From NCBI RefSeq assembly GCF_007290395.2, contig NZ_CP041656.2, positions 2,914,001 to 2,978,000 on the forward strand: DNA of 64,000 nt. Direction: 5' to 3'. Shown here in pieces: positions 1-64,000 of the stretch. This stretch comes from Bradyrhizobium cosmicum (lineage in GTDB: Bacteria; Pseudomonadota; Alphaproteobacteria; Rhizobiales; Xanthobacteraceae). The notes beneath the pieces are model-generated. The model saw nothing but the letters and a program-made list of their open reading frames with translations. It was not told the DNA's origin and made no database searches. Position 1 is the first letter of the stretch. Each line of letters opens with the position of its first letter. The position numbers were made by a program, and so were the translations under genes.

Positions 1-2
1 GC

Positions 3-977
3 CGCAAGGGAACGAGCGTCCTGCTGGTGGTGCCGGCACGGCGGCGGCGCGCGGAGCTGCTGCTCAATCTCGCTGGCGTCGACGCAAACTGGGGCACGGC
101 GCCGCAGGCCGATGAGATCCGCAAGCTCGATCACGCGCGCATGAAGGACGTGCTGTTCACTGAGGAGACGACCGCCGACGATCTGGTGCTGGCGCAGGCG
201 TTGCTCGCCGAGCGGTCGGCCGAGGATATCGCAGCCGCGCTGGCGCGGCTCTATCGCGCACGGTTGCCGTCGCCCGAAGACATCATCGATCCCGGCGAGC
301 GAAGCAGCCGGCCGCGCGAGGATCGCGGCCGCAACGACGCCCGCACGCCGCGCGACGATCGGACTCCGCGCGACGATGTCCGAAGCTCGCGCGGCGACGA
401 TCGCTCCGAACGGCTCCGGCCCAAACCCGGGAAAACATCCGCGAAACACGGCATGGCGGATGGCAGCGTCTGGTTCCGCGCCAACATCGGCCGAAAGAAG
501 AATGCGGAAGCGCGCTGGCTGTTGCCGATGATCTGCCGTCGTGGCGGTATCGACAAGGGCGACATCGGCGCCATCAAGATCATGGACACGACGACCGAGT
601 TCGAGATCTCCGAGCGCGTCGCGGAGTCCTTCGCCGCCAAGATCAAGCGCCCGGACAAGGAAGACAATATCCGCCTCGAGGCGATGGCGGATGCGCCGCA
701 GCGACAGGCGCCTTCCGAGAAGCGGCCGCACGCGCCGCGGCGCGAGAGCGGCGAGGGCGATCATCGTGAACGCCGCGACGATCGCGCGCGCGAGCCGAGC
801 GAATTCAAGCCACGCGGCAAGGGGCACGCCGAGCGCGCGCCGAAATTCGAGGGTGCTCCTTCTTTCGCGAAGAAAAAGCAGCACAAGAACAAGCCGGGAC
901 ACGCAGAGCCCTCAGTCACGCCGTGGGCCGGGAAGGGCGCGCCGGGAAAGAAGCCCAAGAAGAAACATCGGGGCTGA
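3..977 (+). CDS. DEAD-box ATP-dependent RNA helicase, C-terminal part (5' end outside window)
   Basis: The frame is already open at base 3, with no start codon, and reads GTSVLLVVPARRRRAE, so the gene begins upstream. The visible 324 residues are the end of helicase domain 2 and an alpha-helical linker, followed by an Arg/Asp-rich low-complexity stretch (visible residues about 95-145). Next comes a compact domain (about 153-217, starting MADGSVWFRANIGRK) that resembles the DbpA/CsdA RNA-binding domain. The tail is strongly basic and ends in a Lys/Arg cluster. This is the DeaD/CsdA type, which remodels structured RNA in cold adaptation and ribosome assembly. The ATPase motifs (DEAD, SAT) lie outside the window, so the class rests on the C-terminal domain and tail. 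An intrinsic terminator follows 30 bases after the stop. Confidence 0.85.
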   Translation, partial: RKGTSVLLVVPARRRRAELLLNLAGVDANWGTAPQADEIRKLDHARMKDVLFTEETTADDLVLAQALLAERSAEDIAAALARLYRARLPSPEDIIDPGERSSRPREDRGRNDARTPRDDRTPRDDVRSSRGDDRSERLRPKPGKTSAKHGMADGSVWFRANIGRKKNAEARWLLPMICRRGGIDKGDIGAIKIMDTTTEFEISERVAESFAAKIKRPDKEDNIRLEAMADAPQRQAPSEKRPHAPRRESGEGDHRERRDDRAREPSEFKPRGKGHAERAPKFEGAPSFAKKKQHKNKPGHAEPSVTPWAGKGAPGKKPKKKHRG

Positions 978-1006
978 GCTGCAGCCTGACAGCGTAGACA
1001 GGAAGC

Positions 1007-1040
1007 ATGCCGCCGGGTTGCACCGGCGGCATTTTCATTT
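1007..1040 (+). terminator. Intrinsic terminator of the helicase gene
   Basis: A perfect 10-bp stem (arm 1007-1016, ATGCCGCCGG) with a 6-base loop GTTGCA is followed by TTTCATTT. It lies 30 bases after the helicase stop codon, in the right orientation. Confidence 0.8.
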
Positions 1041-1056
1041 CAGTTCTCGGGTGGGC

Positions 1057-1359
1057 TCAGCGACCGCCGCCGCCACCACCTCCTCCGCCTCCGCCGCCAC
1101 CACCGCCGCCGGCATCACGCATCGACGAGCTGTAGCGCGGATCGGTCTGCTTCATGTAGGTGGGCGAGGTGTCATGATGGATGACACTGGTGCGGCTTCT
1201 GCCAGGCGAGGTCGGCATCTCGATCAGGACACCGCAGCCTTCGAAGAAGGCGGTGTCGCAGCCATAGGTCCGGAGCTGCGCGGCGTTGGCACTGGTCGCG
1301 GTGAACGCGGCCGTCGCAGCGAAGGCAATCAAGGCAACTTTCGACAATGTGAGTTTCAT
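1057..1359 (-). CDS. Small exported protein with a C-terminal run of 16 glycines
   Basis: This encodes a 100-residue protein. Residues 1-26 (MKLTLSKVALIAFAATAAF, then SANA-A) are a clear Sec signal peptide. The mature part has two Cys close together (YGCDTAFFEGCGV), which could form a disulfide, and ends in 16 consecutive Gly and a final Arg. I chose the ATG at 1359 because GGAGA sits six bases upstream; the in-frame ATG at 1365 would abut that Shine-Dalgarno. No family was recognised. Gly is coded by mixed GGT/GGC/GGA, so the run is not a simple triplet expansion. It lies tail-to-tail with the helicase gene, with a terminator between them. Confidence 0.6.
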   Translation of the reverse strand: MKLTLSKVALIAFAATAAFTATSANAAQLRTYGCDTAFFEGCGVLIEMPTSPGRSRTSVIHHDTSPTYMKQTDPRYSSSMRDAGGGGGGGGGGGGGGGGR

Positions 1360-1487
1360 GGACATTCTCCAGTCTCGTTTCGGCGAGACCGGAAACGGCC
1401 CGCACACATCTTCGACGGGAGCTGATCGAAGCCGGTTCGAGCGGATGGCTTCACGCCCGCGTGAGCCGCGCCGTTCGGGGAGGGACG

Positions 1488-1994
1488 TTACGTCGCAGCG
1501 AGGTCGCGCAGCATGTAGGTCGCGCTGTCGCCATAGGACGCGAGCTTTGCATGCAGTTCCGCATCCGCCATGACCGGCCGAAAGCCGAGACGTTCCCACA
1601 GCGGCCGCGTCGCGTAGACCGAGACCAGCGCGAGCGCCGTGATGTGTGATGCGCGGGCCAGCGTCTCGATCGTCGAAACATAGTCGCGCGCCACGCCGCC
1701 GCGAAAGTCGGGCAGCACGGCGACATCGTGGACGTAGAGGCAGTCCGCATCATCGGGCAATCGTTCGAGGAAGCCGTCGAGCGGTGGAATCCGGTGCTGC
1801 CTCCAGGGATGCGCGAGCCCGTAGCCGGCGATCGCATCGTCCGCGACGAGCACGCGGCAGCCGTCGGGATAGAGCCGCATCTTCTCCGCGAAGACGTCGG
1901 GACGTTCCGGAAGATCAGGATGAATCCGGGTCGCGATCGCGCTGATCGCGGGCAGGTCGGTGGTGCGCGCGGGACGCCAATGCGGCTTGCTCAT
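1488..1994 (-). CDS. GNAT family N-acetyltransferase
   Basis: This 168-residue protein has the GCN5-related acetyltransferase layout: an N-terminal substrate-side region, a central beta strand (DCLYVHDVAVLPDFRGG) that leads into the acetyl-CoA pyrophosphate loop (FRGGVARDY), and the C-terminal ALVSVYATRPLWERLGF segment with the family's conserved Tyr and Phe. The substrate cannot be predicted. The start is taken as ATG 1994 (MSKPHWRP); a TTG at 2021 is in frame but has no better ribosome site. Neighbours are unrelated small exported proteins. Confidence 0.85.
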   Translation of the reverse strand: MSKPHWRPARTTDLPAISAIATRIHPDLPERPDVFAEKMRLYPDGCRVLVADDAIAGYGLAHPWRQHRIPPLDGFLERLPDDADCLYVHDVAVLPDFRGGVARDYVSTIETLARASHITALALVSVYATRPLWERLGFRPVMADAELHAKLASYGDSATYMLRDLAAT

Positions 1995-2141
1995 GTCGAT
2001 TCGTCGGTCCGTCTCTCTCAATCCAGTTTATTCCGCGGCGACGCCGCGCGCAGCGAAAAATATCTTTGCCGCCTTCTCAGGAATACCGTGGCCCGCGCGG
2101 CGTCCTACCCCATGCAAGCCAATTGCATGACAGGAGAGACC

Positions 2142-2531
2142 ATGACGACATCCCCGATCCGCCTCGCGCTCACACTCGCCGCAGCGCTCGTGATCATTCC
2201 CGCCGCGTTCGCCGCGCCGCCGACCAAGACCGGCAAGACCGACAAGGGCAATGTGCTCACCGACGCCAAGGGCATGACGCTCTATACGTTCGACAAGGAC
2301 GCGGACGGCAAGTCGGCCTGCAACGGCCCCTGTGCGACCAACTGGCCGGTGCTGAAGGCCGAGGCGAGCGATGCCGCCGGCGATGGCTACACCATCATCA
2401 CGCGCGACGACGGCTCGAAGCAGTGGGCCTACAAGGGCAAACCGCTCTACACCTTCGCCAAGGACAGCAAGCCCGGCGACGTCACCGGCGACGGCTTTCT
2501 GAACGGCGCCTGGCATCTGGCGACGCCGTAA
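2142..2531 (+). CDS. Exported COG4315-type repeat protein (YxxxxDxxG family)
   Basis: This is a 129-residue protein with a signal peptide (residues 1-24, cleavage near AFA-AP). The rest carries two copies of the short family motif, GMTLYTFDKD...G and KPLYTFAKD...G, with a conserved Cys pair (CNGPCATNWP) between them. Such proteins are secreted or lipoprotein-like in proteobacteria and their function is unknown. No lipobox is visible, so this one is probably soluble in the periplasm. CAGGAGAG lies nine bases upstream of ATG 2142, which fixes the start over an upstream in-frame ATG. Confidence 0.8.
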   Translation: MTTSPIRLALTLAAALVIIPAAFAAPPTKTGKTDKGNVLTDAKGMTLYTFDKDADGKSACNGPCATNWPVLKAEASDAAGDGYTIITRDDGSKQWAYKGKPLYTFAKDSKPGDVTGDGFLNGAWHLATP

Positions 2532-2540
2532 AGATGCGGC

Positions 2541-2715
2541 TCGTGCCCCGGAAGCAGCGCAACGCCCTTTGGCGGTGCGCTGCAGAGCCGGGGCCCATGT
2601 CGCGTCGCGCGACATCGCCTTCCGGGGCGCGGCTCTGCGCAGCAACGCTTGTCCGGGAGCCGAGAGCGATTGCACCATCGTCTCGCGCACGATTTGCCGC
2701 GCGGTCGACGACTTA
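2541..2715. repeat. Dispersed intergenic repeat with nested palindromes
   Basis: This GC-rich non-coding stretch reads like a common Bradyrhizobium intergenic repeat (GGCGGTGCGCTGCAGAGCCG ... GGCTCTGCGCAGCAACGC). It contains a perfect hairpin at 2597-2615 (ATGTCGCG, loop TCG) inside a wider AGAGCC/GGCTCT pairing. I see no gene in it. Confidence 0.6.
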
Positions 2716-2788
2716 GAGCGTCTCACCGCCTTGTAATCTGCGGTTTCGTAGCCACTTCGAGCTGACATCCAGCCGAAAGGGCATTTCG

Positions 2789-3598
2789 ATGAAGTTCCGT
2801 GTCGGATTCGAAATGCTCTACGATTTCCCGCAGCCGACACCGATGATCATGGTTCTGGGCACGCATTTCACGCGTGCTTCCGATGTCATCGTGCCTGATT
2901 TCGTCACTTCAACGCCTGCCGTCGAGATCACGCCTTATCGCGACATGTTCGGCAATTGGTGCAGCCGCATGGTGGCGCCGGCCGGACGCATGCGCCTTGC
3001 CGCCGATGGCGTCGTTCGCGACAACGGCCTGCCGGATCCCGTGGTTGCCACGGCCATTCAGCACAGGATCGAAGAGCTGCCGTCCGACACGCTGGTTTAT
3101 CTGCTCGGCAGCCGCTATTGCGAGACCGACCGGCTTTCGGAGATCGCCTGGAAGCTGTTCGAGAAGACGCCGCCGGGCTGGGCGCGGGTGCAGGCGATCT
3201 GCGATTTCGTTCACCGCCACATCACCTTCGGCTACGAGCATGCGCGCGCCACCAAGACGGCGTGGGAGGCGTATCAGGAAGGCAAGGGCGTCTGCCGTGA
3301 CTATGCGCATCTGGCCATTGCGTTCTGCCGCTGCATGAACATCCCCGCGCGCTATTGCACCGGCTATCTGAGCGACGTCGGCACGCCGAAGCCGTGGGCC
3401 GCGGGCGATTTCGCCGGCTGGTTCGAGGCCTATCTCGGCGGGCGCTGGCACACGTTCGATCCGCGCAACAACGAGCCTCGGCAGGGGCGCATCCTGATCG
3501 CTCAGGGGCGCGATGCCTGCGACGTTCCGATCACGCAGACATTCGGCCCGAACAAGCTGGTCAGCTTCAAGGTCTGGACCGACGAGATCGCGCCGTAA
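2789..3598 (+). CDS. Transglutaminase-like (cysteine protease fold) protein lacking the usual His
   Basis: This 269-residue cytoplasmic protein has an N-terminal beta-rich domain (1-100) and a transglutaminase core (about 125-235). The catalytic Cys is present (C169 in GVCRDYAHL). The Asp that follows the WFEAYL strand is also present (D224 in HTFDPR). The residue that aligns with the catalytic His, normally H-A-W-x-E, is Ala209 in FAGWFEAYL. Related alphaproteobacterial proteins may share this feature, so the activity is uncertain: peptidase, transglutaminase or a non-catalytic role. AAGGG lies nine bases before the ATG. It is convergent with the PAS gene, 19 bases away. Confidence 0.85.
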   Translation: MKFRVGFEMLYDFPQPTPMIMVLGTHFTRASDVIVPDFVTSTPAVEITPYRDMFGNWCSRMVAPAGRMRLAADGVVRDNGLPDPVVATAIQHRIEELPSDTLVYLLGSRYCETDRLSEIAWKLFEKTPPGWARVQAICDFVHRHITFGYEHARATKTAWEAYQEGKGVCRDYAHLAIAFCRCMNIPARYCTGYLSDVGTPKPWAAGDFAGWFEAYLGGRWHTFDPRNNEPRQGRILIAQGRDACDVPITQTFGPNKLVSFKVWTDEIAP

Positions 3599-3617
3599 CG
3601 GCGCGAACGATCGCCTC

Positions 3618-4172
3618 CTAGCGAAGTCCCTCATACACCATCAGCCCGCGGGCGATCTGCAGTTTGCGGATCGCGCGCGGCAGCAGTTTCTCCGGCTGGT
3701 GCAGATAGCGCCATGAGGTGAGGGTGAAGGTGCCGAGCGCGCCGCATTCGTCGTCGAACGGCGCGAGCACTCCTGTCACGCTGACCGGCGTATGCGGGCG
3801 TGCGTTGAAGGGCAGCAGCAGCAATTCGAGATGCGCCTTGCTGCCGTCCTCGCGCGCGGCGGTGATACCGGCGATCGCACCCAGCGTCTCGTCGGCGACA
3901 ACAGTCGTGATCTCCTCGATCTCGCGGCGGCTGGCCTCGGTGAACAGCGCCGCAAAGCTCTGGTCCTTGAGGTCGCACCCTACGAGCGCGCAGACGCGCG
4001 TGCCGGCGACGCGGAATGGGAAGCCCAGGGTCTGCTCGCTGGCCAGCACGAAGATGTCACTGAGCAGCTCGCGGACGGCGGCAGGATCGATGTCGGCCCG
4101 GTCTGGGGCCCGCGCAGCGCCGCGCTTCTCGTTCCAATACGCAAAGAATGCGCGGCTCGACGGATGTTTCAT
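3618..4172 (-). CDS. PAS domain protein (PAS_5 / COG5388 type)
   Basis: The protein has 184 residues and is a single PAS-like domain with no output module. The start (residues 1-30, SRAFFAYWNEKRG...ADIDP) and the phrase FRVAGTRVCALVG are typical of the short alphaproteobacterial PAS_5 family. The ligand and partner are unknown; a role in sensing or as a protein-interaction module is family inference. The upstream region holds a perfect 8-bp-arm hairpin at 4204-4223. Confidence 0.8.
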   Translation of the reverse strand: MKHPSSRAFFAYWNEKRGAARAPDRADIDPAAVRELLSDIFVLASEQTLGFPFRVAGTRVCALVGCDLKDQSFAALFTEASRREIEEITTVVADETLGAIAGITAAREDGSKAHLELLLLPFNARPHTPVSVTGVLAPFDDECGALGTFTLTSWRYLHQPEKLLPRAIRKLQIARGLMVYEGLR

Positions 4173-4203
4173 GACTGAACGCTTTACCCCGGGGGGACAT
4201 CTG

Positions 4204-4223
4204 GCGGGACAAAGCTGTCCCGC
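4204..4223. repeat. Perfect inverted repeat upstream of the PAS gene
   Basis: The sequence is GCGGGACA, loop AAGC, TGTCCCGC. It ends 32 bases before the PAS start codon, so it would fold in that gene's leader RNA or act as an operator. It has no T-tract, so it is not a terminator. Confidence 0.5.
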
Positions 4224-4323
4224 TTCAGTGCACCCGCGATCCCTGTGTTGTTGTGCAGGAGGGGATTTGCAGCGTCCATGCCGCAGAGGCGTTTTCGGCC
4301 CCCTCGGGCGGGCCTTTGCATTG

Positions 4324-4339
4324 TTAACGTTAAATTAAC
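4324..4339 (+). promoter_or_regulatory. Candidate CtrA binding site (TTAA-N7-TTAAC)
   Basis: Bases 4324-4327 are TTAA, 4328-4334 the 7-base spacer CGTTAAA, and 4335-4339 TTAAC. With G4323 the site is symmetrical (GTTAA-N7-TTAAC). This matches the known full CtrA box of alphaproteobacteria exactly. It stands in an ORF-less gap, 286 bases before the rhomboid start and about 150 before the PAS start, and upstream of an intrinsic terminator at 4515. Binding is inferred. Confidence 0.55.
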
Positions 4340-4344
4340 TATGC

Positions 4345-4549
4345 GCTTTGCTCCGGCCGCGCCGCTGCTAGGGTGCCCGCGGTCGCAAGTCTCGCCGCTT
4401 TGCTCCAGGTTCTCGGCGGGGCCTGTACACAGGCGTCAAACAGTTTGGTCACGGGCGCGGGGAGGGGTGGGGATACACCTTATTCCCAAAGCCGCCGGAA
4501 GACCGACACGGACAGGCAGGGCTTCCCAGAGCCCTGCCTTTTCCTTTTG
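4345..4549 (+). ncRNA. Candidate small RNA between CtrA box and terminator
   Basis: There is no plausible ORF here, yet the stretch ends in a strong plus-strand terminator (4515-4549) and begins just after a CtrA-type box. No plus-strand gene lies upstream to need that terminator. The body includes a G-rich segment near 4455-4470 (GGGGAGGGGTGGGG). I could not match it to a known RNA family. It could also be the leader of the rhomboid gene with an attenuator. Boundaries are approximate. Confidence 0.35.
4515..4549 (+). terminator. Intrinsic terminator upstream of the rhomboid gene
   Basis: A 9-bp perfect stem (GGCAGGGCT 4515-4523, loop TCCCAG, AGCCCTGCC 4530-4538) is followed by TTTTCCTTTTG. 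It is one of the clearest terminators in the window, but it precedes rather than follows a gene. Confidence 0.75.
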
Positions 4550-4624
4550 TGCACTTGCGCAGGGCCGGCAAAGGCGACTATCTCCAGATGGACCGCTCCG
4601 ATCGCGCCTGAAAGCGAAGCTGCC

Positions 4625-5461
4625 TTGGATTCCCCGCACAATTCTCCGCCGCACGATTCCTCGCAGCAAGGTCTGCCGCAGGACGTGCCGGCCGTCCATG
4701 AGGAGGCTCCGCGCGAGCCGATCCTGACGCTGCCGTTTGCGTTGACCGCCTATATCGTGCTGCTGGCGGTGATCCATCTGCGGATGCTGCTGCCGCCGGA
4801 ACTGGAGAACTGGACCATCGACGTCTTCGGCTTCATCCCGAAGCGCTACGATTCCTCGCTGCTCAATCTGCAGATCCCCGGCGGGGCCGGCGCAAAGGTC
4901 TGGAGCTTCGTCACTTATTCGCTGCTGCATGCCAATCTGACGCATCTGGCCTTCAACGTGCTGTGGCTGTTGCCGTTCGGCAGCGCGCTGGCGCGGCGGT
5001 TTGGCGCCGTCAGGTTCTTCCTGTTTCTCGCGGTGACGGCGGCGGCGGGCGCGCTCGCCCATCTCGTCACCCATGAGCATGCGGTGGCGCCGATGATCGG
5101 CGCCTCGGCCTCGGTGTCGGGCGCGATGGCGGCGGCGATCCGGTTCGCCTTTGTGCGCGGCAGCTTCCTGTCGTTCAGCCGATCGGACGCCGATACCGCC
5201 GCGAAGGTTCCGGCGCTGCCGTTGTCGCGGGCGCTGCGCGACGGGCGGGTGGTCGGCTTCCTCGCGGTCTGGTTCGGCGTCAACATCATCTTCGGCGTCG
5301 GTGCGATCGGCGTCGATGCCGAGACCACGAGCGTTGCCTGGCAGGCGCATATCGGCGGCTTCTTTGCAGGCCTTCTGCTGTTCGCGCTGTTCGATCCCGT
5401 GCCGCGCATACGAGGCGATGCTGCGGATGCGTCATCACAGGACGTTTCAGACCGTATTTGA
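4625..5461 (+). CDS. Rhomboid family intramembrane serine protease
   Basis: The protein has about 278 residues: a hydrophilic N-terminal tail (1-33), then six or so membrane segments. Rhomboid marks are visible: HANLTHLAFNVLWL (about 102-115) in the second helix, the nucleophile loop GASASVSG (Ser161) and the His helix AWQAHIGGFFAGL (His242). The nucleophile loop has Ala after Ser where GASG is more usual. It cleaves membrane-anchored substrates; none can be named here. The start is uncertain: TTG 4625 gives the usual short N-terminus (DSPHNSPP), with only a weak GAAGC before it. The frame stays open upstream to 4373, but that part overlaps the terminator and does not look like protein. Confidence 0.85.
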   Translation: MDSPHNSPPHDSSQQGLPQDVPAVHEEAPREPILTLPFALTAYIVLLAVIHLRMLLPPELENWTIDVFGFIPKRYDSSLLNLQIPGGAGAKVWSFVTYSLLHANLTHLAFNVLWLLPFGSALARRFGAVRFFLFLAVTAAAGALAHLVTHEHAVAPMIGASASVSGAMAAAIRFAFVRGSFLSFSRSDADTAAKVPALPLSRALRDGRVVGFLAVWFGVNIIFGVGAIGVDAETTSVAWQAHIGGFFAGLLLFALFDPVPRIRGDAADASSQDVSDRI

Positions 5462-5650
5462 AGCGGCGCTTGCGGCGCGGCCCGAATTCATCCATCATTC
5501 TCGAGAAGAATGTTTCAAAGCGACAAAGCCGCTCGCGGCTTGGCTTCGCAAAGCGCCCGAGCGTGAAACCGGCGCCTAAACTGTTAGTTGAAGACTCGAC
5601 GAACAAGTCCGGACCGCGAAAGCGGACGGGTCCGATTCAGGGAGGCGACA

Positions 5651-6079
5651 ATGACGGTACGTTCCATTCTCAATACCAAGGGCCACCAGATCATGAGCGT
5701 CGAGCCCGGCGCCAAGCTCGCCGCCGCGGTCAAGCTGCTCGGCGAGAAGAAGATCGGTGCGGTGCTGGTGATGAACCAGAGCCGGCTCGAGGGCATCCTG
5801 TCCGAGCGCGACATCGTGCGCGTGATCGGCGAGCGCGGTGCCGGCGCGCTGGACGAGCCGGTCTCGGAGGTCATGACCCGCAAGGTCGTCACCTGCAAGG
5901 AGACCGACACGGTCGCGGAACTGATGGAGACGATGACCGAAGGCAAGTTCCGCCATCTGCCCGTGATCGACAACGGCAAGGTGGTCGGCCTGATCTCGAT
6001 CGGCGACATCGTCAAGCGCCGCGTCCAGGAATACGAGTCCGAGCAGGAAGCCCTGCGCGACTACATCAAGACGGCCTGA
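5651..6079 (+). CDS. CBS-pair domain protein
   Basis: The protein is 142 residues, almost wholly two CBS motifs (about 8-62 and 75-132), with the repeated elements IGAVLVMN...GILSERDIVR and FRHLPVIDNGKVVGLISIGDIVK. Stand-alone CBS pairs bind adenine nucleotides and regulate partner proteins; the partner here is unknown. GGGAGGC ends five bases before ATG 5651, so the start is secure. It converges with the patatin gene, 7 bases away. Confidence 0.92.
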   Translation: MTVRSILNTKGHQIMSVEPGAKLAAAVKLLGEKKIGAVLVMNQSRLEGILSERDIVRVIGERGAGALDEPVSEVMTRKVVTCKETDTVAELMETMTEGKFRHLPVIDNGKVVGLISIGDIVKRRVQEYESEQEALRDYIKTA

Positions 6080-6086
6080 CCGGACT

Positions 6087-7127
6087 TTACGCGCCGCCTT
6101 GACCGCCGGCTTTAGGCGCATGACCAGCGGGCGCCGGCGCCAGCACCTCGATCGCCTCCTGGATCGACTCCAGTGCGCGCTCGGCCGCGCGGGCGCCGTG
6201 CGCGATCAGATCCTCGGCGCGGTGGAAGTCGAACCAGCCGAACTGGCCGACCCGCGGCGAGATCAGCAGGTCCGGCGGATCGCCGGCGAGGCGCGCGCGG
6301 GTGATGCGGTCCTGCATGATGTTAAAGGCATCCACCATCACCGAGGAGATGCCGGGCCGGCCGCCGCCGCCGAAGAACTCGCGCTTCATGGTCTTCTCCG
6401 CCGAGAACAGGCGCGGAAAGCGCCGTTTGGCTGTCGTCTCCTCGGCCTCCGGCGCGGCCGGCGCGGGCATCGCGCCGTGCGAATAGATCGTCGTGGAATG
6501 GGTGAAGATGTCGCTGGAAAGATTTGCAGCGATGACGATTTCGGCGCCGAGCGCCCGGGCCGCCGAGACCGGCACCGGATTCACCAGCGCGCCATCGACC
6601 AGCCAGCGGTCGCCGACCAGCACCGGCGAGAAGATGCCGGGCAGGGCGTAGGAGGCGCGCATCGCGTCGACCACGCGGCCGCGCGTCAGCCAGATCTCAT
6701 GGCCGGTGCGGACCTCGGTCGCGACGGTCGCGAACTTGATGGGCAGGTCCTCGATCAGGGTCTGGCCGACCGCCTCCTCGAGCCGGGTTGCGAGCTTCTC
6801 GCCACCGATCAGGCCGGAGCCGGTCAGGCGGATGTCGAGATAGCCGAGGATGTTGCGCATCCCCTGCAGGCCCAGTCCCCATTCTTCCAGCGTGTCGAGC
6901 CGGCCGGCCGCATAGAGGCCGCCGACCACGGCGCCGATCGAGGTGCCGACCACGACATCGGGCATGATGCCGTTGGCAGAGAGGGTTCGGAGGATGCCGA
7001 TATGGGCAAAGCCGCGCGCGGCACCGCCTCCGAGCGCAAGGCCAATGACCGGCTTGCGAATGCTGCCAAGTCCGATCTTTTCGCCATTGGAGCCGTTCGC
7101 GCCCCGACCCTTCAAGATATCCAGCAC
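6087..7127 (-). CDS. Patatin-like phospholipase (RssA-type)
   Basis: The 346-residue protein has a patatin domain over about residues 26-215. The oxyanion loop GGGAARG (33-39), nucleophile elbow GTSIG (Ser63) and the Asp of DGALVNP complete the Ser-Asp dyad. A Pro/Ala-rich linker and a C-terminal domain follow. I chose GTG 7127 because TAGGAGAG lies six bases upstream; the open frame extends to 7295, but that extension has no ribosome site. It probably hydrolyses membrane lipids, though physiological substrates for this bacterial group are poorly known. It is divergent from the gene at 7370. Confidence 0.9.
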   Translation of the reverse strand: MLDILKGRGANGSNGEKIGLGSIRKPVIGLALGGGAARGFAHIGILRTLSANGIMPDVVVGTSIGAVVGGLYAAGRLDTLEEWGLGLQGMRNILGYLDIRLTGSGLIGGEKLATRLEEAVGQTLIEDLPIKFATVATEVRTGHEIWLTRGRVVDAMRASYALPGIFSPVLVGDRWLVDGALVNPVPVSAARALGAEIVIAANLSSDIFTHSTTIYSHGAMPAPAAPEAEETTAKRRFPRLFSAEKTMKREFFGGGGRPGISSVMVDAFNIMQDRITRARLAGDPPDLLISPRVGQFGWFDFHRAEDLIAHGARAAERALESIQEAIEVLAPAPAGHAPKAGGQGGA

Positions 7128-7369
7128 CGAAACTCTCCTACCCGGGCCAGCCCTCACATCAGAGTAGGCACCGTACTCCCGCTTCGCCAGAACGACGGCG
7201 AAGCATGGTTTATACCGTTCGGAACGCAAGGGGGCAGCAGTGTGGCGAGGGCGGGTTGCCTCATCTCTCATCACGCAGGCGTCAACCGGTTCCATAGAAC
7301 CTGATAGGCCGTATTTCCTGGGATATCAGAGGCTTGAATTTGCCGCGTTTTCGGTGAAAAGCAGGTGGC

Positions 7370-8446
7370 ATGACACGCGGGGGTGACGGCATCATCGGAT
7401 CGCGGCGCAGCGGCAGGCTGCTGCCGGCGCTGCTGCTTGCTGCGTGCCTGCTGCCGCTGCTCGGCCAAAGCGCCGCGCAGGCCCAGCTTTTCTCCGATCG
7501 CCCGCCGCCGGTGCCCCCCGCCTCGGTGCCCGACCCCGGCGGCGCCGTCAGCCTGGCGCCGCCCTCCGGTCCCGGTGCCGGCCCCCCGAGCCTGCCGCCG
7601 ACCCTGATGCAGCCGAATACGCCCAGCATGCCGCCGCCCGCGGTCACCACCGTGCCGTCGGCTCCGCCGCTCAATGCCGCCGTGCCCGGACAGGGCGTGC
7701 TGTCGCTGACCGCCAAATACGGCAAGGACTCTCCTGCGATCACCAGCGGTCTGGTCTGGCGGGTGTTTGCCGATCGTCCCGACGAGAACGGCACCTTCAA
7801 GCTGATCCGCGAGGACCGCAGCGCCACGCCGAACATCGTGCTGCCGCCCGGCAATTACGTCGTGCACGTCGCCTTCGGCCTCGTCAGCGCGGTGCGCACC
7901 GTCAGCCTGAAGGCGGAGACCGACCGCGAATCCTTCGTGCTGCCGGCCGGCGGCCTGCGCATCGAGGGCCGCGTCGGCACCAGCCGCATTCCGCTGAACC
8001 AGATCTCGTTCGCGATCTACAAGGGCAGCCAGTTCGAATCCGGCGAGCGTGCCTCGCTGGTGCCGAACGTCGCCGCCGGCGACGTCGTGCTGCTGCCGGA
8101 GGGTACCTACTACATCATCTCCAACTACGGCGACGCCAACTCGGTGGTGCGCTCGGACATCCGCGTCCAGGCCGGCAAGCTCACCGACGTCACCATCACC
8201 CACCGCGCCGCCGTGATCACGCTCAAGCTCGTCAGCGACAGGGGTGGCGAGGCGCTTGCCAACACCGCCTGGTCGGTGCTGACGCCGGGCGGCGACGTCA
8301 TCAAGGAATCGATCGGCGCCTTCCCGCGCGTCGTGCTCTCCGAAGGCGAATACCGCGCCATCGCCAAGAACGAGGGCAAGGTCTACGAGCGCGGCTTCAA
8401 CGTTGTGAACGGCGTCGACGGCGAAGTCGAAGTCGTGGCGCGGTAG
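7370..8446 (+). CDS. Exported Pro-rich protein of unknown function
   Basis: This 358-residue protein has a signal peptide (about 1-38; RRSGRLLPALLLAACLLPLL, cleavage near AQA-Q). A Pro/Ser/Gly-rich linker (40-105) follows, then a beta-rich region of about 250 residues with repeated phrases on the pattern LPxGxYxxxxxxG (LPPGNYVVHVAFG, LPEGTYYIISNYG, LSEGEYRAIAKNEG). These look like three copies of a carboxypeptidase-regulatory or Ig-like strand pair. The Cys at residue 26 lies within the hydrophobic core, so I do not call a lipoprotein. It is probably periplasmic or envelope-associated; I did not recognise the family. Confidence 0.75.
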   Translation: MTRGGDGIIGSRRSGRLLPALLLAACLLPLLGQSAAQAQLFSDRPPPVPPASVPDPGGAVSLAPPSGPGAGPPSLPPTLMQPNTPSMPPPAVTTVPSAPPLNAAVPGQGVLSLTAKYGKDSPAITSGLVWRVFADRPDENGTFKLIREDRSATPNIVLPPGNYVVHVAFGLVSAVRTVSLKAETDRESFVLPAGGLRIEGRVGTSRIPLNQISFAIYKGSQFESGERASLVPNVAAGDVVLLPEGTYYIISNYGDANSVVRSDIRVQAGKLTDVTITHRAAVITLKLVSDRGGEALANTAWSVLTPGGDVIKESIGAFPRVVLSEGEYRAIAKNEGKVYERGFNVVNGVDGEVEVVAR

Positions 8447-8909
8447 ACTTCTCACCGGCGCGATCAGCGAGAGCACGACGTTCGACGCGACCGACTTCCG
8501 CAACATCGTACCGCGGTTCTCATCCAGCGCACGTAAATCCAACCAGACCGTCGTTGACCTGCTCGGCGAAAGCCGCAGCCAAATAGGGTGACGCCGGCGC
8601 ACATTGCGCTGGCCAGCAGTGAACGTCCGGTGAGCATTCGCTTACCGGACGTCCTCCTGTGTTCTGATTTGAATACCCGGGGCAGCGCTGTCAGGCCGCA
8701 TTGGCGGCACACAACACCGGCAGCGCCAGCTTATTCCGTCGGCGCCGCGACTTCGTCAAAGCCGGTGCAACATACGTATTTCCGATAATCAATTTTATTC
8801 TCTTTCCGTCCCGCTGCGTTATATGTCGGCTATCCTTCATATGAGGGAGGTCGGAGCAGGCTCGTGCACCTGCGAGACTGGCACGAAACAGGGGACCAAG
8901 CCCGTCGGC
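8447..8909. other. Intergenic region; long palindrome at 8623-8652
   Basis: I see no convincing gene in this 460-base gap. Its only marked structure is a 30-bp inverted repeat at 8623-8652 with 13-base arms (ACGTCCGGTGAGC on the left, one mismatch) and a 4-base loop. No T-tract follows, so it is more likely an operator or repeat than a terminator. Confidence 0.5.
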
Positions 8910-9104
8910 ATGTATGAAGTGATCCTCACCAGGCGTAAGCGGTTTGGTTGGCGATGGCAGGTGTGCGACCAGTCCGGCAAGATATTTGCCGATGGCTTCG
9001 AGCGCACGCGGCCGTCCGCCAAATATCATGGCGAGCGCGCATTGTTCTTCCTGTTGTCACAAGCCTATCTGCACAAGCGTTTCGCGGCGTCCAGCGAGGA
9101 CTAG
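8910..9104 (+). CDS. Small conserved hypothetical protein
   Basis: It encodes 64 residues from ATG 8910 (MYEVILTRRKRFGWRW) or 93 from ATG 8823. I prefer 8910 because the conserved-looking part starts there: a basic, Trp-rich beta hairpin, then FERTRPSAKYHGERALFFLL. The longer N-terminus (with CTCETGTKQGTK) has no ribosome site or recognisable feature. It has no signal peptide and is probably cytosolic. I recall similar short proteins in Bradyrhizobium but know no function. Confidence 0.5.
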   Translation: MYEVILTRRKRFGWRWQVCDQSGKIFADGFERTRPSAKYHGERALFFLLSQAYLHKRFAASSED

Positions 9105-9137
9105 CTGCGCGATGGCTGCGCAGCTCCGTCCTCCACC

Positions 9138-10130
9138 TCAGACATCAACGACCAGCTTGCCCTTCGTCGCGTGATCGCGGATCAGCGCGTAGGCATCGCC
9201 TACGTTCTCCAGCGTAAAGTGCCTGGCGTCGAGCTGCGGCATCAGCTTGCCGGCTTCAACCAGCCGCGTCGCCTCCGCCATGATCTCCCCGTGATGCGCG
9301 CGGCCTTCGCCTGACAGCAGCGGCAGCAGCGTGAACACGCCGGAATAGGTGGCGGCGCGGAACGAGAGCGGCGCCAGCGCATGCGTGCCCCAGCCGAGCG
9401 CGCTCACGACATGGCCGAAGCGGCGCACCGCCGCAAAGGAGGCATCGAGCACCTTGCCGCCGACGGTATCGTAGACGACGTCGAAGCCGTAGCCTCCGGT
9501 ATGCTCTGCAACGTAAGCCTCGAGGGCAACGTCGCGGTCGATGAAGACGGCGCCGTAACCTTCGATCGTCGCACGTTGCGATGGCGAGCCGGTCGCGAAC
9601 ACCTTCGCTCCGAAGGCGCGCGCGATCTGGATCGCGACATGGCCGACGCCACCGGCGCCGCCATGTATCAGCACCTTCTGGCCGGCCTTCAACATCGCGC
9701 GGTCGATCAGGCCTTCCCAGGCCGTGATGACAATGAGGGGCAGGGCGGCCGCTTCCCGCATGCTGAGATTGGCGGGCTTGAGCGCCAGCAGCTCGGCATC
9801 GACAGCGGCGAATTCGGCCAGCGATCCCGGCACGCCGCCGACGCCGCCGGTCATGCCATAGACTTCGTCGCCCGGCTTGAACCGCGTCACGTTGCCCCCG
9901 GTGCGCTCGATCACGCCAGCAAGATCGATTCCGGGAATGGCGGGCAGCGGATGGCGTGCATGCGCCGCGGCACCAGCGTGGATCTTGGTGTCGAGCGGAT
10001 TGACCCCGCTCGCATGGACCCGCACCAGCACCTCTCCCGGGCCGATCCCGGGCGTGGAGATGGTTGAGATGCGCAGCGGTGCGTTGTGTGTTTCCAGGAT
10101 GGCCGCGCGCATCGTCGATGGTCTCGTCAT
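9138..10130 (-). CDS. Zinc-independent medium-chain oxidoreductase (quinone oxidoreductase family)
   Basis: The 330-residue protein has a GroES-like N-terminal half (GEVLVRVHASGVNPLDTKI, PGIDLAGVIE) and a Rossmann half with the NADPH loop HGGAGGVGHVAIQIA (about residues 155-170). It lacks the Cys-rich zinc lobe of alcohol dehydrogenases. It probably reduces quinones or enones with NADPH. It is divergent from a LysR gene at 10235 across 104 bases, the typical layout for a target of its neighbouring regulator. GGAGCAG lies upstream of ATG 10130. Confidence 0.9.
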   Translation of the reverse strand: MTRPSTMRAAILETHNAPLRISTISTPGIGPGEVLVRVHASGVNPLDTKIHAGAAAHARHPLPAIPGIDLAGVIERTGGNVTRFKPGDEVYGMTGGVGGVPGSLAEFAAVDAELLALKPANLSMREAAALPLIVITAWEGLIDRAMLKAGQKVLIHGGAGGVGHVAIQIARAFGAKVFATGSPSQRATIEGYGAVFIDRDVALEAYVAEHTGGYGFDVVYDTVGGKVLDASFAAVRRFGHVVSALGWGTHALAPLSFRAATYSGVFTLLPLLSGEGRAHHGEIMAEATRLVEAGKLMPQLDARHFTLENVGDAYALIRDHATKGKLVVDV

Positions 10131-10206
10131 GATCGTTCTGCTCCGTTGTCGGCCTCCAATATGCTCATGATATTTTGCATGGGAAGGAACAAGGATGTAC
10201 GATATT

Positions 10207-10222
10207 CATACAGTTTTGTATG
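10207..10222. promoter_or_regulatory. Palindrome between oxidoreductase and LysR genes (candidate operator)
   Basis: The sequence is CATAC-AGTTTT-GTATG. It starts 77 bases before the oxidoreductase start and ends 12 bases before the LysR start, so a bound LysR protein could repress itself and act on the divergent gene. A weaker pair, ATGC and GCAT, flanks 10161-10180. Confidence 0.4.
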
Positions 10223-10234
10223 GTGGGGATTTCG

Positions 10235-11086
10235 ATGGAGTGGAGCGATCTGCGCATCTTCCTGGCGATTGCGCGCGAAGGCACGCTCGGCGCAGCCGCG
10301 CGAAAGATCGGCCAGACCCAGCCGACCATGGGACGGCGGCTTCGCGCGCTCGAGGCCGCGCTCGGACAGACGCTGTTCCAGCGCACCGCCGATGGCTTCG
10401 TGCTGACCGACGAAGGCACTGCCGTGCTGCGCCATGCCGAGCGGATCGAGCAGGAGGCGATCGCGCTTGCGCGGCACGCTTCCGGTGCAGAGACGCAGCT
10501 CGACGGCCTGTTGCGGCTGTCGTCGTCGGACTGGTTCGGGACGGTGATGCTGTCGCCGGTGATCGCCGCGTTCGGGAAGCTTCATCCCAAGGTGACGGTC
10601 GAGCTCCTGACCGATGCGCGGCTCTACAGCCTGCCGCGTCGCGAGGCCGACCTCGTCTTCCGCATCAAGCGGTTCGACGAGCCCGAGGTGATCTCCCGCA
10701 AGCTGCTGCACATTCCCTACGCTCTCTATGGCAGGAAAGGCAGCAAGCCGCCCCGCGCCGGCGACGGCAGCGGCGTCCGCGTCGTCACCATGAACGCCGA
10801 ATTCGCCGACATGCCCGATGCAGTCTGGCTGAAGCGCACGCTGCCGAATGCGGACATCGCCTCGCGCAGCAACAACCGGCAGGCCCAGGCCGAATTGTGC
10901 GCGAGCGGAGGCGGATTTGCCGTGTTGCCGCGTCCGCTCGGCGATCGCGATCGTCGCCTCGTCGCGCTCGACATCGGTACGCCGCCGCCCGGCCGCGACA
11001 CCTTCATCGGCTATCACCGCGATCTCAGGCGCCTCGCCCGCCTGCGCGCGCTGCTCGATCTGGTGATCGAGCGGTTGGCGGGGTAG
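10235..11086 (+). CDS. LysR family transcriptional regulator
   Basis: The 283-residue protein has an N-terminal winged helix (DLRIFLAIAREGTLGAAARKIGQTQPTMGRRLRALEA cut into its helices; residues 4-60) and a LysR substrate domain from about 85. The recognition helix TQPTMGRR differs slightly from the usual SQPAVSRQ. ATG 10235 is preceded by GGGG; an in-frame GTG-type extension upstream would run through the palindrome. Likely target: the divergent oxidoreductase. The inducer is unknown. Confidence 0.9.
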   Translation: MEWSDLRIFLAIAREGTLGAAARKIGQTQPTMGRRLRALEAALGQTLFQRTADGFVLTDEGTAVLRHAERIEQEAIALARHASGAETQLDGLLRLSSSDWFGTVMLSPVIAAFGKLHPKVTVELLTDARLYSLPRREADLVFRIKRFDEPEVISRKLLHIPYALYGRKGSKPPRAGDGSGVRVVTMNAEFADMPDAVWLKRTLPNADIASRSNNRQAQAELCASGGGFAVLPRPLGDRDRRLVALDIGTPPPGRDTFIGYHRDLRRLARLRALLDLVIERLAG

Positions 11087-11139
11087 TGGGGCGTCCGTGG
11101 AAAAGGGGACCGACCTTCGAAAAGGCCGGTCCCAAAGTT

Positions 11140-12486
11140 CTATTCCGCAGCTTCCATGATTCCGCGCGTTCTGGGCAGGGGATCGGCGACTGTGTCGATG
11201 GCTTCCATCGACTTGTCGAACTTGACGAAGTCATCGTCCATGATTGCGCGCGGATTGAAGTTTTCATCCGCGATGATGCCGTGCACGCGGCGGCGCTGCA
11301 TTCCCATGTTGCCGCCGTCGTAGATCGGCAATACGGAAGCCTCCCGAAGATATTTGCCGAACTTGTGCTCGGTACTGAGGCTGTTGACCCCGACAATCTG
11401 CATGCATTTGTAGACGCAATCGATCATCGTTTCGGTAACGTTGATCTTGCACATTGCGCCGATCAGTTCGGCGTGCTGGGAGTGCTTGTCGAGGTAGTCG
11501 GCGGCCCGCCAGGCAAAATATCGCGCGGATTCGATCTTGGCGGCGATGTCGCCCATGATGTAGCCGGCATTCTGGAAGCGGATGATCGGGGTGAGCGATC
11601 CAGCCGTGTTGGTCTTCAGGAATTTCAGCGCGTCCTCGTAGGCTGCCCGAGCTACGCCGACCGCGGCAATTGCTGCCACCGGACCAGACCAGGCAAAGTT
11701 GCGGTTGATGACGAGATCGCCGTTCCCCGCGGCGCCGGGCAGCAGGTTGTCGACAGGAACCTCGGCATTCTCGAACACGACAAATGCGTTCGACGTGGTC
11801 CGGTGGCCTTCCTTGTCGAGGAACGTCCAGGTGATGCCCGGCGTGCCGCGTTCAACGACGATCGCAGACAATCCTTCCGTGCCGCCGACGCTGCTGTCGG
11901 TCCGGATGATCGCGGTCTGGGTGTTGGTACCCAGTCCGTCCCAGCCCGCGGAAGACGACCATTTCTTCTTGCCATTGATGATGAATCGGTCGCCCTTCTT
12001 GACCGCCGTCATGCCGATTCCGGCCTTGGGCAGCGGGCTGTCGAAATTCGCCGTGCCGCCGGTGCCGCCCGGCGGTTCGCCCGCGGTCCAGGCGCTCAGA
12101 TAGGTCCCGGTTGGATCGGACGTTGCCTCGCCGAGGAAGCGCTTCTTTTGTTCGTCGGAGCCGTACCAGAGGACCGGCATCAGGCCGAGACCGTTGCAAA
12201 GGCAGGTGCAGGCGAACCCGGGATCGACGGAGGTGATCTCCTCGCAAGCGATTACGTAGTCCAGACAGGACATTTCCGCCCCGCCATATTGCTTTGGCAG
12301 CATGGCCATGGCGATGCCCGCCTTGTAGGCCTCGATGTAGGCGCCCTTGGTCATCTGGTAGGCCAGCATGGGGTCCGGCTCCCTGTCGGCCGCCGGGATG
12401 ACGGGTGCGAGGATGTTCTCCGTAAACTCCCGCGCAAACTTCTGAATCTTCCGCTGCTCCGGTGACATCGTGAAATCGATCGCCAT
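11140..12486 (-). CDS. Acyl-CoA dehydrogenase family flavoprotein (paralogue 1)
   Basis: The protein has 448 residues with the full family fold: N-terminal helical domain (to about 125), beta domain with the FAD/acyl-CoA strand TYLSAWTAGEPPGGTGGTANF, and C-terminal four-helix bundle. In the catalytic motif, usually Y-E-G-T, it reads IYDGGNMGMQRR, so Asp390 stands where the base is Glu in short- and medium-chain enzymes. It oxidises an acyl-CoA at C2-C3, passing electrons to ETF; the substrate is unknown. It is about 45% alike by eye to the second copy at 13336. The operator-like palindrome 12602-12615 lies in its promoter region. Confidence 0.9.
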   Translation of the reverse strand: MAIDFTMSPEQRKIQKFAREFTENILAPVIPAADREPDPMLAYQMTKGAYIEAYKAGIAMAMLPKQYGGAEMSCLDYVIACEEITSVDPGFACTCLCNGLGLMPVLWYGSDEQKKRFLGEATSDPTGTYLSAWTAGEPPGGTGGTANFDSPLPKAGIGMTAVKKGDRFIINGKKKWSSSAGWDGLGTNTQTAIIRTDSSVGGTEGLSAIVVERGTPGITWTFLDKEGHRTTSNAFVVFENAEVPVDNLLPGAAGNGDLVINRNFAWSGPVAAIAAVGVARAAYEDALKFLKTNTAGSLTPIIRFQNAGYIMGDIAAKIESARYFAWRAADYLDKHSQHAELIGAMCKINVTETMIDCVYKCMQIVGVNSLSTEHKFGKYLREASVLPIYDGGNMGMQRRRVHGIIADENFNPRAIMDDDFVKFDKSMEAIDTVADPLPRTRGIMEAAE

Positions 12487-12601
12487 TCGCGTTCTCCGTT
12501 GATTGCTCGTTCAAGATCGTTGGAGGCGAGGCCGGCCGGGCTGCTTCAACGCTCCCATCATGGGACATCGGGACAAAACGACAAGAAGATAGTTTAGGCA
12601 G

Positions 12602-12615
12602 TTAAATCTGTTTAA
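12602..12615. promoter_or_regulatory. Shared palindrome, copy 1 (TTAAATCTGTTTAA)
   Basis: It lies in the 256-base divergent gap, 116 bases from the dehydrogenase start at 12486 and 128 before the regulator start at 12743. It differs at three positions from the copy at 14691 (consensus TTAAAWCWGTTTWA). It is a candidate binding site for the regulator encoded next to it. Confidence 0.5.
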
Positions 12616-12742
12616 AGTAACGCAAGCGCTTTTGGCGCGTGCAATCTGTCGGCGTTTTGTGCATGATGTGACTGAAATTGACGCAGCGCCGGTCCGTTTC
12701 TTCGAATACATCTGGCGATGCAGCCATGATTGGAGGCTTTGC

Positions 12743-13372
12743 GTGATCGTCGGCGATACCCAGCAAAAGCTGCTGGCGAAACTTCTGGAAGCCAAGGCCG
12801 GACTGACGGTGGACGAACTCGCCGGCGAGGTGGATCTCACGCGCAGTGCGGTGAAGCAGCATCTTTCGGGGATGGAGCGTTCCGGATACGTGCAGCACAC
12901 GTCTTCGAAGAGCGGAGGCCGGCCACGCTTTCTATATACTTTGACCGAAAGCGGTATTGATCTGTTTCCGAAACGCTATTCCTGGTTTTCGCGCGTCATG
13001 TTCGAGAGCTTGCGGAAGAAGATCGGTGCGTCGAAGTTCGGCGCCTACATGTTCGAGTTGGGTGTGGACATGTCGGCGGCGGCGATTCCCCGTCTGGTGG
13101 GAAAGACCCGGGTAGAGCGCGTCGTCGAGATCGTGAAAATCATGAACGAGACCGGGTTTGCGGCCCGCGTCACTTCGCCTGGCAAGGGTGAGAAGCTTCC
13201 TCGCATCGAATGCAAGAACTGCGTATTCCATGATCTTTCGAAGGACTACACCGAGGTCTGCCAATTCGATCTCGGTTTCCTGTCCGGCCTGATGGGCGCG
13301 CCTATCGAGCATCAGGAATGCATGCAGCGCGGCGGTCAGGCCTGCCGCTTCAGGTTCCTGCCGACGGCTTGA
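12743..13372 (+). CDS. HTH regulator with a Cys-rich C-terminal domain (MetOD1/V4R-like)
   Basis: The protein has 209 residues. Residues 5-70 are an ArsR/SufR-type winged helix (LTVDELAGEVDLTRSAVKQH, wing at SKSGGRPRFLYTLT). The C-terminal part (about 85-205) resembles the methanogen-output/V4R class and carries five Cys: CKNC, a third in EVCQFDLG, then HQECMQRGGQACRF. That spacing could bind a metal or an Fe-S cluster, as SufR does, and so sense redox state or a ligand. GTG 12743 is chosen because TGGAGG ends six bases before it; an ATG at 12632 would start upstream of that and inside the promoter. It lies between two acyl-CoA dehydrogenase genes and its last 37 bases overlap the end of the second one on the other strand. 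Confidence 0.8.
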   Translation: MIVGDTQQKLLAKLLEAKAGLTVDELAGEVDLTRSAVKQHLSGMERSGYVQHTSSKSGGRPRFLYTLTESGIDLFPKRYSWFSRVMFESLRKKIGASKFGAYMFELGVDMSAAAIPRLVGKTRVERVVEIVKIMNETGFAARVTSPGKGEKLPRIECKNCVFHDLSKDYTEVCQFDLGFLSGLMGAPIEHQECMQRGGQACRFRFLPTA

Positions 13373-14676
13373 GTATCTGGCGGGGGTGCCTGCTTTCCGA
13401 AGGGCGTTGCAGCCGAGGCCGCGATAGAGCGCGGGTCGAAGGCGGGATCGGCCATGACCGCACAGATCTTCCGCATCTGCATGCCGACATTGCCGGCGTC
13501 ATAGAGCGGGAAAACCGAGGCTTCGCGGAGATAGCGCCCGAGAGGATTGGAGGTGTCCAGTGCGTTGACGCCGACGACCTTCATCGCCTGAAACACGGCG
13601 TTGAACAGCATTTCGCTGCAAAACACCTTGGACATCGGGCCGATCGCATGGCCATTTGCGTCGTGAAGGTCGTGATAATGGGCCGCCTTCCACGCGAACG
13701 CGCGTCCGGCCTCGACCTTCATCGCGACCTCCGCCAGCGTGTAGGCCACGACCTGGTGGTTGATGATCGGCTTGTCTCCCCCGCCGGTATACTTTTTGGA
13801 CCACGATAGCGCGTACTCGTAGGCGGACCGCGCCACACCGACGGACGCGATCGCGGCCACCGGTCCCGACCAGGTGAAGGCCTTGTTGACCACGAGATCG
13901 CCGTTTCCTACGGCGAACGCGTTTTCCTCCGGCACACGGCAGTCCGAAAACACAACGGAATTGTTCTGGCAGATGCGGTGCCCAAGTTTGCTGATCGGCG
14001 GCTCGTAGGTGATGCCAGGGGTCCCGCGTGGAATGATGATAGCACTCAGCGCGCGGGATCCTTCGGCCTCGGGCGTGGTCCGAACGATGCAGACATTGGC
14101 GTCTGCGCCCTGCAAATCCCAACCACCGGCGTTCGCCGGCCAGTGCTTTCGTCCGTTGAGGATGTACTCGCCGTTTTTCTTGTCGTGCACAGCGGTCAAC
14201 GCGATGCCGGCGGGAAGGGATGCCGGGCCGTCGAAATTCGCCGTTCCCCCGGGGGTCCCGGCAGCTTCGCTCACGGTCCATCCGGCCAAATATTCACCGC
14301 GCGGATCGCTGGTCGCGGGCACCAGCCATTGTTGCTTCTGCCGTTCGTTGGCGAACCAGACCAGAGGCATCAAGGCCAGTCCGTTGACGAGCAGGATGGT
14401 AGCGAAGCCCGGATCGACTGCGCAGAGTTCTTCTACCACGATCTGAAGATCGACGTTTGAGATGCCGCCGCCGCCGTACTTCTTGGGAATGAACCCGGTA
14501 GCGAAGCCGAGCTTGTAGCTTTCCACGTAAGCGCCCTTGATCGACTGGAAAGCCTTCTGCGGATCGGGATCTTCGTCGGCCGGGCGCACCAGCGGACCAA
14601 GGATTTCGTTGGCGAACTCGCGGGCCATCCGTTGCAGGCGCCGCTGATAAGACGTCAGCGTAAAATCGATCGGCAT
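13336..14676 (-). CDS. Acyl-CoA dehydrogenase family flavoprotein (paralogue 2)
   Basis: The 446-residue protein has the same domain order as the copy at 11140, with matching phrases at GGTANFD, TWSGPVAAIASVGVAR and LREASVFPLYDAGN. Here too the catalytic position is Asp (Asp393). The C-terminal 30 residues are Ala/Pro/Gln-rich and extend past the usual end. It converges on the regulator gene and overlaps its 3' end by 37 bases. A palindrome like the one before paralogue 1 sits 15 bases upstream of the ATG (14691-14704). With its partner it may form a heteromer or act on successive intermediates of one catabolic route. Confidence 0.9.
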   Translation of the reverse strand: MPIDFTLTSYQRRLQRMAREFANEILGPLVRPADEDPDPQKAFQSIKGAYVESYKLGFATGFIPKKYGGGGISNVDLQIVVEELCAVDPGFATILLVNGLALMPLVWFANERQKQQWLVPATSDPRGEYLAGWTVSEAAGTPGGTANFDGPASLPAGIALTAVHDKKNGEYILNGRKHWPANAGGWDLQGADANVCIVRTTPEAEGSRALSAIIIPRGTPGITYEPPISKLGHRICQNNSVVFSDCRVPEENAFAVGNGDLVVNKAFTWSGPVAAIASVGVARSAYEYALSWSKKYTGGGDKPIINHQVVAYTLAEVAMKVEAGRAFAWKAAHYHDLHDANGHAIGPMSKVFCSEMLFNAVFQAMKVVGVNALDTSNPLGRYLREASVFPLYDAGNVGMQMRKICAVMADPAFDPRSIAASAATPFGKQAPPPDTQAVGRNLKRQA

Positions 14677-14690
14677 CGTCGCTCCGTCGG

Positions 14691-14704
14691 TTAAAACAGT
14701 TTTA
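14691..14704. promoter_or_regulatory. Shared palindrome, copy 2 (TTAAAACAGTTTTA)
   Basis: The site starts 15 bases upstream of the paralogue 2 start codon, overlapping the place a ribosome or polymerase would use. It matches copy 1 at 12602 in 11 of 14 positions. Confidence 0.5.
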
Positions 14705-14756
14705 CATATCTAAAGTCCTCGCGGTTGTTCTTATTGTGTGCAACCGTGGCCTATTG

Positions 14757-15430
14757 ATAGGCACGCGAGAAGGAGGCCGGGCGCAGCAGTCGGTACGGCA
14801 GCGCACCTTCCCGGCGATCCGCCTTGCTCGCACGGGAGACAACAGGCGGCTTTCCGTAGCCCGGCCAGGGCTGCGCATCATTGGGCCTACTAGAATTTGA
14901 CGACCTGTCGGGCAAAACACCCAAGCCATCGGTCAATCAGCGCGGCCAAAAATATTCGCCTTTACAGAATTTCGGAATAGGCGGATATTGCGCGCACTCC
15001 GGCCCAAGGAAGAGGGGCGTATCGCGATCGTCACGAACGCGGGCCGGACGGCGGTGGACGTGGGCCACACTGGTGCGACGGTGATCGCAGGGCGGGCAAC
15101 CGTGAGCGAAGGCGTCGCGCGCACGACCGGTGTGATCCACGTACGGCAAAATCGTGTGGTCCTGGCGCCCGCAGGCTGGCGTCAAGCGTTGCGGTGATGT
15201 GGCGGCCCGACCGGGCGCGCGCATCGTTAGCCGCATGGCGACGGGGGCAATAGTGCATCGCTCCCCGAGGAGAGTACGACATAAGCCGTCAAACCACTGC
15301 GCAGGGAAGGCCGGATGTTTGGCTTCACCTGTATGCCGCTGTGCAAATTCTTGTTGCCACCTTTCGCACAGTGGACCGTGGGTGCCCGGCCGGCACCCGG
15401 TCTTCCCTGCGCCCTCTTTCATTTGAGGGT
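14757..15430. repeat. Composite dispersed repeat of Bradyrhizobium type
   Basis: This non-coding block strings together phrases I recognise from many Bradyrhizobium intergenic regions: CGGCAGCGCACCTTCCCGGC, CCTGTCGGGCAAAACACC, GGGGCGTATCGCGATCGTCA, GCAATAGTGCATCGCTC, and GCGCAGGGAAGGCCGGATG ending in CACCCGGTCTTCCCTGCGCC. The minus frame across it reads KEGAGKTGCR and VRDDRDTPLF, which are often annotated as hypothetical proteins but come from the repeat. I see no transposase or terminal repeats, so how it moves or spreads is unclear. Confidence 0.65.
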
Positions 15431-15526
15431 GAGACGACCTGGCAAGGCTCGGGCGAAACACGCCGCGAGGATGCGAAACTGTGTCTAACGCTTCAGCAAG
15501 CCGCAGGATGGGTACTTGCCTATCAC

Positions 15527-15660
15527 CGTCACCCTGAGGTGCTCGCCTCTTCGGCGAGCCTCGAAGGGCGACGGCCCGGCTGCATCTCGGCCGTTCATCC
15601 TTCGAGGCTCGACTTGCGAGGCTATCGCATCGCAAATCTCGCACCTCAGGATGACGGAAT
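15527..15660. repeat. Palindromic dispersed repeat
   Basis: It starts CACCCTGAGGTGCTCGC and ends GCACCTCAGGATGACGG, so its ends are inverted copies of each other (CCTGAGGTGC versus GCACCTCAGG). Inner CTTCGAGG-type arms pair as well. The rest of the gap to 15904 shows no gene. Confidence 0.6.
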
Positions 15661-15904
15661 GGACACTGTCGCCGCGGCGAGGCTGCTGCGGGTCCGGGAC
15701 ACGAGAGCGGAGTGCATGCCGCTATTGCACGCTCCGTCGGTGTGAGGGTGCCTTCGCATAACTGTCACAGTTTCTAACGCCCACTAACCAACGCCCGATT
15801 TAAAACCGTCATAATCGCCAAATGGAACCCGCGCCTGCGTCCTTTTTACACGGCATTAAGCGTGGCTGCATTGGATGCGGCGAGAAAGTGCGTTGGGGAC
15901 TGCG

Positions 15905-18370
15905 ATGACTGCCGCGAAGAAGATGCCGGGAAAACCGGCCACCGAAATGTTCGACGACATCCCGGTGCTTCAGCGCAAATGGCGTGCCGCGTTGAAGCCG
16001 GGCGACCGGCTGCCGCGCTATGAGGACGTGATGCTCGGCAGCCTCGGACGGCTCGCCGACCATATCGCGCTGCTGAAGAACGACGGTGCGCTCGAATTGT
16101 CGCGCAGCGGACGCTACGTGCAGAAATGGCTCGGCGAGGAACGCTGGGACATCCCGGTCGCCGAGCTGTCGCCCGATTGCGCCACGGCGCTGTCGGAAGC
16201 GGCGGCCAACGCGCTGAAGAGCGGACGGCCGCACCAGGCCAGCGCGTATTGCGTGCGCGACGGCATGGTCAGGACCTACGATCTGCTGGCGCTGCCGACC
16301 TCCTCGCGCTGGGGCGCCACGCTGGTCGGCGCCTATGTCAACGAGCGCGGCACGCAATACAATCTGCTGGACGCGATCTTCTCCTCGACCGACGACGCGG
16401 TCATCTCGCTGGCGATGCTGCGTGATGCCGGCGGCAAGCCGTTCGATCTCCAGATCGTGCATCACAACAAGAGCGCCGCGATGCTGCTGAAAGCCGCAGG
16501 CGCCGGCCTGTTGTGGCGCCGGATCGGCGAGGGCGGCAATTGGCTTGCCTCGCCCGACATCATCAAGTTCCTGCTCAAGGCCGTCTCCTGCGGCCGCGGC
16601 GAGCAGCTCGAGATCGAGAGCGAAGGACGGAATCTTCGATTGAGCGCCACCGCATTCGCCGATGTGGTTTCGCTGACGATCTCCGACGTCACTGCGCTGA
16701 AGCGGCGCGACGCCTCGTTCCGACTGCTGTTCGACCACAATCCGATGCCGATGTGGGTGTTCGACGCGCAGACCAGGGAATTCCTCAGCGTCAACGACGC
16801 CGCGGTCCAGCATTACGGCTACAGCCGCGAGGCATTCCTGCAGATGACGCTGCACGCGATCTGGCCGCAGGACGAATGGGACAGCCATGCCGAAGCGCTC
16901 GAACGCATCGGCGACACCTATCATTCCTCGCGCAATTGGCGGCATCTGCGCGCCGACGGCAGCGAGATCGAGGTACTCACCTTCGGCCGCCGCGTCGCCT
17001 TCGACGACCGCGACGGCTATCTGGTCGCGGTGGTCGACATCACCGAGCGGCGCAAGGCCGAGGCGCGCATCGCCCACATGGCGCACCATGACGGGCTCAC
17101 CGACCTGCCGAACCGCGAGTATTTCCAGGAACGCCTGAAGCAGGCGCTCGACCAGGCCGGCGGAAAAAGGGTCGGCGTGCTCTATATCGACCTCGACCTG
17201 TTCAAGAACATCAACGATTCCTTCGGCCACCCGGTGGGCGACAGCCTGTTGAAGGAAGTTGCCGAACGTCTGACCACCGCGGTCCGCGGTGCCAATCTCG
17301 CGGCACGGCTTGGCGGCGATGAATTCGCTGTGATCCTCGCGGCCGACGTCTCGCCAAACGAAGCCAGCGCCTGTGCCACGCTGCTGATCGACATGCTGAA
17401 GGCGCCGTACGATCTCGACGGCCAGGAGATGGTGATCGGCGCCAGCATCGGCATCGCGCTGTCGCCGGGCGATGGCACGACGTCGGAGGAGTTGATGCGC
17501 AACGCCGACATGGCGCTGTACCGGGCCAAGTCCGACGGCGGCGGCGGCGTGCATCACTTCTTCGAGCGCGAGATGGACCTTCAGGCGCAGAAGCGCCGCG
17601 ACATGGAGCTCGATCTGCGCCGCGCGTTTGCCAATGGCGAGTTCGAGCTGCACTACCAGCCGCTGGTGTCGATCGCCTCCGACCGCATCTCCGGCTTCGA
17701 ATCGCTGCTGCGCTGGCATCACCCCGACAAGGGCATGATCTCGCCGGCGGAGTTCATTCCGGTGGCCGAAGACATTGGCCTGATCACCCAGCTCGGCGAA
17801 TGGGTGCTGCGCGAAGCCTGCGCCGAGGCGGTGAAATGGCCCGCCGAGATCAAGGTCGCGGTCAATCTGTCGCCGGCGCAATTCCGCAGCCGCAATCTGG
17901 TGCAAGTCGTGATCTCGGCGCTGGCGCAATCCGGCTTGTCGCCGAAGCGGCTCGAGCTCGAGATCACCGAATCGATCTTCCTGGCCGAGACCGATGCCAA
18001 TCTCGCAATATTGCACCAGTTGCGCGAGCTCGGCGTCGGCATCTCCATGGATGATTTCGGCACCGGCTATTCCAGCCTCAGCTATCTCCGCAGCTTCCCG
18101 TTCGACAAGATCAAGATCGACCGCTCCTTCGTCAAGGATCTGGCGCTGCGGCCCGATTGCGGCGCGATCGTGCGCGCGATCTCGGGGCTCGGCCGCAGCC
18201 TCAACATCACCACGACCGCGGAAGGCGTCGAGACCGAGGACCAACTCGACTGGCTGCGCGCCGAAGGCTGCAACGAGGTGCAGGGCTTCCTGTTCAGCGC
18301 GGCGCGGCCCGCCGTCGAGATCGCAAAGCTGCTCGCCGATTTCGGCCAGCGCGCGTCACGGGCGGCGTAA
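15905..18370 (+). CDS. PAS-GGDEF-EAL cyclic-di-GMP signalling protein
   Basis: The 821-residue soluble protein has an N-terminal PAS_5-like sensor part (1-150), an intermediate region, a PAS domain (about 270-380), a GGDEF domain (390-550) and an EAL domain (565-810). The GGDEF motif is intact (LGGDEF near 470), so diguanylate cyclase activity is expected. The phosphodiesterase side has ESLLRW (Glu599), EITESIF, DDFGTGYSS, KIDRSF and AEGVET, i.e. the metal and catalytic residues are there although the EAL triplet reads ESL. It may make or break c-di-GMP depending on the sensed signal. No membrane segment is present. I prefer ATG 15905; ATG 15875 is also possible. The stop overlaps the convergent hydrolase gene by 15 bases. 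Confidence 0.92.
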   Translation: MTAAKKMPGKPATEMFDDIPVLQRKWRAALKPGDRLPRYEDVMLGSLGRLADHIALLKNDGALELSRSGRYVQKWLGEERWDIPVAELSPDCATALSEAAANALKSGRPHQASAYCVRDGMVRTYDLLALPTSSRWGATLVGAYVNERGTQYNLLDAIFSSTDDAVISLAMLRDAGGKPFDLQIVHHNKSAAMLLKAAGAGLLWRRIGEGGNWLASPDIIKFLLKAVSCGRGEQLEIESEGRNLRLSATAFADVVSLTISDVTALKRRDASFRLLFDHNPMPMWVFDAQTREFLSVNDAAVQHYGYSREAFLQMTLHAIWPQDEWDSHAEALERIGDTYHSSRNWRHLRADGSEIEVLTFGRRVAFDDRDGYLVAVVDITERRKAEARIAHMAHHDGLTDLPNREYFQERLKQALDQAGGKRVGVLYIDLDLFKNINDSFGHPVGDSLLKEVAERLTTAVRGANLAARLGGDEFAVILAADVSPNEASACATLLIDMLKAPYDLDGQEMVIGASIGIALSPGDGTTSEELMRNADMALYRAKSDGGGGVHHFFEREMDLQAQKRRDMELDLRRAFANGEFELHYQPLVSIASDRISGFESLLRWHHPDKGMISPAEFIPVAEDIGLITQLGEWVLREACAEAVKWPAEIKVAVNLSPAQFRSRNLVQVVISALAQSGLSPKRLELEITESIFLAETDANLAILHQLRELGVGISMDDFGTGYSSLSYLRSFPFDKIKIDRSFVKDLALRPDCGAIVRAISGLGRSLNITTTAEGVETEDQLDWLRAEGCNEVQGFLFSAARPAVEIAKLLADFGQRASRAA

Positions 18371-19615
18371 CTCGGGAGGGAAGCAGTCGTAGACCAGCGC
18401 CTTGAAGGCCGGCGTGATGCGGCTGCGCTCGTTCTGGGTCTGCTGCATCATGAGGTAGACCATGCCGAGCTTGGGATCGACGCCAAAATAGGTGCCGCTG
18501 CCACTGTCCCATTTCAATTCGCCGAGCGAGCCCGCCGGCGGCGGCTTCGCATTGCCGGGATCTGTGCGCACACCAATGCCGTAGCCATAGCCGAAGCCGT
18601 CGCCCGGGAAATAGAAATAGTCGCGTCCGACACCCGAGCCGGGCCCGACATGATCGGTCGTCATGGCTTTGAACGCTGCGGGGCTGAGATAACGCTTGCC
18701 CTCGAACGCGCCGCCATTGAGCAGCATCTGCGAGAAGCGCTGATAGTCGGTGATGGTTGAGAGCAGCCCGCCGCCGCCCGACTCCCATTCGGGATGGGCG
18801 AGGCGGTCCCGCTCGCCAGCGAGCAGGACCAGGTCGCTCGGCAGCGGCCGCGCCATCCGCGCGCGCTCCTCGGGAGTCTTCAGCACGAATTTGGTGCTGC
18901 TCATCCCGAGGGGATCAAGGATACGTTGCTTGAGGAATTCGTACAGTGTCTGTCCCGAGATGATCTCGATGATGGCGCCGAGCACGTCGGTGGAATGGCC
19001 GTAGCGCCACAGCGTCCCCGGCTGGCGCGTGAGCGGCAGCCGGGCGATGCGATCGGCGAATTGCCTGTTGGTGAAGGGCCCCTCGAAAATGTCGGCGGCC
19101 TTGTAGACCTGCATCACCCAGGGGGCGCCGATATAGTCGTAGCTGATGCCGGAGGTCTGCCGCAGCAGATCCTCGATGTTGACAGGGCGGATTGGCGGCT
19201 CGAGCAGGAGCTTCGAGGTGCCGTCCGGCTCCACGCCCACCTTGGTGCCGGCAAAGAGCGGGACGTATTTCGACACGGGGTCGGTGAGCGCAAGCTTGCC
19301 CTCGTCGATCAGCATCATCGCGCCGAGACAGGTGATCGGCTTGGTCATGGAGTGGATGGCGAAGATCGTGTCCGGCGTCATGGCGAGGCCGGTCCTGGTG
19401 TCGCGTACGCCGAATGTCTTGAAATAGACCGGCTTGCCGTGCTGCTGGACCAGGATCACGGCGCCCGGCAACCGGCCGCTTCGGACCTCGTCGTCAAAAT
19501 ACGCCGTGATGCGGTCGAGTCCCGCGGGCGACGGAGCGGGGATGTCGGCGGCGCGGCTTCGCGCCATCGTGCCGGCGAGCAGTGCGGCTCCAACCAGAAA
19601 GTCACGACGCTTCAT
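18356..19615 (-). CDS. Serine hydrolase of the beta-lactamase / esterase class, Tat-exported
   Basis: The 419-residue protein begins with a twin-arginine signal (KRRDFLVGAALLAG). The class C beta-lactamase/penicillin-binding fold is shown by S89-M-T-K92 (HSMTK), the Tyr motif WRYGHS and WDSGSGTYFG near the C-terminus. Such proteins are mostly esterases or peptidases rather than antibiotic hydrolases. GGGAGGAAG upstream of ATG 19615 decides the start over an ATG at 19642. Its end overlaps the GGDEF-EAL gene tail-to-tail. Confidence 0.88.
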   Translation of the reverse strand: MKRRDFLVGAALLAGTMARSRAADIPAPSPAGLDRITAYFDDEVRSGRLPGAVILVQQHGKPVYFKTFGVRDTRTGLAMTPDTIFAIHSMTKPITCLGAMMLIDEGKLALTDPVSKYVPLFAGTKVGVEPDGTSKLLLEPPIRPVNIEDLLRQTSGISYDYIGAPWVMQVYKAADIFEGPFTNRQFADRIARLPLTRQPGTLWRYGHSTDVLGAIIEIISGQTLYEFLKQRILDPLGMSSTKFVLKTPEERARMARPLPSDLVLLAGERDRLAHPEWESGGGGLLSTITDYQRFSQMLLNGGAFEGKRYLSPAAFKAMTTDHVGPGSGVGRDYFYFPGDGFGYGYGIGVRTDPGNAKPPPAGSLGELKWDSGSGTYFGVDPKLGMVYLMMQQTQNERSRITPAFKALVYDCFPPELRRP

Positions 19616-19678
19616 CCTAGCTTCCTCCCTCGCCGGGAACAAAGCCGCAAGACGTCAGAAGCGTCAACAAGACTTCAA

Positions 19679-20257
19679 TTAAAAACGCGTCACGATTTCC
19701 GAAAGGAACGGTCGCGGACGGTCCTCGCTCGGCTTGGTCGGCGTGCCGATATGGACGAGGCCGGCGAGCTTTTCGTCCGGCTTGAGGCCAAGGCCATCCA
19801 GCACGTCGCGGTCGAACGAGAACCAGCCGGTCAGCCAGCAGGCGCCGTAGCCGAGCGCGGTCGCGGCCGTGACGATGTTCATGGCGCTGGCGCCCGCCGA
19901 TAGTTCCTGCTCGAACGCCGGCACCTTCGGATGCGGCCTGGTGAAGCTGACGATGCCGATCACCAGCGGGGCGTCGGTGAGGCGCTTGCGCTCGGTCTCG
20001 ATGTCGGCCGCGGGCGCGCCGGGATTCTTGCGGGCAAACACCTTGGCGATCACCTCGCCGGCGCGCTGGCGGCCGTCGCCCTCGAAGATAATGAAGCGCC
20101 AGGGCGCAAGCTTGCCGTGGTCGGGCACGCGCGCGCCGATGGTGAGGATGGTCTCGAGCTCGGCCGGGGAGGGGCCGGGCCCGGTCATCTCGCGCGGCTT
20201 GACCGAGCGGCGGGTCTTCAGGAGTTCGATGGCGTCGGGCACGGGTGTCACTCTCAT
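19679..20257 (-). CDS. Nitroreductase family FMN protein
   Basis: The protein has about 192 residues and resembles the YdjA-like short nitroreductases. FMN-contact phrases are RRSVKP near the N-terminus, RVPDHGKLAPWRFI and GYGACWLTGW. It reduces nitro compounds or quinones with NAD(P)H; the natural substrate is unknown. The start is uncertain: ATG 20257 gives the family's usual N-terminus, but in-frame ATGs at 20278 and 20284 have about equal ribosome sites. It lies downstream of the autotransporter on the same strand, 100 bases away. Confidence 0.85.
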   Translation of the reverse strand: MRVTPVPDAIELLKTRRSVKPREMTGPGPSPAELETILTIGARVPDHGKLAPWRFIIFEGDGRQRAGEVIAKVFARKNPGAPAADIETERKRLTDAPLVIGIVSFTRPHPKVPAFEQELSAGASAMNIVTAATALGYGACWLTGWFSFDRDVLDGLGLKPDEKLAGLVHIGTPTKPSEDRPRPFLSEIVTRF

Positions 20258-20357
20258 GGGGTCGATTGAGCCACGCATTAGCATGCGATCCTGCTCGCCA
20301 CGAGGCCATGGAGGCCCAATTAGACCGATTGTGATCGGTGCTGCCCGATGCCCGGCT

Positions 20358-23300
20358 TCACCAGGCAAAGCGCACGACGCCCTTGCCGGCATAGGCGCGG
20401 GTGACGGTGGAAAGCTCGCCCTCGAATGTCGCGGCGGCGGACCAGCCGCTGGCCCATGTCATCTCGACCGACGTGGTCGTGAGCGCGGAGTCGCGCGCCA
20501 GCGCTGCGCCGCTCACGGTGAAGCTCGCGCCGGGCAAGACCGTGAACCCGGCCACCGCCGAACGGGCAGGATTGAAATCATGCGCCCAGGCGAGGCGGCC
20601 GCGCAAGGCGAGGACGCCGTCGGACAGCGCCCAGGATCTGTCGCTGCGCAACCCCAGTTCAGTGCGGCTGTCGGCCACGCGCCTGGCTGCGTAGTTCAGC
20701 GCAAATGTCGACGCGCCGGAGACGACCTGTTCTGCGTAGGCCGGCTGATCGAACAGAACGGCTTGCGCTGCCGCGTAAGGCGTGAGGCCGAGGCCGCCGC
20801 TGACGGGCAGGACGAAGCGATAGCCGCTCTCGATGCGGCCCGCCCATGCATTGGCCTTGAAGCTGGCACGCAATCGATCGGCGCCGGAGATGGTCACCGT
20901 GCGGTCGGTGGTGATGTCCTGCCATCCATAGGCGAGGGCGGCAGCAATGAAGGCGGCCCTCTCGGTATGGCGCAGATGGACGCCGGCCTGAAACAGGTCG
21001 GAGCGGCCGGAGCCTTGACCATTGACGCCGAAGCTGGTGCCGCCGCCGGCCAGAGCAAAGCCCGTCACCGTCTGCGGCGAAAGCCAGTGGTCGGCGCCGG
21101 CCGCGACGGCATAAGTCCGGCTCGTCGCGTCGTTCGATCCGGCGGCTGAGTTGCCGCTCGTGGATTGAGCGCCGCCGAGGCCGGCCGCCCACACATTCCA
21201 GCGCTGCTCGAAGCTGCTGGCCGGGGCGACAGGCAGCCTTGCAAAGGCATCCGTCGTCCGGGTGGTGCGCTCGTCCGCAAAACGGCTCACGCCTCCGGTA
21301 TGACCGACGCCCGTTGCGGTCGGATCGGTGAGCAGTCCGACGAAGCGGCCCATCGCATCGAACGTCGCCTGCTGTGCGGCTGTCCCGGTCTCGCCGGACG
21401 CCTGGGTCAGGGCCGCCGGGGTGAGCGCGCCGTAGACGGCCGGGATGCCGCCGTTGCGATTGAAGAAGTCGGTGAGGGCGTTGGCGACCGCCTGCTGATT
21501 GCCGTTCAATCCGGATGGAATGGCGAACGACAGCACGAGATTGAGATAGGCGTCGTTGGCGTTGTAGCTCAAGCTGGTCGTGAAACCGAACGGCAGGTTG
21601 GTGCTGACGACGCCCGGTGCGAACGTGCCGGAGATGCCGCCGCCGGCGGTCAGGATCGTATAGGTCTTGCTGATATAGCCGCCGTTGGCGAACACGGCAT
21701 TCACGGTTGCGCCGCCGAGCGAGGCGGTGCCGCTGACGGTCGCGATCGATGCGGCCGACGGATCGAGCTGCACCCGATAGGTCGCGCCGGATTGCATGGC
21801 GAGATTGCCGTCGATCGTCATCGACGAGCCCGGCGAACCGTTGCCCGGCGCCAATGTTCCGCCGGCATTGATAGTGATCGTGAGAGGTGGGTCGACGATG
21901 CCCGCACCGGTTAGCGTGCCGCCGGCGTTCACCGTCACGGCCGAGGTGCTGGCGAGGGTGCCTTCGACGTCAAGTGTACCGCCATCGATGATGGTTGCGC
22001 CAGTATAGGTGCTGGTCCCGGTCAGCCGCAGCGTGCCGCTTCCGGCCTTGGTCAGGCCGCCGCTGCCCGAGATCGTACCCGAGAAGGTTGTGCTGCTGTT
22101 GTCACCGCCGGCCGTGAGCGTTGCTGCGCTCAGCGTGACGGCGCCTGCGCCTGCGAGCGAGCCGATGGTCTGGTTGAAGCCGTTGAGATCGAGCGTCGCG
22201 CCGCTGGCGACCGTGAAGGCGCTGGTTGACGCGAATGCTCCGGTCGCGCCCGCCCTCATTGTGCCGGCGTTGATGGCTGTCGCTCCCGTGTAGGAATTCG
22301 TGCCGGAAAACGCGATAGTGCCGCTGCCGTCCTTGGTGAAGCCACCGGTTCCGGAGATCGTGCCCGAGAAGGTCGTGCTGCTATCGTCGCCGCCGGCGGT
22401 CAGCATCGCGCTCCCCAGCGTAACGTTGCCGCCGCCCGCGAGCGAGCCGATGATCTGGTTGAAACCGTTGAGATCGAGCGTCGCGCCGCCTGCCACCGTG
22501 AAGGCACTGCCGGACGAGAATGCGTCGGCCACACCCGCGCGCAGGGTGCCGGCATTCACGTTGGTCGCGCCCGCATAGGAATTCGCGCCGGAGAGCAGCA
22601 GGGTGCCGCTGCCGTCCTTGGTGAAGCCGCCGCTTCCGGAGATCGTGCCGGAGAAGGTCGTGCTGCTATCGTCGCCGCCTGCTGTCAGCGTTGCCGCGCC
22701 CAGCGTGACGCTGCCGGCGCCTGCGAGCGAGCCGATCGTCTGGTCAAAACCGTTGAGGTCGAGCGTTGCGCCGCCGGCGACCGTGAAGGCGCTGACGGAC
22801 GAAAATGCTCCAGTGGCACCCGCCTGCAATGTGCCGGCGTCAACGTGGGTCGCGCCGGTGTAGGAGCTGGCTCCCGACAGCGACAAGGTGCCAAGGCCGA
22901 TCTTGGTCAGCCCGCCGGCGCCGCCGATGTCACCTGCCAGCGTCGCATCGTTGCCGTTGGTGTCGAAACTGCCGCCGCCGCTGTTCAGCGTGACGACGCG
23001 GCTGGTGGTGAAGCCGGCGAGAAATCGCAAGGTGCCGCCGTCGAACGAGAGCCCGCCGGACGCCGCGCCGAGGTTAGCGTCGGACGACACCTCCAGCGTA
23101 CCCTGGTTGATGCTCCAGGGCGTCGCCGCAGTCGTCGTTCCAGTTAGCGTCCAGGTGCTGGTCCCGGTCTTCACGAAAGTCGAGAAGCCCTGATACTGCG
23201 CGGCCGGGCCGATGCTGGAGACATCGAAGCTGCTGTCGGTGGCGCCCCCGAGGCGGAAGGTATCCGTGCCGGTGCCGACGACGTTGCCGGTGATGACTGA

Positions 23301-24425
23301 TCCCGCCCGGAGCTCCAGGATGTTGCTACCGCCGGTGAAGGTGATGGCGTTAACAGGGCCCCAGCCGCCTGTTTGCAGGCCGCCCGAGATCGTGCCGCTG
23401 TTGATCACAGTCAAGTCGGCGCCAAGGATGGCTACGCCCGCAGTGCCAGGTGCGCCCGCCGCACTCGCAAAAGCGGAGCTTGCGGTGCCGGCGTCACCGG
23501 ACGTGCCACCCATGATACTGCCGGAATTGATGATTGTCGCTGGACCGCTGGCATAGACGCCGATTCCGCCATTGCCGCCGTCGCCCGCGGCGTTGGCTGA
23601 TGTACCGGCCAGCGCATTACCTCCGTTGCCGCCGGTTCCGCCGGAAATGCTGCCCGCGTTGTTGAGGACGCTGCTGCCGGTCAGGAAAACACCGATGCCG
23701 CCGTCGCCGCCGTTTCCGCCAAAGCCGTCGCTCAACGTGTTAGCGCCGCCGGCGCCGCCGTTGCCGCCGCGGATGATCCCGGTACTTCCGTTCGTATAGG
23801 TGAGAGCACTGCCATCAACGACGACACCATAGCCGCCAGCCCCGCCGCCGCCGCCGGCGCGATTGGTGCCGGTCGTCGTGCCGCCTTTGCCGCCGCGGGT
23901 GCCGGCAACGGTCGCCGAGTTGGTGGTGCTGGTCGTCACCACCGCGCCGTGAACGCCGCCGGCGCCGCCGCCGCCGCTCGTGACGAAGTCACCATTCTCG
24001 CCGTCGTCGCCATTCCCGTCACTGTCGGTGTCCGAGCCGCCCAAAACGTTGCCCGTACTGTCACTTCCGCCGGCGCCGCTGGTCACGCCCGCACCACCAC
24101 CGCCGCCGCCGCGGGTCGGATTCGTCCCAGCGGTCCCGTTGCCCCCCGCGCCGGTCGCCGAGCTCAGCCCGCCATTGGTGAAACCTGGGCTGTTGCTGCC
24201 GCCCGAACCGCCGCGGGTGGTCTGCGCCAGAGCGGGGCTGGCGGCGACGAGCGCCAAGACGACGGCAGTTGTCAGGTAGGACAGCCTCGGCCGCCTCCGG
24301 CTGCATCCCGGAGGGTCGCGATGTAATGCGTGAGCGGCCGGCAACGTCACCCCCTTGCGCAAAGACGCCCAATGCAGACCCTGCAGCGTCTTCGGCTCCG
24401 CTCCTGCGGAGCGGCAAATGTCCAT
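20358..24425 (-). CDS. Autotransporter adhesin (type Va) with tandem passenger repeats
   Basis: The 1355-residue protein has an extended signal region (1-68, cleavage after ASPALAQ). A Gly/Ser/Thr-rich passenger follows: residues 70-360 have a Gly-rich PE_PGRS-like beta-helix, and 500-880 have PATR-type autotransporter-associated strands. Three near-identical 95-residue units occupy 506-790 (GGATLDLNGFDQTIGSLAG and so on), with a diverged fourth after. The C-terminal 282 residues (from QRWNVWAAGLGG) are a beta-barrel ending in the aromatic RFAW. The barrel exports the passenger to the cell surface. It has almost no Cys after the signal, as expected. AGGTAA lies before ATG 24425. A likely regulator is encoded divergently at 24534. 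Confidence 0.92.
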   Translation of the reverse strand: MDICRSAGAEPKTLQGLHWASLRKGVTLPAAHALHRDPPGCSRRRPRLSYLTTAVVLALVAASPALAQTTRGGSGGSNSPGFTNGGLSSATGAGGNGTAGTNPTRGGGGGGAGVTSGAGGSDSTGNVLGGSDTDSDGNGDDGENGDFVTSGGGGAGGVHGAVVTTSTTNSATVAGTRGGKGGTTTGTNRAGGGGGAGGYGVVVDGSALTYTNGSTGIIRGGNGGAGGANTLSDGFGGNGGDGGIGVFLTGSSVLNNAGSISGGTGGNGGNALAGTSANAAGDGGNGGIGVYASGPATIINSGSIMGGTSGDAGTASSAFASAAGAPGTAGVAILGADLTVINSGTISGGLQTGGWGPVNAITFTGGSNILELRAGSVITGNVVGTGTDTFRLGGATDSSFDVSSIGPAAQYQGFSTFVKTGTSTWTLTGTTTAATPWSINQGTLEVSSDANLGAASGGLSFDGGTLRFLAGFTTSRVVTLNSGGGSFDTNGNDATLAGDIGGAGGLTKIGLGTLSLSGASSYTGATHVDAGTLQAGATGAFSSVSAFTVAGGATLDLNGFDQTIGSLAGAGSVTLGAATLTAGGDDSSTTFSGTISGSGGFTKDGSGTLLLSGANSYAGATNVNAGTLRAGVADAFSSGSAFTVAGGATLDLNGFNQIIGSLAGGGNVTLGSAMLTAGGDDSSTTFSGTISGTGGFTKDGSGTIAFSGTNSYTGATAINAGTMRAGATGAFASTSAFTVASGATLDLNGFNQTIGSLAGAGAVTLSAATLTAGGDNSSTTFSGTISGSGGLTKAGSGTLRLTGTSTYTGATIIDGGTLDVEGTLASTSAVTVNAGGTLTGAGIVDPPLTITINAGGTLAPGNGSPGSSMTIDGNLAMQSGATYRVQLDPSAASIATVSGTASLGGATVNAVFANGGYISKTYTILTAGGGISGTFAPGVVSTNLPFGFTTSLSYNANDAYLNLVLSFAIPSGLNGNQQAVANALTDFFNRNGGIPAVYGALTPAALTQASGETGTAAQQATFDAMGRFVGLLTDPTATGVGHTGGVSRFADERTTRTTDAFARLPVAPASSFEQRWNVWAAGLGGAQSTSGNSAAGSNDATSRTYAVAAGADHWLSPQTVTGFALAGGGTSFGVNGQGSGRSDLFQAGVHLRHTERAAFIAAALAYGWQDITTDRTVTISGADRLRASFKANAWAGRIESGYRFVLPVSGGLGLTPYAAAQAVLFDQPAYAEQVVSGASTFALNYAARRVADSRTELGLRSDRSWALSDGVLALRGRLAWAHDFNPARSAVAGFTVLPGASFTVSGAALARDSALTTTSVEMTWASGWSAAATFEGELSTVTRAYAGKGVVRFAW
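22056..22910 (-). repeat. Three tandem 285-bp coding repeats in the autotransporter
   Basis: Each unit codes 95 residues from the LTK/FTK-xGxGTL start to TFSGTISGSGG. The units are close at both DNA and protein level, which points to recent duplication and gives material for slip or recombination changes in copy number. Confidence 0.9.
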
Positions 24426-24533
24426 TAGGAGTTACCTGCGGCGTCGTGCGGCTAGAACTGCGACTTTTTGGGTGGATCGTCCAACAGCGACAATGTGAGG
24501 CTTGTGTGCAACATCTGGGTTGTGCGAACGGAG

Positions 24534-25481
24534 ATGACACACGCTCTCAGTCCCGTCTCTGGAATGTCCGTCGCACAGCCCACATTGTCGTCAAATGCCG
24601 TCGCTGAGCTGCGGCGTCTTCCGAATTTTCCGCGGGCGATGCGCCTGTCGGCCGCGGGGGCGGTGGCGATCTACCGGACCAACACGCTCCTCAACCTGCT
24701 GCTGAGCGACCGGGCGCGCGCGCTGTTCACCCATGTCGCGCTCTACCTGCATTTTTGTGGAACGGATCACGGTCGGCCCGGCCTGACCGTTGGCGCCATG
24801 AAGGATCTCTGTATGCAGCTCGGACTGTGCAGCCGCGGCCGCTGCGAGGCGCTGCTGGTGTTGATGCGCGCCGGCGGGCTGCTGGCGGCCGCGACCGATC
24901 CCGATCGGCGCAGGCGTTTGCTGATCCCGACCGAAAAGCTGCTCGCTTTGCATCGGTCGCGCTGGGGGCTGCATTTCGAGGCGATGCAGGGCCTCGTTCC
25001 GCAAGCCGCGGACTATCTCGCTGCTGTCAGGAACGACCCCGCCTTCACGGAAGCCTTCGCGATCGCGCTCGGCCACCGGTTCGTCACCGGTCTTCGCGTC
25101 CTCGACAACGCGCCTGACCTCGAGCCGTTCGCCGAACGCAACGCAGGCTTCGTCATCCTGTTCAGTCTCGCGCTGTCGGGCAACGCGAGTGACGGATTTC
25201 CTCCCGCAGCGCCTGTACAGCTTTCGATCAATGCGTTGGCGAAGGATTTCGGGGTCTCGCGCAAGCACGTCTCGTCACTGCTGCGAGAGGCCGAGGCCAG
25301 GCAATTGCTGATGCGCAGCGGAGCTGCAAACAACGAAGTCAGGCTGTTGCCGCGCGGCCGTGACGCGCTGGAGGCGATGTTCGCGACCATGTACCTCTAC
25401 CTCGCGCAATGCGCGGACGAGGCGCTCGGCGCCCGTACCGGGGGCGCCGAGCCGTCTGTGCTGACCGCAACGGCTGTTTAA
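24534..25481 (+). CDS. Putative regulator with two winged-helix segments
   Basis: The protein has about 315 residues. Two HTH-like stretches are visible: near residues 85-140 ([20 protein letters not shown], then [15 protein letters not shown]) and near 240-290 ([20 protein letters not shown], then LLPRGRDAL), with a hydrophobic helical part between. That suggests a MarR/GntR-like DNA-binding protein in which both ends are HTHs. It is divergent from the autotransporter, 108 bases away, so control of that gene is plausible. The start is uncertain: ATG 24534 has GGAG right against it, and ATG 24564 is an alternative. It overlaps the thrS stop by four bases. Confidence 0.65.
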
Positions 25482-27526
25482 GCCGCTGAGGCAGCGCGCA
25501 TCCGCTGGATATCGGGCGGCGTCGCTTCCTCGACCAGAGCGGCGATCGCCTCGGCTGTCGTCATCACCTTCTGGCCGTCGCTGCCGAGCCGGCGGACCGA
25601 GACCGAATGCGTCTCGGCCTCCTTCTTGCCGACCACGAGCAGCGCCGGAATCTTGGCCAGCGAATGCTCGCGGACCTTGTAGTTGATCTTCTCGTTGCGC
25701 AGGTCGATCTCGACCCGCAGCCCGGCGCGACGGGCCTGCTCCAGCACCTGCTTGGCGTATTCGTCGCCTTCCGAGGTGATGGTGGTGACCACCGCCTGCA
25801 CCGGCGAGAGCCAGAGCGGGAAGTTGCCTGCATAGTGCTCGATCAGGATGCCGATGTAGCGCTCCATCGAGCCGCAGATCGCGCGGTGCACCATCACCGG
25901 CGGTTTCTTGCCGCCGTCATGGTCGATGTAGAACGCGCCGAACCGCTCCGGCAGGTTGAAGTCGACCTGCGTGGTGCCGCACTGCCAGTCGCGGCCGATG
26001 GCATCGCGCAGCACATATTCGAACTTGGGTCCGTAGAAGGCACCTTCGCCCGGGTTGATCTCAGTCTTGATGTGGTTGTTCTGCGCCTGGATCTCGCGCA
26101 GCACCGTCGCCATCACGCGCTCGGCGTGGTCCCACATCGCGTCCGTGCCGACGCGCTTCTCCGGCCGGGTCGAGAGCTTCACCGTCAGGTCGCCGGTGAA
26201 GCTGAAATCGGCATAGGTCGACAGGATCAGATCGTTGATCTTCAGGCACTCGTCCGCGAGCTGGTCCTCGGTGCAGAAGATGTGGGCGTCGTCCTGAGTG
26301 AAGCCGCGCACGCGCATCAATCCGTGCATGGCGCCGGAAGGCTCGTAGCGATGTACCACGCCGAATTCGGCGAGGCGCAGCGGCAGGTCGCGGTAGCTTT
26401 TCAGACCATGCTTGAAGATCTGCACGTGGCCCGGACAATTCATCGGCTTGAGCGCGAACCAGCGCTTGTCCTCGGCCTCGTCGCCGGCCGACTGCGCCGC
26501 GAACATGTTCTCGCGGTACCAGCCCCAATGTCCCGAGGTCTCCCACAGGGACTTGTCGAGGATCTGCGGCGCGTTGACCTCGCTGTAGTCGCCGGTCAGG
26601 CGGCGGCGCATATAGGCGATCAGTTGCTGGAAGATCGTCCAGCCCTTGGCGTGCCAGAACACGACGCCCGGGCCTTCCTCCTGGAAGTGGAAGAGGTCGA
26701 GCTCGCGCCCGAGCTTGCGATGGTCGCGCTTCTCGGCTTCCTCGATCTGCTTGAGGTAAGCGTCGAGATCCTCCTGCTTGGCGAAGGCCGTGCCGTAGAT
26801 GCGGGTCAGCATCGGGTTGTTAGAGTCGCCGCGCCAATAGGCGCCGGCCACCTTCATCAGCTTGAAGGCGTTTCCGACCTTTCCGGTCGAAGTCATGTGC
26901 GGGCCGCGGCACAGGTCGAACCAGTCGCCCTGGTAGTAGATCTTGATCGGCTCATTGCCGGGAATGGCGTCGACCAGCTCGACCTTGAAGGCCTCGCCCT
27001 TGTCGCGGAACACCTGCTTGGTCTTCTCGCGATCCCACACTTCCTTGGTGAACGGTTTGTCGCGCGCGACAATCTCGCGCATCTTCTTCTCGATCGCGGC
27101 AAAGTCTTCCGGGGTGAACGGCTCGTTGCGGAAGAAGTCGTAGTAGAATCCGTTCTCGATCACGGGGCCGATGGTGACCTGCGTGCCCGGCCACAGCGTC
27201 TGCACGGCCTCCGCCAACACGTGGGCGCAGTCGTGGCGGATCAACTCGAGCGCGCGCGGATCGTCGCGGTTGATCAGTTCGATCTTGGCATCGGCTTCGA
27301 TGGGGTCGTCGAGGTCGCAGACCACGCCGTCGAGCGCCATTGCGACCGTGCGCTTGGCCAGCGACGGTGAGATGCCCTTGGCGAGCTCGAGGCCGGTGAT
27401 GCTCTTGGCGTATTCGCGCCGGGCGCCGTCGGGGAAGGTGAGGGTAATCTTTTCTGGCGGGGTCACGGGCCTGAGATTGCTGAGGCTGTACTGGAAGCCG
27501 GACTCGGATTTGGGCTGGTCGGTCAT
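25478..27526 (-). CDS. thrS: Threonine--tRNA ligase
   Basis: The full-length 682-residue enzyme has a TGS domain (about 25-85), an editing domain with the [10 protein letters not shown] zinc-like motif (98-110), and a class II catalytic core containing [24 protein letters not shown] (motif 2) and [20 protein letters not shown] split across motif 3. The C-terminal anticodon-binding domain (about 570-660) ends the protein. It charges tRNA-Thr and clears Ser-tRNA-Thr. A cognate tRNA-Thr gene lies at 56605. There is no obvious T-box, as expected in this class. Confidence 0.98.
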
Positions 27527-27712
27527 TGCTTTTTCTCCTGAGGCTCACTCCTGCGAACGAGCGCAGGTAAGCGGGAACGAGCGATATATCAGGCGATTCG
27601 GCCTGTGCAATCGGGCATTTCCAAGAAAGTGGAGCGTAAAGCCGAGACGGTGCCCCAACTATTTCGCGCGGTGCCCTTTAACAGGTCTCGGGCCTGCTCT
27701 ACATGCAGTTGC

Positions 27713-28885
27713 ATGGAAAATTCGCCTGCCGCGGCCCGTTTCACGCCGACCGCCCTGATGCTTGGCAATCTCGTCACCGGCTGCTCGGTGCTTGCGCCGG
27801 CGGGGATGCTGCCGGAATTGTCGGCCGGGCTCGGCATCAGCATCCATGCGGCAGGGCTTCTGATCACCTTTGGCGCGATCACGCTGTGCATCGGCTCGCC
27901 GCTCACGGCCTGGCTCACCAGCCGCATCGAACGGAGGACGCTGCTCGCCACGACGCTCGCGGTGCTCGCCATTGGTAATCTCGCCTCGGCATTTGCGCCC
28001 GACTACGCCAGCCTCCTCGTCATCCGCCTGATGATGCTCGCGGTCGGCGCGCTTTACACGCCGCAGGCCGCCGGCACAGCGGCGCTGATCGTGCCGGTGG
28101 AGCGGCGGGGCAGCACGATCGCCTATATCTTTCTCGGCTGGTCGCTTGCGGCCGCCGTCGGCCTGCCGCTGATCACCTTCATCGCCAGCCGCTATGGCTG
28201 GAGCGCGGCCTATGGTGGGATCGGCGCGCTCGGCTGCGTCAGTTTCCTGCTGTTGTTGCTGCGCCTGCCGGCCGGCTTGAAGGGCACGCCGGTGGATCTG
28301 AAGACATGGAGCGCGGTCGGCCGCAGCAGGACGATCCTGCTGCTGCTTGCGATCACGATGCTGCAGATGGCCGGGCAGTTCGTGGTGTTCACCTTCATGG
28401 GCCCTCTGCTCAAGAAGCTCACCGATGCCGGCCCTGATGCGATCGGCATGGTGTTCGGCATCTACGGCGTCTGCGGCTTCCTCGGTGTCGTCATCGCGAC
28501 CCGTATCGTCGACACCTGGGGGCCGTATCGCACCTCGCTGCTGTTCACCTGCCTGCTGCTCGCGGGCATCACGGGCTGGGCGCTCGGCGCCGGCACGCTC
28601 CCCTGGATGGCGATCGCGGTCGCAATCTGGGGCCTCGGCTTTGCCTCGACCAATTCGATGCAGCAGGTGCGGCTGGTCGCGGCCGCGCCGCCGCTTGCAT
28701 CGGCGACCGTCGCGCTCAACACCTCCGTGCTCTATATCGGCCAGGCCGTCGGCTCCGCCATCGGCGGGCTGTTGTTCGCCCGCGATCTCCTGCATCCGCT
28801 CGGCTTCGTCGCGGCCAGCTTCGTCGTACTGGCGCTGGTCCTTGTGATCCTCACCCGGCCGCAACCGGGCGCCGCGACGGCATGA
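27713..28885 (+). CDS. MFS transporter, DHA1-type
   Basis: The 390-residue protein has twelve predicted membrane segments. The loop after TM2 reads GSPLTAWLTSRIERR, the MFS motif A position (G-x3-D-R-x-G-R-R type, here divergent). It begins MENSPAAARFTPTALMLGN and resembles arabinose/drug efflux proteins (AraJ/YdhP family). It probably exports a small molecule by proton antiport; the substrate is unknown. No strong ribosome site was found; ATG 27713 is the first start that leaves a normal short N-terminus. Confidence 0.88.
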   Translation: MENSPAAARFTPTALMLGNLVTGCSVLAPAGMLPELSAGLGISIHAAGLLITFGAITLCIGSPLTAWLTSRIERRTLLATTLAVLAIGNLASAFAPDYASLLVIRLMMLAVGALYTPQAAGTAALIVPVERRGSTIAYIFLGWSLAAAVGLPLITFIASRYGWSAAYGGIGALGCVSFLLLLLRLPAGLKGTPVDLKTWSAVGRSRTILLLLAITMLQMAGQFVVFTFMGPLLKKLTDAGPDAIGMVFGIYGVCGFLGVVIATRIVDTWGPYRTSLLFTCLLLAGITGWALGAGTLPWMAIAVAIWGLGFASTNSMQQVRLVAAAPPLASATVALNTSVLYIGQAVGSAIGGLLFARDLLHPLGFVAASFVVLALVLVILTRPQPGAATA

Positions 28886-28976
28886 ACCCCGCGTATTCCC
28901 GTGCGCAAGGCGCTTGGCAAATAGCGCGTCAGAGCGCTAGAAGGCGAGGCATGGGGACCAAAGAGAGTTGACTGAG

Positions 28977-29363
28977 ATGAGGATGATTCTGGCGGTTGCC
29001 GCGGTGCTCTATTCAGCCTCCGCGTTCGCGCAAACCGACAAACCACCGATGGTGGGGGACAAGCCGCTGGTGCAGGTCAAGCCCAAGGGGGCTCAGGCCG
29101 GGACCAAGGCGGCGGCTACGTCAACTCCGGCGCCGAAGGGCAAGCCGCAATCGATCGCGGCGCGGCTCCAGGCCTGCCTCGACCTCGACGACGGCACCAA
29201 GGACCGGCTGAATTGTTACGACGCGATCATCCCGCCGACACCGAAGCCGAAGCCGGCGAAGGCCAAGGGCTACGCCGACTGCCGCTTCTTCAAGGAAGAG
29301 GACGAGCGGCTGGCCTGCTTCAATGGCTTTGCCGAAAGCATTCCAAAGCTGCCCAAGACCTGA
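28977..29363 (+). CDS. Exported protein with two Cys-x(n)-RLxC(Y/F) repeats
   Basis: The 128-residue protein has a signal peptide (1-19, ASAFA-Q) and a Pro/Lys-rich linker. It then has two copies of one motif: CLDLDDGTKDRLNCYD and CRFFKEEDERLACFN. The pattern recalls the Cys-rich repeat of VasI-like and other periplasmic proteins, in which the two Cys probably pair. Function unknown. ATG 28977 is used, with GAGAG ten bases before; a TTG at 28968 is less likely. It is convergent with the GrlR-like gene. Confidence 0.7.
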   Translation: MRMILAVAAVLYSASAFAQTDKPPMVGDKPLVQVKPKGAQAGTKAAATSTPAPKGKPQSIAARLQACLDLDDGTKDRLNCYDAIIPPTPKPKPAKAKGYADCRFFKEEDERLACFNGFAESIPKLPKT

Positions 29364-29380
29364 CGTTTGAAGCCGGACGG

Positions 29381-29707
29381 TTAGTCGCTGATCCGGCTCA
29401 GCACGGCCCTGAAGGCAACGCCCGGCACTTGCAGTGCGGTGCCTTCGAATTCCGCCGTGTCGCCATCCTCGCCGCCGGCGAGCGTCAGCGTGACCCTGTC
29501 GTGCCCGAACAGCGCCTTGAAGGACGGGTCGTCGTTGTAGCGCTGGGTCGAGATCTTGACCTTGATGCGGTCGCCTTCGCCGGTGTAGGTGCCGATGAAT
29601 GCGAAAGCGGAATTGCCGCCGCGCATCTTGCCGTCGATCGCATAGATGACACCGCAACCGGTTCCATGAACCGTGTGGAAGTCGACCTTGTACAGTCCTT
29701 GACGCAC
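29381..29707 (-). CDS. GrlR-like regulatory protein
   Basis: The 108-residue protein begins GLYKVDFHTVHGTGCGVIY. It is an eight-strand calycin-like barrel by its alternating pattern and GTY/GxG turns (FIGTYTGEGDRIKVKI). It resembles the GrlR family, first known as a repressor partner of a type III secretion activator in enteric pathogens but widespread in rhizobia without that context. No type III genes lie nearby, so its partner is unknown. GTG 29707 is chosen because GGGGA sits six bases upstream; the frame extends to 29773 without one. Confidence 0.7.
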   Translation of the reverse strand: MRQGLYKVDFHTVHGTGCGVIYAIDGKMRGGNSAFAFIGTYTGEGDRIKVKISTQRYNDDPSFKALFGHDRVTLTLAGGEDGDTAEFEGTALQVPGVAFRAVLSRISD

Positions 29708-29876
29708 GACCTGTCCCCGCAGAATGCCAGCTGCAACTCGGCGGCAAACTATGTGCGTTGCCAGCGGAAACAATCCGGTGGCTCCCGGGGATGTCGGCCA
29801 TCAACATCACATTTTGATCAACGCGTGAGAGAATTGCAGGCAGCGCGGTTAAATGCCGGCTGGCGCAATATCGGGC

Positions 29877-31178
29877 CTAGCGGCTCGATGCAGCGGCCAC
29901 GCGCGTCAGCGCCAGCGCTGGCGTTGCCGACATCTTCACCAGCACGTCCTTGAGCGGATACTGGGTCCACGCGCGGTTGACGTAGTCACGATGGGTGATG
30001 CCGTCGCCGGTTTCGACGAACACCACGCTGCCGGGACGCAAGGGCCCGTCCATGTCTTCGGAGACGCTGATGCCCTTCTGACGAAGCATGCTCATCAGCT
30101 CGCGGTCGCGCCGCGCGGTGTAGCGGGTGTAGGAGCTGACAAAGAAGCTGGAGCGGTGGCTCTCGATCCAGGAGGCGAACTTGTCCATTTCGCCATAGAC
30201 GGCGTCGAGCAGCACGACGCCGCGGACGCGGTCGCTGATGCCGCCGACTTCGAGGCTCCAGGCGGTCGGGAGGAAGCCGCCGCTATAGCCGACGATCACG
30301 ATCGGCATGTTGGCGAAGGCGCGTGCACTGTTGGGATCGCCGGTGACGCGGGCGAGGTGGTCGGCCGACTCGGCCATGAAGCGCTTGAAGCCGCCGGGTT
30401 GCCAGAATTTTCCGGCGCTGGAATCGGCGGCATCGACCGCCATTTGCGGCGCAAGCAGGACGGCGTTGGCGCCGGAATCGGTGATCTGCTGCGGCACCAA
30501 CTGCCGGTCGCGCACATCACGCTCGAGCGTTGCGCCATTGCCGTGGAAGAACACCACGATCACGCCGGGCTTGCGCACGTCGAAATGCTCGGGCACGTGC
30601 ATCAGCACGCGGCTGTCGCCGTAGGTCTCGTCCTGCCAGTAGACGCGGCCGGAGTAGCTGCGGTGGCCGCGGCGGTCGCCCTTGGCGATGTTGAGGAAGG
30701 GCGCCTCGGAGGCGGGGTTGTTGCCGAAATAGGGGAAGGCCGACGACTTCATGCTGACGAGCGTCGTCAGGTCCTCGCGGGGCGGACGCTGATAGGGCAC
30801 CTGCGGCGCGAGCGAAGCGACCTTGTAGGGCGCCTGTTCCGGCTGTTGCTGCACGGCGCGCTTCGGCGAAAAGTCCGACATTTGCCGTTGCAGGAAACCC
30901 TCGCTCGCCGACGGGAAACGTTCCCTGAACTGCGGGGCGGGGAAGCGATCCTCGAACGTGTCGCCGCTTGCGACTTGCTGTTTGGCGGCTTGCGGGTTGG
31001 TCTTGGTGACGACCTGATTGACGACCTGGACATTAGCCTGCGAGTTCGCCGCGAGCGCCGCCGGATCGGGCGCCTTCCCGCATTGAACCAGCGTCAAGGA
31101 CAGCGGCACGAAGGCTGAGATCAGACCGATCCGGAGCGCACGACCGCGCGAACCGGACGTCGTCCGGTCGGCGCGCAT
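29877..31178 (-). CDS. Exported alpha/beta-hydrolase-like protein
   Basis: This 433-residue protein has a long basic N-terminus, then a hydrophobic stretch (IGLISAFVPLSLTLVQCG) that could be a signal peptide; the Cys is not in a proper lipobox. A disordered Gln-rich region (about 40-130) follows. The hydrolase core (about 180-420) has the oxyanion start VIVVFFHGNGAT and nucleophile elbow IVGYSGGFLPT, which make it a likely esterase or lipase. The catalytic Asp and His are not certain by eye (candidates in VLLDAVYGEMD and GDGITHRDY). ATG 31178 has GAGAG upstream. Confidence 0.75.
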   Translation of the reverse strand: MRADRTTSGSRGRALRIGLISAFVPLSLTLVQCGKAPDPAALAANSQANVQVVNQVVTKTNPQAAKQQVASGDTFEDRFPAPQFRERFPSASEGFLQRQMSDFSPKRAVQQQPEQAPYKVASLAPQVPYQRPPREDLTTLVSMKSSAFPYFGNNPASEAPFLNIAKGDRRGHRSYSGRVYWQDETYGDSRVLMHVPEHFDVRKPGVIVVFFHGNGATLERDVRDRQLVPQQITDSGANAVLLAPQMAVDAADSSAGKFWQPGGFKRFMAESADHLARVTGDPNSARAFANMPIVIVGYSGGFLPTAWSLEVGGISDRVRGVVLLDAVYGEMDKFASWIESHRSSFFVSSYTRYTARRDRELMSMLRQKGISVSEDMDGPLRPGSVVFVETGDGITHRDYVNRAWTQYPLKDVLVKMSATPALALTRVAAASSR

Positions 31179-31542
31179 GTCAGCTCTCAATTTCGGAACG
31201 GCCCCGACCATCCACCCATGACCCCACGTCACGATCCAAGTCACGTCCATCGGCATGATCAAGACAATTGAGCCGACCGGCGTTTAGGCGACGTTAAGTG
31301 TCCGGAGAAACTTCCCCACATCCGGAACGGTCAAAAGGACCATGTAATCGTGTCCTGATTGTGGGGGAGGGAGACGGGGTTTTCCGGTGTTTACGCACGT
31401 TTATTGCCCACGGCAGTGCATAATGGGTGCCAAAATACCTATTTTGCTCGCCTCATTTAACCCTTGTTAACCCTGCTTGAATTGACTGGACCAAACTGCA
31501 CGATGCTCCCACGAGGCGTAACGCCTGAGGTTGAGGACCCCG
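31179..31542. other. Divergent promoter region with palindrome at 31431-31446
   Basis: This 364-base gap is AT-richer than its surroundings and has no gene. It holds the perfect palindrome CAAAATA-CC-TATTTTG at 31431-31446, 96 bases before the permease start, and a TTAACCCTTGTTAAC element at 31457-31471 whose spacer is one base short for a CtrA box. Both are candidate control sites for the permease operon. Confidence 0.45.
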
Positions 31543-32910
31543 ATGACGGCATCAGATGCGGGACCCGCGCCCTGGACCGGGCGGCTGACCGGGAGCGGGT
31601 CCGGGGTTTCCGTTCTGGTTGCCACCGCCATCGTCGTCGCCGACATGATCGGGGTCGGCGTCTTCACCAGCCTCGGCTTCCAGGTGAAGGACATCCCGTC
31701 CGGTTTCTCGATCCTGTTGTTGTGGACCGTCGGCGGCATCGTCGCGTTGTGCGGGGTGTTCTCCTACAGCGAATTGGGGGCGATGTTTCCGCGCTCAAGC
31801 GGCGAGTACAATTTCCTAGGTCGTGCCTATCATCCCGCCTTCGGCTTTCTCGCCGGCTGGGTCTCGGCGACGGTCGGTTTTGCGGCGCCGGTCGCGCTCG
31901 CGGCGATGGCGTTCGGCGAGTACGCCAAATCGGTCGTCCCGGGTCTGCCGCCGATTCCGCTGGCCATTGGCGTGGTGTGGCTGGTCTCGCTCGTGCAACT
32001 GACCGGCGTCAGGCACTCCTCGACCTTCCAGCTCGTCGCGACCATCCTGAAAGTCCTGTTGATCGTCGCCTTCCTGGTCGCTGGCTTCATCATCGGCGTG
32101 CTGCAGCCGATCGCCTTCACGCCGCAACCGGGCGATCTCGCGCACATCGTCAGCGCGCCGTTCGCCATCGGCCTCGTCTTCGTGATGTACTCGTTCTCGG
32201 GCTGGAATGCCGCGACCTACATCATCGGCGAGATGAACATGCCGCAGCGGGACCTGCCGCGCGCATTGCTCGCGGGCACGCTGATCGTGCTGGTGCTCTA
32301 CGTCGCGCTGAACGCGGTGTTTCTCTACTCCACGCCGGTCAATGCGCTTGCCGGCCAGCTCGACGTCGCCAGCGTCGCCGGCACCGCCATCTTCGGCAGC
32401 CTCGGCGGCCGGATCGTCGGCGCGATGATCTGCTTCGGCCTGATCTCCTCGATCAGCGCGATGATGTGGATCGGCCCACGCGTGATGATGACGATGGGGG
32501 AGGACATTCCGGCCCTGCGCGTGTTCTCGAAGCGGTCGGTGAGCGGCGCGCCGGCCTATGCCATCCTGTTCCAGCTGGCTGTCGCCAATCTGCTGCTGTT
32601 CACGCGCAGCTTCGAGGCGGTACTCGACTTCATCCAGTTCGCGCTGCTGTTCTGCTCGTTCTTCACCGTCGCCGGCGTCATCAAGCTGCGCATCACCGAT
32701 CCGGATCTGCCGCGGCCCTATCGCGCCTGGGGATACCCGTTCACGCCGCTGGTTTTCCTGCTCGTGACCGGGTTCATGATGTACTACCTTTTGACCGAGC
32801 GGCTGGTTCAGTCGCTGTCGGGGATGCTGGTCATGCTCGCTGGCCTGTTGATTTATGCTGTTTTCCGCAGGCGGCCGGTCGCCGCTGGCACGTCACACAA
32901 TCGCGAATAG
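31543..32910 (+). CDS. APC superfamily amino acid permease
   Basis: The 455-residue protein has twelve predicted membrane segments. The first helix has the APC signature (VVADMIGVGVFTSLGFQ) and the third shows RSSGEYNFLGRAYHP. It is a cation-coupled amino acid or polyamine importer; the substrate is not predictable. GAGG lies nine bases before ATG 31543. The next gene starts two bases after its stop, so the two are surely cotranscribed. Confidence 0.92.
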   Translation: MTASDAGPAPWTGRLTGSGSGVSVLVATAIVVADMIGVGVFTSLGFQVKDIPSGFSILLLWTVGGIVALCGVFSYSELGAMFPRSSGEYNFLGRAYHPAFGFLAGWVSATVGFAAPVALAAMAFGEYAKSVVPGLPPIPLAIGVVWLVSLVQLTGVRHSSTFQLVATILKVLLIVAFLVAGFIIGVLQPIAFTPQPGDLAHIVSAPFAIGLVFVMYSFSGWNAATYIIGEMNMPQRDLPRALLAGTLIVLVLYVALNAVFLYSTPVNALAGQLDVASVAGTAIFGSLGGRIVGAMICFGLISSISAMMWIGPRVMMTMGEDIPALRVFSKRSVSGAPAYAILFQLAVANLLLFTRSFEAVLDFIQFALLFCSFFTVAGVIKLRITDPDLPRPYRAWGYPFTPLVFLLVTGFMMYYLLTERLVQSLSGMLVMLAGLLIYAVFRRRPVAAGTSHNRE

Positions 32911-32912
32911 AC

Positions 32913-34127
32913 ATGGTTCGACCCCTGAGAATTGCGGCCGTCGCTGTTGCGATGCTGGCTGCGGCCGTTTCGTCCACATGCGCCGCCGACGTGACCTTCG
33001 ATGACACCGCGCGCTTCCTCGCGGGCATGCAGCCTTCGGCGGACTCGCCGCTGGTGCCACTCACCCAGGATTCGGGCTGGCAGCGCCACGCAAAATTCTT
33101 CGATGGCGCCTTCGCCCAGCTCGAGCAGCGGCAGATTTCCAAGATCCGCAACTGGGCCGACGTCAACCTGGCCGCGCCGCGGCCGACCATGTTCTACATG
33201 TTCAGCGGCCCGGATTTCCTCTACGCCAACGCCTTCTATTCCAAGGCCAGCACCTACGTGCTGGGCGCGCTGGAGCCGGTCGGCGCCGTGCCCGACCTGA
33301 CGAACCTGCCGCGCGGCTCGGTCGGCGCTGCGCTCTACAATGTCGAGCGCTCGCTCGGTTCGATCCTGAGCTTCTCCTTTTTCATCACCAAGCAGATGAA
33401 GGTCGACCTGCATGCCAACCAGGTCAACGGGACCTTGCCGATCCTCTATGTCTTCCTCGTCCGCTCCGGCAAGACCATCCGCAACGTCGAGATGGTCGCG
33501 CTCGACGACAAGGGCGGGATGCACACCGGCAACGACAATCCGGGACCGAATGCCACGCGCGGCGTCCGCATCACCTTCGCCGGCAGCGATGGCGAAGCGC
33601 GCACGCTGTATTATTTCTCGACCGACCTCTCCAATCCCGGCGCGCGTGCGGCGGGCTTCCTCAAGTTCTGCGAGACGCTCGGACCGGGCAACAGCCTGAT
33701 CAAGAGCGCGTCCTATCTGCTTCACTCGGGCAACTTCACCGTCGTTCGCGACTGGCTGCTCGCCAACAGCGCCACCATCGTCCAGGACGATTCCGGCATT
33801 CCGCTTGCGAACTACAATACGCGGCAATGGCGGTTCTTTCCGTTTGGCCGCTATCTCGGGCCGATCGGGGAATTCCCCGGCCGCTACCAGGAGCGCTACG
33901 CCGAACTGTTCACCCGAGCTCAGCCGATCGATTTTGGCGTCGGCTATCGCTGGCGCATGCACGAGTCGAACTTGCTGCTGTCGGTGAGGGTGCCGGGAAG
34001 CGAGATCGCACCGGTTGCGGAGACGACATCTTCCGCCGAGCCGCCGCCAAAGCCGCCGCGCCCGAAGCGGCCACGACCGCCCGAAACGGTCCCGCCGTCG
34101 CCCGGACGTTTCTTCTGGTTCCGCTAG
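32913..34127 (+). CDS. Exported protein of unknown function downstream of the permease
   Basis: The 404-residue protein has a clear signal peptide (1-24, SSTCA-AD). The body has no repeats or known motif that I can name; it has the phrases PTMFYMFSGPDFLYANAFY, SYLLHSGNFTVVRDWLL and a Pro/Lys/Arg-rich tail (about 365-404). I recall a conserved alphaproteobacterial group of this length with no assigned function. Because it follows the permease directly, a periplasmic or envelope role linked to the same substrate is possible but unproved. It ends one base before the next gene on the other strand. Confidence 0.75.
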   Translation: MVRPLRIAAVAVAMLAAAVSSTCAADVTFDDTARFLAGMQPSADSPLVPLTQDSGWQRHAKFFDGAFAQLEQRQISKIRNWADVNLAAPRPTMFYMFSGPDFLYANAFYSKASTYVLGALEPVGAVPDLTNLPRGSVGAALYNVERSLGSILSFSFFITKQMKVDLHANQVNGTLPILYVFLVRSGKTIRNVEMVALDDKGGMHTGNDNPGPNATRGVRITFAGSDGEARTLYYFSTDLSNPGARAAGFLKFCETLGPGNSLIKSASYLLHSGNFTVVRDWLLANSATIVQDDSGIPLANYNTRQWRFFPFGRYLGPIGEFPGRYQERYAELFTRAQPIDFGVGYRWRMHESNLLLSVRVPGSEIAPVAETTSSAEPPPKPPRPKRPRPPETVPPSPGRFFWFR

Positions 34128-34340
34128 CTACCAGTGCACGCTCTGGCTCGGCACGATGAACGCCGTCGTGCTCGGCGGCGTGGCAAGGCTCGTCGCCAGA
34201 TACCAGCCGGAGCCGAGGACGAGTGCCAGCAGCGCGATGATAGCGAGCATGTCGATGGTTCTGGGGTCGTGATCCCGCGGACTGAACCTGGGGTGCGGAC
34301 CAAACCTGACATACAAATGAGGGCTGATTTTCCAGCGCAT
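34128..34340 (-). CDS. Small single-pass membrane protein
   Basis: It codes 70 residues: a basic, His/Pro-rich N-terminus (MRWKISPHLYVRFGPHPRF), one membrane helix (about 33-55, MLAIIALLALVLGSGWYLAT) and a short polar tail. GGGAGG eight bases before ATG 34340 decides the start over a TTG upstream. The function is unknown. It abuts the convergent exported-protein gene with no spacer. Confidence 0.65.
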   Translation of the reverse strand: MRWKISPHLYVRFGPHPRFSPRDHDPRTIDMLAIIALLALVLGSGWYLATSLATPPSTTAFIVPSQSVHW

Positions 34341-34431
34341 TGTTGTTTCCTCCCTGGGGAGCAACAGAACAACGCGAGGCGAAAGTTCCGGTTCCGATCA
34401 AGGCTGTGATGCGCAAAGCACTGCAGCATGC

Positions 34432-34770
34432 TTAGGAGGCGTTCACCCCGCGCCAGCGGCCATAGCGCCAGGGCAGATACCAGCGCGCGCTTTGCGGCGC
34501 GGTGAGAGGCACGTTGTCGATGCCCGACGTGCCGAATGGATTGCAGCGGAGCAGGCGCGCCAGAGTCATCCAGCCGCCAGCCCAGAGCCCGAACCGCTCG
34601 ATCGCCTCGTCGCCATAGACGGAGCAGGTCGGCAGGTGGCGGCAATTGTAGCCGACCAGCGGTGAGAGCGTGTGCCGGTAGAGCCAGATCAGCGCGCGTC
34701 CGAATCTGCGCGGCAGTCGCAGCGCGCCCTCGATGGGAGTGGAACAATGCTCGCAGGTTGGATGCTTCAT
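34432..34770 (-). CDS. yidD: Membrane protein insertion efficiency factor YidD
   Basis: The 112-residue protein carries the YidD core: IWLYRHTLSPLVGYNCRHLP, TCSVYGDEAIERFG and LLRCNPFG. Alphaproteobacterial copies have extra residues at both ends, here a Cys-rich N-terminus (HPTCEHCSTP). YidD helps the YidC insertase at the inner membrane. Elsewhere it sits in the rnpA-yidC cluster; here it is alone. The start (ATG 34770) has no strong ribosome site. Confidence 0.93.
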   Translation of the reverse strand: MKHPTCEHCSTPIEGALRLPRRFGRALIWLYRHTLSPLVGYNCRHLPTCSVYGDEAIERFGLWAGGWMTLARLLRCNPFGTSGIDNVPLTAPQSARWYLPWRYGRWRGVNAS

Positions 34771-34922
34771 GTGCGCCGTGCTGCGATCCTGTGCGCGATT
34801 TTGCGCGGTTCCGGCGCAGGGAACAGCGAGCTGTTGTGCGCGCGCCATACTTTGTCTGATTTCAGGGAGCAGTGCAGCAAGTACCTATGGACGATCTGTA
34901 TTCCCCCGGATACCATTTTTGT

Positions 34923-34951
34923 GACGTCCATGTGTACACTCGTGGGACGTC
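34923..34951. promoter_or_regulatory. Nested palindrome upstream of the ClpP-like gene
   Basis: The outer arms are GACGTCC (34923-34929) and GGACGTC (34945-34951). Between them lies the self-complementary octamer GTGTACAC (34932-34939). It ends 61 bases before the gene at 35013, a suitable place for an operator. Confidence 0.45.
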
Positions 34952-35012
34952 TGAACGGGGATTGCCTGAATCGGCTTGGGCTTAACGCTTGGGGCTTGGG
35001 GAAGGGACCAGT

Positions 35013-35909
35013 TTGAAACTTCTGAAGTCGCTTCATCTTCGCGGCTGGCTGCTGGTGGGAGCCGCCGCTTGTGGGGTCGTGTTGGCGGGCGCCGTCACGA
35101 CCTTTGGATCGTCGGCTCGGGCAGGTGCTACGCTCGAAGAGCGCAAGCTGCCGATGAAGTTCAACTGGGTTGTCTGCGAGCCGAACTGCCGCGGCTGGGT
35201 CAGCGCGGTGGGCATCATCACCGCAGATACACCCAAGGACTTCGAAGAGTTTGCCCGCGAGCGCCAGCTTGGCGGCGCCACCGTGGTTCTCGACTCCAGC
35301 GGCGGTTCCGTCAACGACGCCATCACCCTCGGCCGACGCTTCCGCAATCTCGGCCTTTCGACCACCGTCGGTATTAGTCTTCAGAACCGCGGCGCCCAGT
35401 CGGCCCGTCCGGCAGTCGCGCCCGAAGCCTATTGCGAATCCATGTGCGTGTTCCTGCTGCTCGCCGGCAAGACGCGCTACGTGCCGGCGGCGGCGCGTGT
35501 GCGGGTCCACCAGATCTGGATGGGCGACCGCGCCGACGATGCCAAGGCAGCCAGCTACAGCGCGCAGGACCTGATGATCGTGGAGCGCGACATCGGCCGG
35601 CTTGCCAAATATACTTTTGACATGGGCGGCGCCGGCGACCTGCTGTCGCTCGCGCTCAGCGTGCCGCCGTGGGAAGATCTGCACGAGCTGGACGCAGCCG
35701 AGCTGAAGCTCACCAATCTCGTGACGACCAATCTGGTGGCCGACGTGCTACCGCATGTGGACGTCGCCGCGCCCGCGGTGGCGGAGCTCGCGCCGAAGAC
35801 GCAGGCGAGGTTTGGCGTGGAACAGGAGCAACAGCCCCTCAAATCGACCAAGACGGCGGAGGCGGTGGTACCGACCGGCGCGGTGCAGAGCGCAGGCTCC
35901 CAGAAGTAG
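35013..35909 (+). CDS. ClpP/crotonase-fold exported protein (COG3904-like)
   Basis: The 298-residue protein has an N-terminal membrane or signal segment (10-35). The core (60-200) follows ClpP logic: the oxyanion strand VVLDSSGGSVNDA, then a candidate nucleophile in CESMCVFLLLAG (Ser143) and a candidate His in VRVHQIW (His166). Four Cys at 55, 59, 141 and 145 could form disulfides, which fits the periplasm. The C-terminal third is a disordered Ala/Pro/Gln tail. TTG 35013 is chosen because GGAAGGGA lies five bases upstream. Protease activity is inferred. Confidence 0.7.
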   Translation: MKLLKSLHLRGWLLVGAAACGVVLAGAVTTFGSSARAGATLEERKLPMKFNWVVCEPNCRGWVSAVGIITADTPKDFEEFARERQLGGATVVLDSSGGSVNDAITLGRRFRNLGLSTTVGISLQNRGAQSARPAVAPEAYCESMCVFLLLAGKTRYVPAAARVRVHQIWMGDRADDAKAASYSAQDLMIVERDIGRLAKYTFDMGGAGDLLSLALSVPPWEDLHELDAAELKLTNLVTTNLVADVLPHVDVAAPAVAELAPKTQARFGVEQEQQPLKSTKTAEAVVPTGAVQSAGSQK

Positions 35910-35976
35910 GACGTCCCGCAGGTTGTCGTTCGGGATTCGTGCGCCGGCGCGTGGCCAAGACCGCTTGAGCCCTGAA

Positions 35977-36432
35977 TCAGCCTTGAGCGGCGGCGGGCTG
36001 CTTGGCCTTCGCCTCGATCTGACCGATGGCATCGACCACGGCATCGAAGGTCAGCAGGGTCGAGGCATGTCGGGCCTTGTAGTCGCGGACCGGCTCGAGG
36101 AATTTGATTTCCTCCCATTTACCTACAGGAGGCGAGCCATTCTCTTTCAGCATCTTGCGAACGGTTTCGCGTAACTCACGGAGTTCGCTCGCAGTCGAGC
36201 CGACCACGTGACTTGCCATGATGGATGAAGAGGCTTGTCCCAGCGCGCAGGCCTTCACGTCATGGGCGAAGTCGGTGACGGTGTCGCCCTCCATCTTGAG
36301 GTCGATCTTCACGGTCGAGCCGCACAATTTGGAGTGCGCGGTGGCACTCGCGTCGGGGTCCGAGAGTCGTCCGAGGCGCGGAATATTCCCGGCCAGCTCG
36401 ATGATCCGCTTGTTGTAGATGTCGTTGAGCAT
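35977..36432 (-). CDS. NifU/IscU-like iron-sulfur scaffold protein
   Basis: The 151-residue protein matches the scaffold fold, with Cys37 (KLCGSTV) and Cys62 ([11 protein letters not shown]). Where IscU and SufU have a third cluster Cys, this protein has Ala123 (RHASTLLTF). The Asp after the first Cys is Ser. With two of the usual ligands, it may hold a cluster differently or only bind transiently. The C-terminus is a short Ala/Gln tail. It is divergent from folE, a common arrangement in this group. Confidence 0.85.
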
Positions 36433-36672
36433 GTGATGGAGTCCAACACTTCCGTACCGGATCGGCCTTGGCGGGCGCCGTCCAGGGTCCTATATAGGAG
36501 CGGAACTGGCGGAAAAACAGTCCAGCGGTGCGGCAGCGGTGATCCAGATCTGCGCGGCTGGCGTAATGAGCCAAGGACCTTTTCGCTAATACTGTTCTCT
36601 TCAGGCGTCCGGCGGCATGCCGCCCCGTCTGCCGGTGACACTCCGGCCATGAGGCCGTCGAACGGAGTAGAC

Positions 36673-37362
36673 ATGGACGCTGCGATCAAATCCATCCGCC
36701 CGGGCAAGCCCGCCGACAAGCAGCCCGAAAGCCGCCCGGCAGAGCTCGATCCCGCCGAATTCCTCGCGGCCGCCGTCCGCGCCGACCAGCCGCGCCCGGC
36801 GCGCGCAGAGGCGGAAGCGGCGGTGAAGACGCTGCTCGCCTATATCGGAGAGAACACCGAGCGCGAGGGCCTGCTCGACACGCCGCGCCGCGTGGTCGAG
36901 GCCTTCGACGAGCTTTACCAAGGTTACCACCAGTGCCCGGCCGAGGTGCTCGACCGCACCTTCGGCGAGACCGCGGGCTATGACGATTTCGTGCTGGTGC
37001 GCGATATCGAGTTCACCTCGCAGTGCGAGCATCACATGATGCCGTTCTACGGCAAGGCGCATATCGCCTATACGCCGGTGGAACGCGTCGTTGGCCTGTC
37101 CAAGCTCGCCCGCCTGACCGACATCTTCGCCCGCCGGCTCCAGACCCAGGAGCATCTGACGGCGCAGATCGCCGCGGCCATCGACGAGGTCCTGAAGCCC
37201 CGGGGCGTTGCGGTGCTGATCGAGGCCGAGCATACCTGCATGTCGGTGCGTGGCGTCGCCAAGCATGGCGCCTCCACCTTCACCAGCCGCTTCACCGGCA
37301 TGTTCCGCGACAATCCGGCGGAGCAGGCCCGTTTCCTGTCCCTGGTGCGAGGCACGCGCTGA
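36673..37362 (+). CDS. folE: GTP cyclohydrolase I
   Basis: The 229-residue enzyme converts GTP to dihydroneopterin triphosphate, the first step of folate synthesis. The zinc and active-site residues are present: QCEHHMMPF and [15 protein letters not shown]. The 50-residue N-terminal extension is Pro/Ala-rich and typical of this group. GGAG lies five bases before ATG 36673. hisI follows after 29 bases, so the two are probably one operon; both act on purine-derived rings. Confidence 0.97.
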
Positions 37363-37391
37363 CCTCGCTAACGCTCTAGGCGAGAACGCCA

Positions 37392-37814
37392 GTGTCCGCT
37401 CACTCCCATGAGATCGAGGAAGGCCTGGCCTTCCGGCCGCGTTTCGACGCCGCGGGCCTCGTGACCTGCGTCGCGACCGATGTCGCCACCGGCGACGTGC
37501 TCATGGTCGCGCACATGAATGACGAGGCCCTGCGCAAGACGATTGCCACCGGCGAGGCCTGGTACTTCAGCCGCTCGCGCAATGCCTTGTGGCGAAAAGG
37601 TGAGACCTCGGGTCAGACCCAGCGCGTGGTCGAGATCCGTACCGATTGCGACCAGGACGCGGTCTGGCTTCGCGTCGAGCAGATCGGCGCGGCCTGCCAC
37701 ACCGGCCGGCGGTCTTGCTTCTACCGCAAGGTCGAGGCCGAGGGCGGCGGGGCGAAGCTCGTCTTCGTCAATGCGGACAGGCTGTTCGATCCGGACGCTG
37801 TTTATAAGAAGTAG
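37392..37814 (+). CDS. hisI: Phosphoribosyl-AMP cyclohydrolase
   Basis: The 140-residue enzyme opens the adenine ring of phosphoribosyl-AMP in histidine synthesis. Visible ligands are DCDQDAVW (metal Asp), and [11 protein letters not shown] (zinc Cys pair and substrate Arg). It is the single-function form, without the HisE domain. Start GTG 37392 is the first codon giving the usual length. Confidence 0.96.
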
Positions 37815-37815
37815 C

Positions 37816-37860
37816 CCTCCGTCATTCCGGGCCACGCGCAGCGCGAGCCCGGAATCCGTT
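37816..37860. repeat. Short palindromic dispersed repeat
   Basis: CGTCATTCCGGGCC and GAGCCCGGAATC are partly complementary around the centre CACGCGCAGCGC. This is a familiar alphaproteobacterial intergenic element; it lies just after hisI. Confidence 0.5.
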
Positions 37861-37947
37861 GTGCGGCATCACGTGCGGCTGGATAGAGTTCGGGCTTATC
37901 GCTTCGGGACGTCCCGGATTGACCCGTGGAGGAGCCGCACCGCCGGA

Positions 37948-37963
37948 TTAACCCCGCATTAAC
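37948..37963 (+). promoter_or_regulatory. Candidate CtrA binding site (TTAA-N7-TTAAC)
   Basis: Bases 37948-37951 are TTAA, spacer CCCCGCA, then TTAAC at 37959-37963. It ends 80 bases before the lytic transglycosylase start, a suitable promoter position. It is the second exact full box in this window. Confidence 0.55.
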
Positions 37964-38042
37964 CATAGCTGTCCCACGGTGAGACGACAGGGCGTCCGAA
38001 TTGCCGGCGCCGCTCAACGCCGCGCGGGGCGGGTACTCCATC

Positions 38043-39062
38043 ATGTCGGTCGACAATTCCAGTGCCTCGCAGACGGCGGTTCTCGATCCGTCGCGGGCGC
38101 GTGTCGCCGGTGCGATCAAGCAGGCCTCGAACATTTCCGGCGTCAGCTTCCAGTACATGCTGACCACGGCCAAGATGGAATCGGATTTCGATCCGGCTGC
38201 GGGCGCCACCACATCCTCCGCGCATGGGCTCTACCAGTTCATCGACCAGACCTGGCTCGGCACGGTCAAGGAGGCGGGCACACAGCTTGGCTACGGCAAT
38301 TATTCCGACGCGATCACCAGGACGTCGTCGGGCACCTACACGGTCGACGATCCCGCTATGAAGCGGTCGATCATGAAGCTGCGCGACGATCCGGAGGCTG
38401 CCTCCAGCATGGCCGCCGCGCTGACGCAGTCGAACAGCTTCAAGCTCACGGGCCTGCTCGGCCGCAGGCCGTCCGACAGCGAACTCTACATGGCGCATTT
38501 CATGGGCGTCGGTGGCGCCGCGAAACTGATCGCCAATGCCGAAGACAATCCGCAAGCTGTCGGCGCGCGGTTGTTTCCCAATGCGGCATCCGCCAACCGC
38601 TCGATCTTCTATGCCAAGGACGGCCGTGCCCGCAGCGTCTCCGAAGTCTATTCGGTGCTGGACGCGCGCTACGCCAGCGCCGCGAATTCCAGGACGACCC
38701 GCAGCGCGATGGCGATGTATGGCGGCACACCGTCGACGACGCAGGTTGCGAGCGCCAATGGCGTGCAGCCGACTGCGCCGGTGATCGACAATGCCGCCTA
38801 TCTCCAGACCTTCCCCAATACACGCGCGGTGACGCCGGTGAGCGCGACATCGTTAGTGACGGTCGCGGACAATACGCCGGCCACGCCGGCGTTTCGTTCG
38901 ATCTACCAGCCTGGCGACGCCACCCAGCCGGTCTCGACCACGGTGCAGAAATTGTGGGGCAACAACGCCTCGCTCACGTCAGTCGCGTCGGCGACGCCCG
39001 ACGTACGTCCGCCGCAACCGCTCGATCTCTTCAGCGATCGCAGCGGCACCTTCAGCAGCTGA
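38043..39062 (+). CDS. Lytic transglycosylase (SLT domain)
   Basis: The 339-residue protein has an SLT domain at about 25-105. The catalytic Glu is in TTAKMESDFDPAA (Glu46), followed by the helix with SSAHGLYQFIDQTW. The region after 170 is low in structure and rich in Ser/Thr/Ala. I see no signal peptide, so export may need a non-Sec route such as the flagellar one, or an unseen start upstream. It cuts peptidoglycan, e.g. to let an envelope machine pass. The CtrA-type box upstream fits a flagellar or cell-cycle role. TTG 38001 is an alternative start. Confidence 0.82.
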   Translation: MSVDNSSASQTAVLDPSRARVAGAIKQASNISGVSFQYMLTTAKMESDFDPAAGATTSSAHGLYQFIDQTWLGTVKEAGTQLGYGNYSDAITRTSSGTYTVDDPAMKRSIMKLRDDPEAASSMAAALTQSNSFKLTGLLGRRPSDSELYMAHFMGVGGAAKLIANAEDNPQAVGARLFPNAASANRSIFYAKDGRARSVSEVYSVLDARYASAANSRTTRSAMAMYGGTPSTTQVASANGVQPTAPVIDNAAYLQTFPNTRAVTPVSATSLVTVADNTPATPAFRSIYQPGDATQPVSTTVQKLWGNNASLTSVASATPDVRPPQPLDLFSDRSGTFSS

Positions 39063-39092
39063 TCTTCCGGCCGGCGGGCCGCCTCTGTTCCC

Positions 39093-39145
39093 TTAACAAA
39101 TCATCAACAAAACCAGCCAGTTATGGTGAACGCTTTGTTAAGCGT
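39093..39145 (+). promoter_or_regulatory. Degenerate CtrA-like box and small hairpin before the DUF2336 gene
   Basis: TTAA (39093-39096), 7 bases, then TCAAC (39104-39108) differs from the CtrA box by one base. ACGCTT-TGTT-AAGCGT (39130-39145) is a perfect 6-bp hairpin followed by a T-rich stretch, so it could also be the weak terminator of the transglycosylase gene. Confidence 0.3.
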
Positions 39146-39217
39146 CGTGGTTTATTTTGTGTTGCAGGTGACAAGCCGTCACCGCTTCGTCTTTTCGTTG
39201 CGTAAGCCGGAAGCACC

Positions 39218-40393
39218 ATGATCGTTCGGCAGTTCATCAATTGGATCAGGACGGCGCCAGCAGGCGAGCGGGCCGAGGCGACACGGGCATTGGCCCGGGC
39301 CTGGCTGATCTCGGACCTTTCTCACGACGACCGCGTCGCGGCCGAAGGCGCGTTGCTGATGCTGCTCGACGATCCCTCGCCGCTGGTGCGGCAGGCGATG
39401 GCCGAGGCTTTTGCGCGCAGCATTGAGGCGCCCGCGACAATCGTGCGGGCACTGTCGGCGGATCAGCCGACCGTGGCGCTGCCCGTGCTCGAACATTCTC
39501 CGCTCCTGATCGATGCCGATCTGGTCGATCTCGTCGCGACCGGCAATGACGAGGTGCAGTGCGCGGTCGCCCGCCGCATCGCGCTGCCGGTATCTGTGTG
39601 CGCCGCCATTGCCGAAGTCGGCTGCGCGGCGGCGGCGCTCGAGCTGATCGAGAATTCCCATGCCGAGCTCGCGCCGTTCTCCTGGGATCGCATAGTCGAG
39701 CGTCACGGTCATCTCGCCGCGATCCGCGAGGCGATGCTGGTGCTGGAGGATCTGCCGGCCGCTACGCGCGCGGCGCTGGTGGCAAAACTCTCCGAAACCC
39801 TTGCGCAATTCGTCGTGGCACGGAACTGGCTGAGCGCCGATCGTGCCGATCGCATCGCGGCGGAGGCGCGCGACCGCTCCACCATGAACATTGCGGCGCG
39901 CTCGCGCGGCGAGGACATGCAGGGCTTGGTGCGGCACCTGCGCATCACCGGCCAGCTCACCGCTGGCCTGATCCTGCGTGCGCTGCTGTCGAGCAATCTC
40001 GACCTGTTCGACGCGTCGCTTGCCGAACTCGCCGATCTGCCCCGGGCGCGCGTGTCTGCGCTGCTGCACGATCGCGGCGGCAACAGTCTGCATGCGCTGC
40101 TCCGCCGCGCCGGTCTGCCCGAAGCGACCTTTGCGGCATTCCAGGTCGCGCTCGATGCATGTCACGAGCAGGGCTTCGTCGACAGCGACGACGGCGCGGT
40201 GCGGCTGCGCCGGCGCATGGTCGAGCGCGTGCTCACCCATTGCGAGACCGACCGCGGCGTCACCGAGCCGCTGATGGTCCTGCTTCGCCGCTTCGCCACG
40301 GAGTCCGCGCGCGAAGAGGCAAGGTTGTTCTGCGACGAGCTGGTCGCGGACGATGCGATCGATCCGGCTTATGAAGATCTGATTGCCGCGTGA
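39218..40393 (+). CDS. DUF2336 (HEAT-like repeat) protein
   Basis: The 391-residue, all-helical cytosolic protein has the alphaproteobacterial DUF2336 pattern: repeated helix pairs with DDPSPLVRQAMAEAFA near 50-65 and LVRHLRITGQLTAGLILRAL near 240. Function is unknown; HEAT-like folds usually hold other proteins. It lies between a lytic transglycosylase and an Hpt/receiver pair. No clear Shine-Dalgarno was seen before ATG 39218. Confidence 0.85.
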   Translation: MIVRQFINWIRTAPAGERAEATRALARAWLISDLSHDDRVAAEGALLMLLDDPSPLVRQAMAEAFARSIEAPATIVRALSADQPTVALPVLEHSPLLIDADLVDLVATGNDEVQCAVARRIALPVSVCAAIAEVGCAAAALELIENSHAELAPFSWDRIVERHGHLAAIREAMLVLEDLPAATRAALVAKLSETLAQFVVARNWLSADRADRIAAEARDRSTMNIAARSRGEDMQGLVRHLRITGQLTAGLILRALLSSNLDLFDASLAELADLPRARVSALLHDRGGNSLHALLRRAGLPEATFAAFQVALDACHEQGFVDSDDGAVRLRRRMVERVLTHCETDRGVTEPLMVLLRRFATESAREEARLFCDELVADDAIDPAYEDLIAA

Positions 40394-40432
40394 TCAAAGC
40401 CGGCGATAGGGCGGGCCAGAAAACACAAACGC

Positions 40433-40513
40433 CGTTATTGCGAATGCAGCCACGCAATCCAGAGTCCGAGCGCCGGGACAGTCTGGATTGCTTTGCTGCA
40501 CTGGCAATGACGA
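40433..40513. repeat. Palindromic dispersed repeat (CGTCATTGCGAG type)
   Basis: The ends are inverted and imperfect: GTTATTGCGAATGCAGC with GCTGCACTGGCAATGACG, and inside them GCAATCCAGA with TCTGGATTGC. Many copies of this kind occur between genes in Bradyrhizobium and relatives. It separates two convergent genes. Confidence 0.65.
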
Positions 40514-40528
40514 GGAGAAAGCTGAACC

Positions 40529-41107
40529 TTACTCCGCCGGCACGATGCTCGGCGCCAGGATCACCTCGAGATGCTCGGGGCGATCGCGGTTGACGTCGGC
40601 AAGATAGTCGTCGGCGACCTTGCGCAGGCGGCGGCGGAGCTCGGCAGAGACGCTGATTCTGTCGAGCTTGGTGTTTTCGTGCACGATGGCGAGGATGGCG
40701 TTGATGTGATGCGTGAACAGCTCGGCCGGCACCCGTGCGAGGTCGGGCGCGTGCTCGATGACGCGGCACAGGCTCTCGGCGATCCCCGCCGCTTCCGGAT
40801 AGCCGAACGTCGCGGCGTCGCCCTTGATGTCGTGGGCGGCGTGGAACAGCTCGTCGCGGCTTGCCTTGGTGAAGCCGTCATTGCAGATGGCGGCGTAGGC
40901 GGCAGTCAGCCGGTCGACCTCGGTCGCCATCCAGCCCTTGAACTCGCCGGAGAGATCCGCCAGCGCCTGCTCGGCGCGGGCGACCGGATCGTCCATGTCC
41001 TTGTCATCGACCCGGCGCAAGACTTTCCGCAGCGGATTGGGTTGCGTGATGACCTGATGCGTGGCGAAGGCCGTGACCTCGATGTCCCTTGCGCTGTTCT
41101 TCGCCAT
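40529..41107 (-). CDS. Hpt (histidine phosphotransfer) domain protein
   Basis: The 192-residue protein has an Hpt core at about 70-130, with the phosphoryl-accepting His in FHAAHDIKGDAATFGYP. The first 40 residues look unstructured. Hpt proteins pass phosphate between receiver domains; here a receiver gene lies 30 bases upstream in the same direction, so the two are likely partners in one operon. Confidence 0.88.
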   Translation of the reverse strand: MAKNSARDIEVTAFATHQVITQPNPLRKVLRRVDDKDMDDPVARAEQALADLSGEFKGWMATEVDRLTAAYAAICNDGFTKASRDELFHAAHDIKGDAATFGYPEAAGIAESLCRVIEHAPDLARVPAELFTHHINAILAIVHENTKLDRISVSAELRRRLRKVADDYLADVNRDRPEHLEVILAPSIVPAE

Positions 41108-41137
41108 GATGTCTGCCCGATCGAGTGAGACGTTGCG

Positions 41138-41683
41138 CTAGATGGAGGAGCGCGCCTTGTCGAGTAGCGAGGGCTGCTGCAGCACCTCGTGCTTTTCTCC
41201 GACACGGCGTTCGGGACCCATATAGGCGGAGCTGGTGTTGCGGCGCCGGTCCGGACCGAAATAGGTCTTGGTCTTGATGAAGGGCCGGGGACTGGCGACG
41301 ACGTTGAGGATGCGCTGATAGAGACCCTTGGCCGAGATCGGCTTGGCCAGGAATTCGGTGACGCCGGCATCGCGCGCGACCGTGACGCGGCGCTTCTCGG
41401 AATGACCGGTCAGCATGATGATCGGCGCGTAGGGATTGCCCTTGGACTCCGGCTGCCGGATCATCTGCGCGAGCTCGAGCCCGTCGAAGATCGGCATCGC
41501 CCAATCGGCGATGACGATGTCGGGCACGTAATGGCTGTACATTTCCAGCGCGGTGGCGCCGTCCTCGGCCTCGTAGACTTCGCGCGCGCCGAACGAATGC
41601 AGCAGCGTCCGCAGGATGCGGCGCATGTGCGGATTGTCGTCGCAGATGAGGAAGCGCAGCTTGTTGAAATCGATGCGGAACAT
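41138..41683 (-). CDS. Single-domain response regulator (CheY-like) with C-terminal extension
   Basis: The 181-residue protein has a receiver domain at about 8-130: acidic pair ICDDNPH, phospho-acceptor Asp in IVIADWAMP, Thr in IMLTGHS and Lys in FLAKPIS. The 50-residue tail contains two GPxRR motifs (FGPDRRRN, MGPERRVG), which are common in alphaproteobacterial signalling proteins. There is no DNA-binding domain, so it acts through proteins, probably the Hpt next door. ATG 41683 is used; the open frame extends to 41842 but crosses the inverted repeat. Confidence 0.9.
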   Translation of the reverse strand: MFRIDFNKLRFLICDDNPHMRRILRTLLHSFGAREVYEAEDGATALEMYSHYVPDIVIADWAMPIFDGLELAQMIRQPESKGNPYAPIIMLTGHSEKRRVTVARDAGVTEFLAKPISAKGLYQRILNVVASPRPFIKTKTYFGPDRRRNTSSAYMGPERRVGEKHEVLQQPSLLDKARSSI

Positions 41684-41702
41684 GACGCCTGGGCCAGAGC
41701 GG

Positions 41703-41746
41703 TCAACCTTCGTTAACCATATCGCGGCGGGGGTTAACGAAGGGTT
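41703..41746. repeat. Long inverted repeat with GTTAAC cores upstream of the receiver gene
   Basis: Left arm 41703-41717 (CAACCTTCGTTAACC), right arm 41731-41746, complementary over 15 bases with one bulged base, and a 13-base spacer. It starts 20 bases before the receiver start codon, so it can act as an operator or as a stem in the leader RNA. Confidence 0.75.
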
Positions 41747-41857
41747 GCCGCCGGGCCGGCCCGCATACTGAGAGGAATGATCAGATATATCGTAATTTTG
41801 CCATTTTTTATCGCAAAACAATAAAATATTCAAACGCCGCACGGGGAGTATCGTCCA

Positions 41858-42424
41858 ATGAGCGTGATTGCCTTTCCTTATCCTGCACCGGTTGCGCCGA
41901 ACCGCTTACGGCGCATCGGTCGGATCGTGGCCGTCGGTGCGCTCGTCTGCGTCGCGGGCGCTGTGCTTGCGGTGCCGCTGCTCTGGTCCAGCGACGAGAT
42001 GCTTTGGCACTGGATCGCGACACAGTCCCCGCTGGGGGCACGGCCGTTCACGCTCAATTTCGGCACGCGCTTCGTTGGCGGATTGATCAGCATGATCGGA
42101 CTTGCGCCTGTTCTCTACGCATTGTTGGAGCTCTCGATGCTGTTTTCCCGTTTCGCGCGCGGCGAGGTCTTCGTGACCGGGAACGCCTGGCGCATCCGCC
42201 GGATGGGCCTCGCGCTGATCGTCAACGCACTGATATCGCCGTTGGTGCAGATGCTGACTACGATCAACCTGACGCGGGCCAACGTTCCAGGCCAGCTCGT
42301 GGTCATGTTCGGCATCGAACAGTCGCAGGTGCTGTCGGTGCTGAGCGGCCTCGCGCTCGTCGCGTTCGCGACCGTGATGGCCGATGCCGTTCGGGTGTGG
42401 CACGAGAACAGCGAGATCATCTGA
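41858..42424 (+). CDS. DUF2975 membrane protein
   Basis: The 188-residue protein has four predicted membrane segments (about 22-44, 72-92, 117-140, 152-172), as in the DUF2975 family. These proteins are nearly always encoded with a small XRE regulator, as here: the next gene starts two bases after this stop. The role is unknown; the pair resembles a membrane-tethered switch. It is divergent from the receiver gene. Confidence 0.85.
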   Translation: MSVIAFPYPAPVAPNRLRRIGRIVAVGALVCVAGAVLAVPLLWSSDEMLWHWIATQSPLGARPFTLNFGTRFVGGLISMIGLAPVLYALLELSMLFSRFARGEVFVTGNAWRIRRMGLALIVNALISPLVQMLTTINLTRANVPGQLVVMFGIEQSQVLSVLSGLALVAFATVMADAVRVWHENSEII

Positions 42425-42426
42425 CC

Positions 42427-42681
42427 ATGCCGATCATCGTCAACCTCGACGTCATGCTGGCCAAACGCAAGATCAGGTCGCGTGAGCTCGCGGCGCGCAT
42501 CGAGCTCACGGAGGCAAACGTCTCCCTGTTGAAGTCGGGCAAGGTGCGCGGCATTCGCTTCGACACGCTGGAGCGGATCTGCGCCGTGCTCGACTGCCAG
42601 CCCGGCGATATCCTGGAATATGTCCCTGACAACGCGAGCGGCTCTCTAGAACCCCGCGCGATCGGCCGGAAATCGGCCTAG
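42427..42681 (+). CDS. Small XRE/Cro-type regulator paired with DUF2975
   Basis: The 84-residue protein is one HTH domain: MLAKRKIRSRELAARIELTE then NVSLLKSGKVRGIRFDTLER, with LDCQPGDILEY after it. This is the YozG-like family, known only as the partner of DUF2975. It probably represses its own operon. Confidence 0.9.
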   Translation: MPIIVNLDVMLAKRKIRSRELAARIELTEANVSLLKSGKVRGIRFDTLERICAVLDCQPGDILEYVPDNASGSLEPRAIGRKSA

Positions 42682-42715
42682 CCGCTTCCTCAAGTCCAGA
42701 CTGGAGATACCTGCG

Positions 42716-43297
42716 ATGAACCGCCTGGCGCGCGTTCTTGCGAGCGCGGCTGCGCTTGTGCTCGGCGGTTGCAGCTCGGTGCCGCTGACGTCGATCCCGC
42801 GATTGGCTCGCATCGATGCCAAGACGACGGATTTGTCGATGCTGCGCGTCGCCGTGCAATTGCCCGATGCGTTGCGGCCACGTTCGGATGGCGTCAAGCT
42901 TGACGTCGTCACCAAAGTGGCCGGCGACGCCGAGACGAAGACGAGTTTTGCCATGGTCGAGGTGAGCGACGCGCGAGATCGCGCGGGCCTGCCGACGCCG
43001 CCGCGGGGCTCATCAACCTACGCCTATCGCTTGTCCTCAGCCGATGCTGCACGCTTCGAGGCGCTGCGCGCCTCGATGGTCGAGCAGGGGAAGCAAGGCA
43101 AACGCGGTTCGATGGGGCTTGGCGTCGCAGCGAAGGAATTCTGCCGTACGAATGCAGCGCCGCAGGCATCGCTGCCGGTAGCGATCTATCTTATGACATC
43201 GGAGACGAAGAGCTTCGTTTCCGTGGTCAGGGATTTTGATCTGCTCGGCGATCCCGCAATGGCGGGCGGCCTCGAACAAATTCAGCCGTGCGGCTAG
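42716..43297 (+). CDS. Putative lipoprotein of unknown function
   Basis: The 193-residue protein has a lipoprotein signal (LVLGGC, lipid Cys at 19) and a mature part of mixed strands and helices with no motif I know. It follows the XRE gene by 34 bases with GGAGA before the start, so it may be in the same operon. Confidence 0.75.
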   Translation: MNRLARVLASAAALVLGGCSSVPLTSIPRLARIDAKTTDLSMLRVAVQLPDALRPRSDGVKLDVVTKVAGDAETKTSFAMVEVSDARDRAGLPTPPRGSSTYAYRLSSADAARFEALRASMVEQGKQGKRGSMGLGVAAKEFCRTNAAPQASLPVAIYLMTSETKSFVSVVRDFDLLGDPAMAGGLEQIQPCG

Positions 43298-43315
43298 TGA
43301 GCCGCGCGCTGGAGC

Positions 43316-44095
43316 TCAGTAGCCGAACTGCTCGCGCAGGATACGCTCTTCCAGGCTGTGGCCGGGGTCGAACAGCATGCGCATCGAGATGGTCTTGTCG
43401 GACAGGACCTCGACGCGGCGGACGTCACGCACCTCGTCGTGGTCGGCGACCGCCGCCACAGGGCGCTTGTCGCCCTCCAGCACCTCGATCACGACATAGG
43501 CCGTGTTCGGCAGCAGCGCGCCGCGCCAGCGGCGCGGGCGGAAGGCGCTGATCGGGGTCAGTGCAAGCAGGGCCGCGTTGATCGGCAGAATCGGTCCCTG
43601 CGCCGACAGATTGTACGCCGTGGAGCCAGCCGGCGTTGCCACCATGATGCCGTCGGCGATCAGCTCCGGCATGCGCTCGCGCTCGTCGATCAGGATCCGC
43701 AGGCGCGCCGCCTGGTAGGTCTGCCGAAACAGAGCGACTTCGTTGATGGCGTGATGCAGGTGGACGCGGTCGTTGACGTCGGTCGCACGCATCAGCAGCG
43801 GATTGATCTCGGATTCATGCGCGGCTTCCAGACGCCCACGCAGATCGACCGTCGAATATTCGTTCATCAGGAAGCCGACGGTGCCGCGGTGCATGCCGTA
43901 GATCGGCTTTCCCGTGTGCATGTGCTGGTGCAGTGTCTGGAGCATCAGGCCGTCGCCGCCGAGCGCGACTACGATGTCAGCCTCGTTCGGGTCGCAATTG
44001 CCATACTCCCTGCTGAGCTGGCCGAAGGCCGCTTGCGCCTCGCTGCTCGGGCTGGCGACGAAGGCGATCCGGTCGTATCGCGCTAACTTGGTCAT
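43316..44095 (-). CDS. nadK: NAD kinase
   Basis: The 259-residue enzyme phosphorylates NAD to NADP. The defining GGDG motif is in [11 protein letters not shown], the NE/D motif is [10 protein letters not shown], and the conserved turn is [16 protein letters not shown]. Length and order match the short alphaproteobacterial form. It is convergent with the lipoprotein gene. Confidence 0.97.
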
Positions 44096-44351
44096 GGCTT
44101 CCGGGCAGGGCCGCTGGCTGGAGAAAAGTCCGCCGGGCTCGTCTATACGACCTAGGCCTGCATTGTCGAGGAGGACGGCCGCTCAAGGCAAACGGGCGGT
44201 TGTTCATCCCGATTCAGGACCAAACCAGGTCGATTTCCGTCCGATCAGGCTGTTCGGGCCGCGCCGGGCCGATGATCCCCCAAACCGTCGCAATTCCTCG
44301 CTAGCCTTTCTGCACGCAGCGGTCCTCAGAGAGCCGGGCAAGGAGACGATC

Positions 44352-45917
44352 ATGATCACGAGTTTGCCGGCGCTTCGCCATGCGGCCCTGGTGCTGGCGG
44401 TGTCGACTTTCGCATTCGCAGGCTCGGCGCGCGCGGACGATCCGCCGCAGCCGCGCTCGGAGGCGTCTGCGCCGGCCGGACAGAAAGGCGGGCGCGGCGG
44501 TAGCGCGCAAAGCGCGTCGCAGAATTCGCCGGCAGCCGAGCTGCACCGTCTGCCGCCGGATTCGACCACGAAGCAGACGCTCGATCTGCCCGGCCGCACG
44601 CTCGATTTCACCGCGACCGCCGGCTCGATCCGCGTGTTCGACGGCAAGGGCGAGCCGCTGGCCGATATCGCCGCGACGTCCTATGAGCTTGCCGGCGCCG
44701 ATCGCGCGACGCGTCCCGTGACGTTCCTGTTCAACGGTGGGCCCGGGGCATCCTCCGCATGGCTTCAGTTCGGCGCGGCCGGGCCGTGGCGGCTGCCGCT
44801 CGATGGCGAAGCGCTGTCGCCGTCGGCCTCGCCCGAGGTGAAGCCCAATGCGGAAACCTGGCTCGACTTCACCGATCTCGTCTTCATCGATCCCGTCAGC
44901 ACCGGCTACAGCCGCTTCGTCGCGAGCGGCGAGGATGCGCGCAAGTCGTTCTATTCCGTCGATGGCGACGTCAATTCGATTGCGCTGGTGATCCGCCGCT
45001 GGCTGGAGAAGCACGACCGGCTGACCTCGCCGAAATACGTCGCGGGCGAGAGCTATGGCGGCATTCGCGGGCCGAAGGTCGTGCGCCAGCTGCAGCTCCA
45101 GCATGGCGTCGGCGTCAGGGGATTGATCCTGGTTTCGCCGTTGCTGGACTTCCGCGAGTTCACGGGCACGAGCCTCCTGCAATATGTCGCGACGCTGCCG
45201 AGCTATGTGGCGGTCGCGCGCGAGGCCAAAGGATCTGTCAAGCGCGCCGATCTCGCCGATGTCGAGGCTTACGCGCGTGGCGAATTCCTGGCTGATCTCG
45301 TCAAGGGCGAGGCGGACAGGGAGGCCACCAATCGCCTTGCCGACAAGGTCGCCGAGCTCACCGGCATCGACCAGACGGTGAGCCGCAGGCTCGCCGGCCG
45401 CTTCGACGTCGGCGAATTCCGCCGAGAGTTCGATCGCAGGAGCGGCAAGGTGACGGGGCGCTACGATGCCTCGGTGCGCGGCCTCGATCCCTATCCGGAT
45501 TCGGGTAACTCCCGTTTCGGCGACCCTTCGGGGGATGCGCTCCAGGCGCCGTTGACGAGTGCTGCGGTCGACGTGCTGACGCGCAAGCTCAACTGGCGGC
45601 CGGATGGCTCCTATGAAGTCCTGAACGGGGCCGTCGAAGGCCAATGGGATTTCGGCCGCGGCATCAACCCGCCGCAGTCGGTGTCGGATCTGCGCCAGAT
45701 CCTCGCCACCGACGCGAAGCTGAACGTGCTGGTTGCGCACGGCCTGTTCGATCTTGCCACGCCCTATTTCGGGTCGAAGCGGGTGCTCGACCAGTTGCCG
45801 GCGTTCGCGACGCAGCGCGTGAAGTTCGTCGTCTATCCCGGCGGCCACATGTTCTATTCGCGCGACGGGGCGCGGCAGGCGCTTCGGAGCGAGGTCGAGG
45901 CGCTGATCAGGGAATAG
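44352..45917 (+). CDS. Peptidase S10 family (serine carboxypeptidase-like) exported protein
   Basis: The 521-residue protein has a signal peptide (1-28, SARA-DD) and a Gly/Ala/Gln-rich linker. The alpha/beta-hydrolase core has NGGPGASSAW for the oxyanion hole, the nucleophile in VAGESYGGI (Ser234), Asp467 in GLFDLATPY and His499 in PGGHMFYS. Bacterial S10 members probably trim peptides in the periplasm. AGGAGA lies five bases before ATG 44352. Its stop overlaps the convergent hydrolase gene by 11 bases. Confidence 0.9.
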   Translation: MITSLPALRHAALVLAVSTFAFAGSARADDPPQPRSEASAPAGQKGGRGGSAQSASQNSPAAELHRLPPDSTTKQTLDLPGRTLDFTATAGSIRVFDGKGEPLADIAATSYELAGADRATRPVTFLFNGGPGASSAWLQFGAAGPWRLPLDGEALSPSASPEVKPNAETWLDFTDLVFIDPVSTGYSRFVASGEDARKSFYSVDGDVNSIALVIRRWLEKHDRLTSPKYVAGESYGGIRGPKVVRQLQLQHGVGVRGLILVSPLLDFREFTGTSLLQYVATLPSYVAVAREAKGSVKRADLADVEAYARGEFLADLVKGEADREATNRLADKVAELTGIDQTVSRRLAGRFDVGEFRREFDRRSGKVTGRYDASVRGLDPYPDSGNSRFGDPSGDALQAPLTSAAVDVLTRKLNWRPDGSYEVLNGAVEGQWDFGRGINPPQSVSDLRQILATDAKLNVLVAHGLFDLATPYFGSKRVLDQLPAFATQRVKFVVYPGGHMFYSRDGARQALRSEVEALIRE

Positions 45918-47292
45918 GCCGGCGCTTGCGCGGCTTGTATCTCCGCTCGATTTCGCGAGCCACGACGCTCGCAGGCTTGACGTTGGCTCCTGCGATCCAG
46001 ACGTCGCTGACCTTGCCGCGCTTGTCGCGGACGCGGCGCACCGGCTCGCCATGACTTGAATAGCCGGCGGCGGAGACGAGCTTGCCGGTGTCGCGGCCGG
46101 TCACCTCGATCTCGCCGGAATCCATGAACGGATTGTTGAACTGCGGGTTGGCGATCAGCACGCGATTGCCCATCGGTACGAGGTCCGTCGCGCCCCAGAG
46201 CGTCCACCAGCGGCCGTTCCAGTCGCGCACGCGTCGGTCGGGCGCGCCGCGGGTCTTGAATACACGCAGGATCTGCATAGCGCCATCCATCCAGAACGGC
46301 GCCGCGCCATCGATGGAGTTGCTGATGATGCTGATCGTGAGCTCGCAGGCGGGGATGGAGCAGGTCCGGGAGATGTAACCCTGAAAGTGGCCGCCATGGC
46401 CAAACCAGTCCCAGCCGTCGAGCTTGCCGGCGCCGATGCCCAGGCCGTAATAGCCCTCGAAACTCTGCGGGATACGCCAATGATGCCGCGTCATCTCGCG
46501 GCGGCTGGCGACGGACAGCAGGCTCTTTTTCGCATTGGCCGCGAGCTGCGCGAAGAAGCGGGCGGTGTCGGCGGCGGTCGCGGCGAAGCCCGTGGCCGAT
46601 GCCATCGCGTTTGTGGGATTGTCGCCGGGGATCACGCAACGCTCGCCAAGTGGAACCCTTCGCGTGTGGCCGCGCGCGAACGATGCGCCCTTGGGAAGTG
46701 GCGCGTCCGGCTCGGTTTCGCGCAGGCCTGCGGCCTCGACGATCTCGCGTTTGATCCAGACGGAGTAGGGCTCCTTCGTCACGGCTTCGATGACGAGGCC
46801 GAGCAGGCCAAAGCCATGGTTGGAATATTTGAAGCGCGTGCCGGGCTCGATCGCGGTCGGCAGCTTCAGCTCCGCGAGCAACTCCTTCGCGCTCAGATAC
46901 GGACGACGATCGATGAACTGGCCGGAATCGGCGCCGTCGCGCGTCAGCCCCGCGGTATGCGAGAGCAGCTGCGCGATGGTCGTCTCGGCGACGCGCGAAT
47001 GCAAGCCGTCGACATATTGTCCGACGGGATCATCGAGCCGGAGCTTGCGCTGCTCGCGCAGCTTCATGATGCCCGCTGACGTAAAGCTCTTCGAGTGCGA
47101 GGCGATGCGACAGCGATGGCGCGGGGTGAGCTTCTCGCCGGTGTCGAGATTGGCAATGCCGAACGCATGTTCGGCGACGATTTCGCCGCGATGGGCAAAC
47201 GCGACGATGACGCCGGGCTGCTGGATTGTCGTCTGCTGGAATTCGATCCAGGAAGAGATGTAGTCGATCGCGGATCGCAGCCACGTATCCAT
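45907..47292 (-). CDS. Serine hydrolase of the beta-lactamase / D-aminopeptidase class
   Basis: The 461-residue protein has S65-H-S-K68 (IASHSKSF), the Tyr motif FKYSNHG and the KTG-equivalent HGGHFQG. A 120-residue C-terminal part (from about 340) looks beta-rich, as in DUF3471-type extensions. It has no signal peptide, so it is probably cytoplasmic. The substrate is unknown. It is not related in position to the Tat-exported hydrolase at 18356 but shares its fold. Confidence 0.88.
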   Translation of the reverse strand: MDTWLRSAIDYISSWIEFQQTTIQQPGVIVAFAHRGEIVAEHAFGIANLDTGEKLTPRHRCRIASHSKSFTSAGIMKLREQRKLRLDDPVGQYVDGLHSRVAETTIAQLLSHTAGLTRDGADSGQFIDRRPYLSAKELLAELKLPTAIEPGTRFKYSNHGFGLLGLVIEAVTKEPYSVWIKREIVEAAGLRETEPDAPLPKGASFARGHTRRVPLGERCVIPGDNPTNAMASATGFAATAADTARFFAQLAANAKKSLLSVASRREMTRHHWRIPQSFEGYYGLGIGAGKLDGWDWFGHGGHFQGYISRTCSIPACELTISIISNSIDGAAPFWMDGAMQILRVFKTRGAPDRRVRDWNGRWWTLWGATDLVPMGNRVLIANPQFNNPFMDSGEIEVTGRDTGKLVSAAGYSSHGEPVRRVRDKRGKVSDVWIAGANVKPASVVAREIERRYKPRKRRPIP

Positions 47293-47343
47293 TGCGCACC
47301 AATTTCAGGGAGGATTCGTGCGCGAAGGCTAGCCGAGAAAGCG

Positions 47344-47375
47344 GAACGGGCACAACCCCGAGGTTGTGCCCGTTC
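47344..47375. terminator. Strong perfect hairpin between two minus-strand genes
   Basis: A 14-bp perfect stem (GAACGGGCACAACC, loop CCGA) ends 25 bases after the TPR gene's stop codon. On the minus strand it is followed by CGCTTTCT, so termination of that gene is the likely job; the T-run is short. Confidence 0.7.
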
Positions 47376-47399
47376 ATTTGGTCCGAAGACGCGATGTCT

Positions 47400-47942
47400 T
47401 CAGTAGACGAGCGTCGCGCCGGTCGGCTTGTCGAGCGCGGCGGCGAGCGAGCGATATTCGGAGCTGTCGGTGCCGGCGAGCGAGGCGATCTTGTTCAGAT
47501 GATACTGCGCCTGTTCGCGGTTGCCCTGCTCGAGCTGCCAGAGGCCGTAATACTGCCAGGTGCGGACGTGGTTCGGATCGTCCTTCAACGCCAGCTCGTA
47601 GTAGACCTTCGACGACTGGTAGTCGCCGAGCTTGCGATAGGAGTAGCCGATCAGGTTGGCGACATCGGCGACGTCGTCGCGCTTGAGCGACTTCAACTGG
47701 CCGATCGCACCGGTGTAGTCGTGGTTGTCGTAGATCGTGGTGTAGGCGGTGCGATAGGCCGCGAGGAATTTGGGATCGCTGATGGAGGAGCTCTTCTTCT
47801 TGCCCTTCTTGGACGAGTCGTCCGACTTCGGCGGAGAGGAGGGCTCGTCGCTGCCCGCGGCATAGGCGCTGGTCAGAACCGGCCCGGCCGCCAGGGTCAT
47901 GGCGACGAGTCCCGGCACAAGAAGCGTAGAGAGTTTGCGCAT
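47400..47942 (-). CDS. Exported TPR-repeat protein
   Basis: The 180-residue protein has a signal peptide (1-29) and a charged Ser/Lys linker (30-52). Two or three tetratricopeptide units follow at about 60-155 (ANLIGYSYRKLGDYQSSKVYYEL, split over its helices, then WQYYGLWQLEQGNREQAQYHL). It is a periplasmic scaffold protein of unknown partner. Confidence 0.85.
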   Translation of the reverse strand: MRKLSTLLVPGLVAMTLAAGPVLTSAYAAGSDEPSSPPKSDDSSKKGKKKSSSISDPKFLAAYRTAYTTIYDNHDYTGAIGQLKSLKRDDVADVANLIGYSYRKLGDYQSSKVYYELALKDDPNHVRTWQYYGLWQLEQGNREQAQYHLNKIASLAGTDSSEYRSLAAALDKPTGATLVY

Positions 47943-48176
47943 CTAAGTTCTCCCGAATGGAACGTGGCGATCCTACACGATTGCCCTAGGACCGGAACAC
48001 CCATCGGCCAAAAACATTCCCGTCCCGTGCGTGGATGACGAACTTGTCATCGAGATGAACGGGAGCCTGCAAGGGGCTTCAGACTGGGTTCAGCGCCGTG
48101 CTCCTAGGCTCTCACCTACGATCGAAGAGGAGACGAGAGGGCGCCGCCTCAAGATCCTTCCAAGAGGAGACCAACC

Positions 48177-48572
48177 ATGTTGAAGACCATTTCCGCAGCC
48201 TTGCTCGCCGCTTCCGTGATCGCAGCCCCGGCCTTCGCGGCCGAGGCCGGCAAGACCACCACGACTGCGCCGGTGATCAAGGCGGACCAGAGCCAGACCA
48301 AGGCGTCGACCACCGCCGCGAAGCCTGAGGCTGGCGTCAAGGCCGATGCCAAGGCAAGCGACGTCAAGGCAACCGATGCGAAGGCCGCTGCCGACGTCAA
48401 GGCGGACGCCAAGGTGGATACCAAGGCGAAGGCAATGAACGCCAACGCCGCGGTCACGCCCGACCAGCACAAGACCGTGCGCACCCATCGCCACCATCAC
48501 AAGCAGGTGTCGAAGTCGCTGAACGCGCAGCCGGATGTGACCAAGCCGGCGACCACCGACAAGCGCAGCTAA
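48177..48572 (+). CDS. Exported Ala/Lys-rich protein with His cluster
   Basis: The 131-residue protein has a signal peptide (1-21, AFA-AE). The rest is low-complexity, with repeated KADAKA/VKADAK phrases, and near the end THRHHHKQVSK, which could bind metal. It is probably unstructured in the periplasm. AAGAGGAGA lies before ATG 48177. Related low-complexity proteins are common and fast-evolving in this group, so homology is hard to judge. Confidence 0.7.
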   Translation: MLKTISAALLAASVIAAPAFAAEAGKTTTTAPVIKADQSQTKASTTAAKPEAGVKADAKASDVKATDAKAAADVKADAKVDTKAKAMNANAAVTPDQHKTVRTHRHHHKQVSKSLNAQPDVTKPATTDKRS

Positions 48573-48913
48573 GACTGATCCCGCGCGGCGGCATCCAGCA
48601 TTGCCCCGCCGCCGCGTGCGGAATTCAGGCCCGGCCCGTCGTCTCGGCGTCCTGCGCGAAAGCGCAGGCGCTGGCGGCGGGCCGGTGCGCCGATGCGGCA
48701 GGCGAATTGCCTTCGATGCGCGACCACAAACCAGAACCTCGAAAACAACCCCATGCACAGTAGCCGGTGATAGACATATCAATGGTTTGACGTCTGTCGC
48801 TTTGCGGATTTTGCGAATCCGGTTGACTCGTCGGGCAAAACATCTCTAGACATGCATCATCGCAACCTTGGGGCTGGATGTCTCCGGGTCTGATTGAGCG
48901 GCGAGCGTGACCT
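48573..48913. other. Intergenic region
   Basis: I see no gene here. CGCGGCGGC and GCCGCCGCG (about 48585-48615) can pair across a 15-base loop and may end the upstream transcript weakly. The stretch 48785-48845 repeats the phrase GTCGGGCAAAACA that also occurs in the composite repeat at 14908, so part of it is dispersed-repeat debris. Confidence 0.4.
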
Positions 48914-49336
48914 GTGGGGCGATTGGCGAAACGTGCGATGATCCTGGCGTTGCCGCTGGCGCTCGCGGGATGTTTCGGCAGCGACGGTGACCGTCCGTCC
49001 CTGATCGGCGGGAGTCAGGCCGGCGGTCCGCAGCCGTTCCCCGACAATTTCCGCAGCGATACGCTTGCCCTGATGCGCGCCTATCTGAACAATCCGGTCG
49101 GCGTGCGCGAGGCCGGCATGGCCGATCCGGTGCAACGCGAGCTCGGCGGCCGGCAGTTCTATGTCAGCTGCCTGCGCTTCAACCCGCGCGAGACCGACGG
49201 CAGCTACAAGGGCACGCGCGAGCGCGCGGTGGTGTTCGTGAACGGGCGAGCCGACCGTGTCGTCGACAAGGCGAGCGAGCTCTGCGCCGGCGCGGTTTAC
49301 GGACCGTTTCCGGAACTGGAAAAGATGACGCGGTAG
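48914..49336 (+). CDS. Putative lipoprotein
   Basis: The 140-residue protein has a basic start (GRLAKRAM) and the lipobox LAGC (Cys20). The mature part is compact with two more Cys (VSCLRFNPRE, ELCAGAVYG) that may pair. GTG 48914 supplies the basic n-region that a lipoprotein signal needs; ATG 48938 would remove it. Function unknown. Confidence 0.75.
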   Translation: MGRLAKRAMILALPLALAGCFGSDGDRPSLIGGSQAGGPQPFPDNFRSDTLALMRAYLNNPVGVREAGMADPVQRELGGRQFYVSCLRFNPRETDGSYKGTRERAVVFVNGRADRVVDKASELCAGAVYGPFPELEKMTR

Positions 49337-49623
49337 CGCGAAGCCGATCTTCATCGCCCGGTGGTAGGACAGAGGCCGCCGGAGCCGCTGGATCACATTT
49401 CGGCGAGCTTTGAACGGGTGGTTCGGCCTTTGCGACGAATCGTTACGGCAGGCCTTGCGCCGACGACAAAATCTGTCGGGGCGAGCAGACGTGACGGAAC
49501 AAAATCGCTCTGTTGCCGCCCCGTCACAGTTGCGAACGATCAACGTTCCGGCATCGCCGCGAAGCAACCTAAATCACGCCACGTTGTTTCCTGAGTGTCG
49601 ATTTTGAAAGAACGGGGATGACC

Positions 49624-50334
49624 ATGAAGACGATTTTGCTTGGCGCAGCAGCCGCTCTGCTGGCACTGGCCGCGCCGGCCGCAGCAGCCGACATGCAGGC
49701 GCGCACCTACACCAAGGCTCCGGCCTATACGCCGCCGCAGGTGATCTACAACTGGACCGGTTTCTACATCGGCGGCCATGTCGGCGGCGCCTTCGCTGGT
49801 GACAGCAGCTTCCAGTCCAGCGACGCCCGCTTCCTGGGCGGCGTGCAGGGTGGCTTCGACTACCAGTTCGCGCCCAACTGGGTCGTGGGTATCGAGGCCC
49901 AGTATTCCTGGCTGCCGACCAACAACAACGGTGTCACGTTCCCGCTCGGTACGCAGGTGACGTCGAATACCGACCAGCTCGGGTCGGTGACGGGCCGCCT
50001 CGGCTACACCTGGGGCCCGGCGCTGCTCTACGCCAAGGGCGGTTACGCCTGGCGCAATGGCGGCCTTGGCGTCAACGTCGCCGGCGTCGCGCAGCCCTTC
50101 ACCGCCACCGGCAACAACAAGGACGGTTATACCGTCGGCGCCGGCCTCGAATACATGTTCGCGCCGAATTGGTCGGCCAAGGCCGAGTACCAGTATTACA
50201 ACTTCGGGAGCACGACCATTACCTCCGGTCCGGCCGACGTTGTCGGCGTCCGGGGCCGGGACGACGAGCATACCGTCAAGGTCGGTGTGAACTACCGCTT
50301 CGGCTGGGGTGGCCCGGCAGCCTCGCGCTACTGA
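49624..50334 (+). CDS. Outer-membrane beta-barrel protein (Omp31/porin-like family)
   Basis: The 236-residue protein has a signal peptide (1-20, AAA-AD). The barrel starts WTGFYIGGHVGGAF and shows alternating strands with GFDYQFAPNWVVGIEAQY, LYAKGGYAW and the final VGVNYRFGWGG. This is the common alphaproteobacterial Omp25/31-like surface protein. ATG 49624 is preceded by ACGGGG at good spacing, so I prefer it to ATG 49618. A clear terminator follows at 50372. Confidence 0.93.
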   Translation: MKTILLGAAAALLALAAPAAAADMQARTYTKAPAYTPPQVIYNWTGFYIGGHVGGAFAGDSSFQSSDARFLGGVQGGFDYQFAPNWVVGIEAQYSWLPTNNNGVTFPLGTQVTSNTDQLGSVTGRLGYTWGPALLYAKGGYAWRNGGLGVNVAGVAQPFTATGNNKDGYTVGAGLEYMFAPNWSAKAEYQYYNFGSTTITSGPADVVGVRGRDDEHTVKVGVNYRFGWGGPAASRY

Positions 50335-50371
50335 CGCGCGGCCAGCTCCCGAGATCTGTCCAAGCTCTGAC

Positions 50372-50396
50372 AAAGGCCGGCTCCCCGCCGGCCTTT
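50372..50396 (+). terminator. Intrinsic terminator of the beta-barrel gene
   Basis: AAAGGCCGGC, loop TCCCC, GCCGGCCTTT: a 10-bp perfect stem whose 3' arm ends in TTT, 38 bases after the stop. Confidence 0.85.
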
Positions 50397-50598
50397 CGTA
50401 TGCCGGGCTCGGGTTTGGCCTCCCTTGTTTGCTTTGCGTGAACCATCTGGCGCGTCATTTGCAAGCAAACGGTCGGGCGCGCGCTTTCTCACGGGCGTCA
50501 TGGGGCTCGGGTAAAGCAAAAATAATTTTTGCGGACTAGGGAACTCGCGCTCCGGAACGCGTTATTATGAGAATTACCGGGCTGGTGGGACGACGGAC

Positions 50599-50841
50599 AT
50601 GCGTATCTTGGTGTCGGCAGTAGCGCTCTCGTGCATCATTTCCTTTCCTTGTACTGCACAGACAATCCTCAAGTCCGAGCCGTTGATGCTGGCGCCCTAT
50701 GAGGTGGCCTTCGTGAAGGATGCGTCCTGCCCGTCAGGCAAGGTCCTCAAGGTCACCGGCGCGATCCGCGGCCTGCACCGCCGCAAGGCCTGCGTGGTGC
50801 TGGCGGGCGAGCAGGCCTCGCTGGCGACCGCGACGCCCTGA
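50599..50841 (+). CDS. Small exported protein (DUF6719-like)
   Basis: The 80-residue protein has a signal peptide (1-20, CTAQ-T). The mature part has two Cys (ASCPSGKV, KACVVLAG) flanking a basic turn (GLHRRKAC). I recall this short family from Bradyrhizobium; the function is unknown. GGGACGACGGAC stands before the ATG and gives no strong ribosome site. Confidence 0.7.
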   Translation: MRILVSAVALSCIISFPCTAQTILKSEPLMLAPYEVAFVKDASCPSGKVLKVTGAIRGLHRRKACVVLAGEQASLATATP

Positions 50842-50879
50842 GATCCGCCCTTTCGATCTCTTCGGCTTTCCGCCACACC

Positions 50880-51134
50880 TCAGGAATTCAGCTCAAGCTC
50901 CGTTCTGGACAGGCGCTCGGCCTCGGCCTTGTTCCTGGCAGGATCCTCGCCCTGGGCGGCGCGGCACGGCTTGATCTCGTAGTCATTGTCGAGCACCCGG
51001 CGCGGCCCGGGACGGTCGTCGTCGGCGATCACGTCCACGACGAGGCCGCTCCGCTGGGCGAGCTTCCAGACGTCGGCCTCGTCGGGATAGGCCTTGCTGA
51101 GTTGGGCGTCGTTGCAGAACAGGGCGTAGGGCAT
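50880..51134 (-). CDS. Small conserved hypothetical protein
   Basis: The 84-residue protein starts MPYALFCNDAQLSKAYPDEA and has a helical segment (DVWKLAQRSGLVVDV), then a charged tail. It has no signal peptide. I recall similar proteins in Bradyrhizobium with no known role. GGAGCGG nine bases upstream supports ATG 51134. Confidence 0.65.
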   Translation of the reverse strand: MPYALFCNDAQLSKAYPDEADVWKLAQRSGLVVDVIADDDRPGPRRVLDNDYEIKPCRAAQGEDPARNKAEAERLSRTELELNS

Positions 51135-51238
51135 TCTTTCCGCTCCCGGAAAGCCCGTTAACGACGGGGAGCGGAACGGGTTCCGGCCTTGTGGGCGATC
51201 ACGGGGGCGTGATCAGGGCGGCAGGGCCCTGAGTCGTA

Positions 51239-51283
51239 AACGAGTCCTGAATCCCAAAAAAAAGAATCCCCGGGACTCGTTTG
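51239..51283. repeat. Inverted repeat enclosing an A8 tract
   Basis: The arms AAACGAGTCC (51239-51248) and GGACTCGTTT (51274-51283) are perfect. The 25-base loop holds two GAATCCC copies either side of eight A (51257-51264). It lies 26 bases before the small ORF at 51309. Confidence 0.6.
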
Positions 51284-51308
51284 GCGGAATCAGCGGATGT
51301 TTTCGGCC

Positions 51309-51416
51309 ATGACGATCGAGCTCAAAACCTCCTGCGGGCACATGCTGCTGCCCCTCACGCTGGCACTGCTCAGTGCCTGCGCGGCCAACCTTTGGCTGGT
51401 GTGGTCCTGGCTATAA
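51309..51416 (+). CDS. Possible 35-residue membrane peptide
   Basis: ATG 51309 opens a 35-residue frame: a short polar start (MTIELKTSCGH), then a hydrophobic helix (MLLPLTLALLSACAANLWLV) ending WSWL. It could be a small single-pass membrane protein. There is only a weak ribosome site. Its stop codon lies in the first unit of a 14-bp tandem repeat. Confidence 0.35.
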   Translation: MTIELKTSCGHMLLPLTLALLSACAANLWLVWSWL

Positions 51417-51505
51417 GGTCTTGGCTATGAGGACTTGGCTGTGAAGCCTTGCCTATGAAGCCTTGCCTATGAAGCCTTGCCTCTAAGCTCCCGGCTGTGA
51501 GGCGG
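51408..51505. repeat. 14-bp tandem repeat array, seven units
   Basis: The units start at 51408, 51422, 51436, 51450, 51464, 51478 and 51492. Units 4 and 5 are identical (TGCCTATGAAGCCT); the outer ones differ at up to six positions. Every unit has a TAA or TGA at the same place, and since 14 is not a multiple of 3, the array stops all three plus-strand frames. It lies between the small ORF and the stop of the minus gene at 51515. Confidence 0.85.
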
Positions 51506-51514
51506 TCGCCCGCC

Positions 51515-51904
51515 TCACTTGTCCGCTCCTGGACGGACAGAGGGGTCGCGGATGGCGGCACGCAATTTGGTCAGGGTCGCCGCGCAATATTCCTCGCGCT
51601 CGCGCTCGAACCGCTCCTGATGCTTGCGGAAATTGGCGATACGGGCCTGCATCTCGGAGCGGAAATCGCCGCTTGCCCGCGGTGGCAAGAGCCCGACCGG
51701 TGGGGGCGGCGGGGCGGCCTTCGGAGGCTCGACCTCGACCGTGAAGGTCTCGACGGTCACCGTCTCGACCGCGGTGGCCTCCACCCACACGGCCGTATCC
51801 GTCGGGATCTCCGGCGGATGGAAGCCATCCTTCTTGCCGGTCACCGATTGGACGAAGGCCATTGTCTGCGCAATCAGCGCGTCGCGTTCCCTGATCCACT
51901 TCAT
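51515..51904 (-). CDS. Hypothetical protein with a Pro-rich middle and coiled C-terminus
   Basis: The 129-residue protein has a helical start (MKWIRERDALIAQTMAFVQS), a Val/Thr/Glu-rich beta-like part (ATAVETVTVETFTVEVE), a Pro-rich hinge (PPKAAPPPPPVG) and a charged helix (RIANFRKHQERFEREREEYC). No family was recognised. ATG 51904 is used, with AAAGGT upstream. It ends next to the tandem repeat, and its stop lies in a 9-bp hairpin (51497-51518). Confidence 0.6.
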   Translation of the reverse strand: MKWIRERDALIAQTMAFVQSVTGKKDGFHPPEIPTDTAVWVEATAVETVTVETFTVEVEPPKAAPPPPPVGLLPPRASGDFRSEMQARIANFRKHQERFEREREEYCAATLTKLRAAIRDPSVRPGADK

Positions 51905-52004
51905 GGGGCACCTTTGCTGGTCCCATTCCAGCAAAGCTGGCCGGCCGAATCAAGAAGAGACCCTGGGGGATTGCATATTTTTCCCGATCGCCCGACAGTG
52001 GGGC

Positions 52005-52169
52005 ATGGATGCCAAGACGACCCCATCGGATGAGGCGCAGGGCCTGAGGCTCATCCGCGCCTTCCTATCGCTGCCGCCCGAGAAGCGGGCGGAGGTGATC
52101 GCGTTGGTCGAGGAATTGGCGCGGGCCCATGGCGGACGCGACGAGCGGCCGGAGGTATCCCCGACCTGA
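52005..52169 (+). CDS. Small helical protein like the tail of XRE regulators
   Basis: The 54-residue frame starts MDAKTTPSDEAQGLRLIRAF and ends ALVEELARAHGG plus a polar tail. The phrase LRLIRAFLSLPPEKRAEVI resembles the C-terminal dimerisation segment often found after the HTH of alphaproteobacterial XRE repressors, but no HTH is present. GTGGGG lies before ATG 52005. It may be a stand-alone partner or a remnant. Confidence 0.5.
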   Translation: MDAKTTPSDEAQGLRLIRAFLSLPPEKRAEVIALVEELARAHGGRDERPEVSPT

Positions 52170-52170
52170 G

Positions 52171-52392
52171 CTAACGCTCGCTCGGATTGACGTTGGGCAT
52201 GAAGACCGTACCGCCGACCACGCGCACCGGCGGCTGAGCCGTGACAGCGATCGGCCTATTGTCGGCGACCTGCTTCTCCGGCGCCTGGCCAAACACCGGC
52301 TCGAGCAACGTCGCTGTGCCCGCCACGACGCCACAGCACAGCGTCACCGTTGCCAGCAGGAATATGTTTCGATTTTCTTCTCTGATCCGCAT
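52171..52392 (-). CDS. Small exported or membrane-anchored hypothetical protein
   Basis: About 73 residues: one hydrophobic segment (IFLLATVTLCCGVVAGTATL), then a polar region ending MPNVNPSER. It may be a signal anchor. ATG 52392 gives the simplest N-terminus; ATG 52419 is an alternative and neither has a clear ribosome site. Tail-to-tail with the small ORF at 52005. Confidence 0.5.
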   Translation of the reverse strand: MRIREENRNIFLLATVTLCCGVVAGTATLLEPVFGQAPEKQVADNRPIAVTAQPPVRVVGGTVFMPNVNPSER

Positions 52393-52624
52393 GGGCCAAG
52401 AACGATCGAGGCGTGTCATTGGTTCCGGCAGGCGAGAGCCCACCAGACGCTGGTTCAAAGCAGACCGAAGCTTACGTGAGGCTTACGCGCCGACTTCAAA
52501 TGGTTGTTTTTCCGTAAGACTACCCGTGTCATTTGGTATCAAATTTTAACGTCCGCCGGTTCCAATGGCGTCGCTGGGACTGCTTCGGTCGCTGGGGACC
52601 GGATAGAATCATTGGACGGCTGGA

Positions 52625-54322
52625 ATGAGCTTTTTGAACAATCTGAAGATCGTATGGAAGGTCGCGCTGATCGTGGCCGTGATGGGCTGCGCGATGGTCG
52701 GCGTTGCCGCTTTCGGCACCCACGAGCTCTCCGCGACCGTCGACGGATTTACCGAACTGAGCGCAGCACAATCGGCGACTCTCAATCTCACGCGAGCCCA
52801 GCGCCGCATCGAGACCTATCATGCCGCGCTCTACGCGGTCTTCACCGAAGCGACCGAAGCGGGCAATGCCAATCGCCTCAAGACTGCAAACCAGAACCGC
52901 AACGAAATTCGCACGTTTCTCGATGCAGCGGAGCAGGACGATCCGACGCGCACCAGCGAGATCAAGAGCATCAGCGACCAGTTGAAGGCCGTGTTCGCCG
53001 GCTGTGATCCGGTGCTTCAGGCCGGCGCGCAGGCGACCAGCCCGGAGGAGAATTCGAGGGCTGCGGAACGCGCGCACAAGGAATGCGATCCCCTGATCGA
53101 CGCGTCGCTGGATCGCGTGGCGAAATTCACGGCCGAAGTGTCGAAGGTGGTTGTCCAACGCAAGGAAACGATCAATCGCGACGCCAAGTCCGCGACCTGG
53201 ACCGTGCTCGGCGTCAGTGCCGGCGGCCTTCTGATCGGCATCGCGATCGCGCTGTTCATCGGTCTCAATGCGATGTCCCGGCCGATCGCCCGGCTCAAGC
53301 TCGCGATGGAGGGCCTTGCCCGCAACGATCTCAATACCGAGGTGCCCGAGAAGGACCGCCGCGACGAGATCGGCGACATGGCCAAGACCGTCGAAGTGTT
53401 CAAGACCAACGCGCTCGAGGTCGAACGCCTCAAGGCAGCCCAGGTCGAAGTGGAGAAGCAGGCTGCGGAGCAGCGCCGCCGCGACATGGTCAGCCTTGCC
53501 GACGGCTTCGAACGCGCAGTCGGCGAGATCATCGAGACGGTGGGCTCGGCCTCTACCGAGCTCGAGGCGTCGTCCTCGACGCTCGCCACCACCGCACAGC
53601 GCGCGCAGGAACTGACCTCGGTCGTCGTGATCGCGTCGGGCGAAGCCACCGGCAACGTGCAGTCGGTTGCGACCGCCACGGAAGAGCTGTCCTCCTCGGT
53701 CAACGAGATCAGCCGGCAGGTCCAGGAATCCGCCCGGATGGCGGGCGAGGCCGTCACCCAGGCCCGCACCACGACCGAACGGGTCAGCGAGCTCTCGGTC
53801 GCGGCCACGCGTATCGGCGACGTCGTCGAACTGATCAACACCATCGCCGGCCAGACCAATTTGCTGGCGCTGAACGCCACGATCGAAGCGGCGCGTGCGG
53901 GCGAGGCCGGCCGCGGCTTCGCGGTCGTCGCCGCCGAGGTGAAGACGCTGGCCGAGCAGACCGCGAAGGCGACCGGCGAGATCAGCCAGCAGATTTCCGG
54001 CATCCAGTCCGCGACGCAGGACTCCGTCAACGCGATCCGCGACATCTCCGCGACGATCGAGCGTCTGTCCGAGGTGTCGTCGACCATTGCCGCGGCCGTC
54101 GAGGAGCAGGGCGCCGCGACCCAGGAGATTTCGCGCAACGTGCAGCAGGCTGCTCACGGCACCCAGCAGGTCTCGTCGAACATCACCGACGTACAGCGCG
54201 GCGCGGCCGAGACCGGCTCGGCCTCTTCGCAGGTGCTCTCGACTGCGAAGATGCTGGCATCCGACAGCACCCGGCTGAAGGACGAAGTCGGAAAATTCCT
54301 GCGAACGGTGCGCGCGGCGTAA
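52625..54322 (+). CDS. Methyl-accepting chemotaxis protein
   Basis: The 565-residue receptor has TM1 (10-31), a periplasmic four-helix-type sensor (32-190) and TM2 (191-217). A HAMP domain (217-270) and the signalling domain follow, with the hairpin tip [20 protein letters not shown], split over 405-425. It signals to a CheA kinase. No che genes are nearby. The ligand is unknown; the sensor has two Cys (CDPV and ECDPL) that may pair. There is no C-terminal CheR-tethering pentapeptide. Confidence 0.95.
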
Positions 54323-54362
54323 GCATTCGCGGTGGGCACCCGTCCGCCGCGAAACCCGGGAT

Positions 54363-54476
54363 CTAACGCGCGAGCAGGACACCAAGAGCGAGCATCAACA
54401 GCACGGCCGTCATGATGACGGCCGTTGCCGCGCCGGCGATGATCTTGGCCTTCTCTCTGGGCGTGGTGGGGTGCAT
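54363..54476 (-). CDS. 37-residue single-pass membrane protein
   Basis: ATG 54476 opens MHPTTPREKAKIIAGAATAV, followed by IMTAVLLMLALGVLLAR and a stop. The charged start and one long hydrophobic helix are typical of small membrane proteins. There is no strong ribosome site. It lies in the gap after the chemotaxis gene. Confidence 0.5.
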   Translation of the reverse strand: MHPTTPREKAKIIAGAATAVIMTAVLLMLALGVLLAR

Positions 54477-54575
54477 CGGTGCTGCAATCTACCTGATGTT
54501 GAACTCTGATCCAATCTGTGGTGAGTAGCCGCGCCCGCGACGCTCGCGGCCAACATCAATGTCCGAAGGTTGCCC

Positions 54576-55295
54576 ATGAACGAGGATGTCAGCGACGGCT
54601 GGGCCGCGTCCGCGGCCGCCTGGATCGTCGAGCAGGGTGAGGAGGGCGACTACGGTCGCCGCTTCGTGCTGGATGCGCCGATGCGGGCGCGGGTCGAAGG
54701 GCGAGGTTTCCGCACTGCGCTCGATGTCGGCTGCGGGGAAGGGCGTTTTTGCCGCCTCATGCAGCGTGCCGGCATCCGCACCACCGGCATCGATCCGACC
54801 GAGGCGTTGCTGGCGCGCGCCAGGGAACTGGACCCACGTGGCGACTATCGGCTCGGCCGCGCCGAGGTGATGGATTTCGATGCGGAATTCGATCTCGTCG
54901 TCAGCTATCTCAGCCTGATCGACATGCCGGATCTCGCCGCGGCGATCGCGAAGATGGTGGCGGCGCTGCGGCCGGGTGGCACGCTGCTGATCGCCAACAT
55001 GACCAGCTTCAATACCGCGGGGCCGCCCGAAGGCTGGACGCGTGACGGCGATGGCATCCCCCGCTTCGTGATCGACCATTACATGGAGGAACGCTGCAAC
55101 TGGGTGAGCTGGCGCGGCATCCGCATCCAGAACTGGCACCGTCCGCTCAGCACCTACATGACGCTACTGCTCGATCACGGGCTCCAATTGCGTCTGTTCG
55201 TCGAGCCACAGCCCACAGGCGGCGATCCCGACAGAAATGCGCGCCATCGCCGCGTGCCCTACTTCCACATCATGGAGTGGCAGAAGCCGGCGTGA
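54576..55295 (+). CDS. Class I SAM-dependent methyltransferase
   Basis: The 239-residue protein has motif I in LDVGCGEGRFCRLM (about 50-62), the acidic residue after strand 2 (TTGIDPTE) and motif IV-V phrases (FDLVVSYLSLIDM, ALRPGGTLLIAN). The substrate is unknown, probably a small molecule. The C-terminal part is His/Arg-rich. It is followed by a second methyltransferase gene after 75 bases. Confidence 0.9.
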   Translation: MNEDVSDGWAASAAAWIVEQGEEGDYGRRFVLDAPMRARVEGRGFRTALDVGCGEGRFCRLMQRAGIRTTGIDPTEALLARARELDPRGDYRLGRAEVMDFDAEFDLVVSYLSLIDMPDLAAAIAKMVAALRPGGTLLIANMTSFNTAGPPEGWTRDGDGIPRFVIDHYMEERCNWVSWRGIRIQNWHRPLSTYMTLLLDHGLQLRLFVEPQPTGGDPDRNARHRRVPYFHIMEWQKPA

Positions 55296-55370
55296 GCATG
55301 ACGGGAGGGGATTCCGGTTGCACGACCTGTTAGTGTGGTCACGACGGAATCCTGATTTGAGGTCCGCCCG

Positions 55371-56084
55371 ATGATCGCGAAACGTCCACCCGTGCTCGCC
55401 CACGACCGCTTCGTCGCCGATCGCGAGAATTTCTCCGGCCTCGATCTTGCGGCGCGGTTCGCGCGGATCGAGCAGACGAACCTCTGGGGCGCGGCCAGCT
55501 CGGTCTCAGGCCTCGGCTCGGAGGACCCGGCGACAGAAGCGATCCGGGAGGAGCTTCCTTCCCTGCTGCAACGGCTCGGCGCGCGCTCGCTGCTGGATGC
55601 GCCCTGCGGCGATGCCGGCTGGATCGGCCGCGTCGCGCTCGGCTGCGACTACACCGGCATCGACATCGTGCCGTCGCTGATCGAGGCCAATCGCCGGCGC
55701 GTGACGGCCGGCGAATTGTCCGGCCGGTTTTTCGTCGCCGACATTACGCGGGATGCGCTACCGCGCGCGGATGTCATTCTCTGCCGGGACTGCCTGGTTC
55801 ATTTGAGCTTCGCCAACATCGCCCGCGCCGTCACTCGCTTTGCCGACAGCGGCGCGCGCTTCCTGCTGGTCACGACGTTTCCCGAATGGGATGCCAATCG
55901 CGATTGTGAGGACGGCGACTGGCGCGCGCTGAACATGGAGCGAGGGCCGTTCAACTGGCCCGCGCCGCACGCGCTGATCAACGAGCGTTGCGAGGAGGGC
56001 GACGGCGGTTGGCGCGACAAGAGCATCGGGCTGTGGCGGCTGGACGAATTGCCCGATGGCGGCCTTGGTGCAGAGGCCGATTGA
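55371..56084 (+). CDS. Class I SAM-dependent methyltransferase (second type)
   Basis: The 237-residue protein has motif I in LLDAPCGDAGWIGRV (about 74-88), YTGIDIVPSLIE after it, and DVILCRDCLVHLSF in the motif IV place. It is not close to the preceding methyltransferase in sequence. This group is often found with glycan or nodulation-type loci, but no such genes are here. Confidence 0.88.
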   Translation: MIAKRPPVLAHDRFVADRENFSGLDLAARFARIEQTNLWGAASSVSGLGSEDPATEAIREELPSLLQRLGARSLLDAPCGDAGWIGRVALGCDYTGIDIVPSLIEANRRRVTAGELSGRFFVADITRDALPRADVILCRDCLVHLSFANIARAVTRFADSGARFLLVTTFPEWDANRDCEDGDWRALNMERGPFNWPAPHALINERCEEGDGGWRDKSIGLWRLDELPDGGLGAEAD

Positions 56085-56156
56085 AGCGACGCGGCATGCG
56101 AAGGGCTCCAGCCCCGGATTGCGCTACGCTCCATCGAGGCTACGGACGAACCGACG

Positions 56157-56423
56157 TCACGGGCGCGGCTTGCGGCATGACAGGACCAGCACCATCGTCG
56201 CGGGCTGGCCGACAACGCTCGCGACTGCGATGGCGATCTGCATGCTGTAGTCGGCGCTGATGACGCCCGCCATGTACTCGCTGCTGGCGTAGGCGATCAC
56301 GACGCCACCGGACAATTCCGCGCATCGAAACCCCTGGAAGTACGTATCGTATATTTTGGCACCAAGAATGAAATTGAGCTTGGCTTGAACGGCGAGGTCT
56401 TCTTCGTCAGTCAAAACAACCAT
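56157..56423 (-). CDS. Small protein resembling DnaA domain I
   Basis: The 88-residue protein begins MVVLTDEEDLAVQAKLNFIL and has the pattern of the DnaA N-terminal domain: a helix with ILG, then IYDTYFQGFRCAEL, a strand VVIAYASSEYMAGVI, a helix SADYSMQIAIAVA, and a strand TMVLVL. DnaA domain I binds DnaB and regulators. This one has no ATPase or DNA-binding part, so it may be a stand-alone interactor of replication or regulatory proteins. The match is by eye and moderate. GGAG lies five bases before ATG 56423. Confidence 0.5.
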   Translation of the reverse strand: MVVLTDEEDLAVQAKLNFILGAKIYDTYFQGFRCAELSGGVVIAYASSEYMAGVISADYSMQIAIAVASVVGQPATMVLVLSCRKPRP

Positions 56424-56604
56424 GAGGGCTCCGCATTCGGCACGAGATACGGAGCCGGGTGGCGGAGCGTTGTGCATGAGCCCATGCGTAGCCGGGTGGG
56501 AACGAAATGCACGGGCGCTCAAGAACAGGTGCGAGGGTGTAGTCCCTGATCGATGCCAGATGCAGTTGCGGCGCCTTTGCGCACGCAGGCAGCGCGTCGA
56601 ACGC

Positions 56605-56679
56605 TGGTGCCGGCTGAGGGGATTGAACCCCCGACCTTCGGTTTACAAAACCGCTGCTCTACCGCTGAGCTAAGCCGGC
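56605..56679 (-). tRNA. tRNA-Thr (anticodon TGT)
   Basis: The 75-base cloverleaf includes an encoded CCA. The acceptor GCCGGCT pairs with AGCCGGC, the D-arm is GCTC...GAGC, the anticodon loop TTTGTAA holds TGT, and the T-arm GGGGGTTCAATCCCC is intact. Confidence 0.97.
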
Positions 56680-56792
56680 GACGCTGGAATGCGGGCAGGA
56701 GCCGGCATCCGCCGGGGCTGTCCGCCCGTGCGCGTCGCAATATCAGACTTGGACGGAAAGTGCCAGAACCCGGCGATGGTTCACTGGCATGA

Positions 56793-56818
56793 AACAGGCG
56801 GCCCGAGGGCCGCCTGTT
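56793..56818 (-). terminator. Hairpin terminator of the 56843 gene
   Basis: AACAGGCGGCCC and GGGCCGCCTGTT are fully complementary over 12 bases. On the minus strand the stem ends in GTTTCATG. It lies 25 bases after the stop of the minus gene at 56843. Confidence 0.65.
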
Positions 56819-56842
56819 CGGTCTCGCTCAGATCATGTCTGC

Positions 56843-57322
56843 TTACTGGCAGAGATGCGGACGGCCGTCCTCGCCCTTGAAGTATGTGCCGGGCGTGCAG
56901 ACGAAGCCGTTGCGCTGGCCGTAGGTGCGGTTGTCCCAGCCGCGGCTGTCCCAACCGCGATTGTCCCAGCTATTGTCATAGGCGTAGCTGTTGTCCCAGG
57001 CGCGGGCAGGCGCAGTTGCGATCGCAGCCGCGGTGCCGACGGCGGCTCCGGCGACGCCGGCCGCGACGTCGGTCGGCCAGAAGCCGGTGCGGCTCCTGTT
57101 CCAGTCGTTGTTCCAGTCGCCATTGCTCTGGCGATAGGCCGCGCGGCGCTGACGGGTGCCGCTGTCGGTGTAGGGATTGCCCGGGCCGAGATTCTGGCAA
57201 TTGGCGTTGGGGAATTGGGCCGAGCAGCGGGCCGGATTGGTGATCACGGCCTGCGCCATGGCCGAGCCTGCCAGCATGGTGGATGCGACTGCGACGGCGC
57301 CGAGAAGCTTCATCTTCGTCAT
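56843..57322 (-). CDS. Exported Asn/Trp/Arg-rich protein of unknown function
   Basis: The 159-residue protein has a signal peptide (1-23, AMA-QA). A Cys pair follows (ARCSAQFPNANCQN), then a second Cys pair at the end (FVCTPGT, PHLCQ). The middle has repeats of WDNRGW/WDSRGW (about 110-135). GGGAGA eight bases before ATG 57322 fixes the start. It is probably a periplasmic or surface protein; I know no function. Confidence 0.75.
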   Translation of the reverse strand: MTKMKLLGAVAVASTMLAGSAMAQAVITNPARCSAQFPNANCQNLGPGNPYTDSGTRQRRAAYRQSNGDWNNDWNRSRTGFWPTDVAAGVAGAAVGTAAAIATAPARAWDNSYAYDNSWDNRGWDSRGWDNRTYGQRNGFVCTPGTYFKGEDGRPHLCQ

Positions 57323-57592
57323 TGTTGTCTCCCGTTTGATTGATGGGGTCTAAATGCTGGCGGCGGCGGATGTTCCGGTGACACAGCGCGATTATTCCTG
57401 CCGCGGGTCAAACGGATGTGAGCGCGTGTTCCAATGCGCGCGAGGCCCGTTAACGCTTCGCTAGCGCGCGTCGTCGCATTTGAGCGGCATGCGATCCTGC
57501 TGTGTTAGGCTTACCAGCATTTGGTGATGGGGCCTTAACCCTCTGTGCGTCGCGATCGGTTACGTTGCGGGCCGGATAAACGGGATCCTGTC

Positions 57593-58045
57593 ATGCGCGC
57601 ATTTGCGCTCGCTGCCTTTCTGATCGGACTGCCCGCGACGGCGTTTGCCGGCGGCGGCTTCGATATCGTCGTGCCCGGCCGTCCCGGCGTGCCGATCATC
57701 ATCAATGGCATCGACGCCTCCTACAGCGTCGTCGAGGGCGTCTGGGGTCTCGGCAAGAACGTCCAGGTGCAGCCCACCATCTATGGCGGGCGCTATGTCG
57801 CCGAGCGTCAGCCCGAGGACGTCGGCCATTATTATCCGACGCTGGGCTTGCGGCCGGGCTATGGCCGGCTCGAGGTCGAGCCGCCCGCGAACCGCAAATT
57901 GCCGAAGCCGGCCGAGAGTTATCACGAGAGCTGGAGCGCGCGATCCGCGCCGCTGCCGGCGCAGATGGACGTCCCCGTCAATCCGCCGGCGGTGATCCTT
58001 GCGCCTGAGTTCAACGACACTCCGCGGTACCGTCGGCCGCGCTGA
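57593..58045 (+). CDS. Exported protein of unknown function
   Basis: The 150-residue protein has a signal peptide (1-19, TAFA-GG). The mature part is beta-turn-rich (GGFDIVVPGRPGVPIIING, GHYYPTLGLRPGYGRLE) with a Pro-rich tail. It precedes the Tyr/Gly-rich gene at 58113 by 67 bases and is probably cotranscribed. ATG 57593 is used; the upstream frame to 57545 is not signal-like. Confidence 0.75.
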   Translation: MRAFALAAFLIGLPATAFAGGGFDIVVPGRPGVPIIINGIDASYSVVEGVWGLGKNVQVQPTIYGGRYVAERQPEDVGHYYPTLGLRPGYGRLEVEPPANRKLPKPAESYHESWSARSAPLPAQMDVPVNPPAVILAPEFNDTPRYRRPR

Positions 58046-58112
58046 AGTGCCCGGCGGTCGCCGGGTCAAGAAACGTCAAAATCCAACAAACGGAAATCAA
58101 CAGGAGAGAGTA

Positions 58113-58622
58113 ATGCGTCAGATGATTTCGGGACTGGTCGCGGCCGCTGCCGTGATGTTCGTCGGGGCCGCGCCGGCTGCTGCCTGCGGCTTCAATCCGT
58201 GCCAGCCGGTCGCGCCGGTCTATTCCGGCTGCAACACCGGTTGCGGTGGCTACGGTTACGGCGCCTATGAGCGTCTCGCCGAGCCGACCACGCAGTATTA
58301 TTACGTCAACCAGGGCCCGACCTATACAGGCCCGGGCGCCTTCGCGCCGTATCCGACCTACCGTGAGGACGCGGTCGTCGCGCCCGCCGAATATGGCTAC
58401 GGCCGTGGCTACGGTTACGGCTATCGCGCTGCTGCCGTCGTCGCGCCGGCCGCCTATCCCTATCGCCGCCCGTACTACCGTCCGTATCGCTACGGTTACG
58501 GTCCGCGCGCCGGCTATCTGCCGCGCACGCATTACGGCTACGGTCCGCGCTACGGCTACGCCCATCGCCACGCGCCCGCGCCCTACTACGGCGGTCACCG
58601 CGTGTTGCGCCGCTATTACTGA
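58113..58622 (+). CDS. Exported Tyr/Gly/Arg-rich protein
   Basis: The 169-residue protein has a signal peptide (1-24, AAA-CG). Cys-rich residues follow (CGFNPCQP, SGCNTGCGGYGYG), then many Gly-Tyr repeats (YGYGRGYGYGYR, YGYGPRAGYL). Low-complexity Tyr/Gly proteins of this sort are common, short-lived in evolution and possibly surface- or polymer-binding. GGAGAGAG precedes ATG 58113, and a good terminator follows. Confidence 0.8.
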   Translation: MRQMISGLVAAAAVMFVGAAPAAACGFNPCQPVAPVYSGCNTGCGGYGYGAYERLAEPTTQYYYVNQGPTYTGPGAFAPYPTYREDAVVAPAEYGYGRGYGYGYRAAAVVAPAAYPYRRPYYRPYRYGYGPRAGYLPRTHYGYGPRYGYAHRHAPAPYYGGHRVLRRYY

Positions 58623-58648
58623 TCGCCTGTTCGGTTGAGCCAGCGAAG

Positions 58649-58680
58649 CGCCCGTCCGCACCGTGCGGGCGGGCGTTTTG
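58649..58680 (+). terminator. Intrinsic terminator after the Tyr/Gly-rich gene
   Basis: The stem CGCCCGTCCGCAC / GTGCGGGCGGGCG has one G-T wobble and a tight loop, and is followed by TTTTG, 26 bases after the stop. Confidence 0.8.
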
Positions 58681-58686
58681 CTGTTC

Positions 58687-59517
58687 TCACCGCTTCATCA
58701 GCCCGAGCCGGCTCGCGCCGACATAGAGCGAGAGCACGGCGGCATTCGAGACGTTGAGGCTCTTGATCTCGCCGGGCATGTCGAGCCGTGCCACGATGCT
58801 GCAGGTCTCGCGGGTCAATTGCCGCAGGCCTTTGCCTTCGGCCCCCAGCACCAGCGCGAGCGGTTCGCGCAGCGGGACCTCGCTGAGATCTTCGCCGCCT
58901 TCGCTGTCGAGGCCGACGGTGAGGAAGCCGCGCTCGTTCAGTTCGGTCAGCGCGCGCGCGAGGTTCGGCACGGTGACAACAGGCACCAGCTCGAGCGCGC
59001 CTGAGGCGGCCTTGGCCAGCACGCCGGTGGCCTCCGGACTGTGGCGCGCGGTGGTCACGACCGCCTTCACCGCGAACGCCGCGGCGGAGCGCAGGATGGC
59101 GCCGACATTGTGCGGATCGGTGATCTGGTCGAGCACCAGCACCATGCCCTCGAGCTGCAGGTCCTCGATATCAGGCGAGGGCAGGGGATCGGCCTCGGCG
59201 AGCAGGCCCTGGTGCACCGCGTCGGGCGACAGCAGCCGGTCGATCTCCTGGGGCCGGACGATCTCGGGGGGGACCCGGGTTTCGATGTTTTCGTCCGCCA
59301 GCCGCCTTGCGGCGTTCTCGGTCAGCGTCAGCTTGCGGATCTGCCGCGCCGGATTGGCGAGCGCCATGGTGACGGTGTGCCAGCCATAGAGGATGACCGG
59401 CCCGTCGGGGTCCGAATCGCGCTCGCGCCGGGGCGGCCGGCCGGCCGATTTCCCGGGTTTTTTGAAGGGCTTACCGCCGCCGCGGCGACCTTTCGGGCCG
59501 AATTTTCGATCGTTCAT
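58687..59517 (-). CDS. rlmB: 23S rRNA (guanosine-2'-O-)-methyltransferase RlmB-type (SpoU/TrmH family)
   Basis: The 276-residue protein has a basic, Gly-rich N-terminal tail (1-35), an RNA-binding substrate domain (about 40-110) and the SPOUT knot. Family motifs are present: DQITDPHNVGAILRSA (motif 1), ALVLGAEGKGL (motif 2) and IKSLNVSNAAVLSLY (motif 3). It methylates a ribose in the ribosome's large RNA. The exact site (Gm2251 in E. coli) is by homology. ATG 59517 is used; TTG/ATG upstream at 59553 are less likely. Confidence 0.92.
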   Translation of the reverse strand: MNDRKFGPKGRRGGGKPFKKPGKSAGRPPRRERDSDPDGPVILYGWHTVTMALANPARQIRKLTLTENAARRLADENIETRVPPEIVRPQEIDRLLSPDAVHQGLLAEADPLPSPDIEDLQLEGMVLVLDQITDPHNVGAILRSAAAFAVKAVVTTARHSPEATGVLAKAASGALELVPVVTVPNLARALTELNERGFLTVGLDSEGGEDLSEVPLREPLALVLGAEGKGLRQLTRETCSIVARLDMPGEIKSLNVSNAAVLSLYVGASRLGLMKR

Positions 59518-59718
59518 GGGCTTGCTTGTGTCATGGGTCCCCGAATATGGCAATTTGGGCCTATCGGGGGTGATTTAGCTGGTCGTCTTGGTTGACTTTG
59601 CCCACCCGTTTCGCCCATAACCGCGCCCGGTCGCGTCCCCATCTGGGCTGTTGCGGCTTCAAGTTCCATGGCCGTCTTCGGTCGCCGGAAAGTCCGGCCC
59701 GATGTGCTGCCGTTGAGC

Positions 59719-59804
59719 GGGGGAGTGTCCCGAGTGGCAAAGGGAGCTGACTGTAAATCAGCCGTCTTATGACTTCGAAGGTTCGAGTCCTTCTTCCCCC
59801 ACCA
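59719..59804 (+). tRNA. tRNA-Tyr (anticodon GTA)
   Basis: The 86-base gene has a class II long variable arm. The acceptor GGGGGAG pairs with TTCCCCC, the anticodon stem CTGA...TCAG encloses GTA, the T-arm is GAAGGTTCGAGTCCTTC and CCA is encoded. Confidence 0.97.
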
Positions 59805-59921
59805 TCCTTCGCTCGCTTCGCGAGCTGCGGCTCGGCAAGCCGGCCAGATCATCGTCACGCGAAGCTAGCGAAGACTGTCACGCCATAGCCTGCAGGCCGT
59901 AGGCGGGACCGACTCAACGAG

Positions 59922-60953
59922 CTACCCCATCATCTCCCGCACCGTCGGCACCACCTTCCGCCCATAGAGCTCGATGCTTGTCATCAGCTTCTCGTGCGGC
60001 AGCGGCCCGGCCGAGTATTTCAGCTGGAAGCGCGAAATGCCGAGCGTCTTCGCGGTCTTGGCGATCTTGCGCGCGACCGTCTCCGGCGAGCCGACATAGA
60101 GCGAGCCGTGCTCGGCCTCGCTGACGAACTCGTCGCGGCCCATCGGCGGCCAGCCGCGCTCTTTGCCGATGCGGTCGCGCATCGCCTTGTAGTGCGGCCA
60201 CAGCTCTTCGCGTGCCTGCGCATCGGTCTCGGCGACGTAACCGGGCGAGTGCACGCCGATCGGCTGTGCGGGGCGGCCGAACTCCTTGAAGGCGCGGTGA
60301 TAGAGATCGACGAAGGGCGCAAAGCGCGCCGGATCGCCGCCGATGATCGCGAGCATCAGGGGCAGATCGTAATGCGCCGCGCGCACCACCGATTTCGGGC
60401 TGCCGCCGACGCCGATCCATGTCTTCAACGTGCCGTTCTCGACAGGAGGATAGACCAGCTGATCCCTGAGCGGCGGACGCAGCTTGCCTTCCCAGCTCAC
60501 CGGCTTCTGCGGCAGCAGGGTGGCGAACAGATCGAGCTTTTCCTCGAACAGCTCTTCGTATTTGCGCAGATCGAATCCGAACAGCGGAAAGGATTCCGTG
60601 AACGAGCCGCGGCCGAGGATCACTTCGGCGCGGCCGCTCGAGAGTGCATCCAGCGTCGCAAAGCGCTGGAACACGCGGATTGGGTCGTCCGAGGAGAGCA
60701 CCGTCACGGCCGAGCCGAGATGAATGCGTTTCGTGCGCGCCGCGATGGCCGCGAGCACGGTCTCGGGCGAGGAGATCGCGAAATCAGATCGGTGGTGCTC
60801 GCCGAGCCCGATGAAATCGAGGCCGAGCTCGTCGGCCAGCACCGCCTCGTCGACGACGTTGCGGATCACCTGCGCATGCGCAAGCGTGGTGCCGGAGGCA
60901 TCCCTGGTGACGTCGCCAAAGGTATCCAGTCCGAATTCGAGCGGTGCGGTCAT
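59922..60953 (-). CDS. LLM-class flavin-dependent oxidoreductase
   Basis: The 343-residue protein has the luciferase-like TIM barrel: LGLDFIGLGEHH near 43-54, a run of hydrophobic strands (IHLGSAVTVLSSDDP) and WIGVGGSPKSV near 185. It needs reduced FMN or F420 and an electrophilic substrate; which is unknown. Its closest groups include bacterial alkane or nitroalkane monooxygenases. It lies next to a quinone-oxidoreductase gene on the same strand. Confidence 0.92.
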   Translation of the reverse strand: MTAPLEFGLDTFGDVTRDASGTTLAHAQVIRNVVDEAVLADELGLDFIGLGEHHRSDFAISSPETVLAAIAARTKRIHLGSAVTVLSSDDPIRVFQRFATLDALSSGRAEVILGRGSFTESFPLFGFDLRKYEELFEEKLDLFATLLPQKPVSWEGKLRPPLRDQLVYPPVENGTLKTWIGVGGSPKSVVRAAHYDLPLMLAIIGGDPARFAPFVDLYHRAFKEFGRPAQPIGVHSPGYVAETDAQAREELWPHYKAMRDRIGKERGWPPMGRDEFVSEAEHGSLYVGSPETVARKIAKTAKTLGISRFQLKYSAGPLPHEKLMTSIELYGRKVVPTVREMMG

Positions 60954-61048
60954 CGATCAGGTCTCTGTGGGATGATCGGCCAGATCTAATGAACCGCAGC
61001 CAGGCCACAAGGGCGCGCACGGAAATGCTCGGTTTCCGTTCGTGAGGC

Positions 61049-62029
61049 CTATTTCGAGATCCGTACGACCATCTTGCCGAGGGCTGCGCGCGTTTGCATC
61101 GTCTTGAACGCCTCGCGAAAATCCTCCAGCGCGAAGACGCGGCCGACTGCGGGCTTCAGCTTGCCTTCGGCGAGCCAGCCGATCAGCTGGGACATCAGGC
61201 GCTTCTGGACGTCGGGCTCGCGCGTTGGGATTTGCGCGAGGTCGACGCCGAGCAGGGCGCCGCCCTTGAGCAGCGGCAGATTGAACGGCAGCGCGGGAAT
61301 GGCGCCGGCGGCGAAGCCAACCACGAGATGGCGTCCGCGCCAGGCGATGGAGCGAAACGCCTGCACCGAGATTTCGCCGCCGACCGGATCGAAGATCACG
61401 TCGGCGCCCTGTCCGCCCGTCAACTCCTTGAACGTGTCGCGCCAACCGGCCTGCGTGTAGTCGATCACCTCGTCGGCGCCGTGCGCCCGTGCGAACGCGC
61501 GCTTCTCCTCTGTCGATGCCGCCGCGATCACGCGGGCGCCGAGCAGCTTGCCGATCTGCACGGCCGCGGTCCCGGTGCCGCCGGCCGCGCCCAGCACGAG
61601 CAACTGTTCGCCCGCGACGATCATGGCGCGCGCGCTCAGGGCGTAGAGCGCAGTGAGATAATTGGCGCGGAATGAAGCGGCGACCTCGGGTGCAACGCCA
61701 TCCGGCAGCGGGTGGAGTGCTTCAGGCTTGACGACGATCTCTTCGGCGAGCGCGCCCGAGCGCGTCATGCCCATCACGCGCATGCCGGGCCGATAGCCTG
61801 CCGGCTCGCCCGGAGCCTCCGCCACAATTCCTGCAAACTCCGTCCCGGGAATGAAGGGCAGCGGATCCTTGGTCTGGTAGAGGCCTTGGATCTTCAAGCC
61901 GTCGACAAATCCAATTCCCGCGGCTTCCACCCGAATGCGCAACTGTCCGGGCTCGATCCGCGGAGACGGAACGTCCTTCAGCGCGATCTGATCGATGGGG
62001 GCGTATTGCTCGACGACGACGGCTTTCAT
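61049..62029 (-). CDS. NADPH:quinone oxidoreductase (zinc-independent MDR)
   Basis: The 326-residue protein has GroES-like N-terminal residues (VRIEAAGIGFVD-like phrase, PGTEFAGIV) and the Rossmann NADPH loop (VLGAAGGTGTAAVQIGKLLG, about 144-163). The zinc Cys are absent. It is a paralogue of the enzyme at 9138. AGAGG six bases before ATG 62029 fixes the start. Convergence of oxidoreductases here with the flavin enzyme suggests a shared stress or detoxification role, which is inference. Confidence 0.93.
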   Translation of the reverse strand: MKAVVVEQYAPIDQIALKDVPSPRIEPGQLRIRVEAAGIGFVDGLKIQGLYQTKDPLPFIPGTEFAGIVAEAPGEPAGYRPGMRVMGMTRSGALAEEIVVKPEALHPLPDGVAPEVAASFRANYLTALYALSARAMIVAGEQLLVLGAAGGTGTAAVQIGKLLGARVIAAASTEEKRAFARAHGADEVIDYTQAGWRDTFKELTGGQGADVIFDPVGGEISVQAFRSIAWRGRHLVVGFAAGAIPALPFNLPLLKGGALLGVDLAQIPTREPDVQKRLMSQLIGWLAEGKLKPAVGRVFALEDFREAFKTMQTRAALGKMVVRISK

Positions 62030-62085
62030 GGCGGACCTCTGTGGTTCCGGTGATCCTGACAGGTCCCGACGCCAGCCTCTTGTGT

Positions 62086-63999
62086 CTACCGCCACATCCC
62101 CCGCATCCGCGCGCCGATGTCGACCTTCGGCCCCTGCGCGCCCGTACGCGCCGCGCCTGCGGCGGCCTTCGGCCAGGCGGTGCGCTCGAACAGGTAGACC
62201 AGGGATTCCGGGATGAAGCGGGTGCGCGAGGCGTAGACGTGGCGGTCGCCCTTGGCGGCCTGGCCGTGGACGAAGAAGCGCTGGGGAACGACGAGGTGCA
62301 GATCGTCCTTGGCCCGCGTCATCGCGACATAGAGCAGGCGGCGCTCCTCCTCGAGCTCGGCGCTGGTGCCGGCGCCGAGGTCGGAGGGCATGCAGCCGTC
62401 GACGACGTTGAGCACGAACACCGACTTCCACTCCTGGCCCTTGGCGGAGTGGATGGTGGAGAGGATCAGATAATCCTCGTCGCGCAAGGGCGGCCCGGAT
62501 TTGTCGCTGGTCGCATCCGGTGGATCGAGCGTGAGCTCCGTGAGGAATTTCTCGCGCGAGGGATAGCCGCTCGCGATTTGCTCGAGCTGCATCAGGTCGG
62601 CACGGCGCGTCTCGGACTCCTCGTGGATGCGATCGAGATGCGGTTCGTACCACAGCCGTACGCGTTCGAGATCAACAGGCCATTCCGAGTAGCGCAGGTT
62701 CTCGACGGTGCGGACAAAGTCGGTCCAGTCGGCGCCGGTGCGCGCGGGCACCGGGAGCTGGCCGAGTGCGGCCAGCGGATCCATGCTCTCGGCCATCTGG
62801 TCGAGCACGCGCTGTGCGGTCGCCGGGCCGACGCCGGGCAACAGATGCAGGATGCGGAAGCCGGCGACGCGGTCGCGTGGATTCTCGGCAAACCGCAACA
62901 GCGCCAGCACGTCCTTGACGTGCGCGGCATCGAGGAATTTCAGCCCGCCGAACTTCACGAAGGGAATGTTGCGGCGGGTCAGCTCGATCTCCAGCGGACC
63001 CGAATGCGACGACGTGCGGAACAGCACCGCCTGGTGCTTGAGCAGCGCGCCTTGCTCGCGGTTGGCCAGCACCTCCTCGACGATGTAGCGGGCCTGGTCG
63101 GCTTCGCCGTGCACGGTGACGAGCTGCGGCTTGTGGGACCCGGCGCGGTCGGTCCAGAGGTTCTTGGTGAAGCGCTCCCGGGCAAGGCCGATGACGCCGT
63201 TGGCCGCCGCCAGCACCGGCTGCGTCGAGCGGTAATTGCGGTCGAGCGTGATCATCTCGGCCCGCGGCGAAAAGCTCTGCGGGAAGTCCAGGATGTTGCG
63301 CACGGTGGCGGCGCGGAACGAGTAGATCGACTGCGCGTCGTCGCCGACCACGGTGAGCCCGCGGCCGTCGGGCTTGAGCGCCAGCAGGATCGAGGATTGC
63401 AGGCGGTTGGTGTCCTGATATTCGTCGACCAGCACGTGATCGAAGCGGCCGCCGATCTCCTCGGCGATCAGCGCGTCGCTCATCATCTGCGACCAGTAGA
63501 GCAGCAGGTCGTCGTAATCGAGCACGTGCTGGGCCTGCTTGGCTTCGACATAGGCCGCGAACAGGCCCTTCAGCTCGGCGGCCCAGCCGGCGCACCAGGG
63601 ATAGTGCGCCCCCAGCACCTTCTCGATCTCCATCTCGGCATTGACGCAGCGCGAGTAGACCGACAGGCAGGTGCCCTTGGCCGGAAAGCGGCTCTCGGTC
63701 TTCGACAATCCGCGCTCGTGCCGGACCAGATTCATCAGGTCGGCGGAATCCTCGCGGTCGTGGATGGTGAAGGCGGGATCGACGCCGATCCGCTCGGCAT
63801 ATTCGCGGAGCAGGCGCGCGCCGATGCCGTGGAAGGTGCCGGCCCAGGTGAGGGCATCGCGCATGATCGCGGCGTTGTTCTCGCCGAGCACCTTTCGGGC
63901 GATACGCTCGACCCGGCCGGCCATCTCGGCCGCGGCGCGGCGGGAGAACGTCATCAGCAGGATGCGGCGCGGATCTGCGCCTGCGACGATCAGGTGCGC
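62086..63999 (-). CDS. UvrD/Rep-family ATP-dependent DNA helicase (5' end outside window)
   Basis: The frame is open to the window edge on the minus strand, so the gene starts beyond 64000. Helicase motifs visible are LLMTFSRRAA (Ia), DHVLVDEYQDTNRLQ (II), VGDDAQSIYSFR (III), ITLDRNYRST (IV), LSTIHSAKGQEWKSV (V) and YVAMTRAKDDLHLV (VI). The C-terminus is shorter than that of UvrD proper. It unwinds DNA in repair or replication restart. The ATP-binding motif I is missing from view. Confidence 0.95.
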   Translation of the reverse strand, partial: AHLIVAGADPRRILLMTFSRRAAAEMAGRVERIARKVLGENNAAIMRDALTWAGTFHGIGARLLREYAERIGVDPAFTIHDREDSADLMNLVRHERGLSKTESRFPAKGTCLSVYSRCVNAEMEIEKVLGAHYPWCAGWAAELKGLFAAYVEAKQAQHVLDYDDLLLYWSQMMSDALIAEEIGGRFDHVLVDEYQDTNRLQSSILLALKPDGRGLTVVGDDAQSIYSFRAATVRNILDFPQSFSPRAEMITLDRNYRSTQPVLAAANGVIGLARERFTKNLWTDRAGSHKPQLVTVHGEADQARYIVEEVLANREQGALLKHQAVLFRTSSHSGPLEIELTRRNIPFVKFGGLKFLDAAHVKDVLALLRFAENPRDRVAGFRILHLLPGVGPATAQRVLDQMAESMDPLAALGQLPVPARTGADWTDFVRTVENLRYSEWPVDLERVRLWYEPHLDRIHEESETRRADLMQLEQIASGYPSREKFLTELTLDPPDATSDKSGPPLRDEDYLILSTIHSAKGQEWKSVFVLNVVDGCMPSDLGAGTSAELEEERRLLYVAMTRAKDDLHLVVPQRFFVHGQAAKGDRHVYASRTRFIPESLVYLFERTAWPKAAAGAARTGAQGPKVDIGARMRGMWR

Positions 64000-64000
64000 G

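Follow-up and report, generated by a model that had tools for sequence, protein, structure and literature searches.

A conserved regulator–flavoenzyme cassette of Bradyrhizobium cosmicum, its predicted operator and a possible response to reactive nitrogen

Comparison of related loci shows that a small Cys-rich regulator, its predicted operator and two flavoenzyme genes are linked in a stretch of 64,000 nucleotides from Bradyrhizobium cosmicum (the window). Our preferred reading, held tentatively and with somewhat less than even confidence, is that the regulator is a reactive-nitrogen-responsive repressor, probably an Fe-S protein, of two flavoenzymes that would oxidize nitro compounds; signal, cluster and substrate are what we infer. 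The features are as follows.

11102..14773, no strand: cassette; more distant Bradyrhizobium carriers match the DNA within this stretch and not outside it
11140..12486, minus strand: flavoenzyme 1 (ACAD1), 448 aa; acyl-CoA dehydrogenase domains by Pfam, with nitroalkane oxidase (NAO) as its best relative in PDB
12592..12617, no strand: predicted operator 1, GTTTAGGCA-N8-TGTTTAAAG; fits the scoring pattern at 17 of 18 positions
12602..12615, plus strand: 14-mer copy 1 (spacer and right arm of operator 1); exact match
12743..13372, plus strand: regulator, 209 aa; MarR/ArsR-type winged helix-turn-helix (HTH) with a V4R/TRAPP-like C-terminal domain
13336..14676, minus strand: flavoenzyme 2 (ACAD2), 446 aa; nitroalkane-oxidase clade, acyl-CoA dehydrogenase fold
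14690..14715, minus strand: predicted operator 2, CTTTAGATA-N8-TGTTTTAAC; fits the scoring pattern at 15 of 18 positions, with a degenerate left arm
14691..14704, plus strand: 14-mer copy 2, inside operator 2; exact match

All three open reading frames lie where an earlier note on this DNA had placed them. The regulator diverges from enzyme 1, with operator 1 between the two genes, and converges on enzyme 2, with which its 3' end overlaps by 37 bases; the flavoenzymes are 49% identical to each other. Homology blocks with the more distant Bradyrhizobium carriers (query 8001-18500) span 11102-14742 in two genomes, 11126-14773 and 11140-14716, while the match of a fifth is cut by its contig. The regulator is linked to both enzymes in 16 of 20 close named loci and in all eight Bradyrhizobium genomes that bear it, and the operator goes along. 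The three-gene cassette is therefore conserved and has apparently moved between genomes as a unit, which bears out the suggestion of a self-contained switch: one predicted DNA element precedes both enzyme genes and is seen nowhere else in the genome. A literature search found no described system with this make-up. Regulator relatives occur in 3 of 398 genomes across the phylum (its own, a near relative and one distant locus, L099), and enzyme 1 homologues at E 1e-110 in 3 of 385 across the class, its own genome included. The two other carriers of enzyme 1 (L074, L075) hold a single relative each in neighbourhoods that look unrelated by eye, so the enzyme family may serve other purposes in its more distant members.

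The earlier note had described a palindrome before both dehydrogenase genes. TTAAAWCWGTTTWA indeed matches exactly at 12602-12615 and 14691-14704, the two copies being the same at 11 of 14 positions. With up to two mismatches, the window holds four matches, two places counted on both strands, where shuffled sequence would give 0.04. Exact matches in the genome (7,271,215 bases) are these two only; with up to two mismatches there are 16, and because the reversed control pattern gives 38, specificity is limited to the exact or a longer site. In fact, the conserved element is a 26-base interrupted inverted repeat, CTTTWRRCA-N8-TGYYWAAAG, of which the 14-mer is the spacer plus one arm; the shared element put forward earlier is real, and the 14-mer is only part of it. 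A 24-base version with up to three mismatches matches only the two enzyme promoters in the 7.27 Mb genome (control, 0). A search for perfect short inverted repeats around the sites gave nothing useful because the operator arms are imperfect, and a sigma-70 promoter scan had no match at either promoter.

The predicted operator is found in orthologous loci too, as the earlier note would require. Operator 1 is among the best-conserved stretches of the intergenic alignment (79% versus 54% outside it), also in five more distant alphaproteobacterial loci (68% versus 34%). At enzyme 1, the pattern CTTTHRRCA-N8-TGYYDAAAG is matched at 15-18 of 18 positions in 16 of 16 named trio loci, the same loci from which it was drawn. 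Two Paraburkholderia plasmid loci, not used for drawing the pattern yet related to L037, match at 17 of 18 positions, the best of each locus. Enzyme 2 is without a site of at least 15/18 in 4 of 12 alphaproteobacterial loci of the same gene order (L020, L027, L031, L032). Since site 1 stands between divergent genes, operator 1 may also serve the regulator gene.

A matrix trained on enzyme-linked sites alone was scored on distant regulator relatives. The count covers those 18 of the 25 scored loci whose target is a haemoglobin or DUF4142 gene; L046 and L048 were excluded, as their contigs end inside the target gene. In 11 of the 18, the best match of the whole locus precedes the target gene, against 0.5 expected; in the other seven the target-gene site is not rank 1, and L058 and L061 show weak matches only. 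A spacer of 8 yields these 11 loci and every other spacer from 2 to 14 yields 0-2, while column-permuted matrices average 0.6 loci, with 1 of 200 reaching 11. These controls are fairer than the position-uniform probability of 4.6e-14, which ignores base composition. Among the seven remaining scored loci, L042, L063, L029 and L033 rank 1, L034 ranks 4, L047 ranks 11 and L044 ranks 10, its scored interval having stopped short of its 17/18 site at 7055. By comparison, the predicted operator geometry extends across the regulator family.

The regulator itself agrees with the ArsR/SufR-like HTH and five-Cys C-terminal domain described earlier: the HTH is ArsR/IclR-like, and the C-terminal domain holds Cys 157, 160, 173, 193 and 201. 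Four of these five and one His (C160, H163, C173, C193, C201) are invariant in 33 family members; the later alignments (A2, A4) omit P0022, whose C-terminus looks frame-shifted. In the structure model (pLDDT 88.6), the C-domain has matches that include MopR and Bet3/TRAPP, and it is as close to the phenol sensors MopR/PoxR as to any Fe-S protein. The invariant Cys and the V4R/TRAPP-like domain support, at the level of sequence and predicted fold, a sensor that resembles SufR and has a conserved Cys site, and SufR (TIGR02702) is the best NCBIfam match (60.7 bits versus a cut-off of 178.8; 77.5 bits for the distant relative L051). SufR, the cyanobacterial and actinobacterial Fe-S repressor of suf, likewise joins a winged HTH to a Cys-rich C-terminal domain, and the first two invariant Cys of our regulator are spaced x12, presumably as in SufR; the third is placed differently (x19, x7), and operator and targets differ. 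Identity with SufR proper was ruled out by the cut-off and by the targets, and control of suf genes was rejected since the operator pattern matches no other promoters of this genome than those of the two enzymes.

The combination of a winged HTH with a TRAPP/V4R-fold C-domain and conserved Cys is also that of ArnR-like sensors. ArnR of Corynebacterium glutamicum is reported to be a [4Fe-4S], NO-sensing protein that loses DNA binding with NO and not with nitrite, represses hmp, and has narKGHJI and hmp as targets (PMC12343034). It shares with our regulator the wHTH and TRAPPC3-like C-domain, where its essential Cys are 179, 193 and 223, and its control of NO detoxification resembles the role predicted for the wider family; it differs in having three conserved Cys rather than four, and its homologues are said there to be almost only actinobacterial. 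We consider it most likely that the Cys4-His site of the cassette regulator would hold a [4Fe-4S] cluster.

The surroundings of regulator relatives point the same way, and comparison shows their linkage to NO genes. A truncated haemoglobin adjoins 13 of 25 distant loci (that of L051 was checked by Pfam and PDB), and NorB is present in 4 of 25, with cNOR the best PDB match in L051 (5.6e-95). Neither the window nor the flanks of the close loci gave a homologue of truncated haemoglobin or NorB. In a Shinella record the trio is followed by ribA-nirB-nirD-cysG, so that nirBD adjoins 1 of 16 trio loci; NirB searches of the B. cosmicum genome gave partial matches, none above cut-off. Two plasmids carry a three-Cys Rrf2 regulator in place of the cassette regulator: its gene lies between the enzyme pair in Rhodococcus and before it in Sulfitobacter, where a group III truncated haemoglobin and ETF also occur. 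These proteins belong to the Rrf2 family, which includes NsrR and RirA and is unrelated to the cassette regulator's family; inspection by eye shows another inverted repeat at their loci. They fall under the NCBIfam NsrR cut-off (103.7 and 98.0 of 182 bits) and score slightly higher for RirA than for NsrR (108-112 versus 98-104 bits), both below cut-off.

A substrate-sensing catabolic switch would explain the same operator and targets if the V4R/MopR-like domain bound an organic substrate, perhaps a nitro compound, with the Cys site as structural zinc and NO playing no part. The V4R-type sensor domains of MopR, PoxR and DmpR do have the fold of the regulator's C-terminal domain; they belong to larger phenol-responsive regulators, whereas the cassette protein is small, of wHTH type, and has one more invariant Cys and a His. 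We regard this alternative as unlikely, for the same regulator family and operator geometry adjoin haemoglobin and NO reductase genes for which no common organic ligand is evident. Moreover, a fourth Cys and the His (C160, H163) are also invariant, and regulators with a TRAPP-like domain include the Fe-S sensor ArnR (PMC12343034).

The flavoenzymes had been taken for paired acyl-CoA dehydrogenases, and their fold and Pfam domains are those of that family; by sequence they stand nearest to nitroalkane oxidase. The best PDB relatives are the Fusarium/Podospora enzymes 2c0u and 3mkh (28-29% identity). A profile of 39 enzymes, searched against solved structures, scores NAO at 260 bits and the best acyl-CoA dehydrogenase at 208; singly, the enzymes give 175 versus 160 and 173 versus 142 bits. 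By fold alone, NAO is barely ahead of T. thermophilus MCAD (4e-24 versus 1.8e-23). Asp390 (NAO Asp402) is kept in 39 of 39 aligned enzymes and Ser267 (NAO Ser276) is nearly invariant, with P0188 an exception seen. A GWD insert that aligns with NAO is common to the pair and to L100, a third NAO-clade enzyme of the same genome, and is absent from five other paralogues.

Both flavoenzymes are thus placed by sequence comparison in the nitroalkane-oxidase clade, and the pair looks more like nitro-compound oxidases than fat-burning enzymes. They differ from NAO in being bacterial, paired and beside a Cys-rich regulator, and in having Gln397 in 39 of 39 at the position of Arg409, where L100 keeps Arg; to go by the title of 2zaf/2reh, Arg409 was studied for catalysis. 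NAO is not alone in having Asp at the position of the base, since L105, a plain paralogue of the same genome, has it too. The catalytic Glu of acyl-CoA dehydrogenases is sited at the MCAD 376 or T255 position. The pair has Asp and Ser there, without Glu at either, while paralogues have Glu at the former (L101) or the latter (L102-L104).

The earlier suggestion of alicyclic, aromatic or branched acid substrates, unlike the switch, the DNA element and the SufR-like sensor, was not supported: the enzymes are nearest NAO, and relatives' surroundings point to nitrogen oxides. Models for cyclohexane-carbonyl-CoA, cyclohexanecarboxyl-CoA and pimeloyl-CoA dehydrogenases match no better than others, all far below cut-off, and catabolism of such acids was rejected as a candidate. 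An acid substrate nevertheless keeps some support from the CoA-ligase-like gene next to three trios.

More broadly, the pair could be genuine acyl-CoA (or acyl-ACP) dehydrogenases that use Asp as base, are linked to ETF and act on an unusual carboxylic acid, under a sensor for iron, oxygen or Fe-S status. The Pfam domains, the Asp of L105 and the RirA-leaning scores of the Rrf2 replacements suit this alternative, as do genes nearby. In three of 16 trios, all Rhodopseudomonas (L021, L022, L030), enzyme 1 is followed by an AMP-binding gene of the acyl-CoA-ligase type, which there favours a CoA substrate; tblastn found none in the other 13, some of them short contigs. Genes for an ETF subunit and/or an Fe-S (Fer4) membrane-type protein lie by three of four enzyme-2-only loci (L029, L034, L044), which, with the ETF of Sulfitobacter, suits a dehydrogenase. 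The neighbour ORF lists are greedy, favouring long ORFs and sometimes showing the wrong strand, and tblastn with neighbour genes found the ligase-type gene of the three trios and ETF-type genes (L029, L034) missed by eye. With the profile preferring NAO by 52 bits, the NAO-aligned GWD insert of the pair and L100 lacking in five other paralogues, and the ligase-type gene restricted as described, we rate this alternative as unlikely.

That the regulator activates, or that the enzymes assemble into a single hetero-oligomer catalysing some other reaction, is improbable: operator 1, its centre some 119 bases upstream of the start of enzyme 1, is compatible with activation and the enzymes are paired in 16 of 20 close loci, but operator 2, 14-39 bases upstream of the enzyme 2 start codon, lies further downstream than activator sites usually do. 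Its position directly before the start codon suggests that the regulator represses.

In our preferred reading of a nitrogen-responsive repressor, a SufR/ArnR-type protein would sit on the two CTTTWRRCA-N8-TGYYWAAAG copies, one common to the regulator promoter and enzyme 1, the other spanning the enzyme 2 start region. Damage to the Fe-S cluster by reactive nitrogen, either NO itself or nitrite converted to it, would make the repressor leave the DNA. The two nitroalkane-oxidase-clade flavoenzymes would then be made and split off the nitro group of small organic nitro compounds as nitrite, with O2 as electron acceptor or, given the ETF genes near some relatives, possibly ETF. NO as signal, the nitro substrate and the electron acceptor are all putative. 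Release of NO and nitrite has been proposed for the breakdown of 3-nitropropionate (PMC9552603).

More tentatively still, the regulator may belong to an undescribed family of NO-sensing V4R-type Fe-S repressors in Alpha-, Beta- and Gammaproteobacteria and Nitrospina-like bacteria, with one operator geometry (9-base arms, 8-base spacer). This family would control either NO detoxification, by way of NorBC and a truncated haemoglobin that has its own reductase, or the denitrating flavoenzyme pair of the mobile cassette. If so, bacteria would sense organic nitro compounds via the NO or nitrite released, and removal of the organic nitro group would be tied to NO sensing. The regulator and operator of the methanotroph nitric-oxide response would be named, and paired NAO-like enzymes would find a place in bacterial metabolism, perhaps against plant nitro toxins met by rhizobia and their relatives.

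The cassette is made up of a regulator gene and two enzyme genes, each of the latter preceded by an operator:

12486-11140, minus strand: enzyme 1, 448 aa, divergent from the regulator across a 256-base gap
12592-12617: operator 1, within that gap
12743-13372, plus strand: regulator, 209 aa, divergent from enzyme 1 and convergent with enzyme 2
14676-13336, minus strand: enzyme 2, 446 aa, convergent on the regulator, the 3' ends overlapping by 37 bases
14690-14715: operator 2, before enzyme 2

The 14-base palindrome described in the earlier note matches exactly at 12602-12615 and 14691-14704, with no third exact copy in the single-contig genome of 7.27 Mb. As a shared element it is indeed present before both enzyme genes, but it comprises only the spacer and right arm of a longer operator. 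Alignment of the enzyme 1/regulator gap from 14 loci reveals a typical conserved block, CTTTAGGCAG-TTAAAA-CTGTTTAAAG, with arms of the CTTTWRRCA and TGYYWAAAG types separated by 8 bases. Operator 2, 14-39 bases upstream of enzyme 2, repeats this layout, though its left arm is weaker. A 24-base operator pattern, allowing up to 3 mismatches, matches the genome at these two places only (reversed control, 0). In the gap alignment, identity to the window is 79% in the operator versus 54% outside it, and 68% versus 34% in five more distant alphaproteobacterial loci; the neighbouring block 12576-12602 is as conserved as operator 1 once near relatives are included. Both enzymes are very probably under local control via this operator.

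The trio recurs elsewhere, a point that the earlier note had proposed to check. A scan of named genomes yielded 45 loci encoding a regulator relative, 20 of them close (53-97% identity). Both enzymes are encoded in 16 of the 20, an enzyme 2 homologue alone in L029, L033, L034 and L044. Twelve alphaproteobacterial trio loci keep the window's gene order, while the betaproteobacterial loci read regulator-1-2 in one direction (L035, L037, L038) or 1-regulator-2 (L036); linkage therefore outlasts rearrangement. Scored against CTTTHRRCA-N8-TGYYDAAAG (18 positions), the enzyme 1 site reaches 15-18 in 16/16 trio loci, and enzyme 2 has its own site (at least 15) in eight of the 12 same-order loci, the exceptions being L020, L027, L031 and L032. 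We note that before enzyme 1 in L035 and L036 the right arm TGGCATAAG leads into a sequence (TGGCATAAGCTTTGC in L036) that looks like a sigma-54 -24/-12 promoter.

Within Bradyrhizobium, the regulator is present in 8 of 265 genomes, this one counted, and always within the trio (in one, L097, enzyme 1 is truncated by a contig end; three are apparently the L020, L023 and L024 records of the named-locus set). Flanking DNA is common only to this genome and its two nearest carriers, G489 and G677. Since homology with the other carriers ends at the cassette border (about 11102-14773) or at a contig end, the cassette looks like a mobile unit. It is directly flanked by a divergent pair, a LysR regulator gene (10175-11086) and a PIG3-type quinone oxidoreductase gene (9138-10130). 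Farther off, a 1355-aa ORF (20358-24425) with repeated glycine-rich and passenger-like stretches has, by eye, an autotransporter look.

Against solved structures, both enzymes lie nearest to fungal nitroalkane oxidase (NAO): 175.5 bits versus 160.4 for the top acyl-CoA dehydrogenase with enzyme 1, and 172.6 versus 142.3 with enzyme 2. A profile from 39 relatives gives 260 versus 208 bits, and an AlphaFold model (pLDDT 83.4) places NAO first, barely ahead of the acyl-CoA dehydrogenase MCAD. With the residue register taken from sequence alignments and NAO numbering from structure entry titles, Asp390 corresponds to NAO Asp402 (kept in 39/39 aligned enzymes) and Ser267 to NAO Ser276 (P0188 being the exception), while Gln397 occupies the NAO Arg409 position in all 39. 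Five plain paralogues in the genome (L101-L105) lack the GWD insert; Glu takes the base position in L101 and the Ser267 position in L102-L104, although L105, contrary to a simple reading, has Asp at the base position. L100, the third such enzyme of the genome and 37% identical to enzyme 1, keeps both Asp and Arg; the 24-base scan found no cassette-type operator there. This NAO-clade gene with the Arg409 equivalent (L100/L106, C1:3383347-3384564) adjoins an ORF that is AraC-like by eye. Sequence comparison, paralogues included, thus marks enzymes 1 and 2 as members of the NAO clade whose active site is altered, not as certified nitroalkane oxidases, a name that some source databases already give to some relatives.

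Neighbouring genes vary. ETF and/or a Fer4 membrane-type protein lies beside three of the four enzyme-2-only loci (L029, L034, L044; tblastn, Pfam) and might give a lone enzyme, governed by the same family of regulators, an ETF-to-quinone route; ETF is favoured as electron acceptor in the enzyme-2-only relatives. In L034 a second enzyme 2 homologue (1509-2779, about 4 kb from the regulator) falls into two tblastn pieces, 1509-1985 and 1991-2779, and therefore looks broken or misassembled. An AMP-binding ligase-type gene follows enzyme 1 in L021, L022 and L030 (tblastn; Pfam). One record, a Shinella plasmid to which both L031 and L065 belong, reads enzyme 2, regulator, enzyme 1, ribA, nirB, nirD, cysG; ribA (GTP cyclohydrolase II) also follows enzyme 1 in Rhizobium CG5 (L032), and the remaining trio loci gave no nirBD-cysG when searched by tblastn with the neighbour genes. 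Near L065 and L067 the annotation lists LLM-class flavin oxidoreductase genes, and such genes are also visible by eye in L032.

On two plasmids the enzymes accompany an Rrf2 regulator instead: between enzymes 1 and 2 in Rhodococcus, and in Sulfitobacter in the order truncated haemoglobin, Rrf2, enzyme 2, GAF protein, enzyme 1, ferredoxin, ETF. These Rrf2 proteins are 65% alike, share C-x6-C-x5-C and score close to RirA and NsrR, under both cut-offs. By eye, the two Rrf2 loci, L066 (before enzyme 1) and L067 (before the Rrf2 gene), have a common inverted repeat of the type AATCRGTAT..ATAC.GATTT, which differs from the cassette operator.

The 25 distant regulator relatives (33-43% identity) have no enzyme homologue within the locus sequence examined. 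In 13, truncated haemoglobin adjoins the regulator or lies one gene off, accompanied by a ferredoxin-type reductase in 12 and NorB in 4 (L051 neighbours checked by Pfam and PDB); in the tblastn scan of neighbours, neither the window nor the surroundings of the close loci showed a haemoglobin or NorB homologue. Seven Nitrospina-type/Emcibacteraceae records carry, by eye, cupredoxin-like and DUF4142 genes (in L043 Pfam confirms DUF4142, the cupredoxin-like neighbour having no Pfam match), and five (L042, L047, L053, L054, L063) are other or cut. HPP-family membrane proteins occur in L047 (Pfam TM_HPP) and L061 (by eye), the latter with a NapA-like nitrate reductase fragment, also by eye. A matrix trained on enzyme-linked sites only was applied to the 18 loci in which the region upstream of a haemoglobin or DUF4142 gene is intact. 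The top match of the whole locus preceded that gene in 11 (6/13 for haemoglobin and 5/5 for DUF4142; expected 0.5), some of these upstream sites having been spotted by eye beforehand. Other spacers gave 0-2, and permuted matrices averaged 0.6, one of 200 reaching 11.

SufR is the regulator's top family model (60.7 bits, under the 178.8 cut-off), and M. tuberculosis SufR reportedly responds to NO. The regulator model (pLDDT 88.6) reveals a MarR-type winged HTH and a V4R/TRAPP domain resembling MopR, PoxR and Bet3. Of the five-Cys C-terminal domain proposed earlier, C160, C173, C193 and C201 are invariant, together with H163, across 33 members at identities down to 35%, but C157 is not. ArnR, of the same architecture, is described as an NO sensor binding [4Fe-4S] (PMC12343034). 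The regulator likely acts by repression, somewhat less surely carries Fe-S, and has an even chance of answering to reactive nitrogen.

By title and abstract, the open full-text literature, which mostly leaves subscription journals outside, yielded no description of this regulator, operator or enzyme pair. For a Pseudomonas, 3-nitropropionate breakdown has been proposed to release NO and nitrite, with Hmp and NasD/NirBD used (PMC9552603). For the enzymes of this cassette, a nitro substrate with nitrite release is a tentative reading, a little short of an even call.
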